DNA from: Paraburkholderia sp. NMBU_R16
Lineage (GTDB): Bacteria > Pseudomonadota > Gammaproteobacteria > Burkholderiales > Burkholderiaceae
NCBI RefSeq assembly: GCF_013282575.1
Contig: NZ_JAAAYE010000005.1
Span: 1-64,000 of the forward strand
Reading direction: 5' to 3'
Length of the DNA stretch: 64,000 nucleotides
Shown here piece after piece: positions 1 through 64,000 of the stretch. Positions within the stretch are counted from its first letter, which is position 1. Each line of letters opens with the position of its first letter. Below the pieces are notes generated by a model. The model was not told where the DNA came from, did not search any database, and saw nothing but the letters and a program-made list of their open reading frames with translations. Both the position numbers and the translations under genes were made by a program.

Positions 1-15
1 TGCAACATGCGCCGC

Positions 16-50
16 GCGTCAATCAACAAACGCTTGTCAGCGTCAATCAA
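16..50. repeat. 11-bp direct repeat at the left edge
   Basis: The 11-mer GCGTCAATCAA occurs at 16-26 and again at 40-50, just beyond the premature end of the choline sulfatase frame. The stretch between the window edge and the stop codon does not encode sulfatase sequence in any frame I read. The repeat may mark the junction of the rearrangement that truncated the gene, but it is short and could be chance. Confidence 0.35.
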
Positions 51-61
51 CATCGGCATCA

Positions 62-709
62 TCAACCTCGCCGCGACATTCTCATCTTGTTTGTCGCGCG
101 TCTCTCATCCAGATTGTCGCGCCACACAACCATGCAAAACGGCCGATCGTCGATGCCGGCCTCCCGCTCGCGGGCAATGTCATAAAGCTTTTGCTTCGCG
201 CAAAACGCCACCTCATCGTCGAAGTCGAGCTGGTTCGTTCGAACACATGTGCCCGCGTCGATCACCGAGCTCATGTTGTGATACCAGCTTGGCCGAACAT
301 CGGGTTGGTCCCAATCCGGCACCCAGCCGAAATCCGCGGGATAGATGTCGGTCGTCAGGCGTTCCTCGAAACCATGAAGCTGATCGGGGCCGCAAAAATG
401 CATCTTCCCAGAGAGTACCGTGCGGTAGCCGGCAGCCCTCAGATAGTGTGCGAAGGTCAAGGTCTGGGCGGGTAATTCGGCTGCGTTGTCGAATGCGCCG
501 ATCGCCGATGGCAGCTTCCCGGCCATGAACGCGAAGCGCGACGGCGCGCACAGCGGGCTCGCGCAATAGGCCGATTCGAAGACGACGCCCTCGCGGGCAA
601 GCGTATCGATATGCGGCGTTTTCGTGAGTCGATGTCCATAGGCGCCCAACGCGAAGGGCGTCAGTTGATCGGCCATCAGGACGAGCAAATTCGGTTGAGT
701 GGCTTGCAT
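62..709 (-). pseudogene. betC: Truncated choline sulfatase (BetC-like)
   Basis: The 215-residue frame matches the N-terminal part of choline-O-sulfatase, which hydrolyses choline-O-sulfate to choline and sulfate. Near residue 54 it has the CAPSR sulfatase signature, whose Cys would be converted to formylglycine. The family-typical blocks SGKMHFCGPDQLHGF and YHNMSSV follow. After about residue 195 (DRPFCMVV) the expected His/Asp-rich metal-binding stretch is replaced by unrelated residues and a stop. The family is usually about 500 residues, so more than half is missing, including part of the active site. The context fits: the rest of choline catabolism lies in this window. I see no obvious ribosome binding site. 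Most likely a dead gene; a frameshift or rearrangement just left of the window cannot be excluded. Confidence 0.75.
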
Positions 710-933
710 TGTCGATCGATGCGGATTCGATGGTTCGATTAGTCAGGAGTCCGTGGTAGACGGCGCTTGGCCGCGCAAAACGCACCGAGCCTGCAGCATG
801 CGAAATGCGCGACGTCGAATCCACTATTGCGCTTCAATATGCGCTTGAGAAGCGCTGGCGCGTTATGTGCTCATAAGGTGGGCTTATGGCTGCGAGCCTC
901 CGACTGTGCTCACCGAGGGCTGGCTGTCGAGGC

Positions 934-1890
934 TCAAACGGGAATGTTTACGCCGGTCAGCTTTTCGCAGACCTCGATCAGACGATCCCCTGCCGCAACG
1001 TCGCGAGCGCGCCGCACGACCCGCGCGTTCCCTACGCGCTCGCCGCGCATTTCCATCAAACCTTGGGGGCCGTAGTAGCCGCCGCTGACGGCTGCGTCGG
1101 AGGTTGCCGCGAAAAGCGTCGGCAGCGCGCCGGCGTAGTCGCTATTGAAAAAAAGTCCGATGAGCCTGCCGACCATCCCGCGTGCCGCACGCTCGACGGC
1201 CGGCCGATCCGAGCCGCGAAAGAGATTGGTGTTCGCCACGCCCGGGTGCACGGCAATCGACATGATGGAACGTTGCGCCGCGCTCAACCGCCTGGCGAGC
1301 GCGAGCGCAAAGATCAGATCGGCGAGCTTCGATTGACGGTAGGCCACCATCGGCGAATACGATCGCTTCGATTGAAGATCGTCGAACGCTAGACGTCCGC
1401 CCTTATGTGCGATCGATGCGACGGTCACGATGCGAGGTGGCTCGCTGGCCTGCGCCGCGGCCTGCTCGATCGCTGGAAAAAGCAACGCGGTCAATGCGAA
1501 ATGCCCGAGGACATTGACACCGAATTGAAGTTCGAAGCCGTCGGCAGTCGTGCACCGGCGGCGCGGCGCCATGACACCGGCGTTATTGACGAGTACGTGC
1601 AAGGGGCGCTGTCGCGCGAGTTCGACGCGGGCGAACGCCCGCACCGATGCCAGCGACGCGAGATCGACGATCGCGATCTCGACGTCGGCGGCGGGTATTT
1701 CGGCTCGAATTGCGCTTGCCGCGCGCTCGGCGCGCTGCAGGTCGCGGCAAGCAAGCACGACCTGTGCGCCCTTGCGCGCCAGCACGCGCGCCGCCTGATA
1801 TCCGATGCCGCTGTTTGCACCGGTAATCAGGACGCGTTTGCCGCTCTGCTCGGGGATGTCGGAGACGGTCCAGGACTGGGCGGTATTCAT
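934..1890 (-). CDS. Short-chain dehydrogenase/reductase, retinol-dehydrogenase-like
   Basis: A 318-residue classical-type SDR. Residues 23-30 (TGANSGIG) form the NAD(P) Rossmann turn, NNAG follows in the middle of the fold, and YRQSK supplies the catalytic Tyr and Lys. The length and the LITGANSGIG start resemble the retinol dehydrogenase/WW-domain-oxidoreductase-like bacterial SDRs. The substrate cannot be read from sequence. GGGAG lies about 7 bases before the ATG. The gene is divergent from the giant NRPS at 2205. Shared control is possible because an inverted repeat sits between them, but a biosynthetic role (for example acting on a hydroxy acid or the peptide) is only a guess. Confidence 0.85.
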   Translation of the reverse strand: MNTAQSWTVSDIPEQSGKRVLITGANSGIGYQAARVLARKGAQVVLACRDLQRAERAASAIRAEIPAADVEIAIVDLASLASVRAFARVELARQRPLHVLVNNAGVMAPRRRCTTADGFELQFGVNVLGHFALTALLFPAIEQAAAQASEPPRIVTVASIAHKGGRLAFDDLQSKRSYSPMVAYRQSKLADLIFALALARRLSAAQRSIMSIAVHPGVANTNLFRGSDRPAVERAARGMVGRLIGLFFNSDYAGALPTLFAATSDAAVSGGYYGPQGLMEMRGERVGNARVVRRARDVAAGDRLIEVCEKLTGVNIPV

Positions 1891-1934
1891 CGGCGCTCCC
1901 GTTATTCGTACAGATTCGCATCGAAGACTAACAC

Positions 1935-1951
1935 TGGAAACGGAAATTCCA
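1935..1951. promoter_or_regulatory. Inverted repeat TGGAA-N7-TTCCA, candidate operator
   Basis: Perfect 5-bp arms separated by seven bases, 45 bases upstream of the SDR start and about 200 bases before the NRPS promoter candidate. The position between divergent genes suits a regulator site. No regulator gene adjoins it, so the binding protein is unknown. Confidence 0.3.
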
Positions 1952-2151
1952 ATGACCCGCCCTCACTGGCTTGCAGGCGACGCGCGTTCGTTGGCAAGGC
2001 GTTACCCCGATATATTGCTTACCGATATTTTATCGACGAACGAGTCTGTATGGTTTCGCCAAAAATGACTGGTTGCTTTTCGTAGTAATGGGAAATTATT
2101 CCCCGACCAAACACGACGACTTCCGTTATTAATACGCACGCCATACAACAT

Positions 2152-2180
2152 TTGCATATTGCGCTCTGTTTTGCTAGGTT
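2152..2180 (+). promoter_or_regulatory. Candidate sigma-70 promoter of the NRPS
   Basis: TTGCAT (2152-2157) and TAGGTT (2175-2180) are separated by exactly 17 bases in an AT-rich stretch. The +1 would fall near 2187, giving a very short leader to the ATG at 2205 or about 78 bases to the ATG at 2265. The -10 match is weak. Confidence 0.35.
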
Positions 2181-2204
2181 AAACCTCAGAAGAACAACAT
2201 CCGA

Positions 2205-5200
2205 ATGCCGACTGCTCGTAAAAAAAATGCGGGACGTGATCGGGTTGATTACCGAGGGCTCGGCATGCCCATACACCGCTTGGCACAAATCGAATTACCG
2301 GATTCCGGACTGGAGGGTTTCGTGCTCGATTCCGACGACGGCGCTTTTCTCGCGCTCAGCGCACCGCAACTGGAAATGTGGTTCGCACAACAGTTGGAAC
2401 CCGATAATCCGTTGATCGACAACCGCGTCTATGTCGATATCTGCGGGCCTGTCGACCGGGCTGTATTCGATGAAACGCTGCACCGCCTGATCGGAGAAAC
2501 CGAAGCTTTGCATCTGCGTTTTGTCGAGACGCCGGCAGGTCCCAAGCAATACGTGGGGAGCCCGCCGTCCCCGTCGCTCTCGTTCGTCGACGTATCTCGG
2601 GAGCCCAACCCGTTCGGCGCAGCTCGCCGGCACATGCTCAGCGCGGCAGCCGTGGCTTACGATCTGTCGGCGGGGCCGCTGTTCAGTCAGATGCTCTTCA
2701 AGCTCGATGACGCGCACCATGTCTGGTATCAGCGCTATCATCACAGTGTCCTCGACGGCGCCAGCATCCCCATTCTGATTCGTCGCGCCGCGCAGATCTA
2801 TTCAGCGCTGCTGCATGGCGAGCCTGTGCCTGCATCGCAGTTCGGCACGGTCCGCTCGATCCTCGAAGACGATGCGCAATATCGCCAATCGGTGCGTTTC
2901 GAAACGGATCGAAGTTATTGGAGCGGCTACATAGCCGATCTGCCACGCCCGGAAACTGTGGCGGGCGTTCCCGCCGACCGAAGCGGGGACTTTCGGCGCG
3001 CTTCGGTTCCTTTTCCCCGGGATGCGGCTCTACTGTTGCGCGAAGTCGAACCGCGCGTCGGCAAATGGCCGCTGCTGATGACCGCAGTCGTGGCCGCCTA
3101 TCTGTTCCGGATCACGAACGGACGCGCAACGGTTTTCGATTTTCCTGTATCGGCACGCCCCAAAGACGCCCGCCTCACGCCCGGCATGTTCGCTAACGTC
3201 GTGCCGCTTCGACTTGCGATGAGCAATGCCGATACGCTCGAGACGCTGACGCAGCGAGCAAGCGCCGAAGTCTTCCGGCACCTGAAACATCAACAGTTTC
3301 GAGGCAAGGACATTCGCCGCATGCAAGATGGCGATACAGGCCCGATTTTTGGGCCGCGCATCAACATCATTCCATTCGACGATGAATGGCATTTCGGCGG
3401 CAGTCCTGCGACCTTGCACTCGCTCGCCAATGGTCTCGTGCACGATCTCGCGGTGACGCTGATCGGCACACCGGGCAAGGCCGGCTGCATGCTGCACGTC
3501 GACGGCAACGCGCGCCTTTATGACGATGCCGGGATCGCATCGCACCAGCAACGGCTTCTCAAGTTCATCGACCGGATGCTCGTCGATCCGGCGCGACCCA
3601 TCGAACGTATCGGGCTCGTCGACGATGACGAACACCGCTTGCAGATCGCGACCTGGAACGCGACGCGCGCGCCCTATCCCGCGCATCTTTGCATGCAGCA
3701 ACTCGTGCAAGCGCAGGCAGAGAGAACGCCTGATGCCGTTGCCGTGTTCGCCGAAGCGCAGCGGTTGTCGTACGCCGAGCTCAACGCACGCGCCAATCAG
3801 CTCGCCCGTCACTTGACGAGCCGTGCTGCCTTACATCCCGACACGCCCATCGCCCTGTGCACGCATCGCAGCCCGGCGATGGTCGTCGCAATGCTCGCCG
3901 TGCTCAAGGCCGGCGCGGCTTATGTGCCTATCGACCCGACGTCGCCGCCTGCGCGCATCGCGCATATCGTGCGGGACGCCGACCCGGCACTCGCACTCGT
4001 CGACCGTGACACCTACCGCACGGTGCATGCCGCATGCTCTGCGTTCGGCGATCCGTCCCGTTCCCTCGACATCATGGAGATCGATCTCGCGTCGCCGCCC
4101 TGGGCGCACCTGCCGGCCGACAATATCCGCGCAGAAGACGTCGGCGTCGACGCTTCGCATCTCGCCTACATCATCTATACGTCCGGTTCGACGGGTACCC
4201 CCAAGGGCGTCATGGTCGAGCACCGGCAACTTCTGAATCTCGTGTCCTGGCACATCGGCCGCTTCGAGCTGCGTCCAGGGTTGCAGGTTCCCTGTACCGC
4301 AGGCCTAGCCTTCGATGCCTGTACATGGGAAATCTGGCCGACCCTCGCCAGCGGCGCGTCTCTGCTGTTACCGCCATCCGACGTCCGCGACGATGCCCTC
4401 GCCCTACTTCATTGGTGGCGCCATCAATCGATCGAATGCGCGTTCCTCGTCACACCGTTGGCGCTGCTCGCCATTCGAACCGGGCTGCCCCCGAGCTTGC
4501 GCCGCCTGCTCATCGGCGGAGAGCGCCTCGCGCAGTGGCCCGAACACCTGCCTGCCGCCGTCGAACTCGTCAACAACTATGGGCCCACCGAGGCCACCGT
4601 GGTCGCCACTTCGGGCGCGCTGTCGCCCGCCGATTCTGTCCATCCGATCGGGCGTCCCATCGCCAATACGCGGATCTATCTCCTCGACGAGCGACAACGC
4701 CCGGTGCCGATCGGCTCACCGGGCGAGCTCTATATCGGCGGCGCCAGCGTCGCGCGCGGCTATCTGAATCGTCCCGAACTCACCGCCGAGCGCTTCGTGC
4801 CCGATCCGTTCGCGCGCGCGGCCGGCGAGTCCGGCGCGCGCATGTATCGCACCGGCGACCTCGCGCGCTATCTGCCCGACGGCCGGCTCGTGTTCCTCGG
4901 GCGCAACGACGATCAGTTGAAGATCCGCGGCTTTCGCGTCGAACCGGCCGAGATCGAAGCCCAACTGCTCGCACACCCCGATGTACGCGAAGCCGTCGTG
5001 GTGGCCCGCGAAGACGGGGACGACCGGGTGCGTCTGGTCGGCTATCTGTCGTTGCACGAAGCGGCCGCCCACGGCTTCGACGCAGGAGAACGCGTGGGCG
5101 CGCTGCGCGCTCATCTCGTCGAGCGGCTGCCCGAATACATGCTGCCCGCGGCTTTCGTCGTACTCGAGAAGATGCCGCTCACCGCGAACGGGAAAGTCGA

Positions 5201-8200
5201 TCGGCGCGCGCTGCCCGCGCCCACCGAAGACGCCTATGGGCTCGAACGCTACGAGCCGCCGCAAGGCGAGATCGAAATCGCCCTTGCGCGGTTGTGGGCC
5301 GAACTGCTCGATGTGACTCGGGTCGGCCGCCATGACAACTTCTTTTCGCTCGGCGGCCACTCGCTGCTCGCCGTGCAACTGATCGAGCGGTTGAGACAAA
5401 CCGGCATTGGCCTTCCGATCCGCGCGCTGTTTCAGCACCCCACTCCCGCCGGGCTCGCAAAGGCGCTCGCGGAGTCGCAACAGGTGACTGTGCCGGAGAA
5501 CCGGATCGCCCCCGGCACGGCGACGATCACCCCCGATCTGCTCCCGCTCGTTTCGCTCGCGCAAGCCGAGATCGATCGCATCGTGTCGGGCGTGCCCGGA
5601 GGCGCGGCGAACGTTCAGGACATCTATCCACTTTCGCCATTGCAAGAGGGCATCCTCTTTCATCATCTTCTGAGCACGCAGGGCGATCCGTACCTGCTGA
5701 CGGCACGCATGATCTTCGCGGACCGCGCGACGCTCGACCGCTATCTCGGCGCCATCCAGCAGATCGTCGATCGACATGACATCTTGCGCACCGCATTCGT
5801 TTGGGAAGCAATCGACATCCCGGTGCAAGTCGTCTATCGGCACGCAAACGTTGCGGTCACGGAGCTTACACTCGATCCGGCCGCCGGCCCGATCGGCGAG
5901 CAGCTACAGCGGCGCTTCAATGCCGATCGTCATCGCATGGACCTCTCGCGGGCGCCTTTGTTGCACTTCGTCGTCGCGCGCGAACCCGATGCACGGTGGC
6001 ATGTGCTCATGGCGCTGCACCACATGGTTGGCGATCACACCACGCTTGCCATTCTTCACGACGAGGTGAAAGCGCTCATGAGCGATCGGTCGGCCAGTCT
6101 GGCCGAGCCTTTGCCCTATAGAAACCTGGTGGCGCAGGCGCGCTTGGGCGTGCCGCCCGACGCTCACGGGGCATTCTTTCGCGAAATGCTCGGCAGCGTC
6201 GATACGCCGACTCTGCCGTTCGGGCTCACAGGCGTGCACGGCGAATCGGCCACCATTGCCGAAGCGCGCAGAATGATCGCGCCGTCCGTCAATGAGCGCT
6301 TGCGCTCGCAGGCGCGGCGGCTCGGCGTGAGCCTCGCGACGCTGTGCCATCTGGCATGGGCTGCCGTACTCGCACGCACGGCCGCGCAGCAGCGCGTCGT
6401 GTTCGGCACTGTGCTCTTCGGGCGCATGGCGGCCGGCGCGGGCGCCGATCGCGCGATGGGGCTTTTCATCAACACGCTGCCGTTGTGTGTCGATATAGAC
6501 GATACGGACGTGGAAGCAGCCGCACGCGAAGTGCAATTGCGTCTTGCGGCACTGCTCGCCCACGAGCATGCGTCGCTCGCACTCGCGCAGCGGTGCAGCA
6601 ACGTTGGATCGAACGCGCCGCTTTTCAGCGCGCTGCTCAACTACCGGCACAACGCGCTGCCGCCCGGGCACGATACCGCGCTGGCAGGCGTCGAGTTCGT
6701 CAGCGGCGAGGAGCGGACCAACTATCCGGTCACGCTGTCGGTCGAGGATTACGGTGACGCTTTGGCGGTGACGGTTCAGGTCGTCGACGCGCTATCGCCG
6801 GGACGCATCTGCGCCTACATGCAGCGCGCCCTCGAACAGTTGGCCGATGCGCTTGAACATCGTTCGTCTATTGCCGTTTCCCAATTGGACGTGCTGCCGA
6901 GCGACGAACGCCGGTTGCTGCTCGATACATGGAATGCCACGCGGGCCGAATTCCCCGCTCACCTATGCCTGCACGAACTCGTCGAGCAGCAGGTCCGTCG
7001 TACGCCCGACGCCACGGCCGTGCTCGTGGGCGGTCAGCGCCTCTCGTACGCCGAACTGAACACCCGTGCCAACCGCCTCGCCCGCCATCTGATACGCCAC
7101 GGCGTGCGCCCCGATGTGCGCGTCGCCCTCTGCCTGCAGCGCAGCGCCTCGATGGCAATCGCCCTGCTCGCCGTGCTCAAAGCCGGCGGCGCTTATGTGC
7201 CCCTCGATCCCGATTACCCCGCCGCCCGCCTCGCCCACATCCTGCGCGATGCCAACCCTTGCCTGCTGCTCGTCGACCGCCGCGGCCGTGACGTACTCGC
7301 CGGCTTGCTCGACGAGCCCGGCTTCGCGCCATTGCCCCTCATCGAACTCGGCGACGACCGCCCGCACGAGGCGCCCTGGGCCGCGCTGCCCGGCGAGAAC
7401 CTCCCGCCTCGCACGCTCGGGCTGCAGCCAACCCATCTCGCTTACGTCATCTATACGTCCGGCTCCACCGGCATGCCCAAGGGCGTGCAAAACGAGCATC
7501 GCGCCCTCGTCAACCGCCTCGTCTGGATGCAGCGCGCCTATCGCCTCCAATCCGACGACGTCGTCCTCCAGAAAACCCCTTTCAGCTTCGACGTCTCCGT
7601 CTGGGAGTTCTTCTGGACCCTCTCGGCTGGCGCCACCTTGCTCATGGCCGAGCCCGGCATGCACCGCGATGCCGACTACCTCGCCTCGCTCATCGCCTCC
7701 GCGCGCGTCACCACCGCCCACTTCGTGCCCTCCATGTTGAGCGGCTTTCTCGATGCCGCCCGCGCCGCCCAATGCACCTCGTTGCGGCGCATCGTCTGCA
7801 GCGGCGAGGCCTTGCCCGCCGCCACCGTGCACCGCCTCAAGCAAGTGCTGCCCAGCACCGCACTGCACAACCTCTACGGCCCCACCGAAGCCGCCATCGA
7901 CGTCACCGCCTGGAGCTGCCCCGCAACGTTCGATGACGATACCGTGCCCATCGGCAAGCCCATCGACAATCTGCGCATCTATCTGCTCGATGCCCGTCAG
8001 CAGCCGGTCGCGCTCGGCGCCGTGGGCGAGCTCTATATCGGCGGCGTGGGCGTGGCGCGCGGCTACCTGAACCGGCCCGAGCTCAATGCCGAACGATTCC
8101 TGCCCGATCCGTTCGCGCGCGCCGCCGGCGAGCCCGACGCGCGCATGTATCGCACCGGCGACCTCGCACGCTACGCGCCCGACGGCAACATCGTGTTTCT

Positions 8201-11200
8201 CGGGCGCAACGACGAGCAGCTCAAGATCCGCGGCTTTCGCATCGAGCCCGCCGAGATCGAGACGCAGCTCGCAGCACACGAGTCGGTGCGCGAGGCCGTC
8301 GTCATCGCACGCGAGAATGCCGCACACGAAAAGCGTCTGATCGCCTATGTCACGCTGCGACACGATGCCCGTGACGATGCCCTGACCGTTGACAGTGCCG
8401 ATCTGCCGCATCGGCTGCGCCAGCACCTCCAACGGCGGCTGCCCGACTACATGATCCCGGCCGCGTTCGTCACGCTCGCCGCGTTACCCCTCACACCCAA
8501 CGGCAAACTCGATCGCAAGGCCTTGCCCGCCCCTTCCGATGAAGCCATCGCGCACGCGCGGTACGAACCGCCTTCGGGTGAAACCGAATGCGCGATCGCG
8601 CGTGTCTGGCAGGGATTGCTCGGCGTGCACCGCATCGGCCGCCACGACAACTTCTTCGAATTGGGTGGCCATTCGATTCTCGCGGTCCGCATGATCTCGC
8701 GGCTCGCCGCCGAGACGGAAAAGACCGTGACGCTACGCGCCGTCTTCGATGCGCCGACCGTCGCCACGCTCGCTACGCTCGTCGACTCGAGCGAGACGCT
8801 TGCCGCCGATACGCATCTCACCGCGATCGATCGCGACGGAGCATTGCCGCTCTCGTTCGCCGAGGAGCGCGTGCTCGCAGTCGAGGCGGACAGTGCGCGA
8901 GCCACGATGCTCAACGCGTCTCGCCTTTTCAGCCTCAGGGGCGCGATACGTCCGGAATGTATCGAGGATGCGCTCAAGCATGTCGTCGATCGTCACGAGG
9001 TGTTGCGCACGCACTATCGCCGCGAGGCGTCAACCGGCGCGTTTTCGGCTGTGATCGGTCCTTCCGAAAGCTGGCGGATGACCGTGCATGCATCCCCGGG
9101 CGGCAGGAACGACGCGATGCGTCTGGCGCAAAGGAAAGCAGCACGGCAGCCGGATTGCTTCACCGGGCCCGTATTCGGTGCCACGCTCTTTCCGTCATCG
9201 GCCGAACATGCCGTCCTCGTGCTGTCGATCCATCACATCGTCATGGATGCCGCTTCGTGGGCCATCGTTTGGCGGGAATTCGTCGAAGCATACGAGCGAT
9301 TCGCCGCCGGATTCGCGCCACAGCGGACGCCGCTGACAACGCAATATCGGGACTATGCGGCATGGGAACGCCGGCAACGCGATACCGCGCGCCTCGAACA
9401 CCTGCGTCGTGCGTGGCGCGAGCGCTTGGCCGGCGCGCCGGTGCGTACGGACTTGCCGTTCGATCGCCCGCGTCCGGCCGTCATGTCCGAGAAGGCCGGA
9501 TCCATCGAACGGATGCTTTCCCCCGAGCTCGTGCGTCAGGTCAGGCACTGCGCGGCATCGGAGCACGTCACGCCGTTTCTCGTGCTGGAGACGACGTTCG
9601 CTATTCTGGCGGCTCAGCTATCGAAAAGCCGTGAAGTCGTCATCGGCACGGTGACGGAGGGTCGCCGTCACCGCGATGTCGAAGACATGGTCGGCCTGTT
9701 CGTCAACACCATTGCGTTGCGCCACCGGATCGATGGCCACACGACGCTTTCCGATCATTTGGCATCGGCAGCGAGGGAACTCGTCTCGGCGTTGGAAGTC
9801 AGCGAGCTGCCGTTCGCCGATATCGTGGCCGCCATCAACCCGCCGCGTGCGCCCTCGCACGACCCGGTCTTTCAGTTGTTCTGCCAGTTTCAGCATGGGA
9901 CCGGTGCACCCCGGACCCATGTCGGTGGCATGGAGATCGAGGCGGTTGCACGCGAAGAGGTGGGCAGAGGCGCCGACATCGCCATCGTGTTTCAGGAAAT
10001 GAATGACGCGGTGCGCCTCGACCTGACATACAGCGCGGACCTGTTCGATCCAACGACAGTCGACGCACTGGTGACGCTTTATCTGTGCTGGCTATCCGAT
10101 TCCATTCAGGCGCCGCACGCAGCCATACAAGAACGATGGCACCAAACTATCGAAAGTGTCCTGGCATCGCCCGACAACAAGGATGCCAACAGGTTGTTCG
10201 CACAACGATCCACCGAGCCTGGCGCGTGGTACGCGTTCTCGCCCGCCCAACAGGCTGTGTGGCTGCAAGAGCAGTCCGCACCGCGCAACAGCCCGTTTTT
10301 CTCGGTAGCAGCGATGCGCTATCCGCCCACGATAGACCGTGAGCGGCTTGCGACTGCCGCCCGCGCGCTCATCGCCCAAAATCAATCGTTTTGGCTTCAA
10401 TGGGACAGCAGCGGACTGCAGCGCGAGGCACCCGAACCGACAACGTGTTTCGAACGATTCGTGGACCCGTCGTCGCCCATCTATGAGCAAGCCTGCGAGG
10501 CGGTGATCGACTGGCATCGTCGGTTGAACGGCGCACATACGAGCCGCATCGGCTCGGTCGCGCTCTTCGAGTGGCAAAGCGAAGTTCTCGTCGCGCTGCG
10601 TTCGCATCATGTGCAAAACGACGGTTGGTCGGCGATCAAGTCCTTCGAGCGGATCGCGGAGAACTATGCGGTGCTCGAGCGCAATGGCACGCAGCGCTTC
10701 GAGATGGATCGCTTATTCCTCGACACCCTCAAAATCGAAGATCGTTATCTGGCTTCTCCCGCCCACGCCCGCGATGCGGCGTTCTGGGCTGAGCGGTGTC
10801 GGGCTGTCGAGGGGCCACCGCTCGTCACTTTGCTCGCCGATCGACCGCATGCGACGCAGGTTGGCGCCGACATCCGATCCATCCGCAAGACGTTGCCGAA
10901 CGCCGCATGGGCAGCGCTCGCGCGCACGGCCGAGGCGTTCGGTGCATCTCCGGGCGAGTGTCTGACCGCCATCAGTGCACTGTATCTGAGCGGCGTGCGA
11001 AGCACGGCAATCGGCGTGTCTTTTCTCAATCGGACGAAGGAGTCGCTCGATGTCTCGGGGCAATTCGCCAAAGTGATTCCGCTTCACGTCAGCTTCGAAG
11101 CTCCGAACGATCTAGTGGGCGCAGCACTGCGGCACGCATGCCACGCGTTTCGCGACTCGCTGCGCCATGGCCGCTATCCGTATGGCGAGATGATCCGGCA

Positions 11201-14200
11201 GGCTGGCCTTGCGCCGCGCGCCATCGACATCAGCGTGAACACGCTGTTTTTACGACACGCGATCGAAATCGATGGCAGGCCCGCACCAATGCGTTGGCTC
11301 TCGGGCCCCGAACCCGGCCTCTCGTTCCTCTTTACGCAGTTCGGGCGGACAGCGGCGGTGGATCTCGAATTGCGTTTCAATAGTGCCTTGTTCGAGACGG
11401 CGACGGTTTCGCGGCACGCCGATAGGCTGCTTCAATTCATCGAGCGCGCCTGCGAAGACCTCGATCGACCCGTGCAGGCCGTCGAGTTGACGACGAGCGA
11501 CGAACGCCGGTTGCTGCTCGATACATGGAATGCCACGCGGGCCGAATTCCCCGCTCACCTATGCCTGCACGAACTCGTCGAGCAGCAGGTCCGTCGTACG
11601 CCCGACGCCACGGCCGTGCTCGTGGGCGGTCAGCGCCTCTCGTACGCCGAACTGAACACCCGTGCCAACCGCCTCGCCCGCCATCTGATACGCCACGGCG
11701 TGCGCCCCGATGTGCGCGTCGCCCTCTGCCTGCAGCGCAGCGCCTCGATGGCAATCGCCCTGCTCGCCGTGCTCAAAGCCGGCGGCGCTTATGTGCCCCT
11801 CGATCCCGATTACCCCGCCGCCCGCCTCGCCCACATCCTGCGCGATGCCAACCCTTGCCTGCTGCTCGTCGACCGCCGCGGCCGTGACGTACTCGCCGGC
11901 TTGCTCGACGAGCCCGGCTTCGCGCCATTGCCCCTCATCGAACTCGGCGACGACCGCCCGCACGAGGCGCCCTGGGCCGCGCTGCCCGGCGAGAACCTCC
12001 CGCCTCGCACGCTCGGGCTGCAGCCAACCCATCTCGCTTACGTCATCTATACGTCCGGCTCCACCGGCATGCCCAAGGGCGTGCAAAACGAGCATCGCGC
12101 CCTCGTCAACCGCCTCGTCTGGATGCAGCGCGCCTATCGCCTCCAATCCGACGACGTCGTCCTCCAGAAAACCCCTTTCAGCTTCGACGTCTCCGTCTGG
12201 GAGTTCTTCTGGACCCTCTCGGCTGGCGCCACCTTGCTCATGGCCGAGCCCGGCATGCACCGCGATGCCGACTACCTCGCCTCGCTCATCGCCTCCGCGC
12301 GCGTCACCACCGCCCACTTCGTGCCCTCCATGTTGAGCGGCTTTCTCGATGCCGCCCGCGCCGCCCAATGCACCTCGTTGCGGCGCATCGTCTGCAGCGG
12401 CGAGGCCTTGCCCGCCGCCACCGTGCACCGCCTCAAGCAAGTGCTGCCCAGCACCGCACTGCACAACCTCTACGGCCCCACCGAAGCCGCCATCGACGTC
12501 ACCGCCTGGAGCTGCCCCGCAACGTTCGATGACGATACCGTGCCCATCGGCAAGCCCATCGACAATCTGCGCATCTATCTGCTCGATGCCCGTCAGCAGC
12601 CGGTCGCGCTCGGCGCCGTGGGCGAGCTCTATATCGGCGGCGTGGGCGTGGCGCGCGGCTACCTGAACCGGCCCGAGCTCAATGCCGAACGATTCCTGCC
12701 CGATCCGTTCGCGCGCGCCGCCGGCGAGCCCGACGCGCGCATGTATCGCACCGGCGACCTCGCACGCTACGCGCCCGACGGCAACATCGTGTTTCTCGGG
12801 CGCAACGACGAGCAGCTCAAGATCCGCGGCTTTCGCATCGAGCCCGCCGAGATCGAGACGCAGCTCGCAGCACACGAGTCGGTGCGCGAGGCCGTCGTCA
12901 TCGCACGCGAGAATGCCGCACACGAAAAGCGTCTGATCGCCTATGTCACGCTGCGACACGATGCCCGTGACGATGCCCTGACCGTTGACAGTGCCGATCT
13001 GCCGCATCGGCTGCGCCAGCACCTCCAACGGCGGCTGCCCGACTACATGATCCCGGCCGCGTTCGTCACGCTCGCCGCGTTACCCCTCACACCCAACGGC
13101 AAACTCGATCGCAAGGCCTTGCCCGCCCCTTCCGACGAAGCGCTGGCACACGCCCCTGACGAAGCACCGCAAGGTGCGCTCGAAACTGCGCTGGCCGCGC
13201 TTTGGCGGGAATTGCTCGGTGTATCGCGCATCGGCCGACACGACAACTTCTTTTCGCTGGGCGGTCATTCCCTCGTCGCCGTGCGCATGCTCAATCGCTT
13301 GCCGGCGTCGATCGGTACCGAAGTCCCTCTTTCATTGCTCTTCGAGCATCCGACGCTCGGGGACTTTGCGAGCGCGGTGTCGGGCGTGCTGGCCGAAGCA
13401 GGCCCCGAAGCGTTGCCGGAAATCGCGCCTGTCTCTCGCGATGCATCGCTCGCGCTTTCATTCGCTCAGCAGCGTCTGTGGTTCCTGGCCCAACTGGAAG
13501 GGGAAAGTACGACGTATCACGTTCCTCTGATGCTGAGACTCCAGGGCCGGCTCGACCGTGCGGCCTGGCGCCGCGCGCTCGACACGATCTGGTTGTGGCA
13601 CGAGGCACTCCGCACGGTCTTTCCGGCTGAGGATGGGCGCCCTGTCGCGCGTCTGCCGCATCGCGAAGACGGCATGCCATGGCGCGAAGACGATCTTTCG
13701 ACGCTCCCCGCTGCACGCACCCGCCGCGAGGAAATATGCCGCGAAGAAGCCACGCGAGCGTTCGACCTCGCGCAAGGGCCGCTCGTGCGAGCGCGATTGA
13801 TCCGGCTCGCCTCCGATGAACATGTCTTCATGCTGGTTCAGCACCATATCGTGACTGACGGATGGTCGATCCGCGTACTCGTCGAGGCGCTGTGCGAACT
13901 CTACCGCGCGGCCGTTACCGACGCCGATCTGCCCGCTCCACCGCGCATTCAGTACCGCGACTACGTGGCGTGGCAGCGCCAGTGGCTTACCGAGGAGCGC
14001 CTCGCTCACGAGGCGCGGTACTGGCGTGTCAGGCTTGCCGACGCACCGGTGTCGCTCGATCTGCCGACCGATCGTCCTAGACCGGTGCGCCAGCGCTTCG
14101 AAGCGGGACACGTGCCGATCCGCCTCGACGCAGCGACGACGCTTGCGGTGCGGCAGCTCGCGCAGGCGCACGGCGTGACGCTATTCATGCTCTTCGCCGC

Positions 14201-17200
14201 GGCCTGGGCCATCGTGCTTGCGCGCCTGTCAGGACAGAGCGATCTCGTCATCGGCACACCGACGGCCAATCGTCCACGCCCCGAACTCGAATCGCTCGCG
14301 GGGCTCTTCGTCAATACCGTGGCGCTGCGCATCGATTTATCGGGAGAGCCCGCCGTCGCGGACTTGCTCGCGCGCGTGCGCGATACCGTGCTCGCGGCAC
14401 ACGCGCATCAAAATCTGCCGTTCGAACAAGTCGTCGAAATCGTCCGTCCGCCGCGCCGGCTCGATCGCACGCCCGTATTTCAAGTCATGATGGCGTGGCA
14501 GGAGATCGATATCGGAACGCTTGCATTGCCGAATCTCTCGCTTGCGCCCGTGGCCGGCAGCTTCGAGCGTGCCAAGTTCGACCTGGAGCTTGACCTGGGC
14601 GACAACGGACAAACGATTTCCGGTGCGCTGCGTTATGCGAGCGCGTTGTTTGACGAAGCCACCATCGCACGTCATTGCGACTATCTGCTTGCGGTGGTGC
14701 AAGGCATGATGAGCAATGCTCGGCAGCCGGTCTCGCGGATTGCGATAGTGGGCGAAGCCGAGCGCCGCTTGTTACTCGAAACCTGGAACGCGACACGCCA
14801 TGAGGAAAGTGCCCCTGGCGGACAATCACCGTATCCGACCCAGCTTTGCATGCACCAGCTCGTTGAAGCTCAGGCCGCTCGGACGCCCGACGCCCCCGCC
14901 ATACTCGCGGATGATCTGCGCCTGTCCTACGCCGAGCTCAATGCACGCGCCAATCGGCTTGCCCATCATTTGCGCGAGCTGGGCATTCAACCCGACGGCA
15001 TCGTGGCGCTGTGTGCCCGGCGCAGCGCCTCGCTGGTCGTCGCCATGCTCGCGATCCTCAAGGCCGGCGGCGCCTATCTGCCCATCGATCCCGCCACACC
15101 AGTCACGCGCATCGCTCATATGCTGACCGACGCGCGGCCGGCCGCCGTGCTCGTCGATCGAGACTCGCGAGAGGCGGTGAGTCATGCGCGCGCGATTTCG
15201 ACAGGCGGCGATTCGTCAGGCGTCCCGGTCATCGTCGAGTTGGACGCGCCCCAGCCTCCGTGGATACATCAGTCGATCGACAACCCGGGCGCAGACGCGC
15301 GCACGGAGCGCCCGCTTCCCGAGCATCTTGCCTATATCGTCTACACCTCCGGCTCCACCGGCACGCCCAAGGGCGTCATGATCGAGCATCGCCAGCTCGT
15401 CAATCTAGTGTGTTGGCATACTGCGCGCTTCGAGTTGCGGCCAGGCTCGCGCGTTCCCTGCACCGCCGGCCTCGCTTTCGACGCGTGCACCTGGGAAATC
15501 TGGCCCGCGCTAGCGAGCGGGGCCGCCTTGCTGCTGCCCCCGCGGCGAGTGCACGACGATGCGCTCGCGCTGGTTCACTGGTGGCGCGCTCAACCGATCG
15601 AATGCGGGTTTCTCGTGACGCCCTTGGCTCTCCTGGCCATTCAGGCCGGTCTGCCACCGAGTTTGCGACGGTTGCTCATAGGCGGCGAGCATCTCACTCA
15701 CGTTCCGGCCGAACTCCCTCCGACCGTTGAACTCGTCAACAATTATGGGCCGACGGAAACTACCGTCGTTGCGACATCGGGTACCGTCTCGCGCTCCGAT
15801 GCCGTGCACACCATTGGCCGACCCATCGCGAATACGCGCGCGTATCTGCTCGACGAAGCGGGGGAACCGGTGCCAATCGGCGCGCCCGGCGAACTCTATA
15901 TCGGCGGTCTCGGCGTGGCCCGCGGCTATTTGAACCGGCCTGAACTCAACGCCGAGCGCTTCCTCCCCGATCCGTTCGCGCGCGCCGCCGGCTCGGCCGA
16001 TGCAAGGATGTTTCGCACCGGCGACCTCGCGCGCTATCTGCCAGACGGCAGACTCGTGTTCCTCGGCCGCAACGACGATCAACTCAAGATTCGCGGCTTT
16101 CGCGTGGAACCGGGGGAGATCGAAGCGCAGTTGCTCGCGCACCCACTCATGCGCGAAGCGGTTGTGCTGGCACACGAAAGCGACGGCGAACCTTCGCGGC
16201 TCGTTGCCTATGTAGCGATGCAGCGTGGCAGCGCGGCATCCCACCCCGACGGCCGAACTGGTATCGGTCCCGAATCCGACGACACGCACGCCGGGCAAGC
16301 GCCAGCAGCAGCGGGAGCCGCGCAGTTCGTCGATATGCTGCGCACTCATCTCGCGCAGCGCCTGCCTGAGTACATGGTGCCGGCGGCATTCGTCGTGCTC
16401 GATACGCTGCCGCTGACGGTCAATGGCAAGATCGATCGGCGCGCCCTGCCCGCGCCAACCGAACATGCTTACGCGATCGCACGCTACGAGTCGCCTGAAG
16501 GCAAAACGGAAGTCACGCTTGCAGGCCTGTGGGCCGAACTGTTGGGTTTGCCGCGCGTTGGACGGCGCGACAACTTCTTCTCGCTTGGCGGCCACTCGCT
16601 CCTAGCCGTTCAGATGCTTGCCGAAGTCAAAAAGCGACTGGGAATCGAGGCTTCCATCCGTGCCCTGTTCGAAGCCCCGACCGTCGTGCAATTCGCCGAG
16701 CGACTCGGCACCCAACCGGCTTCCGATGCGCTGGCCGTTCTGCTTCCATTGCAGCGCAGGGGCACCGGCGCGCCGCTCTTTTGTATCCACCCTGCGGGCG
16801 GCTTCAGCTGGCCTTATATCTCGCTCGCTCGCAACATTTCCGACCGGCCCGTCTACGCGCTGCAGTCGCCGGGGCTTTGCGATCCCGAGCACGAAGCCGT
16901 ATCGATCGAAGCGATGGCCGCGGACTATATCGCGCACGTCCGCACCATCCAGCCGAGGGGACCGTATCACTTACTGGGTTGGTCGCTCGGCTGCCATATC
17001 GCACATGCCATGGCGACACAGCTGCAGGCGCTGGGGGAAGACGTCGCTCGACTCGTCATGCTCGACGGATATCCCATCGGCCATGACGAAGCCTTGCCTA
17101 CGCCCAGTGACGAACAGGTTATCGAAGTGTTGAACCACGCCCTTGCGGATAGCACGTCGAGCAACGGCACGGCTAACGTCGACCTTGCGCCGCTGCCCAC

Positions 17201-17528
17201 GCAATCGGGCCCGCTCGTTTCGATGCTCGGCGAACGTGCATTCGGCGCCGTCTTGCGGCAATTCAAGCGCGCGCCGGCGTTGGCGGGCGCTTATCGGCCA
17301 CAGGTCTATTGCGGCAACGTGCTGTTCTTCCGGGCCGCGGTGCGCCCGCCGGAGGAACGGGTACCTCGATCGCCGGCCGCTTGGCAGCCTTATGTGAGAG
17401 GCAGCATCGTCGAGCACGATGTCGCGTGCCGGCACGAAGCGATGATGCAAAAGAATTTCGCGGATGTAATCGGCCACGTGCTTGCGGGGTTGCTGAACGA
17501 CGTCACTCCAACGGAAATCCATCCCTGA
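2205..17528 (+). CDS. Tetramodular double chain-initiating NRPS, icosalide-synthetase-like
   Basis: A 5,107-residue peptide synthetase. Domains by residue: C1 about 45-480 (HHSVLDG 179-185) with no loading module before it, so a lipoinitiating starter C; A1 (YTSGSTG 658, FDACTWEIW 703) and T1 Ser1053; dual E/C about 1130-1570 with HHLLSTQGD 1153-1161 and HHMVGDH 1272-1278; A2 (1750, FDVSVWEFF 1795) and T2 Ser2157; C3 with HHIVMDA 2343-2349; then, with no A-T between, C4 with HHVQNDG 2801-2807; A3 (3282, 3327) and T3 Ser3689; C5 HHIVTDG 3880-3886; A4 (4380, 4425) and T4 Ser4798; thioesterase with GWSLG Ser4927, Asp4954, His5077. My hand-read specificity codes are DAWFLGNV(V) for A1 and A4 (Leu) and DVWHVSLI(D) for A2 and A3 (Ser). 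This is the known icosalide layout, predicting hydroxyacyl-D-Leu-Ser-hydroxyacyl-Ser-Leu cyclised by the TE. An ATG at 2265 with GAGGG six bases upstream is an equally good start. No MbtH gene or exporter adjoins it. Confidence 0.95.
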   Translation: MPTARKKNAGRDRVDYRGLGMPIHRLAQIELPDSGLEGFVLDSDDGAFLALSAPQLEMWFAQQLEPDNPLIDNRVYVDICGPVDRAVFDETLHRLIGETEALHLRFVETPAGPKQYVGSPPSPSLSFVDVSREPNPFGAARRHMLSAAAVAYDLSAGPLFSQMLFKLDDAHHVWYQRYHHSVLDGASIPILIRRAAQIYSALLHGEPVPASQFGTVRSILEDDAQYRQSVRFETDRSYWSGYIADLPRPETVAGVPADRSGDFRRASVPFPRDAALLLREVEPRVGKWPLLMTAVVAAYLFRITNGRATVFDFPVSARPKDARLTPGMFANVVPLRLAMSNADTLETLTQRASAEVFRHLKHQQFRGKDIRRMQDGDTGPIFGPRINIIPFDDEWHFGGSPATLHSLANGLVHDLAVTLIGTPGKAGCMLHVDGNARLYDDAGIASHQQRLLKFIDRMLVDPARPIERIGLVDDDEHRLQIATWNATRAPYPAHLCMQQLVQAQAERTPDAVAVFAEAQRLSYAELNARANQLARHLTSRAALHPDTPIALCTHRSPAMVVAMLAVLKAGAAYVPIDPTSPPARIAHIVRDADPALALVDRDTYRTVHAACSAFGDPSRSLDIMEIDLASPPWAHLPADNIRAEDVGVDASHLAYIIYTSGSTGTPKGVMVEHRQLLNLVSWHIGRFELRPGLQVPCTAGLAFDACTWEIWPTLASGASLLLPPSDVRDDALALLHWWRHQSIECAFLVTPLALLAIRTGLPPSLRRLLIGGERLAQWPEHLPAAVELVNNYGPTEATVVATSGALSPADSVHPIGRPIANTRIYLLDERQRPVPIGSPGELYIGGASVARGYLNRPELTAERFVPDPFARAAGESGARMYRTGDLARYLPDGRLVFLGRNDDQLKIRGFRVEPAEIEAQLLAHPDVREAVVVAREDGDDRVRLVGYLSLHEAAAHGFDAGERVGALRAHLVERLPEYMLPAAFVVLEKMPLTANGKVDRRALPAPTEDAYGLERYEPPQGEIEIALARLWAELLDVTRVGRHDNFFSLGGHSLLAVQLIERLRQTGIGLPIRALFQHPTPAGLAKALAESQQVTVPENRIAPGTATITPDLLPLVSLAQAEIDRIVSGVPGGAANVQDIYPLSPLQEGILFHHLLSTQGDPYLLTARMIFADRATLDRYLGAIQQIVDRHDILRTAFVWEAIDIPVQVVYRHANVAVTELTLDPAAGPIGEQLQRRFNADRHRMDLSRAPLLHFVVAREPDARWHVLMALHHMVGDHTTLAILHDEVKALMSDRSASLAEPLPYRNLVAQARLGVPPDAHGAFFREMLGSVDTPTLPFGLTGVHGESATIAEARRMIAPSVNERLRSQARRLGVSLATLCHLAWAAVLARTAAQQRVVFGTVLFGRMAAGAGADRAMGLFINTLPLCVDIDDTDVEAAAREVQLRLAALLAHEHASLALAQRCSNVGSNAPLFSALLNYRHNALPPGHDTALAGVEFVSGEERTNYPVTLSVEDYGDALAVTVQVVDALSPGRICAYMQRALEQLADALEHRSSIAVSQLDVLPSDERRLLLDTWNATRAEFPAHLCLHELVEQQVRRTPDATAVLVGGQRLSYAELNTRANRLARHLIRHGVRPDVRVALCLQRSASMAIALLAVLKAGGAYVPLDPDYPAARLAHILRDANPCLLLVDRRGRDVLAGLLDEPGFAPLPLIELGDDRPHEAPWAALPGENLPPRTLGLQPTHLAYVIYTSGSTGMPKGVQNEHRALVNRLVWMQRAYRLQSDDVVLQKTPFSFDVSVWEFFWTLSAGATLLMAEPGMHRDADYLASLIASARVTTAHFVPSMLSGFLDAARAAQCTSLRRIVCSGEALPAATVHRLKQVLPSTALHNLYGPTEAAIDVTAWSCPATFDDDTVPIGKPIDNLRIYLLDARQQPVALGAVGELYIGGVGVARGYLNRPELNAERFLPDPFARAAGEPDARMYRTGDLARYAPDGNIVFLGRNDEQLKIRGFRIEPAEIETQLAAHESVREAVVIARENAAHEKRLIAYVTLRHDARDDALTVDSADLPHRLRQHLQRRLPDYMIPAAFVTLAALPLTPNGKLDRKALPAPSDEAIAHARYEPPSGETECAIARVWQGLLGVHRIGRHDNFFELGGHSILAVRMISRLAAETEKTVTLRAVFDAPTVATLATLVDSSETLAADTHLTAIDRDGALPLSFAEERVLAVEADSARATMLNASRLFSLRGAIRPECIEDALKHVVDRHEVLRTHYRREASTGAFSAVIGPSESWRMTVHASPGGRNDAMRLAQRKAARQPDCFTGPVFGATLFPSSAEHAVLVLSIHHIVMDAASWAIVWREFVEAYERFAAGFAPQRTPLTTQYRDYAAWERRQRDTARLEHLRRAWRERLAGAPVRTDLPFDRPRPAVMSEKAGSIERMLSPELVRQVRHCAASEHVTPFLVLETTFAILAAQLSKSREVVIGTVTEGRRHRDVEDMVGLFVNTIALRHRIDGHTTLSDHLASAARELVSALEVSELPFADIVAAINPPRAPSHDPVFQLFCQFQHGTGAPRTHVGGMEIEAVAREEVGRGADIAIVFQEMNDAVRLDLTYSADLFDPTTVDALVTLYLCWLSDSIQAPHAAIQERWHQTIESVLASPDNKDANRLFAQRSTEPGAWYAFSPAQQAVWLQEQSAPRNSPFFSVAAMRYPPTIDRERLATAARALIAQNQSFWLQWDSSGLQREAPEPTTCFERFVDPSSPIYEQACEAVIDWHRRLNGAHTSRIGSVALFEWQSEVLVALRSHHVQNDGWSAIKSFERIAENYAVLERNGTQRFEMDRLFLDTLKIEDRYLASPAHARDAAFWAERCRAVEGPPLVTLLADRPHATQVGADIRSIRKTLPNAAWAALARTAEAFGASPGECLTAISALYLSGVRSTAIGVSFLNRTKESLDVSGQFAKVIPLHVSFEAPNDLVGAALRHACHAFRDSLRHGRYPYGEMIRQAGLAPRAIDISVNTLFLRHAIEIDGRPAPMRWLSGPEPGLSFLFTQFGRTAAVDLELRFNSALFETATVSRHADRLLQFIERACEDLDRPVQAVELTTSDERRLLLDTWNATRAEFPAHLCLHELVEQQVRRTPDATAVLVGGQRLSYAELNTRANRLARHLIRHGVRPDVRVALCLQRSASMAIALLAVLKAGGAYVPLDPDYPAARLAHILRDANPCLLLVDRRGRDVLAGLLDEPGFAPLPLIELGDDRPHEAPWAALPGENLPPRTLGLQPTHLAYVIYTSGSTGMPKGVQNEHRALVNRLVWMQRAYRLQSDDVVLQKTPFSFDVSVWEFFWTLSAGATLLMAEPGMHRDADYLASLIASARVTTAHFVPSMLSGFLDAARAAQCTSLRRIVCSGEALPAATVHRLKQVLPSTALHNLYGPTEAAIDVTAWSCPATFDDDTVPIGKPIDNLRIYLLDARQQPVALGAVGELYIGGVGVARGYLNRPELNAERFLPDPFARAAGEPDARMYRTGDLARYAPDGNIVFLGRNDEQLKIRGFRIEPAEIETQLAAHESVREAVVIARENAAHEKRLIAYVTLRHDARDDALTVDSADLPHRLRQHLQRRLPDYMIPAAFVTLAALPLTPNGKLDRKALPAPSDEALAHAPDEAPQGALETALAALWRELLGVSRIGRHDNFFSLGGHSLVAVRMLNRLPASIGTEVPLSLLFEHPTLGDFASAVSGVLAEAGPEALPEIAPVSRDASLALSFAQQRLWFLAQLEGESTTYHVPLMLRLQGRLDRAAWRRALDTIWLWHEALRTVFPAEDGRPVARLPHREDGMPWREDDLSTLPAARTRREEICREEATRAFDLAQGPLVRARLIRLASDEHVFMLVQHHIVTDGWSIRVLVEALCELYRAAVTDADLPAPPRIQYRDYVAWQRQWLTEERLAHEARYWRVRLADAPVSLDLPTDRPRPVRQRFEAGHVPIRLDAATTLAVRQLAQAHGVTLFMLFAAAWAIVLARLSGQSDLVIGTPTANRPRPELESLAGLFVNTVALRIDLSGEPAVADLLARVRDTVLAAHAHQNLPFEQVVEIVRPPRRLDRTPVFQVMMAWQEIDIGTLALPNLSLAPVAGSFERAKFDLELDLGDNGQTISGALRYASALFDEATIARHCDYLLAVVQGMMSNARQPVSRIAIVGEAERRLLLETWNATRHEESAPGGQSPYPTQLCMHQLVEAQAARTPDAPAILADDLRLSYAELNARANRLAHHLRELGIQPDGIVALCARRSASLVVAMLAILKAGGAYLPIDPATPVTRIAHMLTDARPAAVLVDRDSREAVSHARAISTGGDSSGVPVIVELDAPQPPWIHQSIDNPGADARTERPLPEHLAYIVYTSGSTGTPKGVMIEHRQLVNLVCWHTARFELRPGSRVPCTAGLAFDACTWEIWPALASGAALLLPPRRVHDDALALVHWWRAQPIECGFLVTPLALLAIQAGLPPSLRRLLIGGEHLTHVPAELPPTVELVNNYGPTETTVVATSGTVSRSDAVHTIGRPIANTRAYLLDEAGEPVPIGAPGELYIGGLGVARGYLNRPELNAERFLPDPFARAAGSADARMFRTGDLARYLPDGRLVFLGRNDDQLKIRGFRVEPGEIEAQLLAHPLMREAVVLAHESDGEPSRLVAYVAMQRGSAASHPDGRTGIGPESDDTHAGQAPAAAGAAQFVDMLRTHLAQRLPEYMVPAAFVVLDTLPLTVNGKIDRRALPAPTEHAYAIARYESPEGKTEVTLAGLWAELLGLPRVGRRDNFFSLGGHSLLAVQMLAEVKKRLGIEASIRALFEAPTVVQFAERLGTQPASDALAVLLPLQRRGTGAPLFCIHPAGGFSWPYISLARNISDRPVYALQSPGLCDPEHEAVSIEAMAADYIAHVRTIQPRGPYHLLGWSLGCHIAHAMATQLQALGEDVARLVMLDGYPIGHDEALPTPSDEQVIEVLNHALADSTSSNGTANVDLAPLPTQSGPLVSMLGERAFGAVLRQFKRAPALAGAYRPQVYCGNVLFFRAAVRPPEERVPRSPAAWQPYVRGSIVEHDVACRHEAMMQKNFADVIGHVLAGLLNDVTPTEIHP
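6898..8539 (+). repeat. 1,642-bp direct repeat, copy 1 (Ser adenylation domain A2)
   Basis: This stretch recurs at 11494-13135 with an offset of 4,596 bases. It runs from the junction after the E/C domain (codons for SDERRLLLDTWNATR) through the whole A2 domain to KLDRKALPAPSDEA. Translations of the two copies, including those in other frames, agree throughout. The first base that differs after it is 8540 (T) against 13136 (C); to the left, identity stops at 6897 against 11493. The copied unit is exactly one A domain with its linkers. Confidence 0.95.
11494..13135 (+). repeat. 1,642-bp direct repeat, copy 2 (Ser adenylation domain A3)
   Basis: Second copy of the repeat at 6898-8539. Here it follows the internal starter-type condensation domain C4 and encodes A3. 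The flanking condensation and carrier domains differ between copies, so only the adenylation unit was duplicated or homogenised. Confidence 0.95.
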
Positions 17529-18489
17529 ACGCTTGCCGCAAGAAGTCGGTAAAGCACTTGACCGCGCGTGCGACCTGTACGCCGTGCGGACGCACCACGT
17601 GCAGTTGCGAAGCGAACGCGCCCACCGGGCGCCAGTTATTCAACAGCACGGAGAGCTTGCCCGCTTGCAAGGCGGATTGCGCGGTGAAGTCCGGCAGCAG
17701 CGCAATGCCGAGATGCTCGAGCGCGGCATCACGCAATACCTCGCTGTTATTCGCCGAAACCGGTCCATTCACCGTCACATTGACGCGCGAATTCTCGTTG
17801 CGCCTGCCGACTTTCTCGAAAGACCACACGCCCGAACCCACGGGGCGCGGATAGTAAAGGCAATCATGCTGCGCAAGATCGGCAGGGGCCCGCGGCCTGC
17901 CGCGCCGCTCGAGGTATGCGTGCGTCGCAACGATCACGGAGCGCGTATCGCAGAGCTTCCAGGCCACATGGGTATCGGGCACGTTCGCGCTATGGCGGAT
18001 GGCAAGATCGAAACCCTCGCTCGCAATCGAGGTAAGCCGATCGGATAACTCGAGTTGCACCCTCACCTCCGGATACGCGCGCGAGAACTCGGCGAGGCGC
18101 GGCACGAGTTGCTGGCGCGCGAAGGCGACCGGCACAGTCACGCGCACCGTCCCACGCACCGCATCGGCCAGCTCGCGCACGCTCGCAAACGTCGCGGCGA
18201 TGCGCTCGAAGTCCTCACGTGTGTCGTCGACGAGCCGCCTGCCCGCTTCGGTGAAACGCACACTGCGGGTGGTGCGCTGCACCAATACCACCCCCGCTGC
18301 CCGCTCGAGCTCCGCGATGCGCTGGCTGACCGCCGCCTTGCTGACCCCGAGCCGAGCTGCTGCCGCCGTGTAGGTACCCTGCGACGCCAGCACGTTGAGC
18401 CAATGCAAGTGGGTCCAGAGCGCCTCGATCTTTTGCGTATCCATATATGGAATCCCGTAGCACGCCGATAAGCGTGCCGATGATAGCAC
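17503..18489 (-). CDS. LysR-family regulator divergent from mmsA
   Basis: A LysR-type transcriptional regulator of up to 328 residues. The N-terminal winged helix-turn-helix (AAARLGVSKAAVSQRIAELE) is followed by a substrate-binding domain of CrgA/AaeR type. The ATG at 18444 (protein MDTQKIEALW..., 313 residues) is the more natural start, because the extra 15 residues before it look unlike the family. The gene is divergent from mmsA with a 9-bp-arm dyad in the gap, so it probably controls mmsA and itself. Its 3' end overlaps the 3' end of the NRPS by 26 bases tail to tail, which makes a role in NRPS control possible but unproven. Confidence 0.88.
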   Translation of the reverse strand: MLSSARLSACYGIPYMDTQKIEALWTHLHWLNVLASQGTYTAAAARLGVSKAAVSQRIAELERAAGVVLVQRTTRSVRFTEAGRRLVDDTREDFERIAATFASVRELADAVRGTVRVTVPVAFARQQLVPRLAEFSRAYPEVRVQLELSDRLTSIASEGFDLAIRHSANVPDTHVAWKLCDTRSVIVATHAYLERRGRPRAPADLAQHDCLYYPRPVGSGVWSFEKVGRRNENSRVNVTVNGPVSANNSEVLRDAALEHLGIALLPDFTAQSALQAGKLSVLLNNWRPVGAFASQLHVVRPHGVQVARAVKCFTDFLRQAFRDGFPLE

Positions 18490-18518
18490 CGCGTCGCGCT
18501 ATGTTTTACGCATCGCTC

Positions 18519-18548
18519 ATTGATTGTTCGCCAAATAAAACAATCAAT
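18519..18548. promoter_or_regulatory. Perfect dyad ATTGATTGT-N12-ACAATCAAT, candidate LysR operator
   Basis: Nine-bp perfect inverted arms (18519-18527 and 18540-18548) in an AT-rich patch between the divergent lysR and mmsA genes, 75 bases before mmsA. LysR proteins typically bind interrupted dyads in exactly this position. The site would overlap the lysR leader if translation starts at 18444. Confidence 0.65.
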
Positions 18549-18622
18549 TCAGTTGGAGATGCTTTGCACGCGGTCCCCGCATTCGTACACTGTGAGCATC
18601 AACCAACCCGCGAGGAGACGAA

Positions 18623-20134
18623 ATGCAGCCCTATGCCGATTCCGCAGACGTGATTCACTTCATTGGCGGTAAAACCGAGCGTGGCGCGGGCGATCGCACG
18701 CAGGCAGTCTTCAATCCGGCGACAGGCGCGGTGGCCCGCCGCCTCGTCCTCGGCACGGCATCCGACGTCGACGCCGCCGTGGCGAGCGCGAAAGCCGCGT
18801 TCCCGGGCTGGCGCGACACGCCGCCGATCCGGCGAGCGCGTGTGCTCCTGCGCTTTCTCGAGCTCATGAACCTTCACAAGGACGAACTCGCGGCCATCAT
18901 CGTCGCTGAACACGGGAAGGTCTTCTCCGACGCACAGGGTGAAGTCGCGCGCGGCATCGACGTGATCGAATTCGCTGCGGGGATCCCGCAACTGCTGAAG
19001 GGCGACTACACGGAGCAGGTCTCCCGCGGCATCGACAACTGGACCGTGCGGCAACCGCTCGGTGTCGTTGCCGGCATTACGCCCTTCAACTTCCCATGCA
19101 TGGTCCCCTGCTGGATGTTCCCCGTCGCGTTGGCCGCCGGCTGCTCGTTCATTCTGAAGCCGAGCGAGCGCGACCCGTCGGCATCGCTTTTCATGGCGCG
19201 TCTGCTGAAGGAAGCGGGTCTGCCCGACGGCGTGTTCAACGTCGTGCAGGGTGACAAGGTGGTGGTGGATGCGCTGCTCGCGCACCGGGACGTGAAGGCG
19301 GTCAGCTTCGTCGGCTCCACTCCGATCGCCAACTACATCTACGAAACCGGGGCCAAGCACGGCAAACGCGTGCAGGCGCTGGGCGGTGCGAAGAACCATC
19401 TGGTCGTGATGCCGGATGCCGACATCGATCAAACGGTGGACGCATTGATCGGCGCGGGCTACGGTTCGGCCGGCGAGCGCTGCATGGCGATCTCGGTCGC
19501 CGTGCTGGTCGGCGAGGTAGCAGACAAGATCGTGCCGCGCCTTGCCGAGCGCGCGCGCAAGCTCGTCGTGAAGAACGGCATGGAGCCCGACGCCGAAATG
19601 GGGCCGATCGTGACCCAGCAGGCACTCGAGCGCATCGAAGGCTATATCGCGACGGGCATCGAAGAAGGCGCGACGCTCGTCGTCGACGGCCGCGGCCTGA
19701 AGGTACCGGGCCACGAAAACGGCTTCTTCACGGGCGGAACGCTGTTCGACCATGTCACCCCCGAGATGCGCATCTATCGCGAGGAAATCTTCGGCCCCGT
19801 ACTGGCGTGCGTGCGCGTGAAGGACTTCGCCGAAGCCGTGCAACTGATCAACGACCATGAGTTCGGCAACGGCGTGGCATGTTTCACGCGCGACGGCAAC
19901 GTGGCCCGCGAGTTCGGCCGGCAAATCGAAGTGGGCATGGTCGGGATCAACGTACCGATTCCCGTGCCGATGGCCTGGCACGGGTTCGGCGGTTGGAAAC
20001 GAAGCCTGTTCGGCGACATGCACGCCTATGGCGAGGAAGGCGTGCGTTTCTATACGAAACAAAAATCGATCATGCAGCGCTGGCCCGAAAGCACGGAGAA
20101 GGGCGCGGAATTCTCGATGCCTGTCGCGAAGTAA
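18623..20134 (+). CDS. mmsA: Methylmalonate-semialdehyde dehydrogenase (CoA-acylating)
   Basis: A 503-residue aldehyde dehydrogenase. The family oxidises methylmalonate semialdehyde (and malonate semialdehyde) with NAD and CoA to propionyl-CoA (or acetyl-CoA) and CO2 in valine, pyrimidine or inositol breakdown. Asn156 (TPFNFP) and catalytic Cys287 in GERCMAIS are in place; the GERCMA context separates MMSDH from ordinary ALDHs. AGGAG stands just upstream of the ATG. No other valine or inositol genes are nearby, so it seems to be a single transcription unit under the divergent LysR gene. A strong GC-rich hairpin follows the stop codon. Confidence 0.93.
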
Positions 20135-20144
20135 GCCCGCAACG

Positions 20145-20175
20145 CGTCGCCGCGCGTTGGATTCGCGCGGCGACG
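20145..20175 (+). terminator. GC-rich hairpin after mmsA
   Basis: CGTCGCCGCGCG (20145-20156), a 7-base loop and the perfect complement CGCGCGGCGACG (20164-20175), starting 10 bases after the mmsA stop. No T-run follows, so it may be a weak or Rho-assisted terminator, or protect the 3' end. Confidence 0.55.
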
Positions 20176-20289
20176 ACACGATTGCCCGGAAGCCGGAAAC
20201 TCCCTAATATCGGAGGGGATCGCCCTACTCGCTTCGTACTCCTTCGCTTTTTGACACCGTTTGTTATCCGACCGCGGTCGGAGGCCGGC

Positions 20290-21228
20290 ATGAACGATCG
20301 ATTTCGTCGCCCCGACAGCTTGCCGCCCATGCAGGCGGTCTTCGTGTTCGAAGCGGCGGCTCGCTTGTCGAGCTTCACCGCCGCTGCGCGCGAGCTCGGT
20401 TCGACCCAGCCCGCCGTGAGTCAGCGTATCGTTCAACTCGAAACCGATCTCGGGGTCCCGCTCTTCGAGCGCAGCCATCGCGGCGTGAGATTGACCGCCG
20501 ACGGCGTCCACCTTTTCGAGGCCGTGAAGAAGAGCCTCGACGAAATCCGGCATGCCGCCGCGGATATCCGAATCCGCACGGCGCATGGCACGCTCACGAT
20601 CCTGACCGACTTCGGTTTCGCGACCTACTGGCTCATGCCGCGTCTGGCCGAGTTCAAGCGCGCGGTACCCGGCGTCAACGTCAAGATCGTCACGTCGCAA
20701 GAAGGCTTCGATCCGGAGCGGGATCGCGCCGACATCGCTATTGCTTTCGGCTCGGGAGATTGGTCGCCTTATCGCTCGACCCGCCTTTTCCCGGAACAGG
20801 TGACGCCTGTTTGCACGCCGGCCTTTCGAAATGCGCACCCGCAAATAGCGAGCCCCGCGGACCTTCGCGCACTGCCGCTGCTGCATCTGCAGGCGACGCA
20901 CCCTGAACGCTGGCTCGACTGGAAAGGCTGGTTTGCCGCGCATGGCCTCGGCGCGCCGCCGGAAGACCAGGGCATGACCTTCAACAGCTACGCGCTCGTG
21001 ATCCATGCCGCGCTCTCGCATCAAGGCGTGGCGCTCGGCTGGGTGCCGCTTATCGACGAGTTGGTTGCAAAGGGACAACTCGTGCGCCTGGCCGAGCCCC
21101 CCGTGGTCACCGAGCGCGGCTACTTTCTCGTCTGTCCGGCGGCCCGCCCCGAAGCGCCGGCGGCACCCGCATTCCGGCGGTGGCTTTTCGCCGCCTGCGG
21201 CTGCGCCGCAAACGCCCCGCCCTATTGA
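20290..21228 (+). CDS. LysR-family regulator, GcvA-like
   Basis: A 312-residue LysR regulator starting at the ATG preceded by GGAGG; the frame is open further upstream but that part overlaps the mmsA 3' end and its hairpin. The N-terminal HTH (AARELGSTQPAVSQRIVQLE) and the LPPMQAVFVFEAAARL opening resemble the GcvA/choline-sulfate regulator branch. The effector domain follows from about residue 95. It is 139 bases upstream of purU on the same strand and within the choline/betaine/one-carbon region, so control of those genes is plausible. The target cannot be read from sequence. Confidence 0.88.
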   Translation: MNDRFRRPDSLPPMQAVFVFEAAARLSSFTAAARELGSTQPAVSQRIVQLETDLGVPLFERSHRGVRLTADGVHLFEAVKKSLDEIRHAAADIRIRTAHGTLTILTDFGFATYWLMPRLAEFKRAVPGVNVKIVTSQEGFDPERDRADIAIAFGSGDWSPYRSTRLFPEQVTPVCTPAFRNAHPQIASPADLRALPLLHLQATHPERWLDWKGWFAAHGLGAPPEDQGMTFNSYALVIHAALSHQGVALGWVPLIDELVAKGQLVRLAEPPVVTERGYFLVCPAARPEAPAAPAFRRWLFAACGCAANAPPY

Positions 21229-21367
21229 CGGGCCGATACCAACGGGACGGCGGTTCGGTTCTATCCCGCACTCCTTTCACCTGATTTACTTCGGCATGCT
21301 ACGCGCCGCACCCGCATTCCACCGCGGCAGCTCGCGCATTTCCCAATGAGATTCAGAGGCCACGCGC

Positions 21368-22246
21368 ATGCCATCGACCGATCGCACTCATCAGTTCATT
21401 TTGACGCTCGATTGCCCCAGCGCCGCGGGGCAGGTCGCCTCCGTCGTGGGGCTGCTCGACAAGCATCAAGGTTACGTCGACGAATTGACCGTCTTCGACG
21501 ACGACAGCAGCGAGCACTTTTTCATGCGCTGTGTCTTTCACGGCGCACGCCGCGATGGGGGACCGCTCGACATCGATTCTTTAAAAACCGAGTTCGCGCC
21601 GATTGCCGACCGGTTTCGGATGCAATGGGCCATCCACGACGCCAACATGCGGCCGAAGGTGCTCCTCATGGTATCCAAGCTCGAACACTGTCTCGCGGAC
21701 CTGCTGTTCCGCTGGCGCATGGGCGAGTTGAAGATGGATATCGTCGCGGTGGCTTCGAATCATGCCACGCTCGAACCCATGGCGCGGCAGCACGGCCTCC
21801 CGTTTCATCACCTGCCGATTACGCCCGAAACGAAGGCGCAGCAAGAGGCACGGATTCTCGATCTCTTCGATACGAGCGGTGCCGAGCTCATGGTGCTTGC
21901 GCGCTATATGCAGATTCTCTCGGGCGAAACCAGTCGCAAGCTTGCCGGACGCGCGATCAACATCCACCACTCGTTCTTACCGGGCTTCAAGGGCGCCAAG
22001 CCTTATCATCAAGCTCATGCGCGCGGCGTGAAACTAATCGGCGCAACCGCGCATTTCGTTACCGACGATCTCGACGAAGGGCCAATCATCGAACAAGTCG
22101 TTGAGCGGGTCGACCACTCGCACCGGCCCGAGCAGTTGCTTGCGGTGGGCCGGGATGTCGAGTGCATCACGCTCGCACGTGCCGTCAAGGCATTCATCGA
22201 GCGGCGGGTGTTCATCAATGGCGATCGGACCGTCGTCTTGCAGTGA
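21368..22246 (+). CDS. purU: Formyltetrahydrofolate deformylase
   Basis: A 292-residue PurU that hydrolyses 10-formyl-THF to formate and THF. Residues 8-85 form the ACT regulatory domain. The C-terminal formyltransferase-fold domain has Asn198 and His200 (INIHHSFLPGFKG) and Asp236 in VTDDLDEGPII, equivalent to the catalytic triad of GAR transformylase. Betaine demethylation loads methyl groups onto folate, so a deformylase next to the pathway would recycle THF; betaine clusters of pseudomonads and burkholderias commonly include purU. It converges on an acyltransferase gene 51 bases away. Confidence 0.93.
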   Translation: MPSTDRTHQFILTLDCPSAAGQVASVVGLLDKHQGYVDELTVFDDDSSEHFFMRCVFHGARRDGGPLDIDSLKTEFAPIADRFRMQWAIHDANMRPKVLLMVSKLEHCLADLLFRWRMGELKMDIVAVASNHATLEPMARQHGLPFHHLPITPETKAQQEARILDLFDTSGAELMVLARYMQILSGETSRKLAGRAINIHHSFLPGFKGAKPYHQAHARGVKLIGATAHFVTDDLDEGPIIEQVVERVDHSHRPEQLLAVGRDVECITLARAVKAFIERRVFINGDRTVVLQ

Positions 22247-22248
22247 GA

Positions 22249-22282
22249 GAAATCGAACGCGCGCGGCTACGCGATCGGTTTC
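22249..22282. terminator. Hairpin between convergent purU and acyltransferase genes
   Basis: Arms GAAATCGAACGCG (22249-22261) and CGCGATCGGTTTC (22270-22282) pair with one mismatch and one G-T pair around an 8-base loop. It lies in the 51-base gap between two converging genes, as expected for a shared terminator, but there is no T-run on either side. Confidence 0.4.
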
Positions 22283-22297
22283 GAACAGCCGAGCGAG

Positions 22298-23428
22298 TTA
22301 ACGGGTGCCCGCAACCGGAGCCTCTGACAGTACGTCGTAGGATGCTGGCGCATTTTTTGTCGATGGGCGCTCCCACCTGCGCGACATGCGGTTGATCCGG
22401 TCGCGACACGGCGCTTCGACGAACCGATACACGACGTGCGCAAGAAGGATTGAGCCCACGAGATAGACAGCGGTCGTGGCCAGAACGGCTGCGAGCGGAC
22501 GAGGGTGGAGTCCTGCGAGGGGAGCGAAGAGCGGGCCGAGCAGATCCGCGTGCACGAGGTACAGCGAATACGATACCTTGCCAAGCGACTGCCACATCGG
22601 ACGGTGAAAGAATCGTGCGGCGTGTCCTTCATCGGACGCTACGGCCGCGATCAGGAACGCAAAGACGACCGGTGCGGCAAATGCAAGACCGCGGACCGAG
22701 CCCGCGAGATTCATGTAGACAAGCGCGGCAGCGGCGACAACGAGCTGTGCATGTCCTCGAGATAAAGCACGCACTATGCGCGTGTCGCGGTATTCGGCGA
22801 GCAGTGCACCGAGAAAGAATCCGGCGACACACCGCGCCCAACCGAATCGGAAGGTAAGCTCGAGGCATCGACCGTGATGCAAACAGTCGTCTTGTAGCGC
22901 CGAAGCCCAGACGCATGTCGCCCAGGCAGAAAGCGCACACACCGCCAGGATCGCCGCACGGTGTCGTCCCCTTGCGAGTACGCAGATCGCCGCGAACATC
23001 AGATAGACATAGAATTCGTCCGAGGACGACCAGCTCGCAAAGTCTCCGACGAGACGATCGAACAAATTGAACCCGTGAACCATCGTCAGGTTTGCCGCGA
23101 GCTCGGTCAGGGGCGGCAGCCCGACAGGGTGCGCCGAGAGAATCCAGGCGACGAGGTTCCAGTCTGCGATGTACAGCATCAGCCCCACTAAATGGACGGG
23201 CCATAAGCGGCCGAGCCGCCGGACCACGAACGCGGGGAGATCGGCGATGTGCTGCAACCGCGAGCCGTAGGTCGCGCAGATGACGAATCCGCTCAATACA
23301 AAGAAGAGATCGACAGCCAGGTAACTATTGTCGAGTATCGGCGGCTGCGATATTTTGGCATGGAAGAGCACGACAAGAAGCGCCGCGAGGCCGCGCATAC
23401 CTTCCAGGCTTTTTATCGGGCGGTTCAT
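22298..23428 (-). CDS. Membrane acyltransferase, acyltransferase-3 (OafA/YrhL-like) family
   Basis: A 376-residue polytopic membrane protein. The family motif R-GxxAxxVxxxH is seen at residues 12-23 (RGLAALLVVLFH), followed by the FFVLSGFVI signature and about ten hydrophobic segments. These enzymes transfer acetyl or other acyl groups to sugars or lipids on the cytoplasmic membrane. The substrate is not predictable. It has no clear partner; the NRPS is 5 kb away and the sugar island 30 kb away, so links to either are speculative. Confidence 0.85.
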   Translation of the reverse strand: MNRPIKSLEGMRGLAALLVVLFHAKISQPPILDNSYLAVDLFFVLSGFVICATYGSRLQHIADLPAFVVRRLGRLWPVHLVGLMLYIADWNLVAWILSAHPVGLPPLTELAANLTMVHGFNLFDRLVGDFASWSSSDEFYVYLMFAAICVLARGRHRAAILAVCALSAWATCVWASALQDDCLHHGRCLELTFRFGWARCVAGFFLGALLAEYRDTRIVRALSRGHAQLVVAAAALVYMNLAGSVRGLAFAAPVVFAFLIAAVASDEGHAARFFHRPMWQSLGKVSYSLYLVHADLLGPLFAPLAGLHPRPLAAVLATTAVYLVGSILLAHVVYRFVEAPCRDRINRMSRRWERPSTKNAPASYDVLSEAPVAGTR

Positions 23429-23635
23429 CAGCGACCTTGTGCCGTGTCAAATGCCGACCGAGGGCAAAGCGCCTGTTATGGCTGCGCATCGACACGGAGC
23501 CCCGTCGAAACGACATGCCCCCGATCTCAATCCCCGTGTGCTCGCATAGTTACGTGGAAAGTCGCGAGATAACGTGTGGGACGCCACATAAAAACTGACC
23601 TTTTGCGCTTTCCCGATACAGAACCCCAAGCCTCA

Positions 23636-23674
23636 AAAAGATCGCGCCCGGCATCGATCGACGATGCCGGGCGC
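23636..23674 (-). terminator. Rho-independent terminator of the betaine-binding-protein gene
   Basis: A perfect 13-bp stem (23644-23656 with 23662-23674) and 5-base loop. On the minus strand it is followed within three bases by a run of five T. It begins 25 bases after the stop of the minus-strand gene at 23700 and so ends the whole minus-strand betaine run. Confidence 0.88.
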
Positions 23675-23699
23675 TCAGTCGCTTTCGAGGGATGATCGA

Positions 23700-24566
23700 T
23701 TACTGCGAACCTGCCACCCACTCGTTGATCCGGTCCTGGTGCGCGGCGATCCACGTGTTCGCCGCATCCTGCGGCTTCGCACCGTTTTGCGTAGCCAGCA
23801 TCACGCTATCGATTTCGCCGGGTTTCCACTGGAACTTCTTCAGGAACGCCACGACAGGAGGCGCCTTCTTCTCGAGCGCCGGATTGACGACGTTATCGAC
23901 GTGCTCCGCTCCGCCGAATACCTTCTTCGGGTCCTCGAGGAACTTCAGCTTCCACTTCGCGAACATCCAGTGCGGCGCCCAACCCGTCACGATCACCGGC
24001 TTCTTCGCGTTTTCCGAGCGAGCCAGCTCGGCCGTCATCGCGCTGCCCGAGCTCGGCATCAGCGTGTAGTTGAGGCCGTAGTTCTTGATCGCTTCCTGTG
24101 TCTTGCGCATCACGCCCGCGCCCGCGTCGATGCCGACGATGCGGCCACCGAACGCATCCTTCTCCGTGTTGAGATCGTCGATGCTGTTCGCCTTGGCATA
24201 AGCGGGAACGATCAGGCCGATCTTCGCATCGTTGAAGTTCGGGCCGAGATCCTCCACTTTGCCCTTGAACTCGTCCCAATAGGAACCGTGCGTGACCGGC
24301 AACCAGGCGGACAGCGTCGCATCGAGATCGCCGCGCGCCACACCCTGCCACATGATGCCCGCTGCCACCGGCACGAGCTGTACCGGATAACCGAGCCGCT
24401 TTTCGATGACTTGCGCGGCAACGTTGGACGTTGCGACGCTGTCGTCCCATCCTTCGACGTATCCGATCTTGATCGTCGGCTTGCTATCGGCCGACGCCGA
24501 AAACGCCGTACAGGCGAGACCGGCTCCAACGATAGCCGTCAGCACCAATTGCTTGATAAGTTTCAT
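23700..24566 (-). CDS. Glycine betaine/choline ABC transporter substrate-binding protein
   Basis: A 288-residue OpuAC-type periplasmic binding protein. Residues 1-27 are a typical signal peptide ending SASA-DS. Aromatic residues expected to cage the quaternary ammonium group are present, including Trp40 (EGWDDS) and Trp88 (SAWLP), with GWAPHWMF further on. No permease or ATPase gene is nearby, so it is an orphan binding protein that would dock onto a transporter encoded elsewhere, as known for CbcX/CaiX/BetX in Pseudomonas. It lies 116 bases downstream of gbcB in the same orientation, and a strong terminator follows it. Confidence 0.9.
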   Translation of the reverse strand: MKLIKQLVLTAIVGAGLACTAFSASADSKPTIKIGYVEGWDDSVATSNVAAQVIEKRLGYPVQLVPVAAGIMWQGVARGDLDATLSAWLPVTHGSYWDEFKGKVEDLGPNFNDAKIGLIVPAYAKANSIDDLNTEKDAFGGRIVGIDAGAGVMRKTQEAIKNYGLNYTLMPSSGSAMTAELARSENAKKPVIVTGWAPHWMFAKWKLKFLEDPKKVFGGAEHVDNVVNPALEKKAPPVVAFLKKFQWKPGEIDSVMLATQNGAKPQDAANTWIAAHQDRINEWVAGSQ

Positions 24567-24682
24567 GTTCAGGTCTCCTGATCGTCGAGATCAGCGCATC
24601 CAAGGAGTCTCTAGAGTGCGCAGCCATTAAAAAGCGGTAGTCACGTTTTCCGACACCGTCTTGTCCGTAAACGACGTTTCTT

Positions 24683-25843
24683 TTATTTATCGATGACGAG
24701 ATCCGTCAGAGGTTTACTACAGCACAGCAAAACCATGCCCTGGTCGATTTCGCGCTGACGAATTCCACCATTGTGCTTCATGTCCACTTGCCCCGATACG
24801 AGCTTGACCTTGCATGTACCGCACATGCCTTGGGTGCAGGAGGAGGGCAAGCGCACGCCGGCCTGGCGTGCCGCGTCGAGTACGTGTTGATCGGCCGGGC
24901 ATTCGATTTCGCGTCGGCTCTTCGCAAAGGAAACGGCAAAACGCTCGCCGACGGGCGCCGCATCGGACACGGCCGGCGATGCTGCGATGGCATCCAGTTC
25001 GGGCGCCACCGTTTCCTCGAACGAAAAACTCTCTTCGTGATACCGGCTGCGATCGAACCCGGCATCCGCCAGCATCTTGCGCACAGCCTCCATATACGGC
25101 GCCGGTCCGCAAGTGAAGATTTCGCGCTCCATGAAATCGGGAGCGATGAGCGAGAGCAGCGGCAAGGTCAGAAAGCCGGTGACACCCGACCAATTGCTTC
25201 GTTGTCCTATCCGTTCGCAGACGAACGCAGTCCGGAAATGTCGGTGGTTCGATGCGATCAGATCGAGCTCGCGCGCGAAGATGATGTCGTCGGGCGTCCT
25301 CGCGCTATGCAGAAAAACGATGTCCCGGTCTTCGCCCAGTTCGTGGTGGGTACGGCTCATCGACATGAGCGGCGTAATGCCTGACCCCGCGGAGAGAAAC
25401 AAATACTTGCCCGACGGGCGCCGCGCGCAGGTGAACGCGCCAGCAGGCCCCAATACGCGCACGGTGTCGCCGGCGCGCAGATTGTCATGCAGCCAGTTCG
25501 ACACCTTGCCGCCCGGCACACGCTTGACCGTGATCGAGATCGTATGGGGTCGCGTGGGTGCCGAAGAAATCGTGTAACAGCGATTGATCGTTTCGCCGTC
25601 GATTTCGAGTTCGAGCGTCACGAACTGCCCGGGCTCGAAGACGAACGTCCGCCCTTCCCGCGACATGAAGAAAAAGCTCTTCACGTCATGCGTTTCCTCG
25701 CGTACCTGGCAGCACACGAGCGTTTCCTCGTCGTCGCTCGTCCACCGCTCACCCAGCCGGCTCCAGAACGCGGGCCGCGTGAGCCGGCTCTCGCCGGGCT
25801 CCAACATTTGCGCGTCTCGCATCATCGTATGCCTCGCTTCCAT
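24683..25843 (-). CDS. gbcB: Glycine betaine demethylase reductase subunit
   Basis: A 386-residue flavin/iron-sulfur reductase that passes electrons from NAD(P)H to the Rieske oxygenase GbcA. Residues from about 40 form the FAD domain (RCYTISS), then the NAD domain (GSGITPL). The C-terminal plant-type [2Fe-2S] domain has Cys336, Cys341, Cys344 and Cys374. It follows gbcA by 27 bases on the same strand, making a two-gene unit. A second ATG six codons in is an alternative start. The pair removes the first methyl group of glycine betaine, yielding dimethylglycine and formaldehyde. Confidence 0.93.
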   Translation of the reverse strand: MEARHTMMRDAQMLEPGESRLTRPAFWSRLGERWTSDDEETLVCCQVREETHDVKSFFFMSREGRTFVFEPGQFVTLELEIDGETINRCYTISSAPTRPHTISITVKRVPGGKVSNWLHDNLRAGDTVRVLGPAGAFTCARRPSGKYLFLSAGSGITPLMSMSRTHHELGEDRDIVFLHSARTPDDIIFARELDLIASNHRHFRTAFVCERIGQRSNWSGVTGFLTLPLLSLIAPDFMEREIFTCGPAPYMEAVRKMLADAGFDRSRYHEESFSFEETVAPELDAIAASPAVSDAAPVGERFAVSFAKSRREIECPADQHVLDAARQAGVRLPSSCTQGMCGTCKVKLVSGQVDMKHNGGIRQREIDQGMVLLCCSKPLTDLVIDK

Positions 25844-25870
25844 TCCCTTTCGGATGTTTTCCGTTGTCCG

Positions 25871-27112
25871 TTATGCCGCGATCCCGGCACGCAGACGTCG
25901 CACGTACCAATCGCTGAACTTCTCGACGAGGCCTTCGGTGAAGGGCGAGTAAGGCCCCGGCTCGTAAGCGCTGCTGCCGATGCCCCGCTGCGAATACTCA
26001 ACCAGCGTACGGTCCTGATCGTTAGTCGCGTTCCAGACGGCCGTCAGGTTCTCGATGTCGTAATCGACGCCTTCGACGGCATCCTTGTGCACGAGCCATT
26101 TCGTACGCACGAGCGTCTTGCCGGCCGACAGCGGAATCACCGTGAAGGCAACGATGTGATCGCTCATGAAGTGATTCCATGAGTTCGGCTGCGTCCAGAA
26201 CGAAAGGCCGCCCAGATCGGCGCGCTTGAACTCGCCGAGCAGCTTCTTGCTGGCCACCTTCGCATCGAGCGTCTGCGATTCGCCGCTGCGGTCCAGCGGC
26301 AGCCGCTGGGTCCGGAAGCCTGTCACATCGGACAGACGTTCGATTTCGACCGACGGCAAATTCATCGCTTCCCATTGCGCCGCGCGTTCCTGACAGGCGC
26401 GCTCGAACGCCGCCATCCCTTCCGCATTCGACGGCGACGGCTGATATCCGAAACCGTATTCGTAAAGCGAGATCGTCAGCTCGGGATGGTTTGCCACGCA
26501 GTGATAGCACTCGCGATTGTTCTCCATCGTGAGCTTCCAATTGCCGTCTTCGACCAGGTCCACCTGAACCGCAATCTTGCAGTTGGGCAAGTCGTGCGGA
26601 AGCAAATAAGGCTCCATCGCCGCGCGCATCACTTCGAAGTCGCCCGGAGGCTCGTCGGCGAGGCAGATGAAAATGAGGCCCGCGAGGTTCTGCAATGCGA
26701 CTGGCTTGAGACTATGCTTGCAACGGTCGAACTTCTCGCCCATGTGCTCGGCGAACATCAGCTCGCCGGTCAAGTTGTAAGTCCAGCTGTGGTAGGGACA
26801 GACGATATTACCCACCGCGCCCTTTTCCTCGTTGCACAGGCGCGCCCCGCGATGGCGGCACACGTTGTGAAAGGCGCGAATCGCCATGTCGTCGTCGCGC
26901 ACGATCAGCACCGACTCGCCTGCCAGTTCGACCGTGACATAGTCTCCCGGCTCGGGGATATCGGGCTCCACGGCAACCTGAATCCAGTGTTTGCGGAAAA
27001 TCGCGTCCATATCGAGCGCGAAGATCTCCTCGCTTCGGTAAAACGGCGCCTCCAGGCTGTAGCCTGGCTTGCGTCGTTCCACGAGTTCGCGAATGGCTGC
27101 CGATACGTTCAT
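25871..27112 (-). CDS. gbcA: Glycine betaine demethylase, Rieske oxygenase subunit
   Basis: A 413-residue Rieske non-haem iron oxygenase. The Rieske centre is C85-x-H87 with 17 residues to C105-x2-H108. The mononuclear iron site includes His204 and His209 in NRECYHCVANHPEL. With GbcB it oxidatively demethylates glycine betaine to dimethylglycine. I chose the ATG at 27112 because GGAG precedes it and the protein begins like the family (MNVSAAIRELVERRKPG); the frame stays open to 27274 but that part looks non-coding. It lies 88 bases after etfB, in the same direction as the dgc/etf genes. Confidence 0.94.
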   Translation of the reverse strand: MNVSAAIRELVERRKPGYSLEAPFYRSEEIFALDMDAIFRKHWIQVAVEPDIPEPGDYVTVELAGESVLIVRDDDMAIRAFHNVCRHRGARLCNEEKGAVGNIVCPYHSWTYNLTGELMFAEHMGEKFDRCKHSLKPVALQNLAGLIFICLADEPPGDFEVMRAAMEPYLLPHDLPNCKIAVQVDLVEDGNWKLTMENNRECYHCVANHPELTISLYEYGFGYQPSPSNAEGMAAFERACQERAAQWEAMNLPSVEIERLSDVTGFRTQRLPLDRSGESQTLDAKVASKKLLGEFKRADLGGLSFWTQPNSWNHFMSDHIVAFTVIPLSAGKTLVRTKWLVHKDAVEGVDYDIENLTAVWNATNDQDRTLVEYSQRGIGSSAYEPGPYSPFTEGLVEKFSDWYVRRLRAGIAA

Positions 27113-27200
27113 GTCTACTCCGGATTCGTGACGTCCTGGTTCCAAAACACATTCCACTTGCTCGACGATGCGGCCCGGTGATGGATCCGCCGCCGTCGAT

Positions 27201-27995
27201 TCAGTAATCGATGAGTCGATGCTCGCGCAAATAACTGAGGATGACTTGCGCTTTTTCGACCGAACTCCCCTCAATTACGACGTTTCCGCCGCGGCTTTCG
27301 GTAGTCGTCGCCATCAGCATCCGCGAATGGCCCGAACGCTTCTCGCTCGCCACGAGCTTGCGCGGCTTGCGTTCCGTCGGCGCAACCGACCAATACGGCG
27401 CATCGACGTCCTTGCGCGACGCGGGCGGGCCCTGCACGATCGTGCCGTCGGGCACGCGCGCATAGGCATAGCGCGGCTTGACGTTCGCTTGAGGATGGAT
27501 AGCGACGACGCAAGGCAACGCGGCCGCTACCCGCCGGCGCACGCCCTTTGGCATGAACTGCGTGACTGTCGCAAAACCGTCGCCGAGTGTGACATCGAGC
27601 GCGGAGCCGACGAACGTGTAGCCAAGCTGCGCCGCCAGCTGGTAGGGCAGCATCCCGGTGTCATAGGCCCCTTCCGCGCGCGTACCGGTCAGCACGAGCG
27701 AAACGCCCCGCAGCCGCTCGGCCAGCGCCGGTATCGGATCGTCGCCGTCGAGTCCCGACGCGCAGTCGATGACCTCGATCCGTCGCGCGCCGAGCGCCAG
27801 ATAATCGGTTAGCGCTGGATTCGACGCGTCGCCCGCATGGAGCACTTCGACCGAGCAGCCGTTGGTTTGCTCGAGTCCGCGCGCAATTTCGAGCGCGGCC
27901 GCGTCGTTGCGGCTATAACAAGGCGCCGCGCTGACGCGATGCCTGCCGACCGAGACGAGCACCGCAATGCGTGCGTCATTCATCGCTGCGTTCAT
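27201..27995 (-). CDS. etfB: Electron transfer flavoprotein beta subunit, dimethylglycine pathway
   Basis: A 264-residue ETF beta-type protein with the AANH-like fold; its start overlaps the etfA stop by four bases (ATGA), so the pair is translationally coupled. It would receive electrons from dimethylglycine oxidation by DgcA and pass them on through DgcB. It is divergent from housekeeping ETF beta and lacks the canonical strongly conserved signature, as expected for the dgc-associated type. The symbol follows the usual naming in betaine clusters. Confidence 0.85.
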   Translation of the reverse strand: MNAAMNDARIAVLVSVGRHRVSAAPCYSRNDAAALEIARGLEQTNGCSVEVLHAGDASNPALTDYLALGARRIEVIDCASGLDGDDPIPALAERLRGVSLVLTGTRAEGAYDTGMLPYQLAAQLGYTFVGSALDVTLGDGFATVTQFMPKGVRRRVAAALPCVVAIHPQANVKPRYAYARVPDGTIVQGPPASRKDVDAPYWSVAPTERKPRKLVASEKRSGHSRMLMATTTESRGGNVVIEGSSVEKAQVILSYLREHRLIDY

Positions 27996-29176
27996 GCGGC
28001 TACTCCTTCGTTGAGCGTCGCCCGTACGGACGCCGTGCCCGGCGCCGGCTGCGCGGCGCGCGCGGCCGTTACGGCTTCGGTCAGCGCGGCGATGGTCGCC
28101 TGCGCGTCGCCGACGAGCGTCAGGTCGGCGCGCTTCGCGATTGGCGCGCTGGCGTCGAGGTTCACGGCAATCACGTGGCGGCAGTCTTTGATCCCTTGCA
28201 GATGCTGTACCGCGCCGGAGATTCCGAAAGCGATATAGACGCTCGCACTGACCGTCTTGCCCGTTGCGCCGACTTGCTTGTCGCGCGTGAAATAACCGTT
28301 GTCGACGGCCACGCGACTGGCGCCTATCGCCGCGCCGAACGCACTTGCGAGCGCCCCGAAAGCCGCGATATCGGTCACCCCGTTACCTGCGGAGACGATG
28401 AAGTCCGCCTCCTCGAGTGCGACGTCGGCCGCATCGAGCTGAACCGTGCCGAGGTCGCGATAGACCTCGTCGCGCGTATCGACGATGGATTCGGCCGTCG
28501 ATCCAGCGGGCGGTTGGACGCGCTCGCCGGCGCCAACGAATGGAAGCTTCGAAGAGACGGCGTCCGCAGCGAGCAGCACCACATCGGGCCATGCACGCGA
28601 CGCGAATTGTCGTTGAGCGTCGAGGTAAACACCCACGTGCGACGCATCGATTTCCACTACTTGCGTGGCGATGCTCGCCCCCGATAGCGCCGCATAGAGG
28701 CGTCCCAGATCGCCGTCTCCGGTGGCGTTATCGGGCATCAGGACATGCGCCGGCGAGAACGCGGCAACGCACGCCTTCAGCGCGGCAACGGCGCGATCGG
28801 GCGCGAAAACGGGACGGCCCAGCGCGGGCAATTCGATGGCTTTATCCGCGCCCAGTTCGGCGGCATCGTCGGTCAGCTCACCGAACACGACGAGTACGAC
28901 TTCAGTACGCGCATCGGCAACGATCGCGGCGGCGGCCACGGCCTGCCGTGCATGGTCGTCGAGCGCACCCCGGTCGCTATGCGCGGCAACGAGCAACACG
29001 CGCCCGGCTTGCTCCACGGTGCGGCGCGGCTTCTCGCGCTCGCCATGTGCGCCCAAACGGGGCAGATCGTCCACCGCGGCGCCCGCGACGTGCTCCTGTC
29101 CCAGCGTGATGCGGCGCAGCCCCGACGACGCAATGACGAACGGCCGGCGCGGATCGATACGTTTGATCGGATTCAT
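27992..29176 (-). CDS. etfA: Electron transfer flavoprotein alpha subunit, dimethylglycine pathway
   Basis: A 394-residue ETF alpha. The C-terminal FAD-binding signature is clear (VGATGKTVSASVYIAFGIS followed by GAVQHLQG). I start at the ATG at 29176, which has GGAG upstream and lies five bases after the dgcB stop. A longer frame to 29494 would run through dgcB and is Arg-rich nonsense. Together with EtfB it shuttles electrons from DgcA. The N-terminal 100 residues are unusually variable and Ala/Arg-rich. Confidence 0.88.
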   Translation of the reverse strand: MNPIKRIDPRRPFVIASSGLRRITLGQEHVAGAAVDDLPRLGAHGEREKPRRTVEQAGRVLLVAAHSDRGALDDHARQAVAAAAIVADARTEVVLVVFGELTDDAAELGADKAIELPALGRPVFAPDRAVAALKACVAAFSPAHVLMPDNATGDGDLGRLYAALSGASIATQVVEIDASHVGVYLDAQRQFASRAWPDVVLLAADAVSSKLPFVGAGERVQPPAGSTAESIVDTRDEVYRDLGTVQLDAADVALEEADFIVSAGNGVTDIAAFGALASAFGAAIGASRVAVDNGYFTRDKQVGATGKTVSASVYIAFGISGAVQHLQGIKDCRHVIAVNLDASAPIAKRADLTLVGDAQATIAALTEAVTAARAAQPAPGTASVRATLNEGVAA

Positions 29177-29181
29177 CGTCT

Positions 29182-31107
29182 TCACTCCAGCGCCGCTGCA
29201 ACGAGTTCGGCTACATCGAGCACCTCGGGCCGCGGACCGACCACGCCCTCGAGCATCGCCGTGCAATTCGGACAGCCGACGGCCACGATCTCGGCACCTA
29301 CCTCGCGCGCATCGGCCATCCGCAAATCGGGAATACGTGCCTTGCCCGGGATGTCGGTGAGCGGCGCGCCGCCGCCACCTCCGCAGCAGCGCCCGCGCAT
29401 ACCATGGCGCTCCATCTCCACGACTTTGATGCCGATCGATTTGAGGGCGCGGCGCGGTGCTTCGGTCTCGCCGTTGTAGCGCCCGAGATAGCACGGATCG
29501 TGATAGGTGATCCGCTTGTCCGCGAGCGCGGCCGATGCTTTCGGCGACAATTTCCCCGATTGCACGAGTTCGGCGAGGAGGCTCGTATGATGCTGAACCG
29601 TATAACGCGTACCGAGCGCGCGGTATTCGTTGCGCAAGCTGTGCATGACGTGCGGATCGGCCGTGACGATGCGTTTGAAGTTCAACCCATCGAGCGTTGC
29701 GATCAGGCGTTTGGCCATCCGCTGGAAGGTTGCCTCATCGCCGAGGCGGCGGGCGACGTCGCCGGTGTCCGTTTCGTTGGGCCCCAGCACGGCGTAATCG
29801 ATGCCCGCCCGGTTCAGCACTTTGACCAAAGCGCGCAGCGTGCGCTGATAGCGCATGTCGAACGCGCCTTCGCCCGCAACGAGCAATACGTCGACAGGCT
29901 TGCCCCGCTCCGCGATGCGCGCGTTCAAGTCGACGGCCCAGTCGTAGCGCGCCGCGATATCGTAGCCGCCGGCACTGCCCGTCTCGCGCAGATTGGCGAG
30001 GACTTCGGGCGCCTTGCCCGGCAGGTCGCCCTCGGTGAGCGTGCGATTGCGGCGCATATCGACGATTGCGTCGACGTGCTCGATCAGCATCGGGCATTCC
30101 TGAACGCAGGCGCGGCATGTCGTGCAGGACCAAAGCGTATCGGCTTCGATCAAACCCGAAACGATCGGCAGCTCGGGCTGGCCGCCATGCTTGCCGAGCG
30201 CGATGCCCGGGGTGGGGCTCCCCGCATAAGCGGCGTCCGTGCCGCCCACCATGCCAGTGACCAGGTCTTGAATCAGCTTCTTCGGATTGAGCGGCTGTCC
30301 TGCCGCAAACGCTGGGCACGCCGCTTCGCATTTGCCGCATTGGACACATGCATCGAAGCTCAAAAGCTGGTTCCAGCGGAATTCGACGGGCTTGCCGACG
30401 CCGTACTCGCGAGCATCGAGTTCCGGCATCTTGAGCGCCGTCGGTGGCACAGCGCCGGGTTGGTCAGTTTGTCCCGCACCGGCACGGAAGCGTTCCTGAC
30501 GCGGGTGGAAGGCGAGATGAAGAAGGCCCGCGAGCGCGTGCTTCATCGGCCCGCCGCGCGCCGCACCGACCGTCATCGCAAAGGCGCCGATCGCGATCAG
30601 GGCTGCGATGATGACAGCGACGAAGCCCGATGCTGCCGCGCTCGGCACGACGGCGAGCAACGTCAACCCGAGCGCGAAGGAGCCGAGCAGCCAGGGCAGC
30701 GTATTCCACGGCCCGCGCGAAAGCCTGGCCGGCATCGCACGTTGGTCGCGCCGGCGACGCCAGACGAAGACAGCACCGATCAACATCGTCACGGCGGCCA
30801 CGCCGATGAGCTTGTCGAGCCACGGCGAGTAAATCGCGAGCCCGTAGTTGACGAAGACGAGCGCGAGCGCCGCGATGGCCCCCCCGGCCGTCGCCACGTG
30901 CGTCTTCGCGATGTAGGGATCGCGTGCGACGACGTGATGCAGATCGACGAAGTACCGCTTGGGAATGGTAAAGAGATTGGCCACCCCGAATGCACCGGCC
31001 GGCGTTGCGCGCCCCACGCGCCAATATGCGGCGCGGCGCGCGAGCGCGTAGGCGAGGCCGGCCATCGAGAGCCACAGCAACCCTGTGATGACGAACGCCG
31101 GGCTCAT
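29182..31107 (-). CDS. dgcB: Dimethylglycine catabolism iron-sulfur membrane protein
   Basis: A 641-residue protein with about five N-terminal membrane segments (residues 1-190), then two 4Fe-4S motifs (CVQCGKCEAACP and CTTCRACVQECP) and two Cys-rich CCG domains (CYLGRYNG; RCCGGGGG). This heterodisulfide-reductase/GlpC-like layout suits passing electrons from the ETF pair to the quinone pool. I chose the ATG at 31107, with AAGGA upstream, over a TTG at 31125; it then starts two bases after the dgcA stop. It is essential for dimethylglycine use in Pseudomonas aeruginosa. Confidence 0.92.
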   Translation of the reverse strand: MSPAFVITGLLWLSMAGLAYALARRAAYWRVGRATPAGAFGVANLFTIPKRYFVDLHHVVARDPYIAKTHVATAGGAIAALALVFVNYGLAIYSPWLDKLIGVAAVTMLIGAVFVWRRRRDQRAMPARLSRGPWNTLPWLLGSFALGLTLLAVVPSAAASGFVAVIIAALIAIGAFAMTVGAARGGPMKHALAGLLHLAFHPRQERFRAGAGQTDQPGAVPPTALKMPELDAREYGVGKPVEFRWNQLLSFDACVQCGKCEAACPAFAAGQPLNPKKLIQDLVTGMVGGTDAAYAGSPTPGIALGKHGGQPELPIVSGLIEADTLWSCTTCRACVQECPMLIEHVDAIVDMRRNRTLTEGDLPGKAPEVLANLRETGSAGGYDIAARYDWAVDLNARIAERGKPVDVLLVAGEGAFDMRYQRTLRALVKVLNRAGIDYAVLGPNETDTGDVARRLGDEATFQRMAKRLIATLDGLNFKRIVTADPHVMHSLRNEYRALGTRYTVQHHTSLLAELVQSGKLSPKASAALADKRITYHDPCYLGRYNGETEAPRRALKSIGIKVVEMERHGMRGRCCGGGGGAPLTDIPGKARIPDLRMADAREVGAEIVAVGCPNCTAMLEGVVGPRPEVLDVAELVAAALE

Positions 31108-31109
31108 GA

Positions 31110-33173
31110 TCAGAAGTCCTTGCAAAGACGAAGCGAATCGTAGATTGCACCATGGATGTTATGCATCGAGATGCAGTCGCCCACGCGGAAGAGCAAAAAC
31201 CGGCCATTGCCGAGTTCCTCCGAGAGGCACGGCTGCGGCTCGGCCGCGAACAACTTGTGCACGTCGATCTGCCCGCGGTTCAGCGATTCGGGTTTCAGCT
31301 TCCAATACAGTCCATCGTTGGGCGTGCTGCCATTCTCGATCACGACCTGATCGACGGCGCGCTCCTCCTGCTCCTCGGTGTACTCGTTTCGGAGCACGGC
31401 GATTTTTTTGCCGTCTTCCTCATACACGCGATCGAGCCAATAGTTCGGCGTATGGATCACGCCCTCCGCATAGAGGCGCCGATAGAAAATCGGGAACGTG
31501 GTGCCGCCGCAATCGTCGGCCACTTTCACATCGGGCGTCACGATCTCGACTTTCGAGCCGCGGCTCGCCATGAAATCCGCTACCCCCGCACCGGCATGTG
31601 TGCTGACCCCGTCGTAGACGAGTACGTTCTTCATCGGCTCCACACGACCGGAAAGGATGTCCCACGAACTCACGGCGAGACCTTGCGCGACACCCCAGTC
31701 CTGCACCTGATCGGAGAATGCGCGGCCACCCGTGGCCAGCACGATGATGTCGGGCTTTTCCGCCATGATCGCCTTCTCGTCGGCCTCGACGCCGAGACGC
31801 CTGTCGACGCCCAGACGTTTCGTCTCCATGTCGAACCATCGGACGATGCCGGCCATCTGCTCGCGCTGCGGCGCCTTCGAAGCGAGGACGATCTGACCAC
31901 CGACTTCCGTATGCTTTTCGAACAGCACCACGTCGTGGCCGCGCGAGCGGGCAACACGTGCCGCTTCGAGACCCGCGGGACCGGCACCGACCACCACCAC
32001 CTTGCGGCGCGGACCGCGCGACTTCTCGATGACGTGCGGCATCGTCGCTTCGCGCGAAGTTGCGGCGTTCTGCACGCACAGCACGTCCAGGCCGTTGTAC
32101 TGGCGGTCGATGCAATAGTTGGCGCCGACGCATTGCTTGATCTCGTCTTCGCGGCCGTCCCGGATTTTGATGACCATATGCGGGTCGGCAATTTGGGCAC
32201 GCGTCATGCCGACGAGATCGATCATGCCCGAGGCGAGCAGCCGCTCGGCCTGTCCCGCATCGCGGATGCTTTGCGCGTGCATGACCGGAATATCGACGAC
32301 CGACTTGATGCCTGCGGCCAGATGCACGAACGGCTCGGGCGGCAGCGCCATCGGCGGCATGCAGTTGGCGAGCGTATTGTGGGTATCGGCACCGGAGCCG
32401 ATGACGCCGAGGTAATCAATGAGCCCTGTCTCGGACATCGCCTGGGCGATTTCCTTCAGTTGCTCGTGATCGAGGCCGTCTTCATGGAATTCGTCACCGC
32501 ACATGCGCAGACCGACGACGAAGTCCGGCCCGACTGCTTCGCGCACCGCGTTCAGCACCTCGACACCGAAGCGCAGGCGGTTTTGCAGACTACCGCCCCA
32601 TTCGTCGGTGCGAAAATTCGTACGCGGGCTCCAGAACTGGTCGATCAAGTGCTGGTGCGCCGCCGAGATTTCGATGCCGTCCATCCCCGCATCCTTCACG
32701 CGCTTCGCGGCGCTCGCGAAGTCGGCGATGATCCGGCGGATTTCTTCCACCTCGATGATCTTGGCGTTGCCGCGGTGCACAGGCTCGCGCACGCCGGAGG
32801 GCGACATCAGATGGGGCCAGTGTTCACCGTGGAACGCGGAGCGGCGCCCCATGTGCGTCGCCTGGATCATGATCTTGGCGCCGTGACGATGCATCGCCTC
32901 GGCCAGTCGCGACAGCGGATCGACGATGCGGTCGGTCGACAGGTTGACGGATTTCCACCAACCCTGCGGGCTGTCGATCGATACCGGACTCGACCCGCCG
33001 CACACCGCCAGACCGACGCCGCCTTTCGCTTTCTCCTCGTAGTACCGGATATAGCGGTCGCCGGGCAATCCGCCCGGCTCGGCGTAAACCTCCGCATGTG
33101 CCGTGCTAACGATGCGATTGCGCAGCGTCAGCTTGTTCAGCGTCATCGGTTTGAACAAATGGGGGTAGCGCAT
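31110..33173 (-). CDS. dgcA: Dimethylglycine demethylase, OYE-type flavoprotein
   Basis: A 687-residue enzyme of the trimethylamine-dehydrogenase/2,4-dienoyl-CoA-reductase family. It has an N-terminal FMN TIM barrel (residues 1-340), a Cys-rich segment (Cys348, Cys354, Cys366) and a C-terminal FAD/NAD domain starting at VVGAGPAGLEAARVA. It demethylates dimethylglycine to sarcosine. The family pattern in trimethylamine dehydrogenase is CxxCxxC...C; here the second Cys position is Ala351, so the 4Fe-4S site lacks one classical ligand. The ATG at 33173 gives the normal family N-terminus (MRYPHLFKPMTLNKL); the upstream open frame overlaps another gene. Confidence 0.93.
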   Translation of the reverse strand: MRYPHLFKPMTLNKLTLRNRIVSTAHAEVYAEPGGLPGDRYIRYYEEKAKGGVGLAVCGGSSPVSIDSPQGWWKSVNLSTDRIVDPLSRLAEAMHRHGAKIMIQATHMGRRSAFHGEHWPHLMSPSGVREPVHRGNAKIIEVEEIRRIIADFASAAKRVKDAGMDGIEISAAHQHLIDQFWSPRTNFRTDEWGGSLQNRLRFGVEVLNAVREAVGPDFVVGLRMCGDEFHEDGLDHEQLKEIAQAMSETGLIDYLGVIGSGADTHNTLANCMPPMALPPEPFVHLAAGIKSVVDIPVMHAQSIRDAGQAERLLASGMIDLVGMTRAQIADPHMVIKIRDGREDEIKQCVGANYCIDRQYNGLDVLCVQNAATSREATMPHVIEKSRGPRRKVVVVGAGPAGLEAARVARSRGHDVVLFEKHTEVGGQIVLASKAPQREQMAGIVRWFDMETKRLGVDRRLGVEADEKAIMAEKPDIIVLATGGRAFSDQVQDWGVAQGLAVSSWDILSGRVEPMKNVLVYDGVSTHAGAGVADFMASRGSKVEIVTPDVKVADDCGGTTFPIFYRRLYAEGVIHTPNYWLDRVYEEDGKKIAVLRNEYTEEQEERAVDQVVIENGSTPNDGLYWKLKPESLNRGQIDVHKLFAAEPQPCLSEELGNGRFLLFRVGDCISMHNIHGAIYDSLRLCKDF

Positions 33174-33217
33174 TTCGATCGACCTCGAATCTATTTCCTT
33201 GAGCGGCCTTCGTCGTG

Positions 33218-33748
33218 TCAGACGAGCGGCGACACTTCGAAGACGCAATGCGCGTGGCCCTCGCCCGCGCATCGCACTTCCTGCGATATCGAACGCGGCC
33301 CGCGAGAAGCGGCCTCGGCGGTATCGTTGACCCAATCCATCGCGCCCGCGAACCAGCCGGCAAACATGTAGCAGAGCTTGCCGTGCTTGTTGGGCTGAGC
33401 GAGAACGAACGACGAGTTCCTCAGTTCGATGCGCGCCCGTGCCGCTTTCGGATCCGCCTCGACGATGCTGAAGAGTCCCCAGCCGCGCTGCGACAACCGC
33501 TTCAGGTAGTGCTCGAAGACGGCCATGCCCGAAAGGCCGTGCTGCTTCGCTTCCTTGTCGCACCAGTGGTAGGCCGACTTGTAACCGGCCTTGTAGAGGA
33601 TGTCGGCATACGCCTCGCGGCCCAACGCCTCTTCCACGGCAACGTGGTTGTTCGTGAAGAAATGGCGCGGCACATAAAGCATCGGCAGCGCGTCCGTGGT
33701 CCAGACACCGGTTTCGGGATCGACGTCGATCGGCAGTTGCGGTTGCAT
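33218..33748 (-). CDS. DUF5943-type protein of the betaine cluster
   Basis: A 176-residue soluble protein that resembles the DUF5943/V4R-like protein next to dgcA in pseudomonads (PA5397-type). It opens with DVDPETGVWTTDALPMLYVPRHF and contains Cys/His near its C-terminus (CAGEGHAHCVF), a possible metal or ligand site typical of 4-vinyl-reductase-like domains. Function unknown. Its place between the dipeptidase and dgcA, 44 bases before the latter, says it serves dimethylglycine or betaine metabolism, perhaps as a binding or sensing protein. Confidence 0.85.
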   Translation of the reverse strand: MQPQLPIDVDPETGVWTTDALPMLYVPRHFFTNNHVAVEEALGREAYADILYKAGYKSAYHWCDKEAKQHGLSGMAVFEHYLKRLSQRGWGLFSIVEADPKAARARIELRNSSFVLAQPNKHGKLCYMFAGWFAGAMDWVNDTAEAASRGPRSISQEVRCAGEGHAHCVFEVSPLV

Positions 33749-33802
33749 GATTGGCCTGTTGCTGTGTTGTGGGTGGATGTTCGATTCGGATGCCCGGGCG
33801 GT

Positions 33803-34774
33803 CTATGCGCCCCAAACGTCGCGGAAAACGCGCACCCAGTTCTCGCCCATGATCTTGCGGATGCGCGTCTCGCTCCAGCCCGCGCGCTCCATGGCAGCGG
33901 TCAGGTTCGGAAACTCGCCGATGGTCCGGATTCCCTCCGGATTGACGACCTTGCCGAAATTCGTGAGGCGGCGGTAACGGCCCTTGTCATGCGTGAGCCA
34001 ATCGAAGAAATCGACGCTGTAGCCCTGCGTGAAGTCGGTGCCGATCCCCACGGCGTCCTCGCCGACCAGATTGACGACATAGTCGATGGCTTCGATGTAA
34101 TCGTCGATCGTCGCCTCGATGCCGCGCTTCAGGAACGGCGCGAACATCGTCACCCCGACGAACCCGCCGGCGTCCGCGATCTCTTTCAGTTGCGCATCGC
34201 TCTTGTTGCGCGGGTGCTCCTTGAGCCCCGAGGGCAGACAGTGCGAGTAGCACACCGGCTTTTTCGAAAAAGCGATCGCTTCCGAAGAGGTATTCCCGCC
34301 GACGTGCGACAGATCGACCATGATGCCGACGCGGTTCATTTCGGTAATGACTTCGCGGCCGAAGTCCGAGAGGCCGCCGTCGCGCTCGTAGCATCCCGTA
34401 CCGACGAGGTTTTGCGTGTTGTAGCAAAGCTGCACGACGCGTACGCCCATATCCGCGAACGCCTCGACATAGGCGAGGTTGTCCTCGAACGCATGCGCGT
34501 TCTGAAAGCCGAGGATGATCCCCGTCTTGCCTTCTTTCTTCGCGCGCAGAATGTCGTCTGTCGTCCGCACGAGCGTCAGCAGTTCGCCGTTGTCGCGAAT
34601 CTGCTTTTTCATCGAGCCGATGTTGTCGACGGTCTTCGTGAAGTTTTCCCAGACCGAAACCGTGCAATTGGCGGCCGTGATGCCGCCTTTATGCATGTCT
34701 TCGAAGACCGAGCGTTCGAACTTCGAAATGTTCAGACCGTCGATGATGATGCTGTCTTGATGCAGTGTGCTCAT
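33803..34774 (-). CDS. Membrane-dipeptidase-family (M19) hydrolase
   Basis: A 323-residue peptidase M19 protein of amidohydrolase fold. The usual first metal motif (HxD) appears altered to IIDGLNIS at residues 10-17, while later His residues (VDLSHVG, CYSHC) are kept. Homologues sit in the same place of betaine clusters (PA5396-type) and are annotated as renal-type dipeptidases. No peptide step is known in betaine breakdown, so the substrate may be a small amide or betaine derivative. It lies 53 bases after glyA and 54 bases before the DUF5943 gene. Confidence 0.85.
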   Translation of the reverse strand: MSTLHQDSIIIDGLNISKFERSVFEDMHKGGITAANCTVSVWENFTKTVDNIGSMKKQIRDNGELLTLVRTTDDILRAKKEGKTGIILGFQNAHAFEDNLAYVEAFADMGVRVVQLCYNTQNLVGTGCYERDGGLSDFGREVITEMNRVGIMVDLSHVGGNTSSEAIAFSKKPVCYSHCLPSGLKEHPRNKSDAQLKEIADAGGFVGVTMFAPFLKRGIEATIDDYIEAIDYVVNLVGEDAVGIGTDFTQGYSVDFFDWLTHDKGRYRRLTNFGKVVNPEGIRTIGEFPNLTAAMERAGWSETRIRKIMGENWVRVFRDVWGA

Positions 34775-34827
34775 TTATCGCTCCAGCGTGGGTCGATCGT
34801 CGCGTTCGTCGGTTTTGCAGCCCGGTT

Positions 34828-36102
34828 TCAATAGATCGGGAAGCGCTCGCACAGCGCGAAAATCTCGCGCCGCACGCGTTGTTCCGTCTCCGCATGGCCT
34901 TCCGGATGTTGCCTGAGCGCATCGAGCACTTCGAGAATCAGCCGCCCGACCAGCTCGAACTCGGCCACGCCGAAGCCACGCGATGTACCGGCCGGCGTGC
35001 CGAGCCGCACGCCCGAGGTCACCGTCGGCTTTTCGGTATCGAACGGAATGCCGTTCTTGTTGCAGGTGATGCCGGCCCGCTCGAGCGCCGTCTCGACTTG
35101 CGTACCCTTCAAGCCCTTGGGGCGCAGATCGACGAGCAGCAGGTGGTTGTCCGTTCCGCCCGTGACGAGATCGACCCCGCCTTCGCGCAACACGGCGCCG
35201 AGCGCCTGCGCATTCTCGAGTACGTTACCGATATAGGTCTTGAAGCCCGGCTGGAGCGCCTCGCCGAACGCGACGGCTTTGCCTGCGATCACGTGCATGA
35301 GCGGGCCGCCTTGCAGTCCCGGGAACACCGCTGAATTGATCTTCTTGGCGATATCCTCGTCGTTCGTCAACACGAAGCCGCCGCGCGGGCCGCGCAGTGT
35401 CTTGTGCGTGGTCGACGTGACGACGTGCGCATGCTCGATCGGGTTCGGGTGCCGCCCGGCCGCGATGATGCCGGCGATATGCGCCATATCCACCATCAAT
35501 TTAGCGCCGACGGCGTCCGCGATAGCGCGAAAGCGTGGGAAATCGAGCACGCGCGGATAGGCCGAAAAGCCCGCGATGATCAGGCTCGGCTTATGTTCGT
35601 GCGCAAGCGCTTCGATACGGTCATAGTCGATGCGCAGCGATTCGCGGTCCACGCCGTACTGCACTGCGTTGAACCACTTGCCCGAGAGCGCCGGCTTCGC
35701 GCCGTGCGTCAGATGCCCGCCCGCGTCGAGCGACATGCCGAGCACCGTGTCGCTCGGCTTGGCGAGCGCGAGCATGACCGCGCCGTTGGCCTGCGCGCCC
35801 GAGTGCGGCTGGACGTTGGCGTAGCCGGCGTTGAACAGTTGCTTGACGCGATCGATGGCGAGCGTCTCGATGTCGTCGGCGAACTCGCAGCCGCCGTAAT
35901 AGCGCTTGCCGGGATAGCCTTCCGCATACTTGTTGGTCAGCACCGAACCTTGCGCTTCGAGCACGGCTCGCGACACGATGTTTTCCGATGCGATCAGCTC
36001 GACTTGCGACTGTTGCCGCTCGAGTTCCTTGAGGATCGCACCGCGCACGGGCGCATCGCGCTCGGCGAGTGACTGGCTGAAAAACGTCTGAGTATTCGAC
36101 AT
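34828..36102 (-). CDS. glyA: Serine hydroxymethyltransferase
   Basis: A 424-residue PLP enzyme interconverting glycine plus methylene-THF with serine. The PLP lysine is Lys234 in [25 protein letters not shown] and the ASENIVS motif are intact. Starting the minus-strand betaine run, it would turn the glycine left after demethylation, plus one folate-bound carbon, into serine. It is probably a pathway-dedicated second copy (GlyA1 type), the housekeeping copy being elsewhere. It is divergent from gbdR over 390 bases. Confidence 0.95.
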
Positions 36103-36492
36103 TGTTCTATCCGTGATGGGTCCGACGCGGCACCCGCTCGCGGGGCCGCCACGGACATGCGTTGGCGACGGCTCTATTCTTCTCGTTCGCCTTCACCCCG
36201 GATTGACGAATTCAGACGCGTTCTTTGCCTTTTCCGACACGTTCGTCTGTTTTGGACAAGTCGCGCCGTGGCCGGCTGGCATACGGCGTTCCCGCACCGT
36301 GTCGCGTCCGCCTTGCCCGAAACGGGGGCGAAACGGGCACGCTTGCAGTGCAAGGCTGAGGCTGCCGGATGGATGAAATGTGCGCCCGCATTAGGGTTAG
36401 GCCGTATGGCATGCTTGTTGCCCTGGAACCCAAAATGAGATGCCGAGGCTCCCCCAATCGGCCGCGCTATCCCGGATTCAAGGAACGTCACC
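36103..36492. other. Divergent regulatory region glyA / gbdR
   Basis: A 390-base gap without a convincing gene; short frames here lack family character. It should carry the promoters for the betaine run and for gbdR. The only symmetric element I found is the CTTGCA-G-TGCAAG palindrome at 36342-36354. AAGGA precedes the gbdR ATG. Confidence 0.6.
36342..36354. promoter_or_regulatory. Palindrome CTTGCA-G-TGCAAG, candidate operator
   Basis: Perfect 6-bp arms around one base, about 140 bases before gbdR and 240 before glyA. AraC-family GbdR usually reads direct half-sites, so a different regulator or chance is possible. Confidence 0.3.
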
Positions 36493-37521
36493 ATGTCCCC
36501 CCAGCGTACTGCGTCGCTCGCGAACTTCGCGTTCATGGCGCTGCCGAACTTCACGATGATCGCGTTCTCGAATGCGATCGAAGTTCTGCGGATGGCCAAC
36601 TATCTGAGCGGCCAGACGCTTTATCGATGGTCCGTCGTCAGCCCCGACGGCGGCCCCGTGATGGCCAGTAACGGGCTCTCAGTCATGACGCAGCCGATCG
36701 CTTCGCTGCAGGAACAACCCGACATCGTCTTCGTCTGCGGCGGCGTCGACGTGCAACGCGCAACCGATCATGCCCATCTTTCCGCGCTGCGGCGCTTCGC
36801 TCACTCGGGCATCGCGCTCGGCAGCCTCTGCACCGGCACCTATGCCTTGGCGCGCTCGGGCCTGCTCGATGGCTACGCTTGCGCGATCCATTGGGAAAAC
36901 ATGTCGGCGCTCAAAGAGGAATTCCCCAATACGCGGTTTCTGAAGGAGCTGTTCGTCATCGATCGAGACCGTGTCACCTGCACGGGCGGTGTCGCGCCGC
37001 TCGACATGATGCTGCATCTGATCGCCCCGCGTATCGGTACGGCGCGCGTGACGCAAATCGCCGAGCAGTTCATCGTCGAACACGTGCGCGATACGAGCGC
37101 GCAGCAGCGTATGCCGCTCGTGGCGCGGCTCGGCTCCGCGAATAAATCGCTCTTCGAAGTCATTGCGCTGATGGAGAGCAATATCGAAGAGCCGCTTTCG
37201 CGCGAGGAGCTCGCGCGGCTGGCGAACATGTCACAGCGGCAATTGCAACGGCTCTTTCGCGAGCACCTCGGGATGACGCCGACGCATTACTATCTGACGC
37301 TGCGTCTGCGACGCGCCCGCGAACTTCTGCTGCAAACCGATATGTCGATCATGCACATCACGATGGCATGCGGCTTCCAATCGGCCTGCCATTTCAGCAA
37401 GAGCTATCGCGACGCGTTCGGCACCGCGCCGACACGCGAGCGGCGCAAGCAAGTCGCCCCGCTTGCGCGCGGCAACGCGCCGGCCAGTACCGCCTTGGCA
37501 CGCGATACGGTCATGCACTGA
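36493..37521 (+). CDS. gbdR: Glycine betaine/dimethylglycine-responsive regulator (GlxA-type AraC)
   Basis: A 342-residue activator. Residues 10-190 form a DJ-1/PfpI-like amidotransferase-like sensor domain with Cys in GSLCTGTYAL. Residues 225-325 carry the two AraC helix-turn-helices (SREELARLANMSQRQLQRLFRE; ITMACGFQSACHFSKSYRDAF). In pseudomonads GbdR activates gbcAB, dgcAB, sox and transport genes in response to betaine or dimethylglycine. Its position divergent from the betaine run supports the same role here. Its last 11 bases overlap the 3' end of the MocR gene. Confidence 0.92.
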   Translation: MSPQRTASLANFAFMALPNFTMIAFSNAIEVLRMANYLSGQTLYRWSVVSPDGGPVMASNGLSVMTQPIASLQEQPDIVFVCGGVDVQRATDHAHLSALRRFAHSGIALGSLCTGTYALARSGLLDGYACAIHWENMSALKEEFPNTRFLKELFVIDRDRVTCTGGVAPLDMMLHLIAPRIGTARVTQIAEQFIVEHVRDTSAQQRMPLVARLGSANKSLFEVIALMESNIEEPLSREELARLANMSQRQLQRLFREHLGMTPTHYYLTLRLRRARELLLQTDMSIMHITMACGFQSACHFSKSYRDAFGTAPTRERRKQVAPLARGNAPASTALARDTVMH

Positions 37522-38962
37522 CGTTGCCCACCGCAAGCGCATCGCGCAAGGCCGCTGCCAGCCGCGCCGCTTCCTGCGCCGTTGCAACGTTCGTGAATCC
37601 CATCAGCAAGCCCTCCTGTTTCGCCTCCCCGAGGTAGCGCGGCGACAGCGCCTGGCAACTGAGCCCGGCACGTTGCGCACGTCTGGCGAGCGTTTCGTCG
37701 CTCGCCCTCCCCGCAAAGCGGGCCACGAGATGCATGCCGCCGCGCGCGAGATCGATCGTCACTCGCGCGCCGAAGGCGTCGGTCAATGCGGCGGCCAACA
37801 GTGCGCGGCGGTTGGCATAAAGCGCGCGCATTTTCTTCAGATGCCGCGAGAAATGCCCGTTGTCGATAAAGTCCGCCACGATGGCCTGGGTCACTCGCGC
37901 AACGTAGTTCGGCCAGATCTGCACGGACGCCGAGAACTGCTCGGTCAGCCCCTCGGGCAATACGAGGTAGCCGAGCGACAGCCCGGGGAACAAGACCTTC
38001 GAGAAACTGCCGGCATAGATGACGCGATCGGTCGTATCGCGGCTTTTCAATGCGGGCAGGGGCGGCCCGTGATAGTGGAATTCGCCGTCGTAATCGTCTT
38101 CCACGATCCACGCTTCATGACGCGATGCCCAATCGAGCAATTGCAGCCGGCGCGGCATCGACATCGATACGCCAAGCGGTGCCTGGTGAGACGGCGTGAC
38201 GACCGCCAGCCGCGCCTTCGGTGCTTCGCGAACGCCTTCGGCACTCACGAGTCCCTCATCGTCGACCGGCACCGCGCACGGGATCGCTCCCGCGCGTTCC
38301 AGCAGCGTTCGCGTCGGCGGATAACACGGATTCTCGACCCAGACGCGATCGCGCTGACGCAACAGCGTTTGCACGATCAGTGCGAGGGAAGCGCGGTAGC
38401 CCCCCGTCACGAGAACCTGCTCGGGGCGGCAAGGCACGCCGCGCGATACGAGCAGATAGGCCGCGATGGCCTGCCGCAACGGCAGGTACCCGCGCGGATC
38501 GCCGTAGGAGAGCTCGGGCGGAGAACTCGCGCGAATGCGTCTCGTCGCGAGGCGCGACCACAGTTTGCGCGGAAAGGCGTCGAGCGCGGGAATGCCAAGC
38601 TGCAACGGCAGCGGCGGCTCGGGGCTCGCGGCCATCGCGCCGGGGTCCACCGGCAGCCGGGCGTTGGCCGTCGCCTTCGCCGGCTGCCGTGCCGGCTGCT
38701 GCGCGAGATGGGGCGAGACGATGGTGCCGGCAGGGCCGCGCGCGAGCACGTAGCCCTCGCCAGCCAGCCGCTGATAGGCCGACTCCACCGTCCCTCGCGC
38801 GACACCGAGCTCGCTGGCCAGCGCGCGCGCCGACGCTAGCCGAGCGCCGGGTCGTAGCAGGTGCGCGTCGATTGCGTGACGCAAGCGGTCGTAGATTTGC
38901 TGCGACAACGCGATGCGCCGGTCGATGGGGCCGATCTTCAATGGTGGAGAAGGCTCTTTCAT
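37511..38962 (-). CDS. MocR/PdxR-type GntR regulator with aminotransferase domain
   Basis: A 483-residue fusion of a GntR winged helix (residues 20-85, ASELGVARGTVESAYQRL) to a fold-type I aminotransferase domain that binds PLP through Lys322 (SFSKVLFPG). Such proteins sense PLP or amino compounds; known members control pyridoxal, GABA or taurine genes. The gene is divergent from an epimerase-like gene and convergent with gbdR. No vitamin B6 genes are in view, so the target is unknown, perhaps the adjacent epimerase-like gene. Confidence 0.88.
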   Translation of the reverse strand: MKEPSPPLKIGPIDRRIALSQQIYDRLRHAIDAHLLRPGARLASARALASELGVARGTVESAYQRLAGEGYVLARGPAGTIVSPHLAQQPARQPAKATANARLPVDPGAMAASPEPPLPLQLGIPALDAFPRKLWSRLATRRIRASSPPELSYGDPRGYLPLRQAIAAYLLVSRGVPCRPEQVLVTGGYRASLALIVQTLLRQRDRVWVENPCYPPTRTLLERAGAIPCAVPVDDEGLVSAEGVREAPKARLAVVTPSHQAPLGVSMSMPRRLQLLDWASRHEAWIVEDDYDGEFHYHGPPLPALKSRDTTDRVIYAGSFSKVLFPGLSLGYLVLPEGLTEQFSASVQIWPNYVARVTQAIVADFIDNGHFSRHLKKMRALYANRRALLAAALTDAFGARVTIDLARGGMHLVARFAGRASDETLARRAQRAGLSCQALSPRYLGEAKQEGLLMGFTNVATAQEAARLAAALRDALAVGNVSA

Positions 38963-39087
38963 GGACTAGTCGTTTCGAGCGTTTTTGGCACTTTTCGGTG
39001 GGACATGATACGGCCACACTGCGAGGAACCGTCAACGTCGTTCGTCAACGTCGTCCGTCAATCTCATCCGATCCGGGAGCGCTTCTC

Positions 39088-39846
39088 ATGAGTACGACAC
39101 TCTTTCTGGCAGGCGCCGCCGGTGCCATTGGCAGCGCGCTCGTTCCGTTGCTCGTCGATTCGGGCTACACCGTGTATGGCACGACCCGCAAGCGAGAGCG
39201 TGCGGGCGAGATCGAGGCGATGGGCGCACAGCCTGTCATTGTCGATGTCTTCGATGCCACCGCGCTCGCACGCGAGATGCAGCGCATCGCCCCGGCGATC
39301 GTCGTGCATCAGTTGACCGACTTGCCGCCTGGCCTCGACCCCGCCCGCATGGCGGACGCCGTGACACGCAACGCGCGCATTCGCGACGAAGGCACGGCGA
39401 ATCTCGTCGCGGCGGCCCGCGCGGCCGGATGCCGACGATTCATTGCGCAAAGCATAGCGTGGGCGTATGCCTCGGGGCCGACGCCTCACGTCGAAACGTC
39501 GCCGCTCGATCTCGGTGCCGAGGGTGCCCGGGCGATCACGGTATACGGCGTGGCAGCACTCGAAGCGCGCGCGCTGAACGAGGCCGATCCGCGTTGGAAG
39601 GGAGCGGTTTTGCGCTACGGCAATCTCTACGGGCCGCGCACGGGCTTCGACGAGCCCACCGGGGCGAGCCCGGTCCATGTCGAAGCCGCCGCGTGGGCCG
39701 TCGTGCTGGCCCTGAGAAGCGAGGCGACCGGTGTGTTCAACATCACCGGGAATGGCGCGTTGGCCAGTAACGAAAAGGCCAAGCGCGTGCTCGGGTGGGA
39801 TCCTGCGTTACGCCTTGCGCCGCTGATTGACAGCGGTTTGGAGTAA
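39088..39846 (+). CDS. NAD-dependent epimerase/dehydratase-like protein
   Basis: A 252-residue extended-SDR-like protein. The N-terminal nucleotide motif is GAAGAIG (residues 9-15). The usual catalytic Tyr-x3-Lys is not clear: the corresponding stretch reads TVYGVAALEAR, so the Lys is missing and it may be a non-catalytic or atypical member (NmrA-like). The ATG at 39088 has GGGAG upstream; the frame open upstream runs antisense through the MocR gene. It is divergent from that regulator. Confidence 0.8.
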   Translation: MSTTLFLAGAAGAIGSALVPLLVDSGYTVYGTTRKRERAGEIEAMGAQPVIVDVFDATALAREMQRIAPAIVVHQLTDLPPGLDPARMADAVTRNARIRDEGTANLVAAARAAGCRRFIAQSIAWAYASGPTPHVETSPLDLGAEGARAITVYGVAALEARALNEADPRWKGAVLRYGNLYGPRTGFDEPTGASPVHVEAAAWAVVLALRSEATGVFNITGNGALASNEKAKRVLGWDPALRLAPLIDSGLE

Positions 39847-39906
39847 CTAGCCTTTCGGCGTGCTGACGATGAGTTCGCGCACTCCCGCGTCGCATTACGT
39901 CAGCGG

Positions 39907-40548
39907 CTATCGTCCTTCGCGGGCCGTGGCACAGATCATCGCCACGCCCGCCTCCGCTGTCGCTCGCAACGTGCTGCGCTTGTCCCCCGCGCGAGAGCGC
40001 AACGCGAGCGTATGAAGAATGGCCGAGGCGAGTTTAGAAAGTATCTTGGGATCGGTCGCATCGTCCAATTCCCCCTCTTCCTGCGCGCGGCGAATGCGCG
40101 CTTCGAACGACTTGTCGAACGTCAGCAGTCCTTTGCCGAGCACATTGCGCACTTCTTCGTCGTTGACGGCCTCGACCGCGGCTGTCCCAATCAGAAAACA
40201 GCCTTGCGCCGCACCGTCCGCCTCGAAGTAAAGCGCGAGCGCCAGATCGTAGATACGCATGAGCGCTTCGCGCAGAGGTAGGGGCGCGGCCAATTCGCGA
40301 TCCATCGCTTCGCGATTCGCGGCGACATAACGTTCGAGCGTTGCAAGATACAGCGCCCGCTTATCGCCGAATGCACCGTACAGGCTCGGGCGGTTCATGC
40401 CCGTCGCCTCGCTCAGGTCGTCGAGCGTCGTTGCGCTATAGCCCTTTTTCCAGAACGTATTGAGCGCCTGCCGCAGCGCTTCGTCGGCATCGTATGCACG
40501 CGGGCGCCCGCGCGGGCGCTTCGGTTCTCGCTCGTCTTTTTGTACCAT
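39907..40548 (-). CDS. TetR-family repressor
   Basis: A 213-residue TetR regulator with an N-terminal HTH (TTLDDLSEATGMNRPSLYGAF, residues about 40-60) and a C-terminal domain of the type that precedes oxidoreductase or GST genes. I start at the ATG at 40548; the upstream frame is antisense to the GST gene. It is divergent from the glutathione S-transferase gene over 75 AT-rich bases and should repress it and itself in response to an electrophile or solvent-like ligand. Confidence 0.88.
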   Translation of the reverse strand: MVQKDEREPKRPRGRPRAYDADEALRQALNTFWKKGYSATTLDDLSEATGMNRPSLYGAFGDKRALYLATLERYVAANREAMDRELAAPLPLREALMRIYDLALALYFEADGAAQGCFLIGTAAVEAVNDEEVRNVLGKGLLTFDKSFEARIRRAQEEGELDDATDPKILSKLASAILHTLALRSRAGDKRSTLRATAEAGVAMICATAREGR

Positions 40549-40599
40549 TTGAAACAAAATCCTTGACCACAAATATTTATGTGCAATATAGTACAAAAA
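40537..40599. promoter_or_regulatory. GST promoter and flanking inverted repeat
   Basis: TTGACC (40563-40568) and TATAGT (40587-40592) are 18 bases apart, pointing to the GST gene. The 9-mers TTTTTGTAC (40537-40545, overlapping the tetR start) and GTACAAAAA (40591-40599, overlapping the -10) are perfect inverted copies around it and may be TetR half-sites or sites for looping. Confidence 0.5.
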
Positions 40600-40623
40600 C
40601 AAACAAACGAGGAGGAAAGAGGA

Positions 40624-41277
40624 ATGGAATTGTATTTTTCGCCGCTCGCGTGTTCGATGGCCACCCGCATTGCGTTTTACGAAGCGGGCTATGAAGCCAC
40701 CTACATTCAGGTCGACACGAAGCGCAAGCAGCTCGAGAACGGCAGCGATTTTTTTTCGCTCAATCCGATGGGCCAAGTGCCGGTGCTGCGTACGGACGAG
40801 GGCGAGTTGCTCACCGAAAACACAGCGATCCTGCCGTACGTCTCCGATCGGTTTCCGCACGCACAGTTGGCGCCGGTGGGCAGCTTCCAGCGCGCACGTC
40901 TGCAGCAATGGCTAGGTTTCATCAGCACGGAACTGCATAGGGCGCTCTTCATACCGCTGCTCGACCCGAACGCCGGCGACGAAGTGAAGCGCTATTCCCG
41001 CGAGAAGATGGACATCCGCATGAATCTCTTGGCCGCCCGCTTTGCCGAGCACGAATGGCTGCTCGACGCATTCAGCGTGGCGGATGCATATCTCGCCGTC
41101 GTGCTCAACTGGGCGCGCTACTGCGATATCGATATCGGTCAATGGCCCACCATCGCAGCCTATTTCAAGCGGGTAACCGCGCGCCCCGCTGTCGCGCGGG
41201 CAATGAGCGAGGAATTCGCGCTATACCGCGAACAAGTCGAGCGGGAAAAGGAAAGGGCCAACGCAACGCGTGCTTGA
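40624..41277 (+). CDS. Glutathione S-transferase
   Basis: A 217-residue beta-class-like GST (MELYFSPLACSMATRI). Cys10 and Ser11 sit where beta-class enzymes have their catalytic Cys, NPMGQVPVL is the cis-Pro loop and ENTAILPYV contacts glutathione. The C-terminal helical domain has the conserved SVADAYL N-capping motif. The strong GAGGAGGAAAGAGGA leader precedes the ATG. It is divergently controlled with the TetR gene and probably detoxifies electrophiles. Confidence 0.9.
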   Translation: MELYFSPLACSMATRIAFYEAGYEATYIQVDTKRKQLENGSDFFSLNPMGQVPVLRTDEGELLTENTAILPYVSDRFPHAQLAPVGSFQRARLQQWLGFISTELHRALFIPLLDPNAGDEVKRYSREKMDIRMNLLAARFAEHEWLLDAFSVADAYLAVVLNWARYCDIDIGQWPTIAAYFKRVTARPAVARAMSEEFALYREQVEREKERANATRA

Positions 41278-41303
41278 AGCGCACGAAGGCAAGGAAGCCA
41301 AGC

Positions 41304-41353
41304 GCGATGGAGCGCACGCAAACGCCGGACTGCGCGCCTGCCGGCTCCATCGC
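41304..41353. terminator. Long hairpin between convergent GST and fdhA
   Basis: Perfect 10-bp arms GCGATGGAGC (41304-41313) and GCTCCATCGC (41344-41353), with a GC-rich internal loop that can pair further. It lies in the gap between two converging genes. No T-run, so only terminator-like. Confidence 0.4.
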
Positions 41354-41368
41354 TTGCTGGTGTCGGCG

Positions 41369-42565
41369 TCAAGCCGCCTTCAGGATGCCATGCGGATCGA
41401 TCACGTATTTGCGCGGCGCGCCGCCGTCGAATTTGCGATAACCCTCAGGTGCCTGATCGAGGGAGATCACCGTGACATTGACGATCTTGGCGATCGGCAG
41501 CTTGTCCCAGAGGATCGCCTGCATCAGATTGCGGTTGTACTTCATGACCGGCGTCTGGCCCGTATGGAACGAATGGGACTTCGCCCAGCCCAGTCCAAAA
41601 CGCAAGCTCAAACTGCCGCGGCGCGCAGCGGCATCGGCCGAACCCGGATCGTCCGTCACATAAAGCCCCGGAATGCCGATCGCGCCCGCCGCACGCGTGA
41701 TTTCCATCAGCGAATTGAGTACGGTGGCGGGTGCCTCGTCGCCGTGCGCGCTACCGTGCCCATGCGCCTCGAAGCCCACGCAATCGACGGCGCAATCCAC
41801 TTCCGGCTTGCCGAGTATGGCCGCGATCTGCTCGCCAAGCGTCGCATCCAGCGACAAATCCACCGTCTCGAACCCCATCTCCCGCGCATGCGCGAGACGT
41901 TCGGCGTTCATATCGCCGACGATCGTGCACGCAGCCCCGAGCAGTCGCGCCGACGCGGCCGCCGCCATACCCACGGGGCCCGCCCCGGCGATATACACGG
42001 TAGAGCCCGGCTTCACACCGGCGGTAACGGCGCCGTGATAGCCGGTCGGCAAAATATCGGACAAGCAGGTGAGATCGCGAATCTTGGACAACGCCTGATC
42101 GCGGTCGGGAAATTTCAGCAGATTGAAGTCGGCGTACGGCACGAGCACATACTCGGCCTGCCCGCCGATCCATCCGCCCATGTCGACATAGCCATACGCG
42201 CCGCCGGCGCGCGAAGGGTTGACGTTCAGACACACGCCCGTGTGTTGATCCTTGCACATCGGACAGCGCCCGCAGGCGACATTGAACGGGACGGAAACGA
42301 GATCGCCGATCGATAGCGTCTCGACGTCACGGCCGATTTCGACGACCTCACCCGTAATCTCATGCCCGAGTACGAGACCGACGGGCGCTGTCGTGCGTCC
42401 GCGCACCATGTGCTGATCGGAGCCGCAGATGTTCGTGCTGACCACCTTCAAGATCACGCCGTGCTGGATCGAGCGGCCGCTCGGGTCCACCATCTTCGGG
42501 TAATCGATCGACTGCACGTCGACTTTGCCCGGCCCCATATACACCACACCTCGGTTGCTGCTCAT
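41369..42565 (-). CDS. fdhA: Glutathione-independent formaldehyde dehydrogenase
   Basis: A 398-residue zinc alcohol dehydrogenase-family enzyme that matches Pseudomonas putida FdhA in length and text (MSSNRGVVYMGPGKVDV...). Cys47 and the GHE motif hold the catalytic zinc, the four-Cys structural zinc loop (CGRCPMCKDQHTGVC) follows, and GAGPVG is the NAD motif. It oxidises formaldehyde to formate with NAD. Each oxidative demethylation of betaine, dimethylglycine and sarcosine can release formaldehyde, so it is the detoxifying arm of the pathway. The ATG at 42565 has GGAG nine bases upstream, better than an ATG five codons earlier. Divergent from betB. Confidence 0.94.
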   Translation of the reverse strand: MSSNRGVVYMGPGKVDVQSIDYPKMVDPSGRSIQHGVILKVVSTNICGSDQHMVRGRTTAPVGLVLGHEITGEVVEIGRDVETLSIGDLVSVPFNVACGRCPMCKDQHTGVCLNVNPSRAGGAYGYVDMGGWIGGQAEYVLVPYADFNLLKFPDRDQALSKIRDLTCLSDILPTGYHGAVTAGVKPGSTVYIAGAGPVGMAAAASARLLGAACTIVGDMNAERLAHAREMGFETVDLSLDATLGEQIAAILGKPEVDCAVDCVGFEAHGHGSAHGDEAPATVLNSLMEITRAAGAIGIPGLYVTDDPGSADAAARRGSLSLRFGLGWAKSHSFHTGQTPVMKYNRNLMQAILWDKLPIAKIVNVTVISLDQAPEGYRKFDGGAPRKYVIDPHGILKAA

Positions 42566-42811
42566 CGTAAGCGTCTCCATGTCTTCGAAGAAATTTCGCG
42601 CGCGGCTCCATCAGACCGGCCGCGCACGGTGTCCCACGCGTTGCAGCGTAGTCCTCAATGCGCCGCGGCGATCCATCCAAACGCGACATGTCTTTGCCGG
42701 AACCCGACATGCCCATCCCGATGAGTCCCTTATCGATTGAACGCGTGGCGCAAAACGCCTATCGTGGAAGCCTTCGCGGCCCACCGTCACCGTTCGTTGG
42801 AGGTTCATTCG

Positions 42812-44290
42812 ATGGCCCAGTCTTCCGTCTACGGCCTGAAGCAGCTCTATATCGACGGCACCTATTGCGATGCCACCAGCGGCACGACGTTCGATACATT
42901 CGATCCCGCCACCGGCGCGCACCTTGCCACCGTCCAGCAAGCGAGTCAGGCCGATATCGACCGAGCCGTTGCCGCCGCGCGCGAAGGGCAGCGCCAATGG
43001 GCCGCGCTCGGCGCCATGGCGCGCTCGCGTATCCTCAGGCGTGCCGTCGAAATTCTGCGTGCGCGCAACGATGCGCTCGCGGAGCTCGAAATGCGCGACA
43101 CGGGCAAGCCGATCGCGGAGACGCGCAGCGTCGATATCGTCACCGGTGCCGACGTCATCGAGTACTACGCCGGTCTTGCGCCCGCGCTCGAAGGCACGCA
43201 AATCCCGCTGCGCGAAGACTCCTTCGTCTACACGCGCCGTGAGCCGCTCGGCGTATGCGCCGGTATCGGCGCATGGAACTACCCCATACAGATCGCCTGC
43301 TGGAAATCGGCGCCCGCGCTTGCAGCCGGCAATGCAATGATCTTCAAGCCGAGCGAAGTGACGCCGCTTTCGGCGCTGGAACTGGCCGCCATCTACACGG
43401 AAGCTGGCGTGCCGCCCGGTGTCTTCAACGTCGTGCAAGGCGACGGTCGCGTCGGTGCCATGCTCGCGATGCACGAGGGCATCGCCAAAGTCTCGTTCAC
43501 GGGCGGCGTGGAAACGGGGAAAAAGGTCATGTCGGTTGCAGGCGCATCGTCGCTCAAGGACGTGACGATGGAGCTCGGCGGAAAATCGCCGTTGATCGTT
43601 TTCGACGATGCGGACCTCGCGCGTGCCGCCGATATCGCGGTCACCGCCAATTTCTTCAGCGCGGGCCAGGTCTGTACGAACGGTACGCGCGTGTTCGTGC
43701 ATCGCTCGGTCAAGACCGAATTCGAGACGCTCGTGGCCGAGCGTGTCCAGCGCATCCGCATCGGCAAACCGTCCGATCCGCAGACGAATTTCGGCCCGCT
43801 CGCCAGCGCGGCCCAGCTCGACAAGGTGCTCGGCTATATCGAAAGCGGCAAGCGCGAGGGCGCGCGGCTCGTGGCAGGCGGGATGCGGCTCGTCGACGGC
43901 GATTTCGCGCAGGGGCAGTACGTGGCGCCGACGGTCTTTGCCGATTGCCGCGACGACATGCGCATCGTGCGCGAGGAGATTTTCGGCCCCGTCATGTGTC
44001 TGCTCGATTTCGACGACGAAACGCAGGTCATCGCCCGCGCGAACGCGACACACTTCGGCCTCGCCGCCGGCGTCGTCACCGAAAGCCTTGCACGCGCGCA
44101 TCGCACGATCCACCGGCTCGAAGCCGGTATCTGCTGGATCAATACATGGGGGGAATCGCCGGCCGAAATGCCCGTGGGCGGATACAAGCAATCGGGCATT
44201 GGCCGCGAAAACGGTTTGACCACGCTCGAGCACTACACGCAGATCAAATCGGTTCAGGTCGAACTCGGGCCGTACCGGCCTGCCTTTTGA
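42812..44290 (+). CDS. betB: Betaine aldehyde dehydrogenase
   Basis: A 492-residue ALDH that oxidises betaine aldehyde to glycine betaine with NAD(P). Asn in GAWNYP, Glu in ELGG and catalytic Cys288 ([10 protein letters not shown]) are all present; the N-terminal text [16 protein letters not shown] is typical of burkholderia BetB. GGAGG nine bases before the ATG fixes the start. betA follows after six bases. No betI repressor lies next to the pair, unlike the classical betIBA order, so GbdR or another regulator may act here. Confidence 0.95.
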
Positions 44291-44296
44291 AAGGGG

Positions 44297-46003
44297 ATGC
44301 GCTTGAACACCAGCGAATTCGACTACATCGTGATTGGCGCCGGCTCGGCCGGCAATGTGCTGGCCACACGGCTGACCGAGGATGCCGATGTGAGCGTGCT
44401 GCTGCTCGAAGCGGGCGGTCCGGACTACCGCTTCGACTTCAGCACGCAGATGCCGGCCGCGCTCGCCTATCCGCTGCAAGGACGCCGCTACAACTGGGCC
44501 TATGAAACGGAGCCTGAGCCGCATATGAACCACCGCCGAATGGAGTGCGGGCGCGGCAAAGGCCTGGGCGGCTCGTCGTTGATCAATGGCATGTGCTATA
44601 TCCGCGGCAATGCGCTCGATTACGACGGGTGGGCCCAGATAAAAGGCCTCGAGGATTGGACCTATCTCGATTGCCTGCCCTACTTCAAGAAGGCCGAGAC
44701 GCGCGACGTGGGACCCAACGCGTATCACGGCGGCGACGGTCCCGTTCACGTCACGACGAGCAAGCCCGGCAACAACCCGCTTTTCGGAGCGATGGTGGAA
44801 GCCGGCGTGCAAGCCGGTTATCCGCGCACCGACGATCTGAACGGTTATCGGCAGGAAGGCTTCGGCCCGATGGATCGCACTGTCACGGCGCACGGCCGCC
44901 GTGCCAGCACGGCACGCGGCTATCTCGATCAGGCACGCGAGCGGCCGAACCTCACGATCGTCACCCATGCGTTGACCGATCGCATTCTGTTCTCGGGCAA
45001 GCGGGCGGTTGGGGTCGCTTACTGGCATCGCGACTCGGAGGTCAAAGCGCATGCACGCCGTGAGGTGTTGCTGTGTTCAGGCGCCATCGCTTCGCCGCAG
45101 ATCTTGCAACGCTCGGGCGTCGGTCCCGGCGAATGGCTGCGCGAGCTCGAGATTCCTGTCGTGCTCGATCTGCCGGGCGTCGGCCGCAATTTGCAGGACC
45201 ATCTGGAGATGTATCTGCAATACGAGTGCAAGGAACCCGTATCGCTCTATCCGGCGCTCAAGTGGTACAACCAGCCCGCCATCGGGCTCGAATGGCTCGC
45301 GAAAGGCACGGGCCTCGGGGCCAGCAATCACTTCGAGGCCGGCGGATTCATTCGCACGCGCGACGACGATCTTTGGCCGAACATTCAATATCATTTCCTG
45401 CCGATAGCGATCAATTACAACGGCTCGAATGCTATCGACATGCATGGCTTTCAAGCGCATGTCGGCTCGATGCGCTCGCCGAGCCGCGGGAGAGTGAAGC
45501 TACGGTCGCGCGATCCGCGCGCTCATCCGAGCATCTTGTTCAACTACATGGCGGAGCCGCTCGATTGGCGCGAGTTTCGTGATGCTATCCGGATCACACG
45601 TGAAATCATCGCGCAACCCGCGCTCGATCGGTACCGCGGACGCGAGCTGAGTCCGGGTGCCGATCTAAAGAGCGACCGGGAACTCGATGCGTTCGTTCGC
45701 TCACGTGCTGAAACCGCGTTTCATCCGTCGTGCTCATGCCCAATGGGGTATGACGGGATGGCGGTCGTCGATACCGAAGCCCGCGTGCATGGTATCGATG
45801 GTTTGCGTGTCGTCGATGCGTCGATCATGCCGATCATCACGACAGGCAATCTGAACGCACCGACGATCATGCTGGCCGAGAAAATCGCCGACAAGATTCG
45901 CGCACGCAAGCCGCTGGCGCGCGCCGATGTGCCTTACTATGTCGCGAAAGGGACGCCGGCATGCCAGCGTGGCACGAAACTGGCTGGTACGGTCGACGTC
46001 TGA
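44297..46003 (+). CDS. betA: Choline dehydrogenase
   Basis: A 568-residue GMC oxidoreductase that oxidises choline to betaine aldehyde and on to betaine at the membrane. The FAD motif GAGSAG is at residues 14-19 and the C-terminal active-site His lies in [10 protein letters not shown]. The ATG at 44297 directly abuts the AAGGGG Shine-Dalgarno sequence (no spacing), whereas a TTG at 44303 is six bases from it and gives the family-typical start [14 protein letters not shown]; the TTG may be the real initiator. Coupled to betB; a DUF305 gene follows after 19 bases. Confidence 0.95.
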
Positions 46004-46022
46004 ACGTCCAGGAGATTTCAAC

Positions 46023-46430
46023 GTGCCCAATCGTCTCGCCTGTCGTCTCGCGCTCATTGGCGCGAGCATCGTATGGGGCCTGTCGGCCATGCCTGCAGGT
46101 GCCCAACAAGCTGCCTCGATGCCTGGCATGGATATGTCGCATGCGGCGGGCACGACGCCCGGCGGTTCCAGCGATGCCTCCTCGCAGGCTTTCAGGGATG
46201 CCGATCAGAAAATGATGCAGAACATGAATTCGCCGAGTTATACCGGCGATGCGGACAAGGACTTCGTCTCGCATATGATTCCGCACCATCAAGGGGCAAT
46301 CGACATGGCTCAGGTCGAGCTCAAGTATGGGAAAGATCCCATATTGCGGCGCCTGGCTCATCAGATCATCAAGGCGCAGCAGGACGAAATCAAGCTCATG
46401 CAGCGTTGGCAGGAGAAACGGGCTCAGTAG
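46023..46430 (+). CDS. Exported DUF305 (CopM-like) protein
   Basis: A 135-residue protein with a signal peptide (residues 1-28, cleavage near AGA-QQ), a Met/His-rich linker (MPGMDMSH) and the DUF305 core with DFVSHMIPHHQGAIDMA. The fold is a ferritin-like helical bundle; relatives bind copper or silver in the periplasm. The start is a GTG at 46023, chosen because AGGAG stands eight bases before it; the in-frame ATG codons further upstream lie inside betA. It is 19 bases after betA and may be read through from it, an unexpected neighbour with no obvious link to choline. Confidence 0.82.
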   Translation: MPNRLACRLALIGASIVWGLSAMPAGAQQAASMPGMDMSHAAGTTPGGSSDASSQAFRDADQKMMQNMNSPSYTGDADKDFVSHMIPHHQGAIDMAQVELKYGKDPILRRLAHQIIKAQQDEIKLMQRWQEKRAQ

Positions 46431-46465
46431 TGCGGCAGGACTGGGGTAACGCCCGCGGCACGTAC

Positions 46466-46756
46466 TCACGCATGCGCAACTCGGGTTGTCAGCTCGAGGC
46501 CCAGCGCTTTCATTACCGACAGCATTGTTTTCAGCGTCGGATTGCCTCGCTCACTGAAGGAACGATAGAGCTGCTCGCGCGAAAGCCCCGTTTGCCCTGC
46601 GATCTGCGCCATGCCCTTCGCTCGGGCCACCACACCCAGCGCATGCGCGATGTAGCCTGCATCGTTCGTCTCGAATGCCGCAGCCATGAACTCCGCCATC
46701 GCTGCTTCACTGCCTAGATCCTCCGCCGGATCATAGACTGTCAATTTTTCGGCCAT
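46466..46756 (-). CDS. Antitoxin of a RelE-type addiction module (orphaned)
   Basis: A 96-residue HTH protein of the probable addiction-module antidote family (DPAEDLGSEAAMAEFM opening, GLSREQLYRSFSERGNP recognition part). In intact modules it neutralises and co-represses the toxin encoded just upstream. Here the toxin frame is broken by two frameshifts, leaving the antitoxin as the intact partner. Its ATG starts one base after the toxin stop. Confidence 0.87.
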   Translation of the reverse strand: MAEKLTVYDPAEDLGSEAAMAEFMAAAFETNDAGYIAHALGVVARAKGMAQIAGQTGLSREQLYRSFSERGNPTLKTMLSVMKALGLELTTRVAHA

Positions 46757-46757
46757 T

Positions 46758-47063
46758 TCACTCTCCCAACTCGTTCAACAAACGCTTGGCTAACTCGATG
46801 TCCTTCGCTTGGCCGTTCTTTGTGCCGCCGCACAATAAAATGACAATCGTATTGCCCCGTCTATGGAAGTAGATGCGGTAGCCCGGCCCATAGTGAAGGC
46901 GCAACTCGCAAACCCCTTGTCCGACCGACTGCGCATCCCCGTGTGTCCGTAAGCCAAACGGTCCAACCGCGACGCGATCAGCGCCCGGGCGCGCTCGTCC
47001 TTCAGCCGCAAGCGCCACCGTCGAAAGGTTTCGGTTTCCCTAAGCTCGCTTATCGTAAGGCAT
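46758..47063 (-). pseudogene. RelE-type toxin broken by two frameshifts
   Basis: Three pieces in different frames make one addiction-module killer protein. From the ATG at 47063 only MPY is in frame before a 2-base deficit; then TISELRETETFRRWRL through LDRLAYGHTG reads in a second frame; a further 1-base deficit in the GGGG at about 46942-46945 moves to the third piece, AQSVGQGVCELRLHYGPGYR to LLCGGTKNGQAKDI. Together they restore the roughly 100-residue family sequence. Without repair the ATG frame stops after seven codons. A shorter frame using only the C-terminal part lacks the N-terminal helices. Confidence 0.8.
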
Positions 47064-47064
47064 A

Positions 47065-47077
47065 TTGTATTTTACAA
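47065..47077. promoter_or_regulatory. TTGTA-TTT-TACAA operator-like dyad of the toxin-antitoxin locus
   Basis: A perfect 5-bp inverted repeat immediately upstream of the old toxin ATG. It overlaps the minus-strand -10-like TACAAT (TTGATC 18 bases before it). The position fits autoregulation by the antitoxin. Confidence 0.45.
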
Positions 47078-47385
47078 ACTACTCACCGATCAAGAGGAGT
47101 TAAATAGTGATGCCGCCCCGAGAACGCGCACCGTGGTAGTCCAGATATAAGAAGAAGTAACGTTGATCGCTGAGGCGCCGAACACTGCGGCAAGGGCAGC
47201 CTGGTAAGGGGGCATCCAAAGGGGCGCGCGCTCGAACCGCTTTCGAGCGATGTAGCAGAAGCGACGGACGATCGGTACGCCACGGCGACGGAGCGAGTCG
47301 GGGTGGCTAGCAGGCTATGGAATCTACCTGCTTCGACATCGAATTCCCTCGCCGGTTGAGCGAACTTCCCAGGTAGGGCCGAATC
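47078..47385. other. Gap between toxin-antitoxin remnant and oxidoreductase genes
   Basis: About 300 bases with no gene I can support. Open frames here are short, Ser/Arg-rich and lack family motifs. The part next to the toxin is AT-rich and holds its promoter; the rest is featureless. Confidence 0.55.
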
Positions 47386-47427
47386 AAAAAACGCCACAAT
47401 CGACGGAAAGATCGATCGGGGCGTTTT
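47386..47427 (-). terminator. Rho-independent terminator of the molybdopterin oxidoreductase operon
   Basis: On the minus strand AAAACGCC and GGCGTTTTTT form a stem that continues with TCGAT/ATCGA inside, and it ends in a run of six T. It starts about 25 bases after the stop of the minus-strand gene at 47451. The stem is nearly symmetrical and could act on both strands. Confidence 0.8.
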
Positions 47428-47450
47428 GCCAGCGGGCCTGAAGCCGCCGT

Positions 47451-49733
47451 TCAAGCCGTCTTCAACTGCTCTCCCACGGGTAACTTCCGTATCCGCTTGC
47501 CCGTTGCGGCGAAAATCGCATTCGTCAAAGCCGGCGCGAGCGCCGACGTGCCCGGCTCGCCGATACCACCCGGCGCTTCGCCGCTCTTCACGATATGCAC
47601 CACGATCTCCGGCGTTTCATTGAGCCGCAATACACGATAGTCCGTGAAATTGCTCTGCTCGACCCGGCCATCCTTGATCGTGATTTCGCTATAAAGCGCA
47701 CCGGTGATACCGAAGACGACACCGCCTTGTATCTGCGCTTCGATCGTCCTCGGATTGACGGCCATGCCGCAATCGACGGCACATACGACGCGGTCCACCT
47801 TCACCGCGCCGCCCTCGACCGTCACCTCCGCCACCATGCTCAAATAGCTGCCGAAGGCGTGCATGACCGATACGCCGCGCCCCTTTCCTTTCGGCATCGC
47901 GCTGCCCCAACCGGCCTCGCGCGTGGCAACCTGCAACACGTGCGCGGCACGCGGCGCATCGCCTAGCAAATCGAGCCGATACTTCACCGGGTCGATGCCC
48001 GCATGTACGGCAAGTTCGTCGATGAAGCTTTCGACGACGAACGTGCCGCGCGTCGCGCCGACGCCGCGCCAGAACGCGGTCGGAATAGGACCGGGCTCCT
48101 CCCGCACATAATCGACGAGTTGATTCGGCAGGCTATAAGGCAGTTCGGCCGCCACTTCGACCGCATCAGGATCGACGCCGTTCTTTACGACTGCCGGCGC
48201 GAAGCGTGCCAGGATCGACGAGCCCACCACCCGATGCTGCCAGGCTATGGGCTTGCCGTTCGCGTCGAGGCCGGCAGATATTCGATCGTAGTAGCAAGGC
48301 CGATACATGTCGTGCTGGACGTCTTCCTCTCGGGTCCAGACGACCTTGACCGGCGAATCGACGGCCTTGCCGATCTTCAACGCCTGCACGATCGCGTCGA
48401 CCTCAAGCCTTCTGCCGAAACCGCCGCCGAGCAAATGGTTATGGACGGCCACCTTTTCGGGGGGCAGCCCGGTCACCTTGGCGCCCGCGGCGCGAGCGAT
48501 GGTCGGAACCTGCGTACCCACCCAGATATCGCAACGATCGGCGCGCACGTGCACCGTGCAGTTGATGGGCTCCATCGTGGCATGCGCGAGCAGCGGTTGC
48601 TCATAGACCGCATCGATGCGCGCCTTGGCCTCGCCGAACGCTTTGCCGACGTCCCCTTCCTTGCGGGCGACAGCGCCGTCGCGCCGCGACGCTTCCGCAA
48701 GATCGGTAAAAATCTTCTGAGTCGATAGCGTCGCAGCCTGTCCGCCGTTCCACTTGATGTCGAGGGCAGCAACGCCTTGCTTCGCAGCCCAGGTATGCGC
48801 CGCGACAACGGCAACTGCGTTGTCGAGCTTCACCACCTGATGCACTCCGGGCACTTGCTTGGCACGCGTATCGTCAACGCTCTCCATCGTGCCGCCGAAC
48901 ACGGGGCAATTGACGATCGCCGCGTAGACCATGCCGGGCAGGCGCACGTCGAAGCCGAACAGCGCAGTACCATCCACTTTTTGCGCCGAATCGAGCCGGT
49001 CCGTGGGCTTGCCGATCAGTTCGAAGTCCTTGGGATCCTTGAGCGGGACAGTGGTCGGCAACGGCAGCTTCGCCGCGGCATCGACGAGTTTGCCGTAGGC
49101 GATACGCCGTCCGCTCGGCGTGTGCACGACTTCACCGGCGCGCGCCGTGCATGAAGCCGGATCGACGCGCCATTGCCGCGCCGCGGCCGAGACAAGTAAT
49201 GCGCGCGCCGTGGCACCCGCTTGGCGCATCGGCTGCCATGCGAAGCGAATCGAGGTCGAGCCGCCGGTGATCTGCCCGCCTCCCAGCAACGGATCGCCAT
49301 ACAGCTTGTCGTCGGGCGGCGCATGATCGAGCGTCACTTGCTGCAACGGCACCGCCAGTTCCTCGGCGATCAGCATGGGAATCGAGGTATAGACGCCCTG
49401 CCCCATCTCCACCTTGGGCATCACGAGCGTCACGCGGCTTTCGCGGTCGATGCGGATGAACGCATTCGGCGCGAACGTGCCGGGCGCTGCGACTTCGGAA
49501 GCCTGCCCTTCGACGGCGGATCGGCGCGCATGCGCGCCACGGTCGGTCGCAGCATCGGCTCGTACGCTGAAACCGAGCAGCAGTCCGCCGCCGGCGGCTG
49601 CACCGAGCGTCATGCCGAACTTGAGAAACGTCCGGCGTGAGACGGCGGAGCCGGCCGGCTCATTGGCAAGATCGGGCGCCCCAGCGGCACTTGCCTCCAC
49701 GCTGTGGGCGAGATCGAAGAGTCCTTTCGACAT
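47451..49733 (-). CDS. Molybdopterin-binding large subunit, isoquinoline 1-oxidoreductase (IorB)-like
   Basis: A 760-residue xanthine-dehydrogenase-family subunit. Residues 32-60 hold a twin-arginine signal (SRRTFLKFG), so the enzyme is exported folded. Molybdopterin-contact stretches (GGGFGRRLEVDA, FWRGVGATRG) and the catalytic Glu726 in GIGEPGTSALAPALTNA are present. With the small [2Fe-2S] subunit one base upstream it forms the two-subunit IorAB type that hydroxylates N-heterocycles or oxidises aldehydes. No cytochrome subunit or XdhC-like maturation gene is adjacent, so electron acceptor and cofactor insertion depend on genes elsewhere. Confidence 0.92.
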   Translation of the reverse strand: MSKGLFDLAHSVEASAAGAPDLANEPAGSAVSRRTFLKFGMTLGAAAGGGLLLGFSVRADAATDRGAHARRSAVEGQASEVAAPGTFAPNAFIRIDRESRVTLVMPKVEMGQGVYTSIPMLIAEELAVPLQQVTLDHAPPDDKLYGDPLLGGGQITGGSTSIRFAWQPMRQAGATARALLVSAAARQWRVDPASCTARAGEVVHTPSGRRIAYGKLVDAAAKLPLPTTVPLKDPKDFELIGKPTDRLDSAQKVDGTALFGFDVRLPGMVYAAIVNCPVFGGTMESVDDTRAKQVPGVHQVVKLDNAVAVVAAHTWAAKQGVAALDIKWNGGQAATLSTQKIFTDLAEASRRDGAVARKEGDVGKAFGEAKARIDAVYEQPLLAHATMEPINCTVHVRADRCDIWVGTQVPTIARAAGAKVTGLPPEKVAVHNHLLGGGFGRRLEVDAIVQALKIGKAVDSPVKVVWTREEDVQHDMYRPCYYDRISAGLDANGKPIAWQHRVVGSSILARFAPAVVKNGVDPDAVEVAAELPYSLPNQLVDYVREEPGPIPTAFWRGVGATRGTFVVESFIDELAVHAGIDPVKYRLDLLGDAPRAAHVLQVATREAGWGSAMPKGKGRGVSVMHAFGSYLSMVAEVTVEGGAVKVDRVVCAVDCGMAVNPRTIEAQIQGGVVFGITGALYSEITIKDGRVEQSNFTDYRVLRLNETPEIVVHIVKSGEAPGGIGEPGTSALAPALTNAIFAATGKRIRKLPVGEQLKTA

Positions 49734-49734
49734 C

Positions 49735-50190
49735 TCACGCCTCCCCTGCCGCGTGCTTCACGGCCGCGCGAATGCGGTTGTAGGTGCCGCAACGACACAG
49801 GTTGCCCGCCATCGCCGCGTCGATATCGGCGTCGCTCGGCTTCGGGTTTTGCGCGAGCAGCGAGGCGGCCGACATCACCTGCCCCGACTGGCAATAACCG
49901 CATTGGACGACATCGAGATCGCGCCAGGCTTCCTGCACCTTGCGCCCTGCCGGCGTGGCGCCGACGGCTTCGATCGTCGTGATTTTCTTGCCGGCGACGG
50001 CCGACACCGGCAGCACGCACGAGCGCACCGCGGCCCCATCGAGATGGACCGTGCACGCACCGCACTGAGCGATGCCGCAACCGAACTTCGTGCCGGTCAG
50101 TCCCACGACGTCGCGCAGTACCCACAGGAGCGGCATATCGTCCGGCACGTCGAGCGTGTGGACCTTTCCGTTGATCGTCAGTGTCGCCAT
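49735..50190 (-). CDS. [2Fe-2S] small subunit, IorA-like
   Basis: A 151-residue protein with two [2Fe-2S] clusters: the plant-type set CGIAQCGAC plus a later Cys, and the alpha-helical set CGYCQSG and CRC. Length and order match the small subunit of isoquinoline 1-oxidoreductase and related aldehyde oxidoreductases. It passes electrons from the molybdenum site. It has no signal peptide and would be co-exported with the Tat-bearing large subunit. It lies directly downstream of an alcohol dehydrogenase gene on the same strand. Confidence 0.92.
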
Positions 50191-50203
50191 GCTCAGTCCT
50201 TTC

Positions 50204-51256
50204 TTATTGTCTCAATGAGTCGATATCGATCACGAAGCGGTATTTCACATCGCTTTTCAACATCCGGCCGTAAGCTTCGTTGATCTGCTGCATCGGAATC
50301 ATTTCGATGTCCGAGGTAATGCCATGCTGACCGCAAAAATCGAGCATCTCCTGCGTTTCGGCGATTCCCCCGATCAGCGAACCAGCCAGCCGACGGCGCT
50401 TCATGATCAGGCTGAACACTTGCGGCGACGGATGATCGTGCTCGGGTGCGCCGACCAGCGTCATCGTCCCATCGCGCTTGAGCAATGCGATGAACGGATT
50501 CAAATCGTGTTGCGCGGCAACTGTATTGATCAATAGATCGAAGCTGTTCGCATGTTTGGCCATCGCCTCCGGGTCCTTCGAGATGACGACCTCGTCCGCG
50601 CCCAGCCGCTTGCCGTCTTCGACCTTCGACGCCGACGTCGTGAAAAGTACCACGTGCGCGCCCATTGCGTGCGCAAGCTTCACACCCATGTGCCCGAGGC
50701 CGCCGAGACCGACGATGCCGACTTTCTTGCCGGGGCTGGCGCCCCAGGTGCGCAACGGTGAGTAGGTCGTGATGCCCGCGCACAACAGCGGTGCAACGGC
50801 AGCCGGGTCGAGGTTGTCGGGCACGCGCAGCACGAACGCTTCGTCGACGACGAGGTTCGTCGAATAGCCACCGTAGGTCGTTTCACCTGTTACGCGGTCC
50901 GTGCCGTTGTAGGTGGCGACGAAGCCGTTCTCGCAGTATTGCTCGAGGCCTTCCTGGCAGCTCGCGCAGGTGCGGCACGAATCGACGAGACAGCCTACAC
51001 CGACGAGATCGCCCGTCTTGTAGCGGGTGACGGCTGGTCCGACGTCCATCACACGTCCGACGATCTCATGGCCCGGCACGACGGGATAGATGCTGTTACT
51101 CCATTCGTTGCGTGCCTGGTGCAGGTCCGAGTGGCACACGCCGCAGAACATCACTTCGATATGCACGTCGTACTCGCGCAGACCGCGACGCTCCAATTCG
51201 AACGGCGCGAGCGGCGATTGTGCGTTCTGGGCTGCGTAGGCGTGAGTCTTGTACAT
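50204..51256 (-). CDS. Zinc-dependent alcohol dehydrogenase, YahK/AdhC-type
   Basis: A 350-residue medium-chain dehydrogenase. Cys41 with His63-Glu64 (GHE) forms the catalytic zinc site, four Cys near residues 95-108 ([15 protein letters not shown]) the structural zinc, and GLGGLGH the NADP motif. It resembles the cinnamyl-alcohol-dehydrogenase-like NADP aldehyde reductases. The ATG at 51256 has AGGAG seven bases upstream. It may form an operon with the iorAB-like pair (13-base gap), which would give an alcohol-aldehyde-acid route, and it is divergent from an AraC regulator. Confidence 0.9.
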
Positions 51257-51360
51257 GGTCGCTCCTGTCATGCGGTTAAGCAAAATGCGGTATCGCATCG
51301 AGCCTCACATCCTAGGCAGCGGTCGTGCCCCGCGGAATACCTGAACCTCTTGAAGCCTTG

Positions 51361-51428
51361 CCTGTTTCTCTTGGCAAGCAGCAAAACCGCGCCGTTGGTG
51401 GTAGATTTCGAGCCTGTTCCTCTTGCCA
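51361..51428. promoter_or_regulatory. Two 16-bp direct repeats before the araC gene
   Basis: CCTGTTTCTCTTGGCA (51361-51376) and CCTGTTCCTCTTGCCA (51413-51428) match at 14 of 16 positions and start 52 bases apart, about five helical turns. AraC-family activators bind such same-face direct repeats; the second copy ends 15 bases before the araC ATG. Good candidates for control of the divergent dehydrogenase operon. Confidence 0.5.
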
Positions 51429-51443
51429 GGCCGCACCCCGGAC

Positions 51444-52415
51444 ATGACGCATTCTTTTTCGGAAACCGCTCGTGTGGACATCGACGCGTCGCAGGCACGC
51501 GTCGTCGAATTGCTGGGCCGGCTCGCGCCGGCCGAAGGCATCGTGCCTTCGTCGATCGAAGGCGTAAAGCTGATGCGCGTGAACCATCGCTGCCCGCGCA
51601 TACCGGTCCTGTACGACCCGAGCATCGTCATCGTCTGCCAAGGACGGAAACGAGGCTTCCTGGGCGCTCAGACGTTCGTCTACGACCCGCAGCATTATCT
51701 CGTGATGGCCGTGCCGCTGCCGTTCGAATGCGAGACCGAAGCGACGCCCGACGAACCGCTGCTGGCCGTCAAGATTCAGATGGATCTCGCTGTCGTTGCC
51801 GAGTTGCTGATTGCGCTGAACGACTCGCGCGGTCCCATCCAGGGCGAGCCTCGCGCGTTTTACGCCACCCCGCTCGAAAGGCCGCTCGCCGATGCGGTAT
51901 TGCGGCTCGTGGAAGCGCTGGCCTCGCCTGCCGATGCCCCGATTCTCGGCCCGGGCATCGTGCGCGAGATCTGCTATCGCGTGCTGACAGGCCCGCAAGG
52001 CGATGTCATTCGCGTCGCGCTGACGCATCAGCATCATTTCGGCCGTATTGCGAAGGCTTTACGCCGCATTCATTCGGATTACCAGAACAATCTCGATGTC
52101 GAAATGCTCGCACGCGAGGCAGGCATGAGCCTCGCGGTGTTCCATGCGCAGTTCAAGGCCGTAACGGCCACTTCGCCGATGCAGTATGTGAAGACCACGC
52201 GCCTGCACCATGCGCGTTTGCTGATGGCGCAAGACGGGCTCAACGTCAGCGCGGCGGCGGCACACGTCGGCTATGAAAGTGCCTCGCAGTTCAGCCGTGA
52301 ATTCAAGCGGCTTTTTGGCGTCACGCCCGCCGACGAGGCGCGGCGTGTGCGCGCGGCGGTCGGCTCGCCGCCGCCCGTCGCGCCTTTACGCAGCCAGTAT
52401 GTGACGGCGGAATGA
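51444..52415 (+). CDS. AraC-family regulator
   Basis: A 323-residue regulator with an N-terminal AraC_N-type ligand domain (residues about 20-190, RIPVLYDPSIVIVCQGRK) and two C-terminal HTH motifs (LDVEMLAREAGMSLAVFHAQF; VSAAAAHVGYESASQFSREF). Such proteins commonly control a divergent alcohol dehydrogenase or aldo-keto reductase. Here the ADH gene is divergent and an aldo-keto reductase converges on the other side. I use the ATG at 51444; a TTG seven codons upstream is open. Confidence 0.88.
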   Translation: MTHSFSETARVDIDASQARVVELLGRLAPAEGIVPSSIEGVKLMRVNHRCPRIPVLYDPSIVIVCQGRKRGFLGAQTFVYDPQHYLVMAVPLPFECETEATPDEPLLAVKIQMDLAVVAELLIALNDSRGPIQGEPRAFYATPLERPLADAVLRLVEALASPADAPILGPGIVREICYRVLTGPQGDVIRVALTHQHHFGRIAKALRRIHSDYQNNLDVEMLAREAGMSLAVFHAQFKAVTATSPMQYVKTTRLHHARLLMAQDGLNVSAAAAHVGYESASQFSREFKRLFGVTPADEARRVRAAVGSPPPVAPLRSQYVTAE

Positions 52416-52446
52416 GCAAGCGTTGCGGTTTCCGCTCGGGCCTTCG

Positions 52447-53436
52447 TTATCGCAGCGCATCGCCGAAGCGATATTCGTAGCTCAATTCGTCGAGCTTTGT
52501 CTTGAGCGCGCCATCGAGTGGACGATCCGCCGCCGCGATGGAATCGTTCAACTGTTCGGGGCGGCTGGCGCCGATGATCGCCGAGGTGATCGCGGGATTG
52601 GCGAGTACCCAACCGACGGCTGCGGTCACGGGCGACAGCCCGGCCTCAGCCGTCGTTTTACAGAATGCGTCGACCGTTTCGAATTCGCGCTCGTGCCAGT
52701 AGCGCTCCTGATACATCGCACCGGCCGTGCCGAGCGTGAAGCGCCCTTCGGGAGGCGTTGCACCGCGCTTGTGCTTGCCGGTCAACAGCCCGCCGGCCAG
52801 CGGGTTGTAGGGAATCACGCCCAGCCCTTCTTCTTCGGCTAGCGGCAGCAGTTCGCGCTCGATCTGGCGGAAGAGCAGATTGTAGCGAGGCTGCACGGAT
52901 ACGAAGCGCGCCAGCCCGAGGGTCTCGGCACGCCCCAATGCACGCGCGAGCCGATAGGCCAGAAAATTCGAAACGCCGATATAGCGTGCGCGGCCTGAGC
53001 GCACGATCGTATCGAGCGCCTCGAGCGTTTCGTCGACGGGGGTTTCGCGATCGTCGGAATGCAGTTGGTAGAGGTCGACGTAATCGGTGCCGAGCCGATG
53101 CAGCGAGGCATCGATGGCGTCCAGCAGGTGTTTGCGCGATGCGCCCTGATCCCACGGCGACGGACCCATCTTGCCGACGGCCTTCGTGGCGAGGATGAAG
53201 CGTTGGCGCTTGCCTTTCAGCCAGCGTCCGACGATTTCCTCGGTGGCACCGACGCGGGAGTCGCCACCGCCGAGGGGATAGACGTCAGCCGTATCGAAGA
53301 AGGTGATGCCCGCATCTGCAGCGGTCTGCATGATGCGGCCGGACGTCGCTTCATCGGTCTGAAAGCCGAATGTCATCGTGCCTAGACACAGGCGCGAGAC
53401 CGTCAGGCCGGTACGGCCGAGCTTGCGGTATTCCAT
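52447..53436 (-). CDS. Aldo/keto reductase
   Basis: A 329-residue NADPH-dependent aldo-keto reductase of the YajO/Tas-like type. The catalytic tetrad is visible as Asp and Tyr in FFDTADVYPLG, Lys in ATKAVG and His in QLHSDD. GGAGG before the ATG at 53436 fixes the start. It converges with the araC gene with 31 bases between. The physiological carbonyl substrate is unknown. It is the last normal-GC gene before the low-GC island. Confidence 0.9.
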   Translation of the reverse strand: MEYRKLGRTGLTVSRLCLGTMTFGFQTDEATSGRIMQTAADAGITFFDTADVYPLGGGDSRVGATEEIVGRWLKGKRQRFILATKAVGKMGPSPWDQGASRKHLLDAIDASLHRLGTDYVDLYQLHSDDRETPVDETLEALDTIVRSGRARYIGVSNFLAYRLARALGRAETLGLARFVSVQPRYNLLFRQIERELLPLAEEEGLGVIPYNPLAGGLLTGKHKRGATPPEGRFTLGTAGAMYQERYWHEREFETVDAFCKTTAEAGLSPVTAAVGWVLANPAITSAIIGASRPEQLNDSIAAADRPLDGALKTKLDELSYEYRFGDALR

Positions 53437-53573
53437 GAGGTTCCTCCGGGAGTCGAGCGCTGGGGGAGCAGAGGACAAAGGATAACCGGCCTCGTGAATG
53501 CTTGCTTCGGACGCGCATTTCGTTGCGAGCGGCGCTCGTAAGCCAAATCAATCACTAGCCCGCAGACATCACG

Positions 53574-53594
53574 GCATCCATTGGATCCAGATGC
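53574..53594. promoter_or_regulatory. GCATC-N3-TGGATCCA-N-GATGC dyad
   Basis: Outer arms GCATC/GATGC flank the palindrome TGGATCCA. TGGATCCA-type cores are familiar from FadR-branch GntR operators. No GntR gene adjoins, so the reader is unknown. Confidence 0.35.
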
Positions 53595-53719
53595 ATTCGT
53601 GTTTGTGTGTCATCGAACGAGCGGAGCGCTCCCTATCAGCACGGACTCTCCCTCATAGCCAGGTCCGACTTCAATCTTTTAACGAACCCTCCGATCGTCC
53701 GAAATTGCGAAAAAGACCG

Positions 53720-53746
53720 TTGACAAGCGGCGATAGTTCGTACACT
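53720..53746 (+). promoter_or_regulatory. Possible promoter of the eight-gene island
   Basis: TTGACA (53720-53725) is a perfect -35, but TACACT (53741-53746) is only 15 bases away. It points into the island and lies 60 bases before its first ATG. The short spacing makes it weak or activator-dependent. Confidence 0.35.
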
Positions 53747-53805
53747 CGCCTCAAGCTTTCGACATAAAGGTTGCCAAAAGCACGTCTTTGAAAAGGTGAT
53801 TCGAC

Positions 53806-55123
53806 ATGGTGACAAAAGTATGCGAAACACGCGTTGGAAACGTATTGGCTGGCTGGAATCATTTGACAGGAATCGGGCCTACCCAAATTCGCAGTGCTTC
53901 GGGCGCTCGAATACAAACCGCGTCCGGAGAATGGCGTGACGACTACATTATGGGCTGGGGTTCGTGCCTGCTAGGCCACGATAGCTACATTATCAAGGAG
54001 TCAATCAGTCAAGCCTTGTCGAGTGGATTTCTCCAGCAATATGAAACAGAAACGCACCAGCTGTTAAGCGAACGCTTCTGCGCTGCAGTTCCCTGTGCGG
54101 AAAAGCTTCGCCTTGTTAATTCCGGGTTAGAGGCGACTATGTATGCGACTCGAGTGGCTCGAGCTGTAACCGGAAAAAGATTGATCGTAAAATTCGAAGG
54201 CCACTTTCACGGCCTAAACGATACTCTCAGCTGGAATATCGACTCCTCCCCACGGAGCGGCGCAGCGTTCGCGAGCGGCGACCTTGAACGTTTACCCGGC
54301 ACGATTGGAATCCCAGATGAGCTAGGGCAATTGACTGTACCGGTCCCATGGAATGATCTAAGCTCCATTCAGGCAGTCTTCCAATCCCACGCCCGAGATA
54401 TCGCAGGGATTATCCTGGAACCCATAGCCCTAAACATCGGATGCGTCAAGCCTGACGAGCAATTTCTACAAGAACTACGCGCACTTGCGACTGAGCACGG
54501 CGCATTATTGATATTCGATGAAATATTGACCGGATTTCGAGGCAATATCGGCGGAGCACAAAAGGACTATAACGTAACGCCCGACATCGTAACATACGGT
54601 AAGGCATTCGGCTGCGGTATACCAATTGCCGGAATCGCAGGCAAATCTGAATTTATGGATGTGATCGCGCCGCGCGGGCCCCGTGCAAATTAGCGGGACA
54701 AATACAGGACGATATCTTTCAGTCTGCGCAACGCTATCAGTTCTGCAGCATCTGGAAGACGGAGCCATACATCGATACATCAACTCATTGGAACTTCGGC
54801 TCAAGACTGGCTTGAATGAAATATTTACTAGACACGGCATTCCGTGCCATATAGACGGTTACGGCGGCCGAATTGGAGTTCACATCGGAACCGTAGACCG
54901 GCCTCGCTCGATGAAGGACATCGAGCAAATTTATCCTGTCAACTTCGCTCGAAAATTGTTTCGTGCTCTATCAACGGAATATGGCCTGTATGGATTCTTG
55001 ATGCCTCTCGCGTATTGCCCTGAGCCAATCACATTATCGTCGGCACATACCCCTCAAATGATTGACGATGCATGTGACTGGCTGGATACCGCACTCAAGA
55101 AGCTTGATTATCATGCCAATTGA
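53806..55123 (+). pseudogene. Class III PLP aminotransferase (GSA-aminomutase-like) with one frameshift
   Basis: About 438 residues in two frames. The first (53806-54693) carries the substrate-side N-terminus, the PLP region LIFDEILTGFRG and the PLP Lys in DIVTYGKAFGCG. At the CCCC run 54679-54682 there is one base too many; removing one C restores RGPVQISGTNTGRYLS and the rest of the small domain to 55123. The whole resembles glutamate-1-semialdehyde aminomutase-like aminotransferases used on small phospho-sugars or ketones in surface-sugar and secondary pathways. It is first in the low-GC operon. A homopolymer difference this small may be a sequencing error, phase variation or true decay. 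Confidence 0.75.
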
Positions 55124-55625
55124 CGACTATCAAAGCGTTATCGTGCGCCGCTTCATAAATTCTGATATAGCAGCAGCACTGGAACTGATCTCGCAGATCG
55201 GTTCACCTGACGATCTTGCACGTGCAGCGCGCGAACAATTCACCCGCGAACTGGACGCCCCACATGACGAAGAAGTTAGATTTGTCGCGATCTATCGAAG
55301 CATGGTTGTCGGCACGATGGGGTGTGGTCCAGGGCCGCTACCGTCAAAACAAGCCCTATGGGCAGACTGGTTAGTTGTTGACCGCAACCACCGCCGAAGA
55401 AAGATTGCCTCGCTGCTTTATGAAAAGGTCGAAGAATTTGCATCAATTCGCAAAAAAACCTACCTCTGCTTGGATATTGGCAACATAGACAACGAGCGCG
55501 CCGCATTTACTTTTCATCTCCGCAATGGATTTCAGATAGTAGGGCAGCTACCAGACTATTGGGGAGAGCTCGAGCATCTAAACATAATGGCAAAACGCCT
55601 CACTCCTATGGATCGACGCCAATGA
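55113..55625 (+). CDS. GNAT-family N-acetyltransferase
   Basis: A 170-residue acetyltransferase. The acetyl-CoA-binding loop is degenerate (NHRRRKIASLLYEKVEEF in place of the standard R-x2-GxG/A) but in the right place, preceded by WADWLVVD. It probably acetylates an amino group made by one of the island aminotransferases. Its ATG lies inside the last codons of the aminotransferase, and its stop overlaps the next start (ATGA), so it is translationally coupled on both sides. Confidence 0.82.
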   Translation: MPIDDYQSVIVRRFINSDIAAALELISQIGSPDDLARAAREQFTRELDAPHDEEVRFVAIYRSMVVGTMGCGPGPLPSKQALWADWLVVDRNHRRRKIASLLYEKVEEFASIRKKTYLCLDIGNIDNERAAFTFHLRNGFQIVGQLPDYWGELEHLNIMAKRLTPMDRRQ

Positions 55626-56104
55626 TTGTCTTGAATGGAGCTAACGAACTAAGGCCATTGGCCATGGCCTACCGAGCCAGCGGCCTCACCGTAGGACTTT
55701 GTCACGGCTGTTTCGATATCGTTCACTTTGGGCACATACATCATCTGCGCCAAGCCAGTTCGCTTGTAGATCGACTTCTAGTGTCGATCACAGCTGACGA
55801 GTTCATCGATAAGGGCCCCGATCGCCCGATATTTTCAGAGCGCATTCGAGCAGAAATTGTTGCATCCATTCGATACTGTGATCATGTAATCGTGAACCGC
55901 TCCGCAACAGCCGAGCTGATTATTTCCGCTATCCAACCGGATATGTTTTTCAAAGGGGCCGACTACCGCTCGGGTAGTGACCCGAGAGTTCGCGCGGAGC
56001 GTGTGCTCGTCGAAAGCGCAGGTGGACGCCTGATTTTTACCGACGACGCGGTGATGGATTCAACATCTCGGATCGCACGGGCGATCATGTCCAAAGGAGA
56101 GTAA
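55622..56104 (+). CDS. HldE-C/cytidylyltransferase-like nucleotidyltransferase
   Basis: A 160-residue nucleotidyltransferase of the HxGH superfamily. Residues about 28-42 read CHGCFDIVHFGHIHHL, with HFGH as the nucleotide-binding signature, and the later FKGADYRSG and STSRIARAI stretches match the C-terminal domain of the ADP-heptose synthase HldE. It should activate a phosphorylated sugar or polyol with ATP or CTP. It starts within the GNAT stop codon (ATGA). The start at 55622 is set by this coupling; the frame is open further upstream. Confidence 0.82.
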   Translation: MIVLNGANELRPLAMAYRASGLTVGLCHGCFDIVHFGHIHHLRQASSLVDRLLVSITADEFIDKGPDRPIFSERIRAEIVASIRYCDHVIVNRSATAELIISAIQPDMFFKGADYRSGSDPRVRAERVLVESAGGRLIFTDDAVMDSTSRIARAIMSKGE

Positions 56105-56107
56105 TCA

Positions 56108-56794
56108 ATGGAAGATAGAGATCAAACACTCCTATTGCTCGATCTCGACGGCACATTGATCGACACTCCCCACTATCAAGCTTGGGACTACGCCGCACGT
56201 CAGTTCGGTGTCGATGATCTTAGCTACGCAGAATACGTCGCTTACATCGCTGGAAGGCCCCGTCTGGAAGGCGCGTCTCGGCTCATAGAGTTGAAGAGAA
56301 ACTGTCGTCGCGTAGATACGCGCCGCCCACAAGATAGCTGGGTATTGGCAGAGTCCAAGCAAGCCGAGTTCTTGCGGCTGTCTGAAGACACTCGACTCTT
56401 CGATGATGCACTCCGACTGCTGCACCGACTAGAGACATCGCAGCTGCGAGTCCGTTTTTACACCGCTTCCGAGAACGCAGCTCGACTGTTCACAACTGCG
56501 TTGCGTAGATCCGGGAAATCGCTTTGCCCACAACAGTCGGTGGTGCAGCAACAGGAAGGCCAGACGCGAGGGGAGCTGTTTCTGCAACTTGCCGGCGAAA
56601 GTGCAGCGGCCGCGGTAACGCTTGTCGACGATGCGCCACATGCAGTTGATGCCGCTTGTGCCATCGGCCTGAGCGCGTATCAGATTCGCAGAAGTCCATT
56701 CCAGCCGCCCCCCACTCATTCGGGTGCACGCATTCTTCCGTCACTGGACTGCATTCCTGTGCCGATCAACGTCACTGTAGGGGGTTTAAAATGA
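56108..56794 (+). CDS. HAD-superfamily hydrolase, beta-phosphoglucomutase-like
   Basis: A 228-residue HAD protein. Motif I is LLDLDGTLID (nucleophile and acid/base Asp near residues 12-14). A helical cap resembling beta-phosphoglucomutase follows (AWDYAARQFG, AGRPR), then RFYTASEN as motif II and LVDDAPHAVDAA as motif IV. It could be a sugar-phosphate phosphatase or a beta-phosphoglucomutase; the latter would pair naturally with the GH65 phosphorylase two genes on. It begins three bases after the nucleotidyltransferase gene and ends in an ATGA overlap with the epimerase gene. Confidence 0.82.
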   Translation: MEDRDQTLLLLDLDGTLIDTPHYQAWDYAARQFGVDDLSYAEYVAYIAGRPRLEGASRLIELKRNCRRVDTRRPQDSWVLAESKQAEFLRLSEDTRLFDDALRLLHRLETSQLRVRFYTASENAARLFTTALRRSGKSLCPQQSVVQQQEGQTRGELFLQLAGESAAAAVTLVDDAPHAVDAACAIGLSAYQIRRSPFQPPPTHSGARILPSLDCIPVPINVTVGGLK

Positions 56795-57837
56795 CAGAGC
56801 ATGCATGCATCCTTGTAACAGGCGGCACCGGATATGTTGGCGCGCGGCTAGTGCCTAAACTACTGGCGAGCGGCTATCGCGTAAGGGTCCTGGACGCCCA
56901 GTTCTTCCCGAACGGACTTAACCGATTCCTCGGTGACACTCGCTTGGAGTTGGTCCGAGGAGATATCCGCGATCAAGCGATCGTTGAGCGCGCCCTGAGT
57001 GGAATCAACGCCGTCATACATCTTGCCGCGGTAGCAAACGACCCCAGCTTTAATACGGATCCGGCGCTGAGTCGATCAATAAACTTCGATTGCCTTCCGT
57101 ATCTAGTAAAAACCGCAAAACGCCTGGGTTGCCAACGCTTCATTTATGCGTCCTCAGCCAGCGTCTATGGCATCAATAACGAACCCATTGTCGATGAGAA
57201 TCAACCGTGTTTGCCTATCACTGACTACAACCGATACAAAGCGGAAGGAGAAAAAATTCTTTTCGACATAACGGGCCCGTCTTTCGAAACAGTCGCAGTT
57301 CGGGCCGCAACCGTTTGCGGCTGGTCGCCAAGGCAGCGTTTAGACTTGACCGTTAACATCCTCACAGCCAACGCACTCGCAAACGGAAAAATTACGGTCT
57401 TTGGCGGTCAACAGTACCGGCCCAACGTTCACATCAACGATCTTTGCAGGATATACACACTACTTGTCCAACGGGAATCGCTGGGTAGTCTCTGCGGACG
57501 AGCGGTCAACGTTGGTCAGGAGAATCACTCAGTGGCCGATATCGCGATGCAGGTCAAAGGCATTGTCGATAGCTACTACAATGCGAACATACCGATCGCA
57601 ACGGCAGCCTCCGATGACGTTCGGTCTTATAGACTCGATTCGAGCCTTGTGCGGCGAGAGCTTGACTTCCAGTTTGTCCATACCATCCGCGACGCAGTTC
57701 TGGAAATATGTGAGCAATGGCAATCAGGATGGTTCAACGACAGTAGGAACATTCTGACGGATCCTCGCTACCACAACCTCTTAAACATCCAATCTGCTGA
57801 CTGGTCTTTCGCTTCGTCCGTGAGTTGCCCATGCTAA
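56791..57837 (+). CDS. NAD-dependent sugar epimerase/dehydratase
   Basis: A 348-residue extended SDR. TGGTGYVG (residues 10-17) binds NAD. The catalytic Ser-Tyr-Lys is seen in YASSASVYG and YNRYKAEGE. The C-terminal half has the family block RPNVHINDLCR. It would modify a nucleotide- or phospho-sugar, probably the product of the nucleotidyltransferase. It starts by ATGA overlap with the HAD gene and overlaps the start of the GH65 gene by 13 bases. Confidence 0.88.
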   Translation: MTEHACILVTGGTGYVGARLVPKLLASGYRVRVLDAQFFPNGLNRFLGDTRLELVRGDIRDQAIVERALSGINAVIHLAAVANDPSFNTDPALSRSINFDCLPYLVKTAKRLGCQRFIYASSASVYGINNEPIVDENQPCLPITDYNRYKAEGEKILFDITGPSFETVAVRAATVCGWSPRQRLDLTVNILTANALANGKITVFGGQQYRPNVHINDLCRIYTLLVQRESLGSLCGRAVNVGQENHSVADIAMQVKGIVDSYYNANIPIATAASDDVRSYRLDSSLVRRELDFQFVHTIRDAVLEICEQWQSGWFNDSRNILTDPRYHNLLNIQSADWSFASSVSCPC

Positions 57838-60101
57838 TCGTTTCTTGCGGTAAAAAAAGCGAACAAGTGACGGACCTGCGTCCGGCATCATGTGCATTTG
57901 TTTCATGTGTGACGACGTTGGCCAATGCTCTCATCGGCGTACGTCCACACGTTCCGGGCGCAACCGAGCGAGCTCAGCGAGTACAACTGCTAGCAAATGG
58001 GGTATATGCAGCCGGTGTGGGAGTGTCGCGCGAAATTGTGTCGCTGCCCGCGCCGCGAATTCTCCGGATCTACGACGTCGAGACCGGAGAGTCCGCGCGT
58101 CCTCAAGCAGGAGTAACGGGCAAAGTCACGCTCCGTCTCGATAGCGCATCCGTTACGAGCACGGAGTACTTGCATGTTGGTCAGCAAGCGTTCGAATTGA
58201 TCGTGCGGCAGTTTGTAAATGTACCCGGCCGCCCGGAAGTCTCGATGGTCATAGAGCTGCAACAGACAAATAGCGAGGTTAGCGAACCGCGTCGACTGCG
58301 ACTGGACTATGGGATCGATACATCGGCGGTCAATGAATATCTCGGCACCTTCTCACAGCTAACGGCTCGCCATTATGACGTCGAGCGGTGCGAATGCGGC
58401 CGTGACGGTTTCAGCGCTCTTCTCGTTACAGAAGAACATCGATTGTGCTATGACGTCAACATTCAACGGTTACCGACGTCCACCAGCGTTGTCAAGGCAT
58501 GGCAGCATTCGGACTGCGGCTGCACCATTTCTACGACCTTCGACTTCTCTACCGAGCGCCATCATCGATTAGTCGCGCAGTGGCAAGTGCGTTCGAGATT
58601 CGCCCAATCGGGGTTAGGCATGCCAGCAATGGCACCCAACTTCTCAACGATCGAAAGCGAGCATCTAGCCCGATGGAAAAATTTATGGGGTAACCATAAC
58701 GTTTCAATCAGTGCAAATGGCGATCCAGTTGAAATAGGGATGAAATATTGCATTTTTCAATTATTGCAACATGGCATCGACTCGCACTATCACCCACACG
58801 GATTTATTTCTCCAGCACGAGGACTAACCAGCACCTATCATTCAGGATCCACATTTTTCGATACTGAGCTTCATAAATGCATATTTTGGATCTGGAACGA
58901 CCCGCGCGTAGCCCGATCGATGATAGATTATCGTTATAATCATATTGAGAAAGCGATCGAATTCGCTATGTCAACAGGCTTTTCCGGGGCCCGCTATCCC
59001 GAGGCATCAAACGACCGCGGATCGGAAAACGGGCCCCACTATATCCTGTCATATCCGCATCGAGCATTGAAAAGAGAATGGAGCGTCGAGGAAGTTCTAC
59101 ACATCTCTGCGGATGTCTGCTACGCCCTAAATAGGTACTGGATGGCAACAGGTGATGACGCGTATATGAATTTTAGAGGCAGCAGAATCGCCATCGAATG
59201 CGCCAGATTTTCTGCCTCCGTATTTACTTGGTCAAACGATAAGCAAGCCTACGTCACGAAGCGCATAATGGGCCCGGACGAATATCACTACCACGTTGAC
59301 AACAGCTTCTTCACGAACTATCTCCTAAAATGGTGCCTCGAATTTACCCTTTCACTAGTCGATCAGGGGTTTATTCGCGACGCGACAATAAGTGAGATTG
59401 CGCACTGGAGGGCAATCATCAAGGATGTATACCTACCATGGATGAACGTTGACGGCGTGTTGATTCCGGAGGAATTTGATGGATACGCGATGCTACCCGA
59501 AACAGGCCTTAGACTTGCGAAGATGAGTGGGCCAAGATTTTTGAACGAAAGGGAGAAAGAATCGTCTGAAAAATTAGAGAACTTCGATACCAAGCTTGTA
59601 AAGCAGGCGGATATTATCCTACTCATGTCGCTCTTCCCCGACGATTTTTCGCATGAGGTCAAGCAAGCGGCATTCAAGTTCTATGAACCCCGTACGGTCC
59701 ACGAATCGTCGCTTAGCCATGGTCCTCATGCGGTAGTCGCCGCAGACATCGGCGCAACTGAGGCGTGCGCCTTATTCATAACGCGCGCGAGCCGCTATAA
59801 CCTGGACTTCATGCCGGTCACGGACTACAGCAATGGTCTGCACCTTTCCGCGTACGCAGGTGCATGGCAGGGGCTCGTTGAGGGGCTTGCCGGACTTCGT
59901 GTCGATGGGAACCGGCTCTTTTTCCGGCCACAGTTGCCGGGACACTGGAATTCATACCGGTTCGCCCTCCATTTTCGAGGGCAACAGATTAGGATCACGG
60001 TTCCCGCAAATGACGTAATTTGCATTGACTCCGAGGGCGACAAATTCCCTGTCAAACGTCACTCCGATGGCCGAGTCTACATTTGCGGTGAGCCGGAATG
60101 A
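57825..60101 (+). CDS. Glycoside hydrolase family 65-type disaccharide phosphorylase
   Basis: A 758-residue GH65 protein. The catalytic acid is Glu486 in MGPDEYHYHVDNSFFTN, and the phosphate-binding KQAD and HESSLSHGPH motifs are intact, so it should be an inverting phosphorylase rather than a hydrolase. Members act on maltose, trehalose, kojibiose or nigerose with beta-glucose-1-phosphate as product or donor. In this operon it could build or break a glucoside of the island sugar. No signal peptide. Translation is coupled to the genes on both sides (13-base overlap before, ATGA after). Codon use is plainly AT-richer than the backbone. Confidence 0.88.
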   Translation: MPMLIVSCGKKSEQVTDLRPASCAFVSCVTTLANALIGVRPHVPGATERAQRVQLLANGVYAAGVGVSREIVSLPAPRILRIYDVETGESARPQAGVTGKVTLRLDSASVTSTEYLHVGQQAFELIVRQFVNVPGRPEVSMVIELQQTNSEVSEPRRLRLDYGIDTSAVNEYLGTFSQLTARHYDVERCECGRDGFSALLVTEEHRLCYDVNIQRLPTSTSVVKAWQHSDCGCTISTTFDFSTERHHRLVAQWQVRSRFAQSGLGMPAMAPNFSTIESEHLARWKNLWGNHNVSISANGDPVEIGMKYCIFQLLQHGIDSHYHPHGFISPARGLTSTYHSGSTFFDTELHKCIFWIWNDPRVARSMIDYRYNHIEKAIEFAMSTGFSGARYPEASNDRGSENGPHYILSYPHRALKREWSVEEVLHISADVCYALNRYWMATGDDAYMNFRGSRIAIECARFSASVFTWSNDKQAYVTKRIMGPDEYHYHVDNSFFTNYLLKWCLEFTLSLVDQGFIRDATISEIAHWRAIIKDVYLPWMNVDGVLIPEEFDGYAMLPETGLRLAKMSGPRFLNEREKESSEKLENFDTKLVKQADIILLMSLFPDDFSHEVKQAAFKFYEPRTVHESSLSHGPHAVVAADIGATEACALFITRASRYNLDFMPVTDYSNGLHLSAYAGAWQGLVEGLAGLRVDGNRLFFRPQLPGHWNSYRFALHFRGQQIRITVPANDVICIDSEGDKFPVKRHSDGRVYICGEPE

Positions 60102-61327
60102 CTTCACTAGCCAAACGCGTCTCAATCTATCGCGACGCGCTACATTTCCAGTCATTTCGGAAGTTGTTGATCGGTCAAGGACTGTCCATGGCAGGCGACG
60201 CAATCTGTTTGGCAGCTCTGCCCATTGCCATAATTCGCGCTGGCTTCGGCGGCGAGACTTTAGGTTTTATCCTAGCTGCGGTTGGAATCGGCACGGTCAT
60301 CGGTGCTGTCGCTGGAGGCATGCTGGCAGACAGAAGGTCCCCAAAGCGGGTCCTTATAGCCACAGACATTGCGAGAGGCACGGCGCAACTTATGGTCGTC
60401 GCGCTTATAGCATCTGGCTGCCCATCGTGGAGCTTAGTGCTAGCCTATCTTGCATTCGGTATTGGCATCGGCGTCTCCCGCCCATGCACCCAGGTTCTCC
60501 TCGTAAACCTGCTACCGAAGCAGGCCTTGGTTGCAGGTAACGGAGCAATCAACTTTATCGACAATTTCGTCGCGGTGATCTTTCCTGCCACCCTAGGAAT
60601 CCTGATCATTTTGTGGGACCCAGTATGGGGAGTGCTGATCGACGGCATCACCTTCTTCGCAGCGGCCATTTTCACCGCGTTGCTACCTAACGAGACCAAA
60701 CTTCAATCCGAGGATGAATTTTCAATTCGCGAAGCACTGAACGGAGTAGCAGTCGTCACGCGCAACCCCGAGCTGCTACTCGGTTTCGCCGCTACCGTGG
60801 TCGTGAATGTCCTGTGCTTCCCAGTCTTTCTGGTCGTAGCTCCATATGCGGTGACCGAACGCTTTAGCGATGCGATGTGGGGCGTTTGTCTCGCCGCCTC
60901 AGGCCTCGGCGCGTGTATTGGATCTATAGTCACCGTACTCGCTTCGGGCCATCGACACCTGCCGTTGCTGACGCTGGGGTGCGGCCTCTTTCTTGGGAGC
61001 GCCATGGCCTTGCTGGGAATGGGTGGCTTCGCCTGGATGGCTGTCTTGGGAGCAACGTTTGTCGGGTTCGTCGAGGCATCATGGCTCACTGGCTGGGCAA
61101 CCGCGATGCAAACGCTTTCTCCTGAGAAAGATCTCGGTAAAGTCGTAGCGGTCGACACGCTCATTACCAGCGGAGCGCACCCGTTCATCTATCTCGGTGG
61201 CGGCCTCGTCGGTGAAGCAGTTGGTTATTCACATGCACTGATAATCGCTGCCGTCATTAGTACAATCGGAACCGTCACGATTGGTCTGCTTACGACTAGT
61301 CGAAAAAGGCGAGGAAAGGCCAAATGA
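60098..61327 (+). CDS. MFS transporter, likely exporter
   Basis: A 409-residue membrane protein with about 12 hydrophobic segments and the loop 2-3 motif GGMLADRRSPKRVL (residues 73-86), which is typical of MFS drug or metabolite exporters of the enterobactin-exporter/MdfA-like kind. In this operon it most likely exports the finished product and gives self-protection. It starts within the stop codon of the GH65 gene (ATGA) and ends in an ATGA overlap with the last aminotransferase gene. Confidence 0.87.
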   Translation: MTSLAKRVSIYRDALHFQSFRKLLIGQGLSMAGDAICLAALPIAIIRAGFGGETLGFILAAVGIGTVIGAVAGGMLADRRSPKRVLIATDIARGTAQLMVVALIASGCPSWSLVLAYLAFGIGIGVSRPCTQVLLVNLLPKQALVAGNGAINFIDNFVAVIFPATLGILIILWDPVWGVLIDGITFFAAAIFTALLPNETKLQSEDEFSIREALNGVAVVTRNPELLLGFAATVVVNVLCFPVFLVVAPYAVTERFSDAMWGVCLAASGLGACIGSIVTVLASGHRHLPLLTLGCGLFLGSAMALLGMGGFAWMAVLGATFVGFVEASWLTGWATAMQTLSPEKDLGKVVAVDTLITSGAHPFIYLGGGLVGEAVGYSHALIIAAVISTIGTVTIGLLTTSRKRRGKAK

Positions 61328-62421
61328 TCCAATGCAACAACGTCGAAGAACAAGCGCGAGATCTGTCTGGACTCATCTTCGAGCGATGGCGCCATGTCCT
61401 CACGGAAGGAGAATTCGTGCTCGGCAGTGAAGTATCTCAGTTCGAAACGTGGATGTCGAATCGGTGCGGCGGGGCCTTTGCCGTATCAATGAACTCCGGT
61501 ACCGACGCTCTGATTCTCGCGCTGCGCGGCCTAGGAATAGGGCCTGGCGACGAGGTCATCACCTGCTCGAATACGTTCGTGGCAACCGTCGGAGCGATAG
61601 TTGCCATCGGCGCGCAGCCTGTACTTGCCGATGTCGGGGAAGACGAACTCGTTAACGTTGATACGATTGCACCGCTTCTAAATGACCGCACAAGGGCGGT
61701 TATACCGGTTCATCTCCGGGGACGGCCGGCAGACATCGACTCCATCTTGACGCTGTGCCGCGCCCGCGACGGCATAGCCGTGATCGAAGATTGTGCCCAA
61801 GCGATCGGGACTACGATCAGAGGTCGTCAAGTTGGGACTTCTAGCGATGCGGCGGCGTTCTCACTACACCCATTGAAAACACTCGGCGGATTGGGAGACG
61901 GCGGCGTTCTCGTCACGACCAGCGCAAAACTCGCGGCCTATGCAAGAAATGCTCGAAATCACGGCTTAGCGACTCGCAACGAATCCGTCATGTTTGGAAT
62001 TAACTCACGCCTTGACTCGTTGCAGGCCGCTGCGCTGAATGTCAAAGCTCAACGCCTTGATCAATGGCTGCACCGCAGAAGGGAAATCGCTGCCTTCTAC
62101 GATGAAAGGCTTGTAGAGACCGCAACAGGAATCGATCTAGCAAAAGGAAAACGCGGGAGTTCTTACTATCACTACGTCGTGAAATCAGGGCAGCGCGAGA
62201 AACTTCAAGAGTATCTCTCCAAGCATGGCATTCACACATCAGTCCACTATCCAACACCCGTTCACTACCAAAAAGCATGGAGATCGACTCAGCCATCCGT
62301 CGTACTTCCTACCACCGAGCGATTGGCACGCGAGATCCTAACGATTCCATGTCATCACCATCTTTCGGACGGTGATGTCGAAAAAATCGCGCTGGCAATT
62401 CGACGATTCGACTCTGCCTAG
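61324..62421 (+). CDS. DegT/DnrJ/EryC1-type sugar aminotransferase
   Basis: A 365-residue PLP aminotransferase. The PLP Lys is Lys185 in SLHPLKTLGGLGDGG; MNSGTDALILALRGLG and VIEDCAQAIG are family blocks. These enzymes aminate keto-sugars, usually nucleotide-linked; NtdA of kanosamine synthesis is a relative that acts on a sugar phosphate. It is the last gene of the island operon and the second aminotransferase in it, so the product probably carries two amino groups or the two enzymes act on different precursors. Confidence 0.9.
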   Translation: MIQCNNVEEQARDLSGLIFERWRHVLTEGEFVLGSEVSQFETWMSNRCGGAFAVSMNSGTDALILALRGLGIGPGDEVITCSNTFVATVGAIVAIGAQPVLADVGEDELVNVDTIAPLLNDRTRAVIPVHLRGRPADIDSILTLCRARDGIAVIEDCAQAIGTTIRGRQVGTSSDAAAFSLHPLKTLGGLGDGGVLVTTSAKLAAYARNARNHGLATRNESVMFGINSRLDSLQAAALNVKAQRLDQWLHRRREIAAFYDERLVETATGIDLAKGKRGSSYYHYVVKSGQREKLQEYLSKHGIHTSVHYPTPVHYQKAWRSTQPSVVLPTTERLAREILTIPCHHHLSDGDVEKIALAIRRFDSA

Positions 62422-62670
62422 GCGTGCCTATCGGCATTGCTGTGCGTTGACCGTCAATTAGAGCATGCGTAGACCGGCCCCAACTACTGAACCAAGACCG
62501 ACCATTGCCCTTACGCGACAACGGCAATGCCCCTGTCAAGCGTTGACGGACAAGTGACTCGAAACGCCACATACATCGTGGCGCTATCGTGCATATCATC
62601 CGCCGTCGGCACGGACGTGACCCAAGGCCTCGAAGTAGTGGCCCGACGCACATACTGAAGAGGCTTTTGA

Positions 62671-62733
62671 CGGCGGAATGCCCCTCGCGAGGCGCCGAAT
62701 GCCGTGATAATCGATTATCAGGACTACGACTAG
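62671..62733 (+). pseudogene. Possible HigB toxin C-terminal remnant
   Basis: After an in-frame stop at 62668, the frame directly before the HigA-type gene reads NAPREAPNAVIIDYQDYD and stops 10 bases before its ATG. HigB proteins end in a very similar VEIVDYH sequence at this exact position relative to higA. Only about 20 codons remain; the upstream part shows no further match. Confidence 0.35.
62705..62720. promoter_or_regulatory. 16-bp perfect palindrome TGATAATC/GATTATCA
   Basis: It lies 24 bases before the HigA-type start. It may be the antitoxin's autoregulatory operator. It also lies inside the putative HigB remnant, so coding coincidence is possible. Confidence 0.4.
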
Positions 62734-62743
62734 GAATTGCGTT

Positions 62744-63055
62744 ATGAGCCGTATCTTCAATCCGCCGCATCTTGGCGCCACGCTACGCGAAGATATATTG
62801 CCAGCACTCGGCCTGACCGTAACCCAGGCCGCGCAGCAACTCGGTGTCACGCGTTCCGCGCTTTCGCGCGTGCTCAATGAGCACGCCGCGATCTCCCCTG
62901 AAATGGCGTTGCGCATCGAAGCGTGGCTTGGCGTCGAACGAGGGGGCCGCGCCGACGTCTGGCTGGCCGGACAGACCGCCTATGATCTTTGGCAGGCACG
63001 TAAGAAAAGTGGCAAGCTGCACGTCAAGCATGCGCCCGCTGAGCCGGCACACTGA
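62744..63055 (+). CDS. higA: HigA-family antitoxin (orphan)
   Basis: A 103-residue HigA/VapI-type antitoxin. It has the N-terminal family opening (NPPHLGATLREDILPALGL), an XRE helix-turn-helix (TVTQAAQQLGVTRSALSRVL) and the C-terminal LAGQTAYDLWQARK block. AGGAA precedes the ATG. HigA normally follows a higB toxin gene; here only a possible 20-codon trace of higB remains. It may act alone as a repressor. Confidence 0.88.
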   Translation: MSRIFNPPHLGATLREDILPALGLTVTQAAQQLGVTRSALSRVLNEHAAISPEMALRIEAWLGVERGGRADVWLAGQTAYDLWQARKKSGKLHVKHAPAEPAH

Positions 63056-63167
63056 CAGCAATTGGCCGGGGTAAGAATCGACTTGAAAACTTCGATCGGC
63101 GAAACATGAAACTTCGCTCTTCTTCGATCGGCCCTGGCCGCCCACCACCCAGAGCCGATCGCCCGCC

Positions 63168-63794
63168 TCAAATCAACAACGGCGCCGCGGCATCGAGCAT
63201 GATGCGGCAGAAGTAGTCGGCAAAACTGCGGCGCACCACGATCTCATAGCTGTCGCTACCCAGCGGCACGAGCACTACCGAAGCCTTGAAATAATGGCTC
63301 TGCGCACATTGCCCCCGCGCCAATACACGCGGATGAAGATCGAGCGGACAGCCGCGCGCCAGCACGTCGCGTACATGCGTTCCACTCGCTTCCAATACCG
63401 TGTAGCCGCTCCCCACATCGACAGCCGCAGCAAACAGCCCCTGAAACGCGGCACCGAGCTTCGCTTCGAGCTGACCCACCCGCGGCTCGATCGAGCGAAC
63501 GAGCCATTCGTCCGGACCCAACCAAAGGATGTCGCACTCGCTCGCCTGCGCAACCGTATTCGGCTTCACAGGCAAGCCCGCGCCAAGCACGCTTTGCACG
63601 GCATTCATGAACGCCGGATCGCGTGCATCGCCACGGACGTTCACGAGCTCCAGAAACGGCCGCTCGCGCAGTCGAAATACATTCGATTGCTTGACCTGAC
63701 TCGCCGCAAGAAGCTCCTGCACGCCGACGAGCGGAGATTCGAGCCGTCCCTGGCCGCCGAGCGTCGCCGCATTGCCTTTCGTCTCATTCCACAT
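63168..63794 (-). CDS. soxG: Sarcosine oxidase gamma subunit
   Basis: A 208-residue SoxG of the heterotetrameric sarcosine oxidase, which oxidises sarcosine to glycine and passes the methyl group to folate. The text (RLESPLVGV; LWLGPDEWLV) matches the family. I start at the ATG at 63794, which has GGAG nine bases upstream and overlaps the soxA stop by 11 bases; an upstream ATG at 63818 lies deeper in soxA. It is the last gene of a soxBDAG operon entering from the right edge, and supplies the third demethylation of the betaine route. Confidence 0.92.
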   Translation of the reverse strand: MWNETKGNAATLGGQGRLESPLVGVQELLAASQVKQSNVFRLRERPFLELVNVRGDARDPAFMNAVQSVLGAGLPVKPNTVAQASECDILWLGPDEWLVRSIEPRVGQLEAKLGAAFQGLFAAAVDVGSGYTVLEASGTHVRDVLARGCPLDLHPRVLARGQCAQSHYFKASVVLVPLGSDSYEIVVRRSFADYFCRIMLDAAAPLLI

Positions 63795-64000
63795 GCTGAC
63801 GCACTCCTTCGGTGTCATAGAACACGGGGCTCGATATCGTCGCGTCGACGGTGCGCCCGTTCAAATCGATCGTCACTTTTTGCCCCATCTTGCCCAACCC
63901 GCCCTTCACGACCGCCAGCGCAATCGAGCGCTTCAGAATCGGGCTGTAATAGCTGGACGTGACGTGCCCCAGCATCGGCACCGGCTCTGCTGCAACGGTA
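63784..64000 (-). CDS. soxA: Sarcosine oxidase alpha subunit, C-terminal end (partial)
   Basis: Only the last 71 codons lie in the window. They encode the end of the glycine-cleavage T-like domain (PMLGHVTSSYYSPILKRSIALA, ending TEGVRQHVE), where folate binds. The 5' part, with FAD/NAD domains, is beyond the right edge. It overlaps soxG by 11 bases. Confidence 0.9.
   Translation of the reverse strand, partial: TVAAEPVPMLGHVTSSYYSPILKRSIALAVVKGGLGKMGQKVTIDLNGRTVDATISSPVFYDTEGVRQHVE

Follow-up and report, generated by a model that had tools for sequence, protein, structure and literature searches.

Icosalides are built around a 20-membered ring that contains two Ser, two Leu and 3-hydroxy acids, and they carry C8 and C10 tails (PMC12838130, PMC9581180). 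D-Leu is described only for icosalide A1, the A2 and B forms being all-L (PMC12838130). Their synthetase in Burkholderia gladioli, IcoA/IcoS, has the domain order C-A-T-C-A-T-C-C-A-T-C-A-T-TE in one protein and selects Leu-Ser-Ser-Leu (PMC8949500, PMC9581180). Of the condensation domains of this enzyme, two have been assigned as starters, one as C/E and two as LCL, and its module 3, in which a starter domain is embedded, is reported to have acylated Ser in vitro (PMC8949500). Transfer of the B. gladioli cluster to three other host species resulted in the production of icosalide A1, which was monitored at m/z 713.5 (PMC8302735). E. coli and Schlegelella have served as laboratory hosts for this cluster. 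The architecture is already published for B. gladioli, as is an icosalide cluster for Burkholderia stagnalis, known from genome mining (PMC8949500, PMC9581180). Starter condensation domains have also been characterised experimentally in two other synthetases, RzmA (rhizomide) and HolA (holrhizin), and column 148 in RzmA numbering was described as a gate for acyl length (PMC7804268).

The window analysed here, a stretch of 64,000 nucleotides from Paraburkholderia sp. NMBU_R16, contains one gene that very probably encodes a double chain-initiating NRPS of the icosalide type. The gene, its domains and an intragenic repeat are located as follows.

2205..17528, + strand, four-module NRPS gene, very probably icosalide-type (5107 aa, ATG start, no internal stop)
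2349..3638, + strand, C1, starter condensation domain, HHSVLDG (Pfam Condensation, PDB match, tree)
3702..5213, + strand, A1, Leu code DAWFLGNVV (limits approximate)
5283..5468, + strand, T1 carrier domain, GGHS (Pfam PP-binding, motif)
5613..6923, + strand, C2, dual condensation/epimerisation type, HHLLSTQGD and HHMVGDH (motifs, tree)
6898..8539, + strand, first copy of the exact 1642-nt intragenic repeat (sequence comparison)
6978..8525, + strand, A2, Ser code DVWHVSLID (limits approximate)
8595..8780, + strand, T2 carrier domain (placed around the GGHS motif, limits approximate)
8841..10133, + strand, C3, own clade on the LCL side, HHIVMDA, putative joiner of both chains (tree, active-site columns)
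10230..11519, + strand, C4, embedded second starter domain, HHVQNDG (tree, AU test, active-site columns)
11494..13135, + strand, second copy of the exact 1642-nt intragenic repeat (sequence comparison)
11574..13121, + strand, A3, Ser code DVWHVSLID (limits approximate)
13191..13376, + strand, T3 carrier domain (placed around the GGHS motif, limits approximate)
13449..14777, + strand, C5, LCL-type elongation domain, HHIVTDG (PDB match, tree)
14847..16232, + strand, A4, Leu code DAWFLGNVV (limits approximate)
16518..16706, + strand, T4 carrier domain (Pfam PP-binding, motif)
16773..17528, + strand, TE, type I thioesterase, GWSLG, putative ring closer (Pfam, motif)

Five Condensation, four AMP-binding, four PP-binding and one Thioesterase stretches were detected by Pfam in the 5107-aa ORF, which was run in two halves cut at 9800 (within C3), the Condensation coordinates being taken from the whole-genome run. 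Together with the domain search, this gave the order C-A-T-C-A-T-C-C-A-T-C-A-T-TE in a single ORF. C1 begins at residue 49 with no loading module ahead of it, and C3 directly adjoins C4, with ~32 residues and neither A nor T between them. Since seven further single-ORF relatives repeat this order, chance, an assembly accident peculiar to this genome and misread domains are all discarded as the source of the layout. Nine of the ten positions of each adenylation code were read, the final K being unread: DAWFLGNVV in A1 and A4, DVWHVSLID in A2 and A3. The code DVWHxSLIDK is one that we take to be a Ser code. DAWFLGNVVK is a Leu code (PMC12283262, PMC7524897). Over these nine positions the enzyme has the Leu-Ser-Ser-Leu specificity codes of icosalide-type synthetases. 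These results agree with an earlier note on this DNA, which had claimed one gene with two starter-type entries (an N-terminal condensation domain without loading module, and C4 directly after C3) and had matched its Leu-Ser-Ser-Leu codes and single TE to the icosalide synthetase. It is improbable that the gene is silent or broken in the window strain: the 5107-aa frame is intact, as are all four carrier GGHS motifs and the GWSLG motif of the TE, and nothing direct speaks for a defect; in one relative, G006, the gene is spread over two ORFs that overlap and differ in frame.

The domain order of IcoA/IcoS, with its two starters, one dual C/E and two further C domains, was also found in genome G398, which we infer to be probably B. 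gladioli. The alignment with the B. gladioli synthetase that had been proposed as a check was run on this probable B. gladioli enzyme and gave an equal domain order at 59.8% identity over the whole length (C1 53%, C4 55%). The nine code positions are also equal, except that the window has Val for Ile at one position of both Ser codes. The two differ in host genus, and no common flanking gene was seen in the flank comparison. The enzyme of Burkholderia stagnalis LMG 28156 (L003 = G357) has the same order at 60.8% identity; its Ser codes and its A4 code each have Ile at one position where the window has Val. Two enzymes of Trinickia share genus, domain order and the nine code residues with the window, namely those of T. 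dabaoshanensis (L001 = G003, NZ_PNYA01000015.1; 59.6% identity) and T. diaoshuihuensis (L002 = G004, NZ_QUBS01000026.1; 59.2%), although neither locus has a flanking gene in common with the window in the flank comparison. The host genus is therefore Trinickia, in the sense of the genus grouping shared with the genomes of these two species.

The distribution of the tandem was followed with the C3-C4 stretch as query, counting whole-query or near-whole matches in genome draws that overlap, so that the counts are not additive. Such matches were found in five of 11 Trinickia genomes, the window's own included (seven of 11 when weaker C-domain matches are counted too), in four of 65 Burkholderia genomes and in two of 144 genomes of a third genus of Burkholderiaceae. 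Nine of 398 genomes drawn from the family had a match, and the only one among 399 drawn from the order was the window's own. Some C3-C4 match was present in 558 plasmid records; among the best 30 of these 558, a 1.26-Mb Burkholderia arboris plasmid record matched the whole query at 53% and the next reached 30%. A contig scan with six exact window peptide patterns, which is blind to many relatives, led to eight confirmed loci, three with 51-55% over the whole query and five from Bacillales with 28-29% and only ~1540 nt matched. Twelve synthetases, the window's included, were read in all: eight single-ORF four-module genes of the same order, and four others (G006 in two ORFs, G277 cut by a contig end, and the two-module genes of G339 and G447). 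All 12 retain the C3-C4 tandem, both two-module genes included. Pairwise identity among the eight complete four-module proteins is 55-87%: the window protein shares 59.2-60.8% with the seven others, the four Burkholderia proteins are 78.6-85.4% identical to one another, and those of T. dabaoshanensis and T. diaoshuihuensis are 86.6% identical. In G006 (L042/L043), the two ORFs overlap by 226 nt, either through a real break or a sequencing error. The window enzyme is a distant, apparently intact member of an already known type of synthetase, the icosalide type. No report of icosalide in Trinickia was found in the consulted portions of PMC10485841, PMC7561682, PMC10826400, PMC9958762, PMC8115902 and PMC12838130.

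A tree of 66 condensation-domain rows was used to assign the subtypes, four rows of the contig-end-cut G277 having been left out of 70. The RzmA and HolA genes were identified by locus tag. The dual C/E label of three RzmA references is our assumption from motif, the remaining reference labels were assumed from position and motifs, and RS13085_C1 was labelled starter by position and tree only. The 11 C4 rows, the 11 C1 rows and the three reference starters grouped together (100/99) in this tree, for which the program flagged long branches that meet, at the starter references among other places. The nine C2 rows grouped with the three RzmA dual C/E rows (100/100), the 11 C3 rows formed one clade of their own (100/100), and the nine C5 rows fell in a group with eight of the nine LCL references (94/95); the ninth, RS13085_C2, has a long branch and joined C3 weakly (84/62). 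In a 43-row tree without the C1 rows, the C3 rows and RS13085_C2, C4 was still found with the three reference starters (100/99). Further, AU tests rejected C4 constrained with C3, C5 and LCL (p 0.0108) and C4 paired with C1 without references (p 0.0017). These rejections and the trees indicate that C4 stands on the starter side, yet as a separate lineage that is no copy of C1; C4 as an ordinary LCL domain and C4 as a duplicate of C1 are both rejected. The phylogenetic placement that had been proposed as a check for C4 sets it among starter domains, and the clustering with ordinary LCL domains, which the earlier note had named as a refutation, did not occur.

Structural matches and motifs were in line with these assignments to different degrees. 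The best PDB match of C1 was 7c1k (266 bits), taken as RzmA-Cs since it is listed beside 7c1h, which is so named in PMC7804268. This match and the tree identify C1 as an N-terminal starter domain. All 11 C1 rows have the stretch WYQRYHH, as do the starters of RzmA and HolA; the third reference starter has the variant WYQRCHH. The embedded starter of module 3 is identified by the tree and the AU test and more weakly by PDB score, since the best match of C4 was again 7c1k at 64 bits with Txo1/Txo2 chains within ~5-fold in E-value, and C4 is without WYQRYHH. C3 and C5 had Txo2/Txo1 chains as best matches, and the dual C/E type of the C domain in module 2 follows from the C2 motifs and the tree. 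While C1 and C4 of the window group with the starters of RzmA and HolA, those synthetases differ in having one starter each and, in the C domains detected, no C-C tandem.

Active-site columns were compared in RzmA numbering across 11 rows each of C1, C3 and C4. His140, Asp144 and Arg275 were kept in every row of all three domains; His139 was replaced by Pro in a single C4 row out of 11, the one from G398 (probable B. gladioli; L035, PHVQNDG). At column 145, C3 had Ala (11/11 rows), and every row of C1 and C4 had Gly. The C3 motif HHxxxDA was present in 11/11 rows, and its invariance fits a domain with a special acceptor, although this is no proof. At the acyl-gate column 148, C1 had Ile (7/11) or Val (4/11), C4 Ala (11/11) and C3 Trp (11/11); the window has Ile in C1 and Ala in C4, identical to G398. 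The dN/dS of C4 was 0.138-0.273 in five pairs of relatives of the window enzyme (some sharing a member), similar to the 0.112-0.314 of the other C domains and TE in the same five pairs. C4 is under purifying selection among these relatives. Such conservation bears on the alternative that C4 is vestigial or structural, so that the enzyme would make an ordinary single-tailed lipotetrapeptide in which C3 joins Ser-2 to Ser-3 by an amide. C4 is indeed divergent, with its weak PDB match and its missing WYQRYHH, but its motif is intact in the window, His140, Asp144 and Arg275 are kept in 11/11 C4 rows, dN/dS stays at 0.14-0.27, the trees place it on the starter side, and the tandem is retained in 12/12 synthetases, two-module ones included. 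A vestigial C4 is hence very unlikely.

In the preferred reading, that of two chain starts in one protein, C1 would acylate the Leu on T1 with a 3-hydroxyacyl group, and C2, being of the dual C/E type, could convert this Leu to D and would hand the chain to the Ser on T2. C4 would independently acylate the Ser on T3 with a second 3-hydroxyacyl group, and C3 would form an ester between the first chain and the hydroxyl of the acyl tail introduced by C4. C5 would then add the Leu on T4, and the TE would close a 20-membered ring via the hydroxyl of the first tail. For the substrates, the esterification by C3, the closure of the ring and the product, this proposal relies on homology to the B. gladioli enzyme described in the literature. 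An epimerising role of C2 stays uncertain because icosalides A2 and B hold only L residues (PMC12838130). An icosalide-like product is the best prediction for the window enzyme, since despite ~60% identity it agrees with the probable B. gladioli enzyme in its acyl-gate residues and, apart from one Val for Ile, in its codes. A Trinickia product that keeps the double initiation but is a congener, with tail lengths or stereochemistry unlike icosalide A1, is a possible though less probable outcome. The divergence from the probable B. gladioli enzyme, 59.8% over the whole length and 53% and 55% in C1 and C4, would favour such a congener, whereas the nine code positions (equal but for that single Val in each Ser code), the same acyl-gate Ile in C1 and Ala in C4, and a C2 of the same dual type argue against it. 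The earlier note had held that a host of another genus would mean a new source or an analogue with other acyl tails; Trinickia is such a new source, and the other tails find no support, the gate residues Ile and Ala being those of G398 too. These residues give no reason to expect tails that differ from those of B. gladioli, but acyl chain length is not set by a single gate position. The acyl groups would come from general metabolism, in line with the production of icosalide A1 in three other hosts (PMC8302735).

The adenylation domains provided evidence of a different kind of history. The A2 and A3 regions share an exact run of 1642 nt (6898-8539 and 11494-13135), the exactness of which could be an assembly effect in an assembly of 6,276,601 bases and 562 contigs. 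A2 and A3 are near-identical (95-99% of bases) also in the few-contig genomes G398 and G002. Within the nine four-module genes compared (G277 left out, A2 of G006 incomplete), protein identity was 81.3-99.0% for A2/A3 and 65.4-100% for A1/A4. In a tree of 40 A domains, A2/A3 paired by gene in seven of nine four-module genes and A1/A4 likewise in seven of nine; the exceptions, for both pairs, were T. dabaoshanensis and T. diaoshuihuensis, where the domains pair by position. The A domains of both two-module genes also pair by position. Unlike the A domains, the C1, C3 and C4 rows formed one clade per position in the condensation-domain tree. Gene conversion would be the natural reading of this homogenisation of same-substrate A domains within genes, and PMC9205934 mentions that this process homogenises assembly lines.

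The two-module synthetases belong to two of the 144 genomes of the third genus and are located as follows.

L050:13480-20000 continuing in L051, two-module synthetase of G339 (2818 aa)
L052:13483-20000 continuing in L053, two-module synthetase of G447 (2823 aa)

Both have the layout C1-A(Leu)-T-C3-C4-A(Leu)-T-TE, with DAWFLGNVV as both codes. These Leu-Leu enzymes are predicted to make a 14-membered bis(3-hydroxyacyl-Leu) diolide, with a calculated m/z of about 539.4 if the tails are C8 and C10; no known product of this kind was found in the portions of the literature searched, which is weak evidence. On balance, we slightly favour the view that C3-C4 is an old, transferable cassette for a second start and an ester stitch, used in at least two frameworks (four-module Leu-Ser-Ser-Leu and two-module Leu-Leu) whose same-substrate A domains have been repeatedly homogenised by gene conversion. 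If so, two-tailed diolides would form a wider family, with the Trinickia enzyme as one of its branches. Starting two chains within a single protein is a rare assembly mode, which is now extended to Trinickia, and relatives at 55-87% identity reveal its fixed parts, namely HHxxxDA and the gate Trp of C3 and the gate Ala of C4 (11/11 rows). The choice of a carrier-bound acyl hydroxyl by C3 and the setting of the two tail lengths become directly testable, and the C3 step could be studied in a two-module relative as a compact natural system.

The surroundings of the gene were scanned with Pfam in 24 window ORFs beside it, chosen mechanically within 1-38962, some of them occupying opposite strands of the same stretch. 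Pfam matched neither an acyl ligase nor a carrier protein in these 24 ORFs, and a dedicated tailoring or acyl-loading operon was not seen among them. Two of the flanking ORFs are the following.

934-1890, - strand, short-chain dehydrogenase (Pfam)
22298-23428, - strand, membrane acyltransferase-type ORF, PF01757 (Pfam)

Downstream of the synthetase gene, Pfam identified a LysR regulator on the opposite strand, an aldehyde dehydrogenase, a second LysR, a formyltransferase and the acyltransferase-type ORF, followed further downstream by a block with Fer2, Rieske, ETF, SHMT and AraC-type genes. The DNA of the aldehyde dehydrogenase is similar to genes annotated as CoA-acylating methylmalonate-semialdehyde dehydrogenase, and the block from the formyltransferase to the AraC-type gene (21368-37521) looks, we presume, perhaps like glycine-betaine catabolism. 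Flanks of 2-27 kb were compared for 11 loci by means of mechanical ORFs, with results for five of the 11. No flanking ORF of the window matched in more than three of the ten other loci, and the downstream block is common to G002 only, weak matches of 24-35% elsewhere aside. In G002, the formyltransferase gene begins ~85 bases after the NRPS gene.
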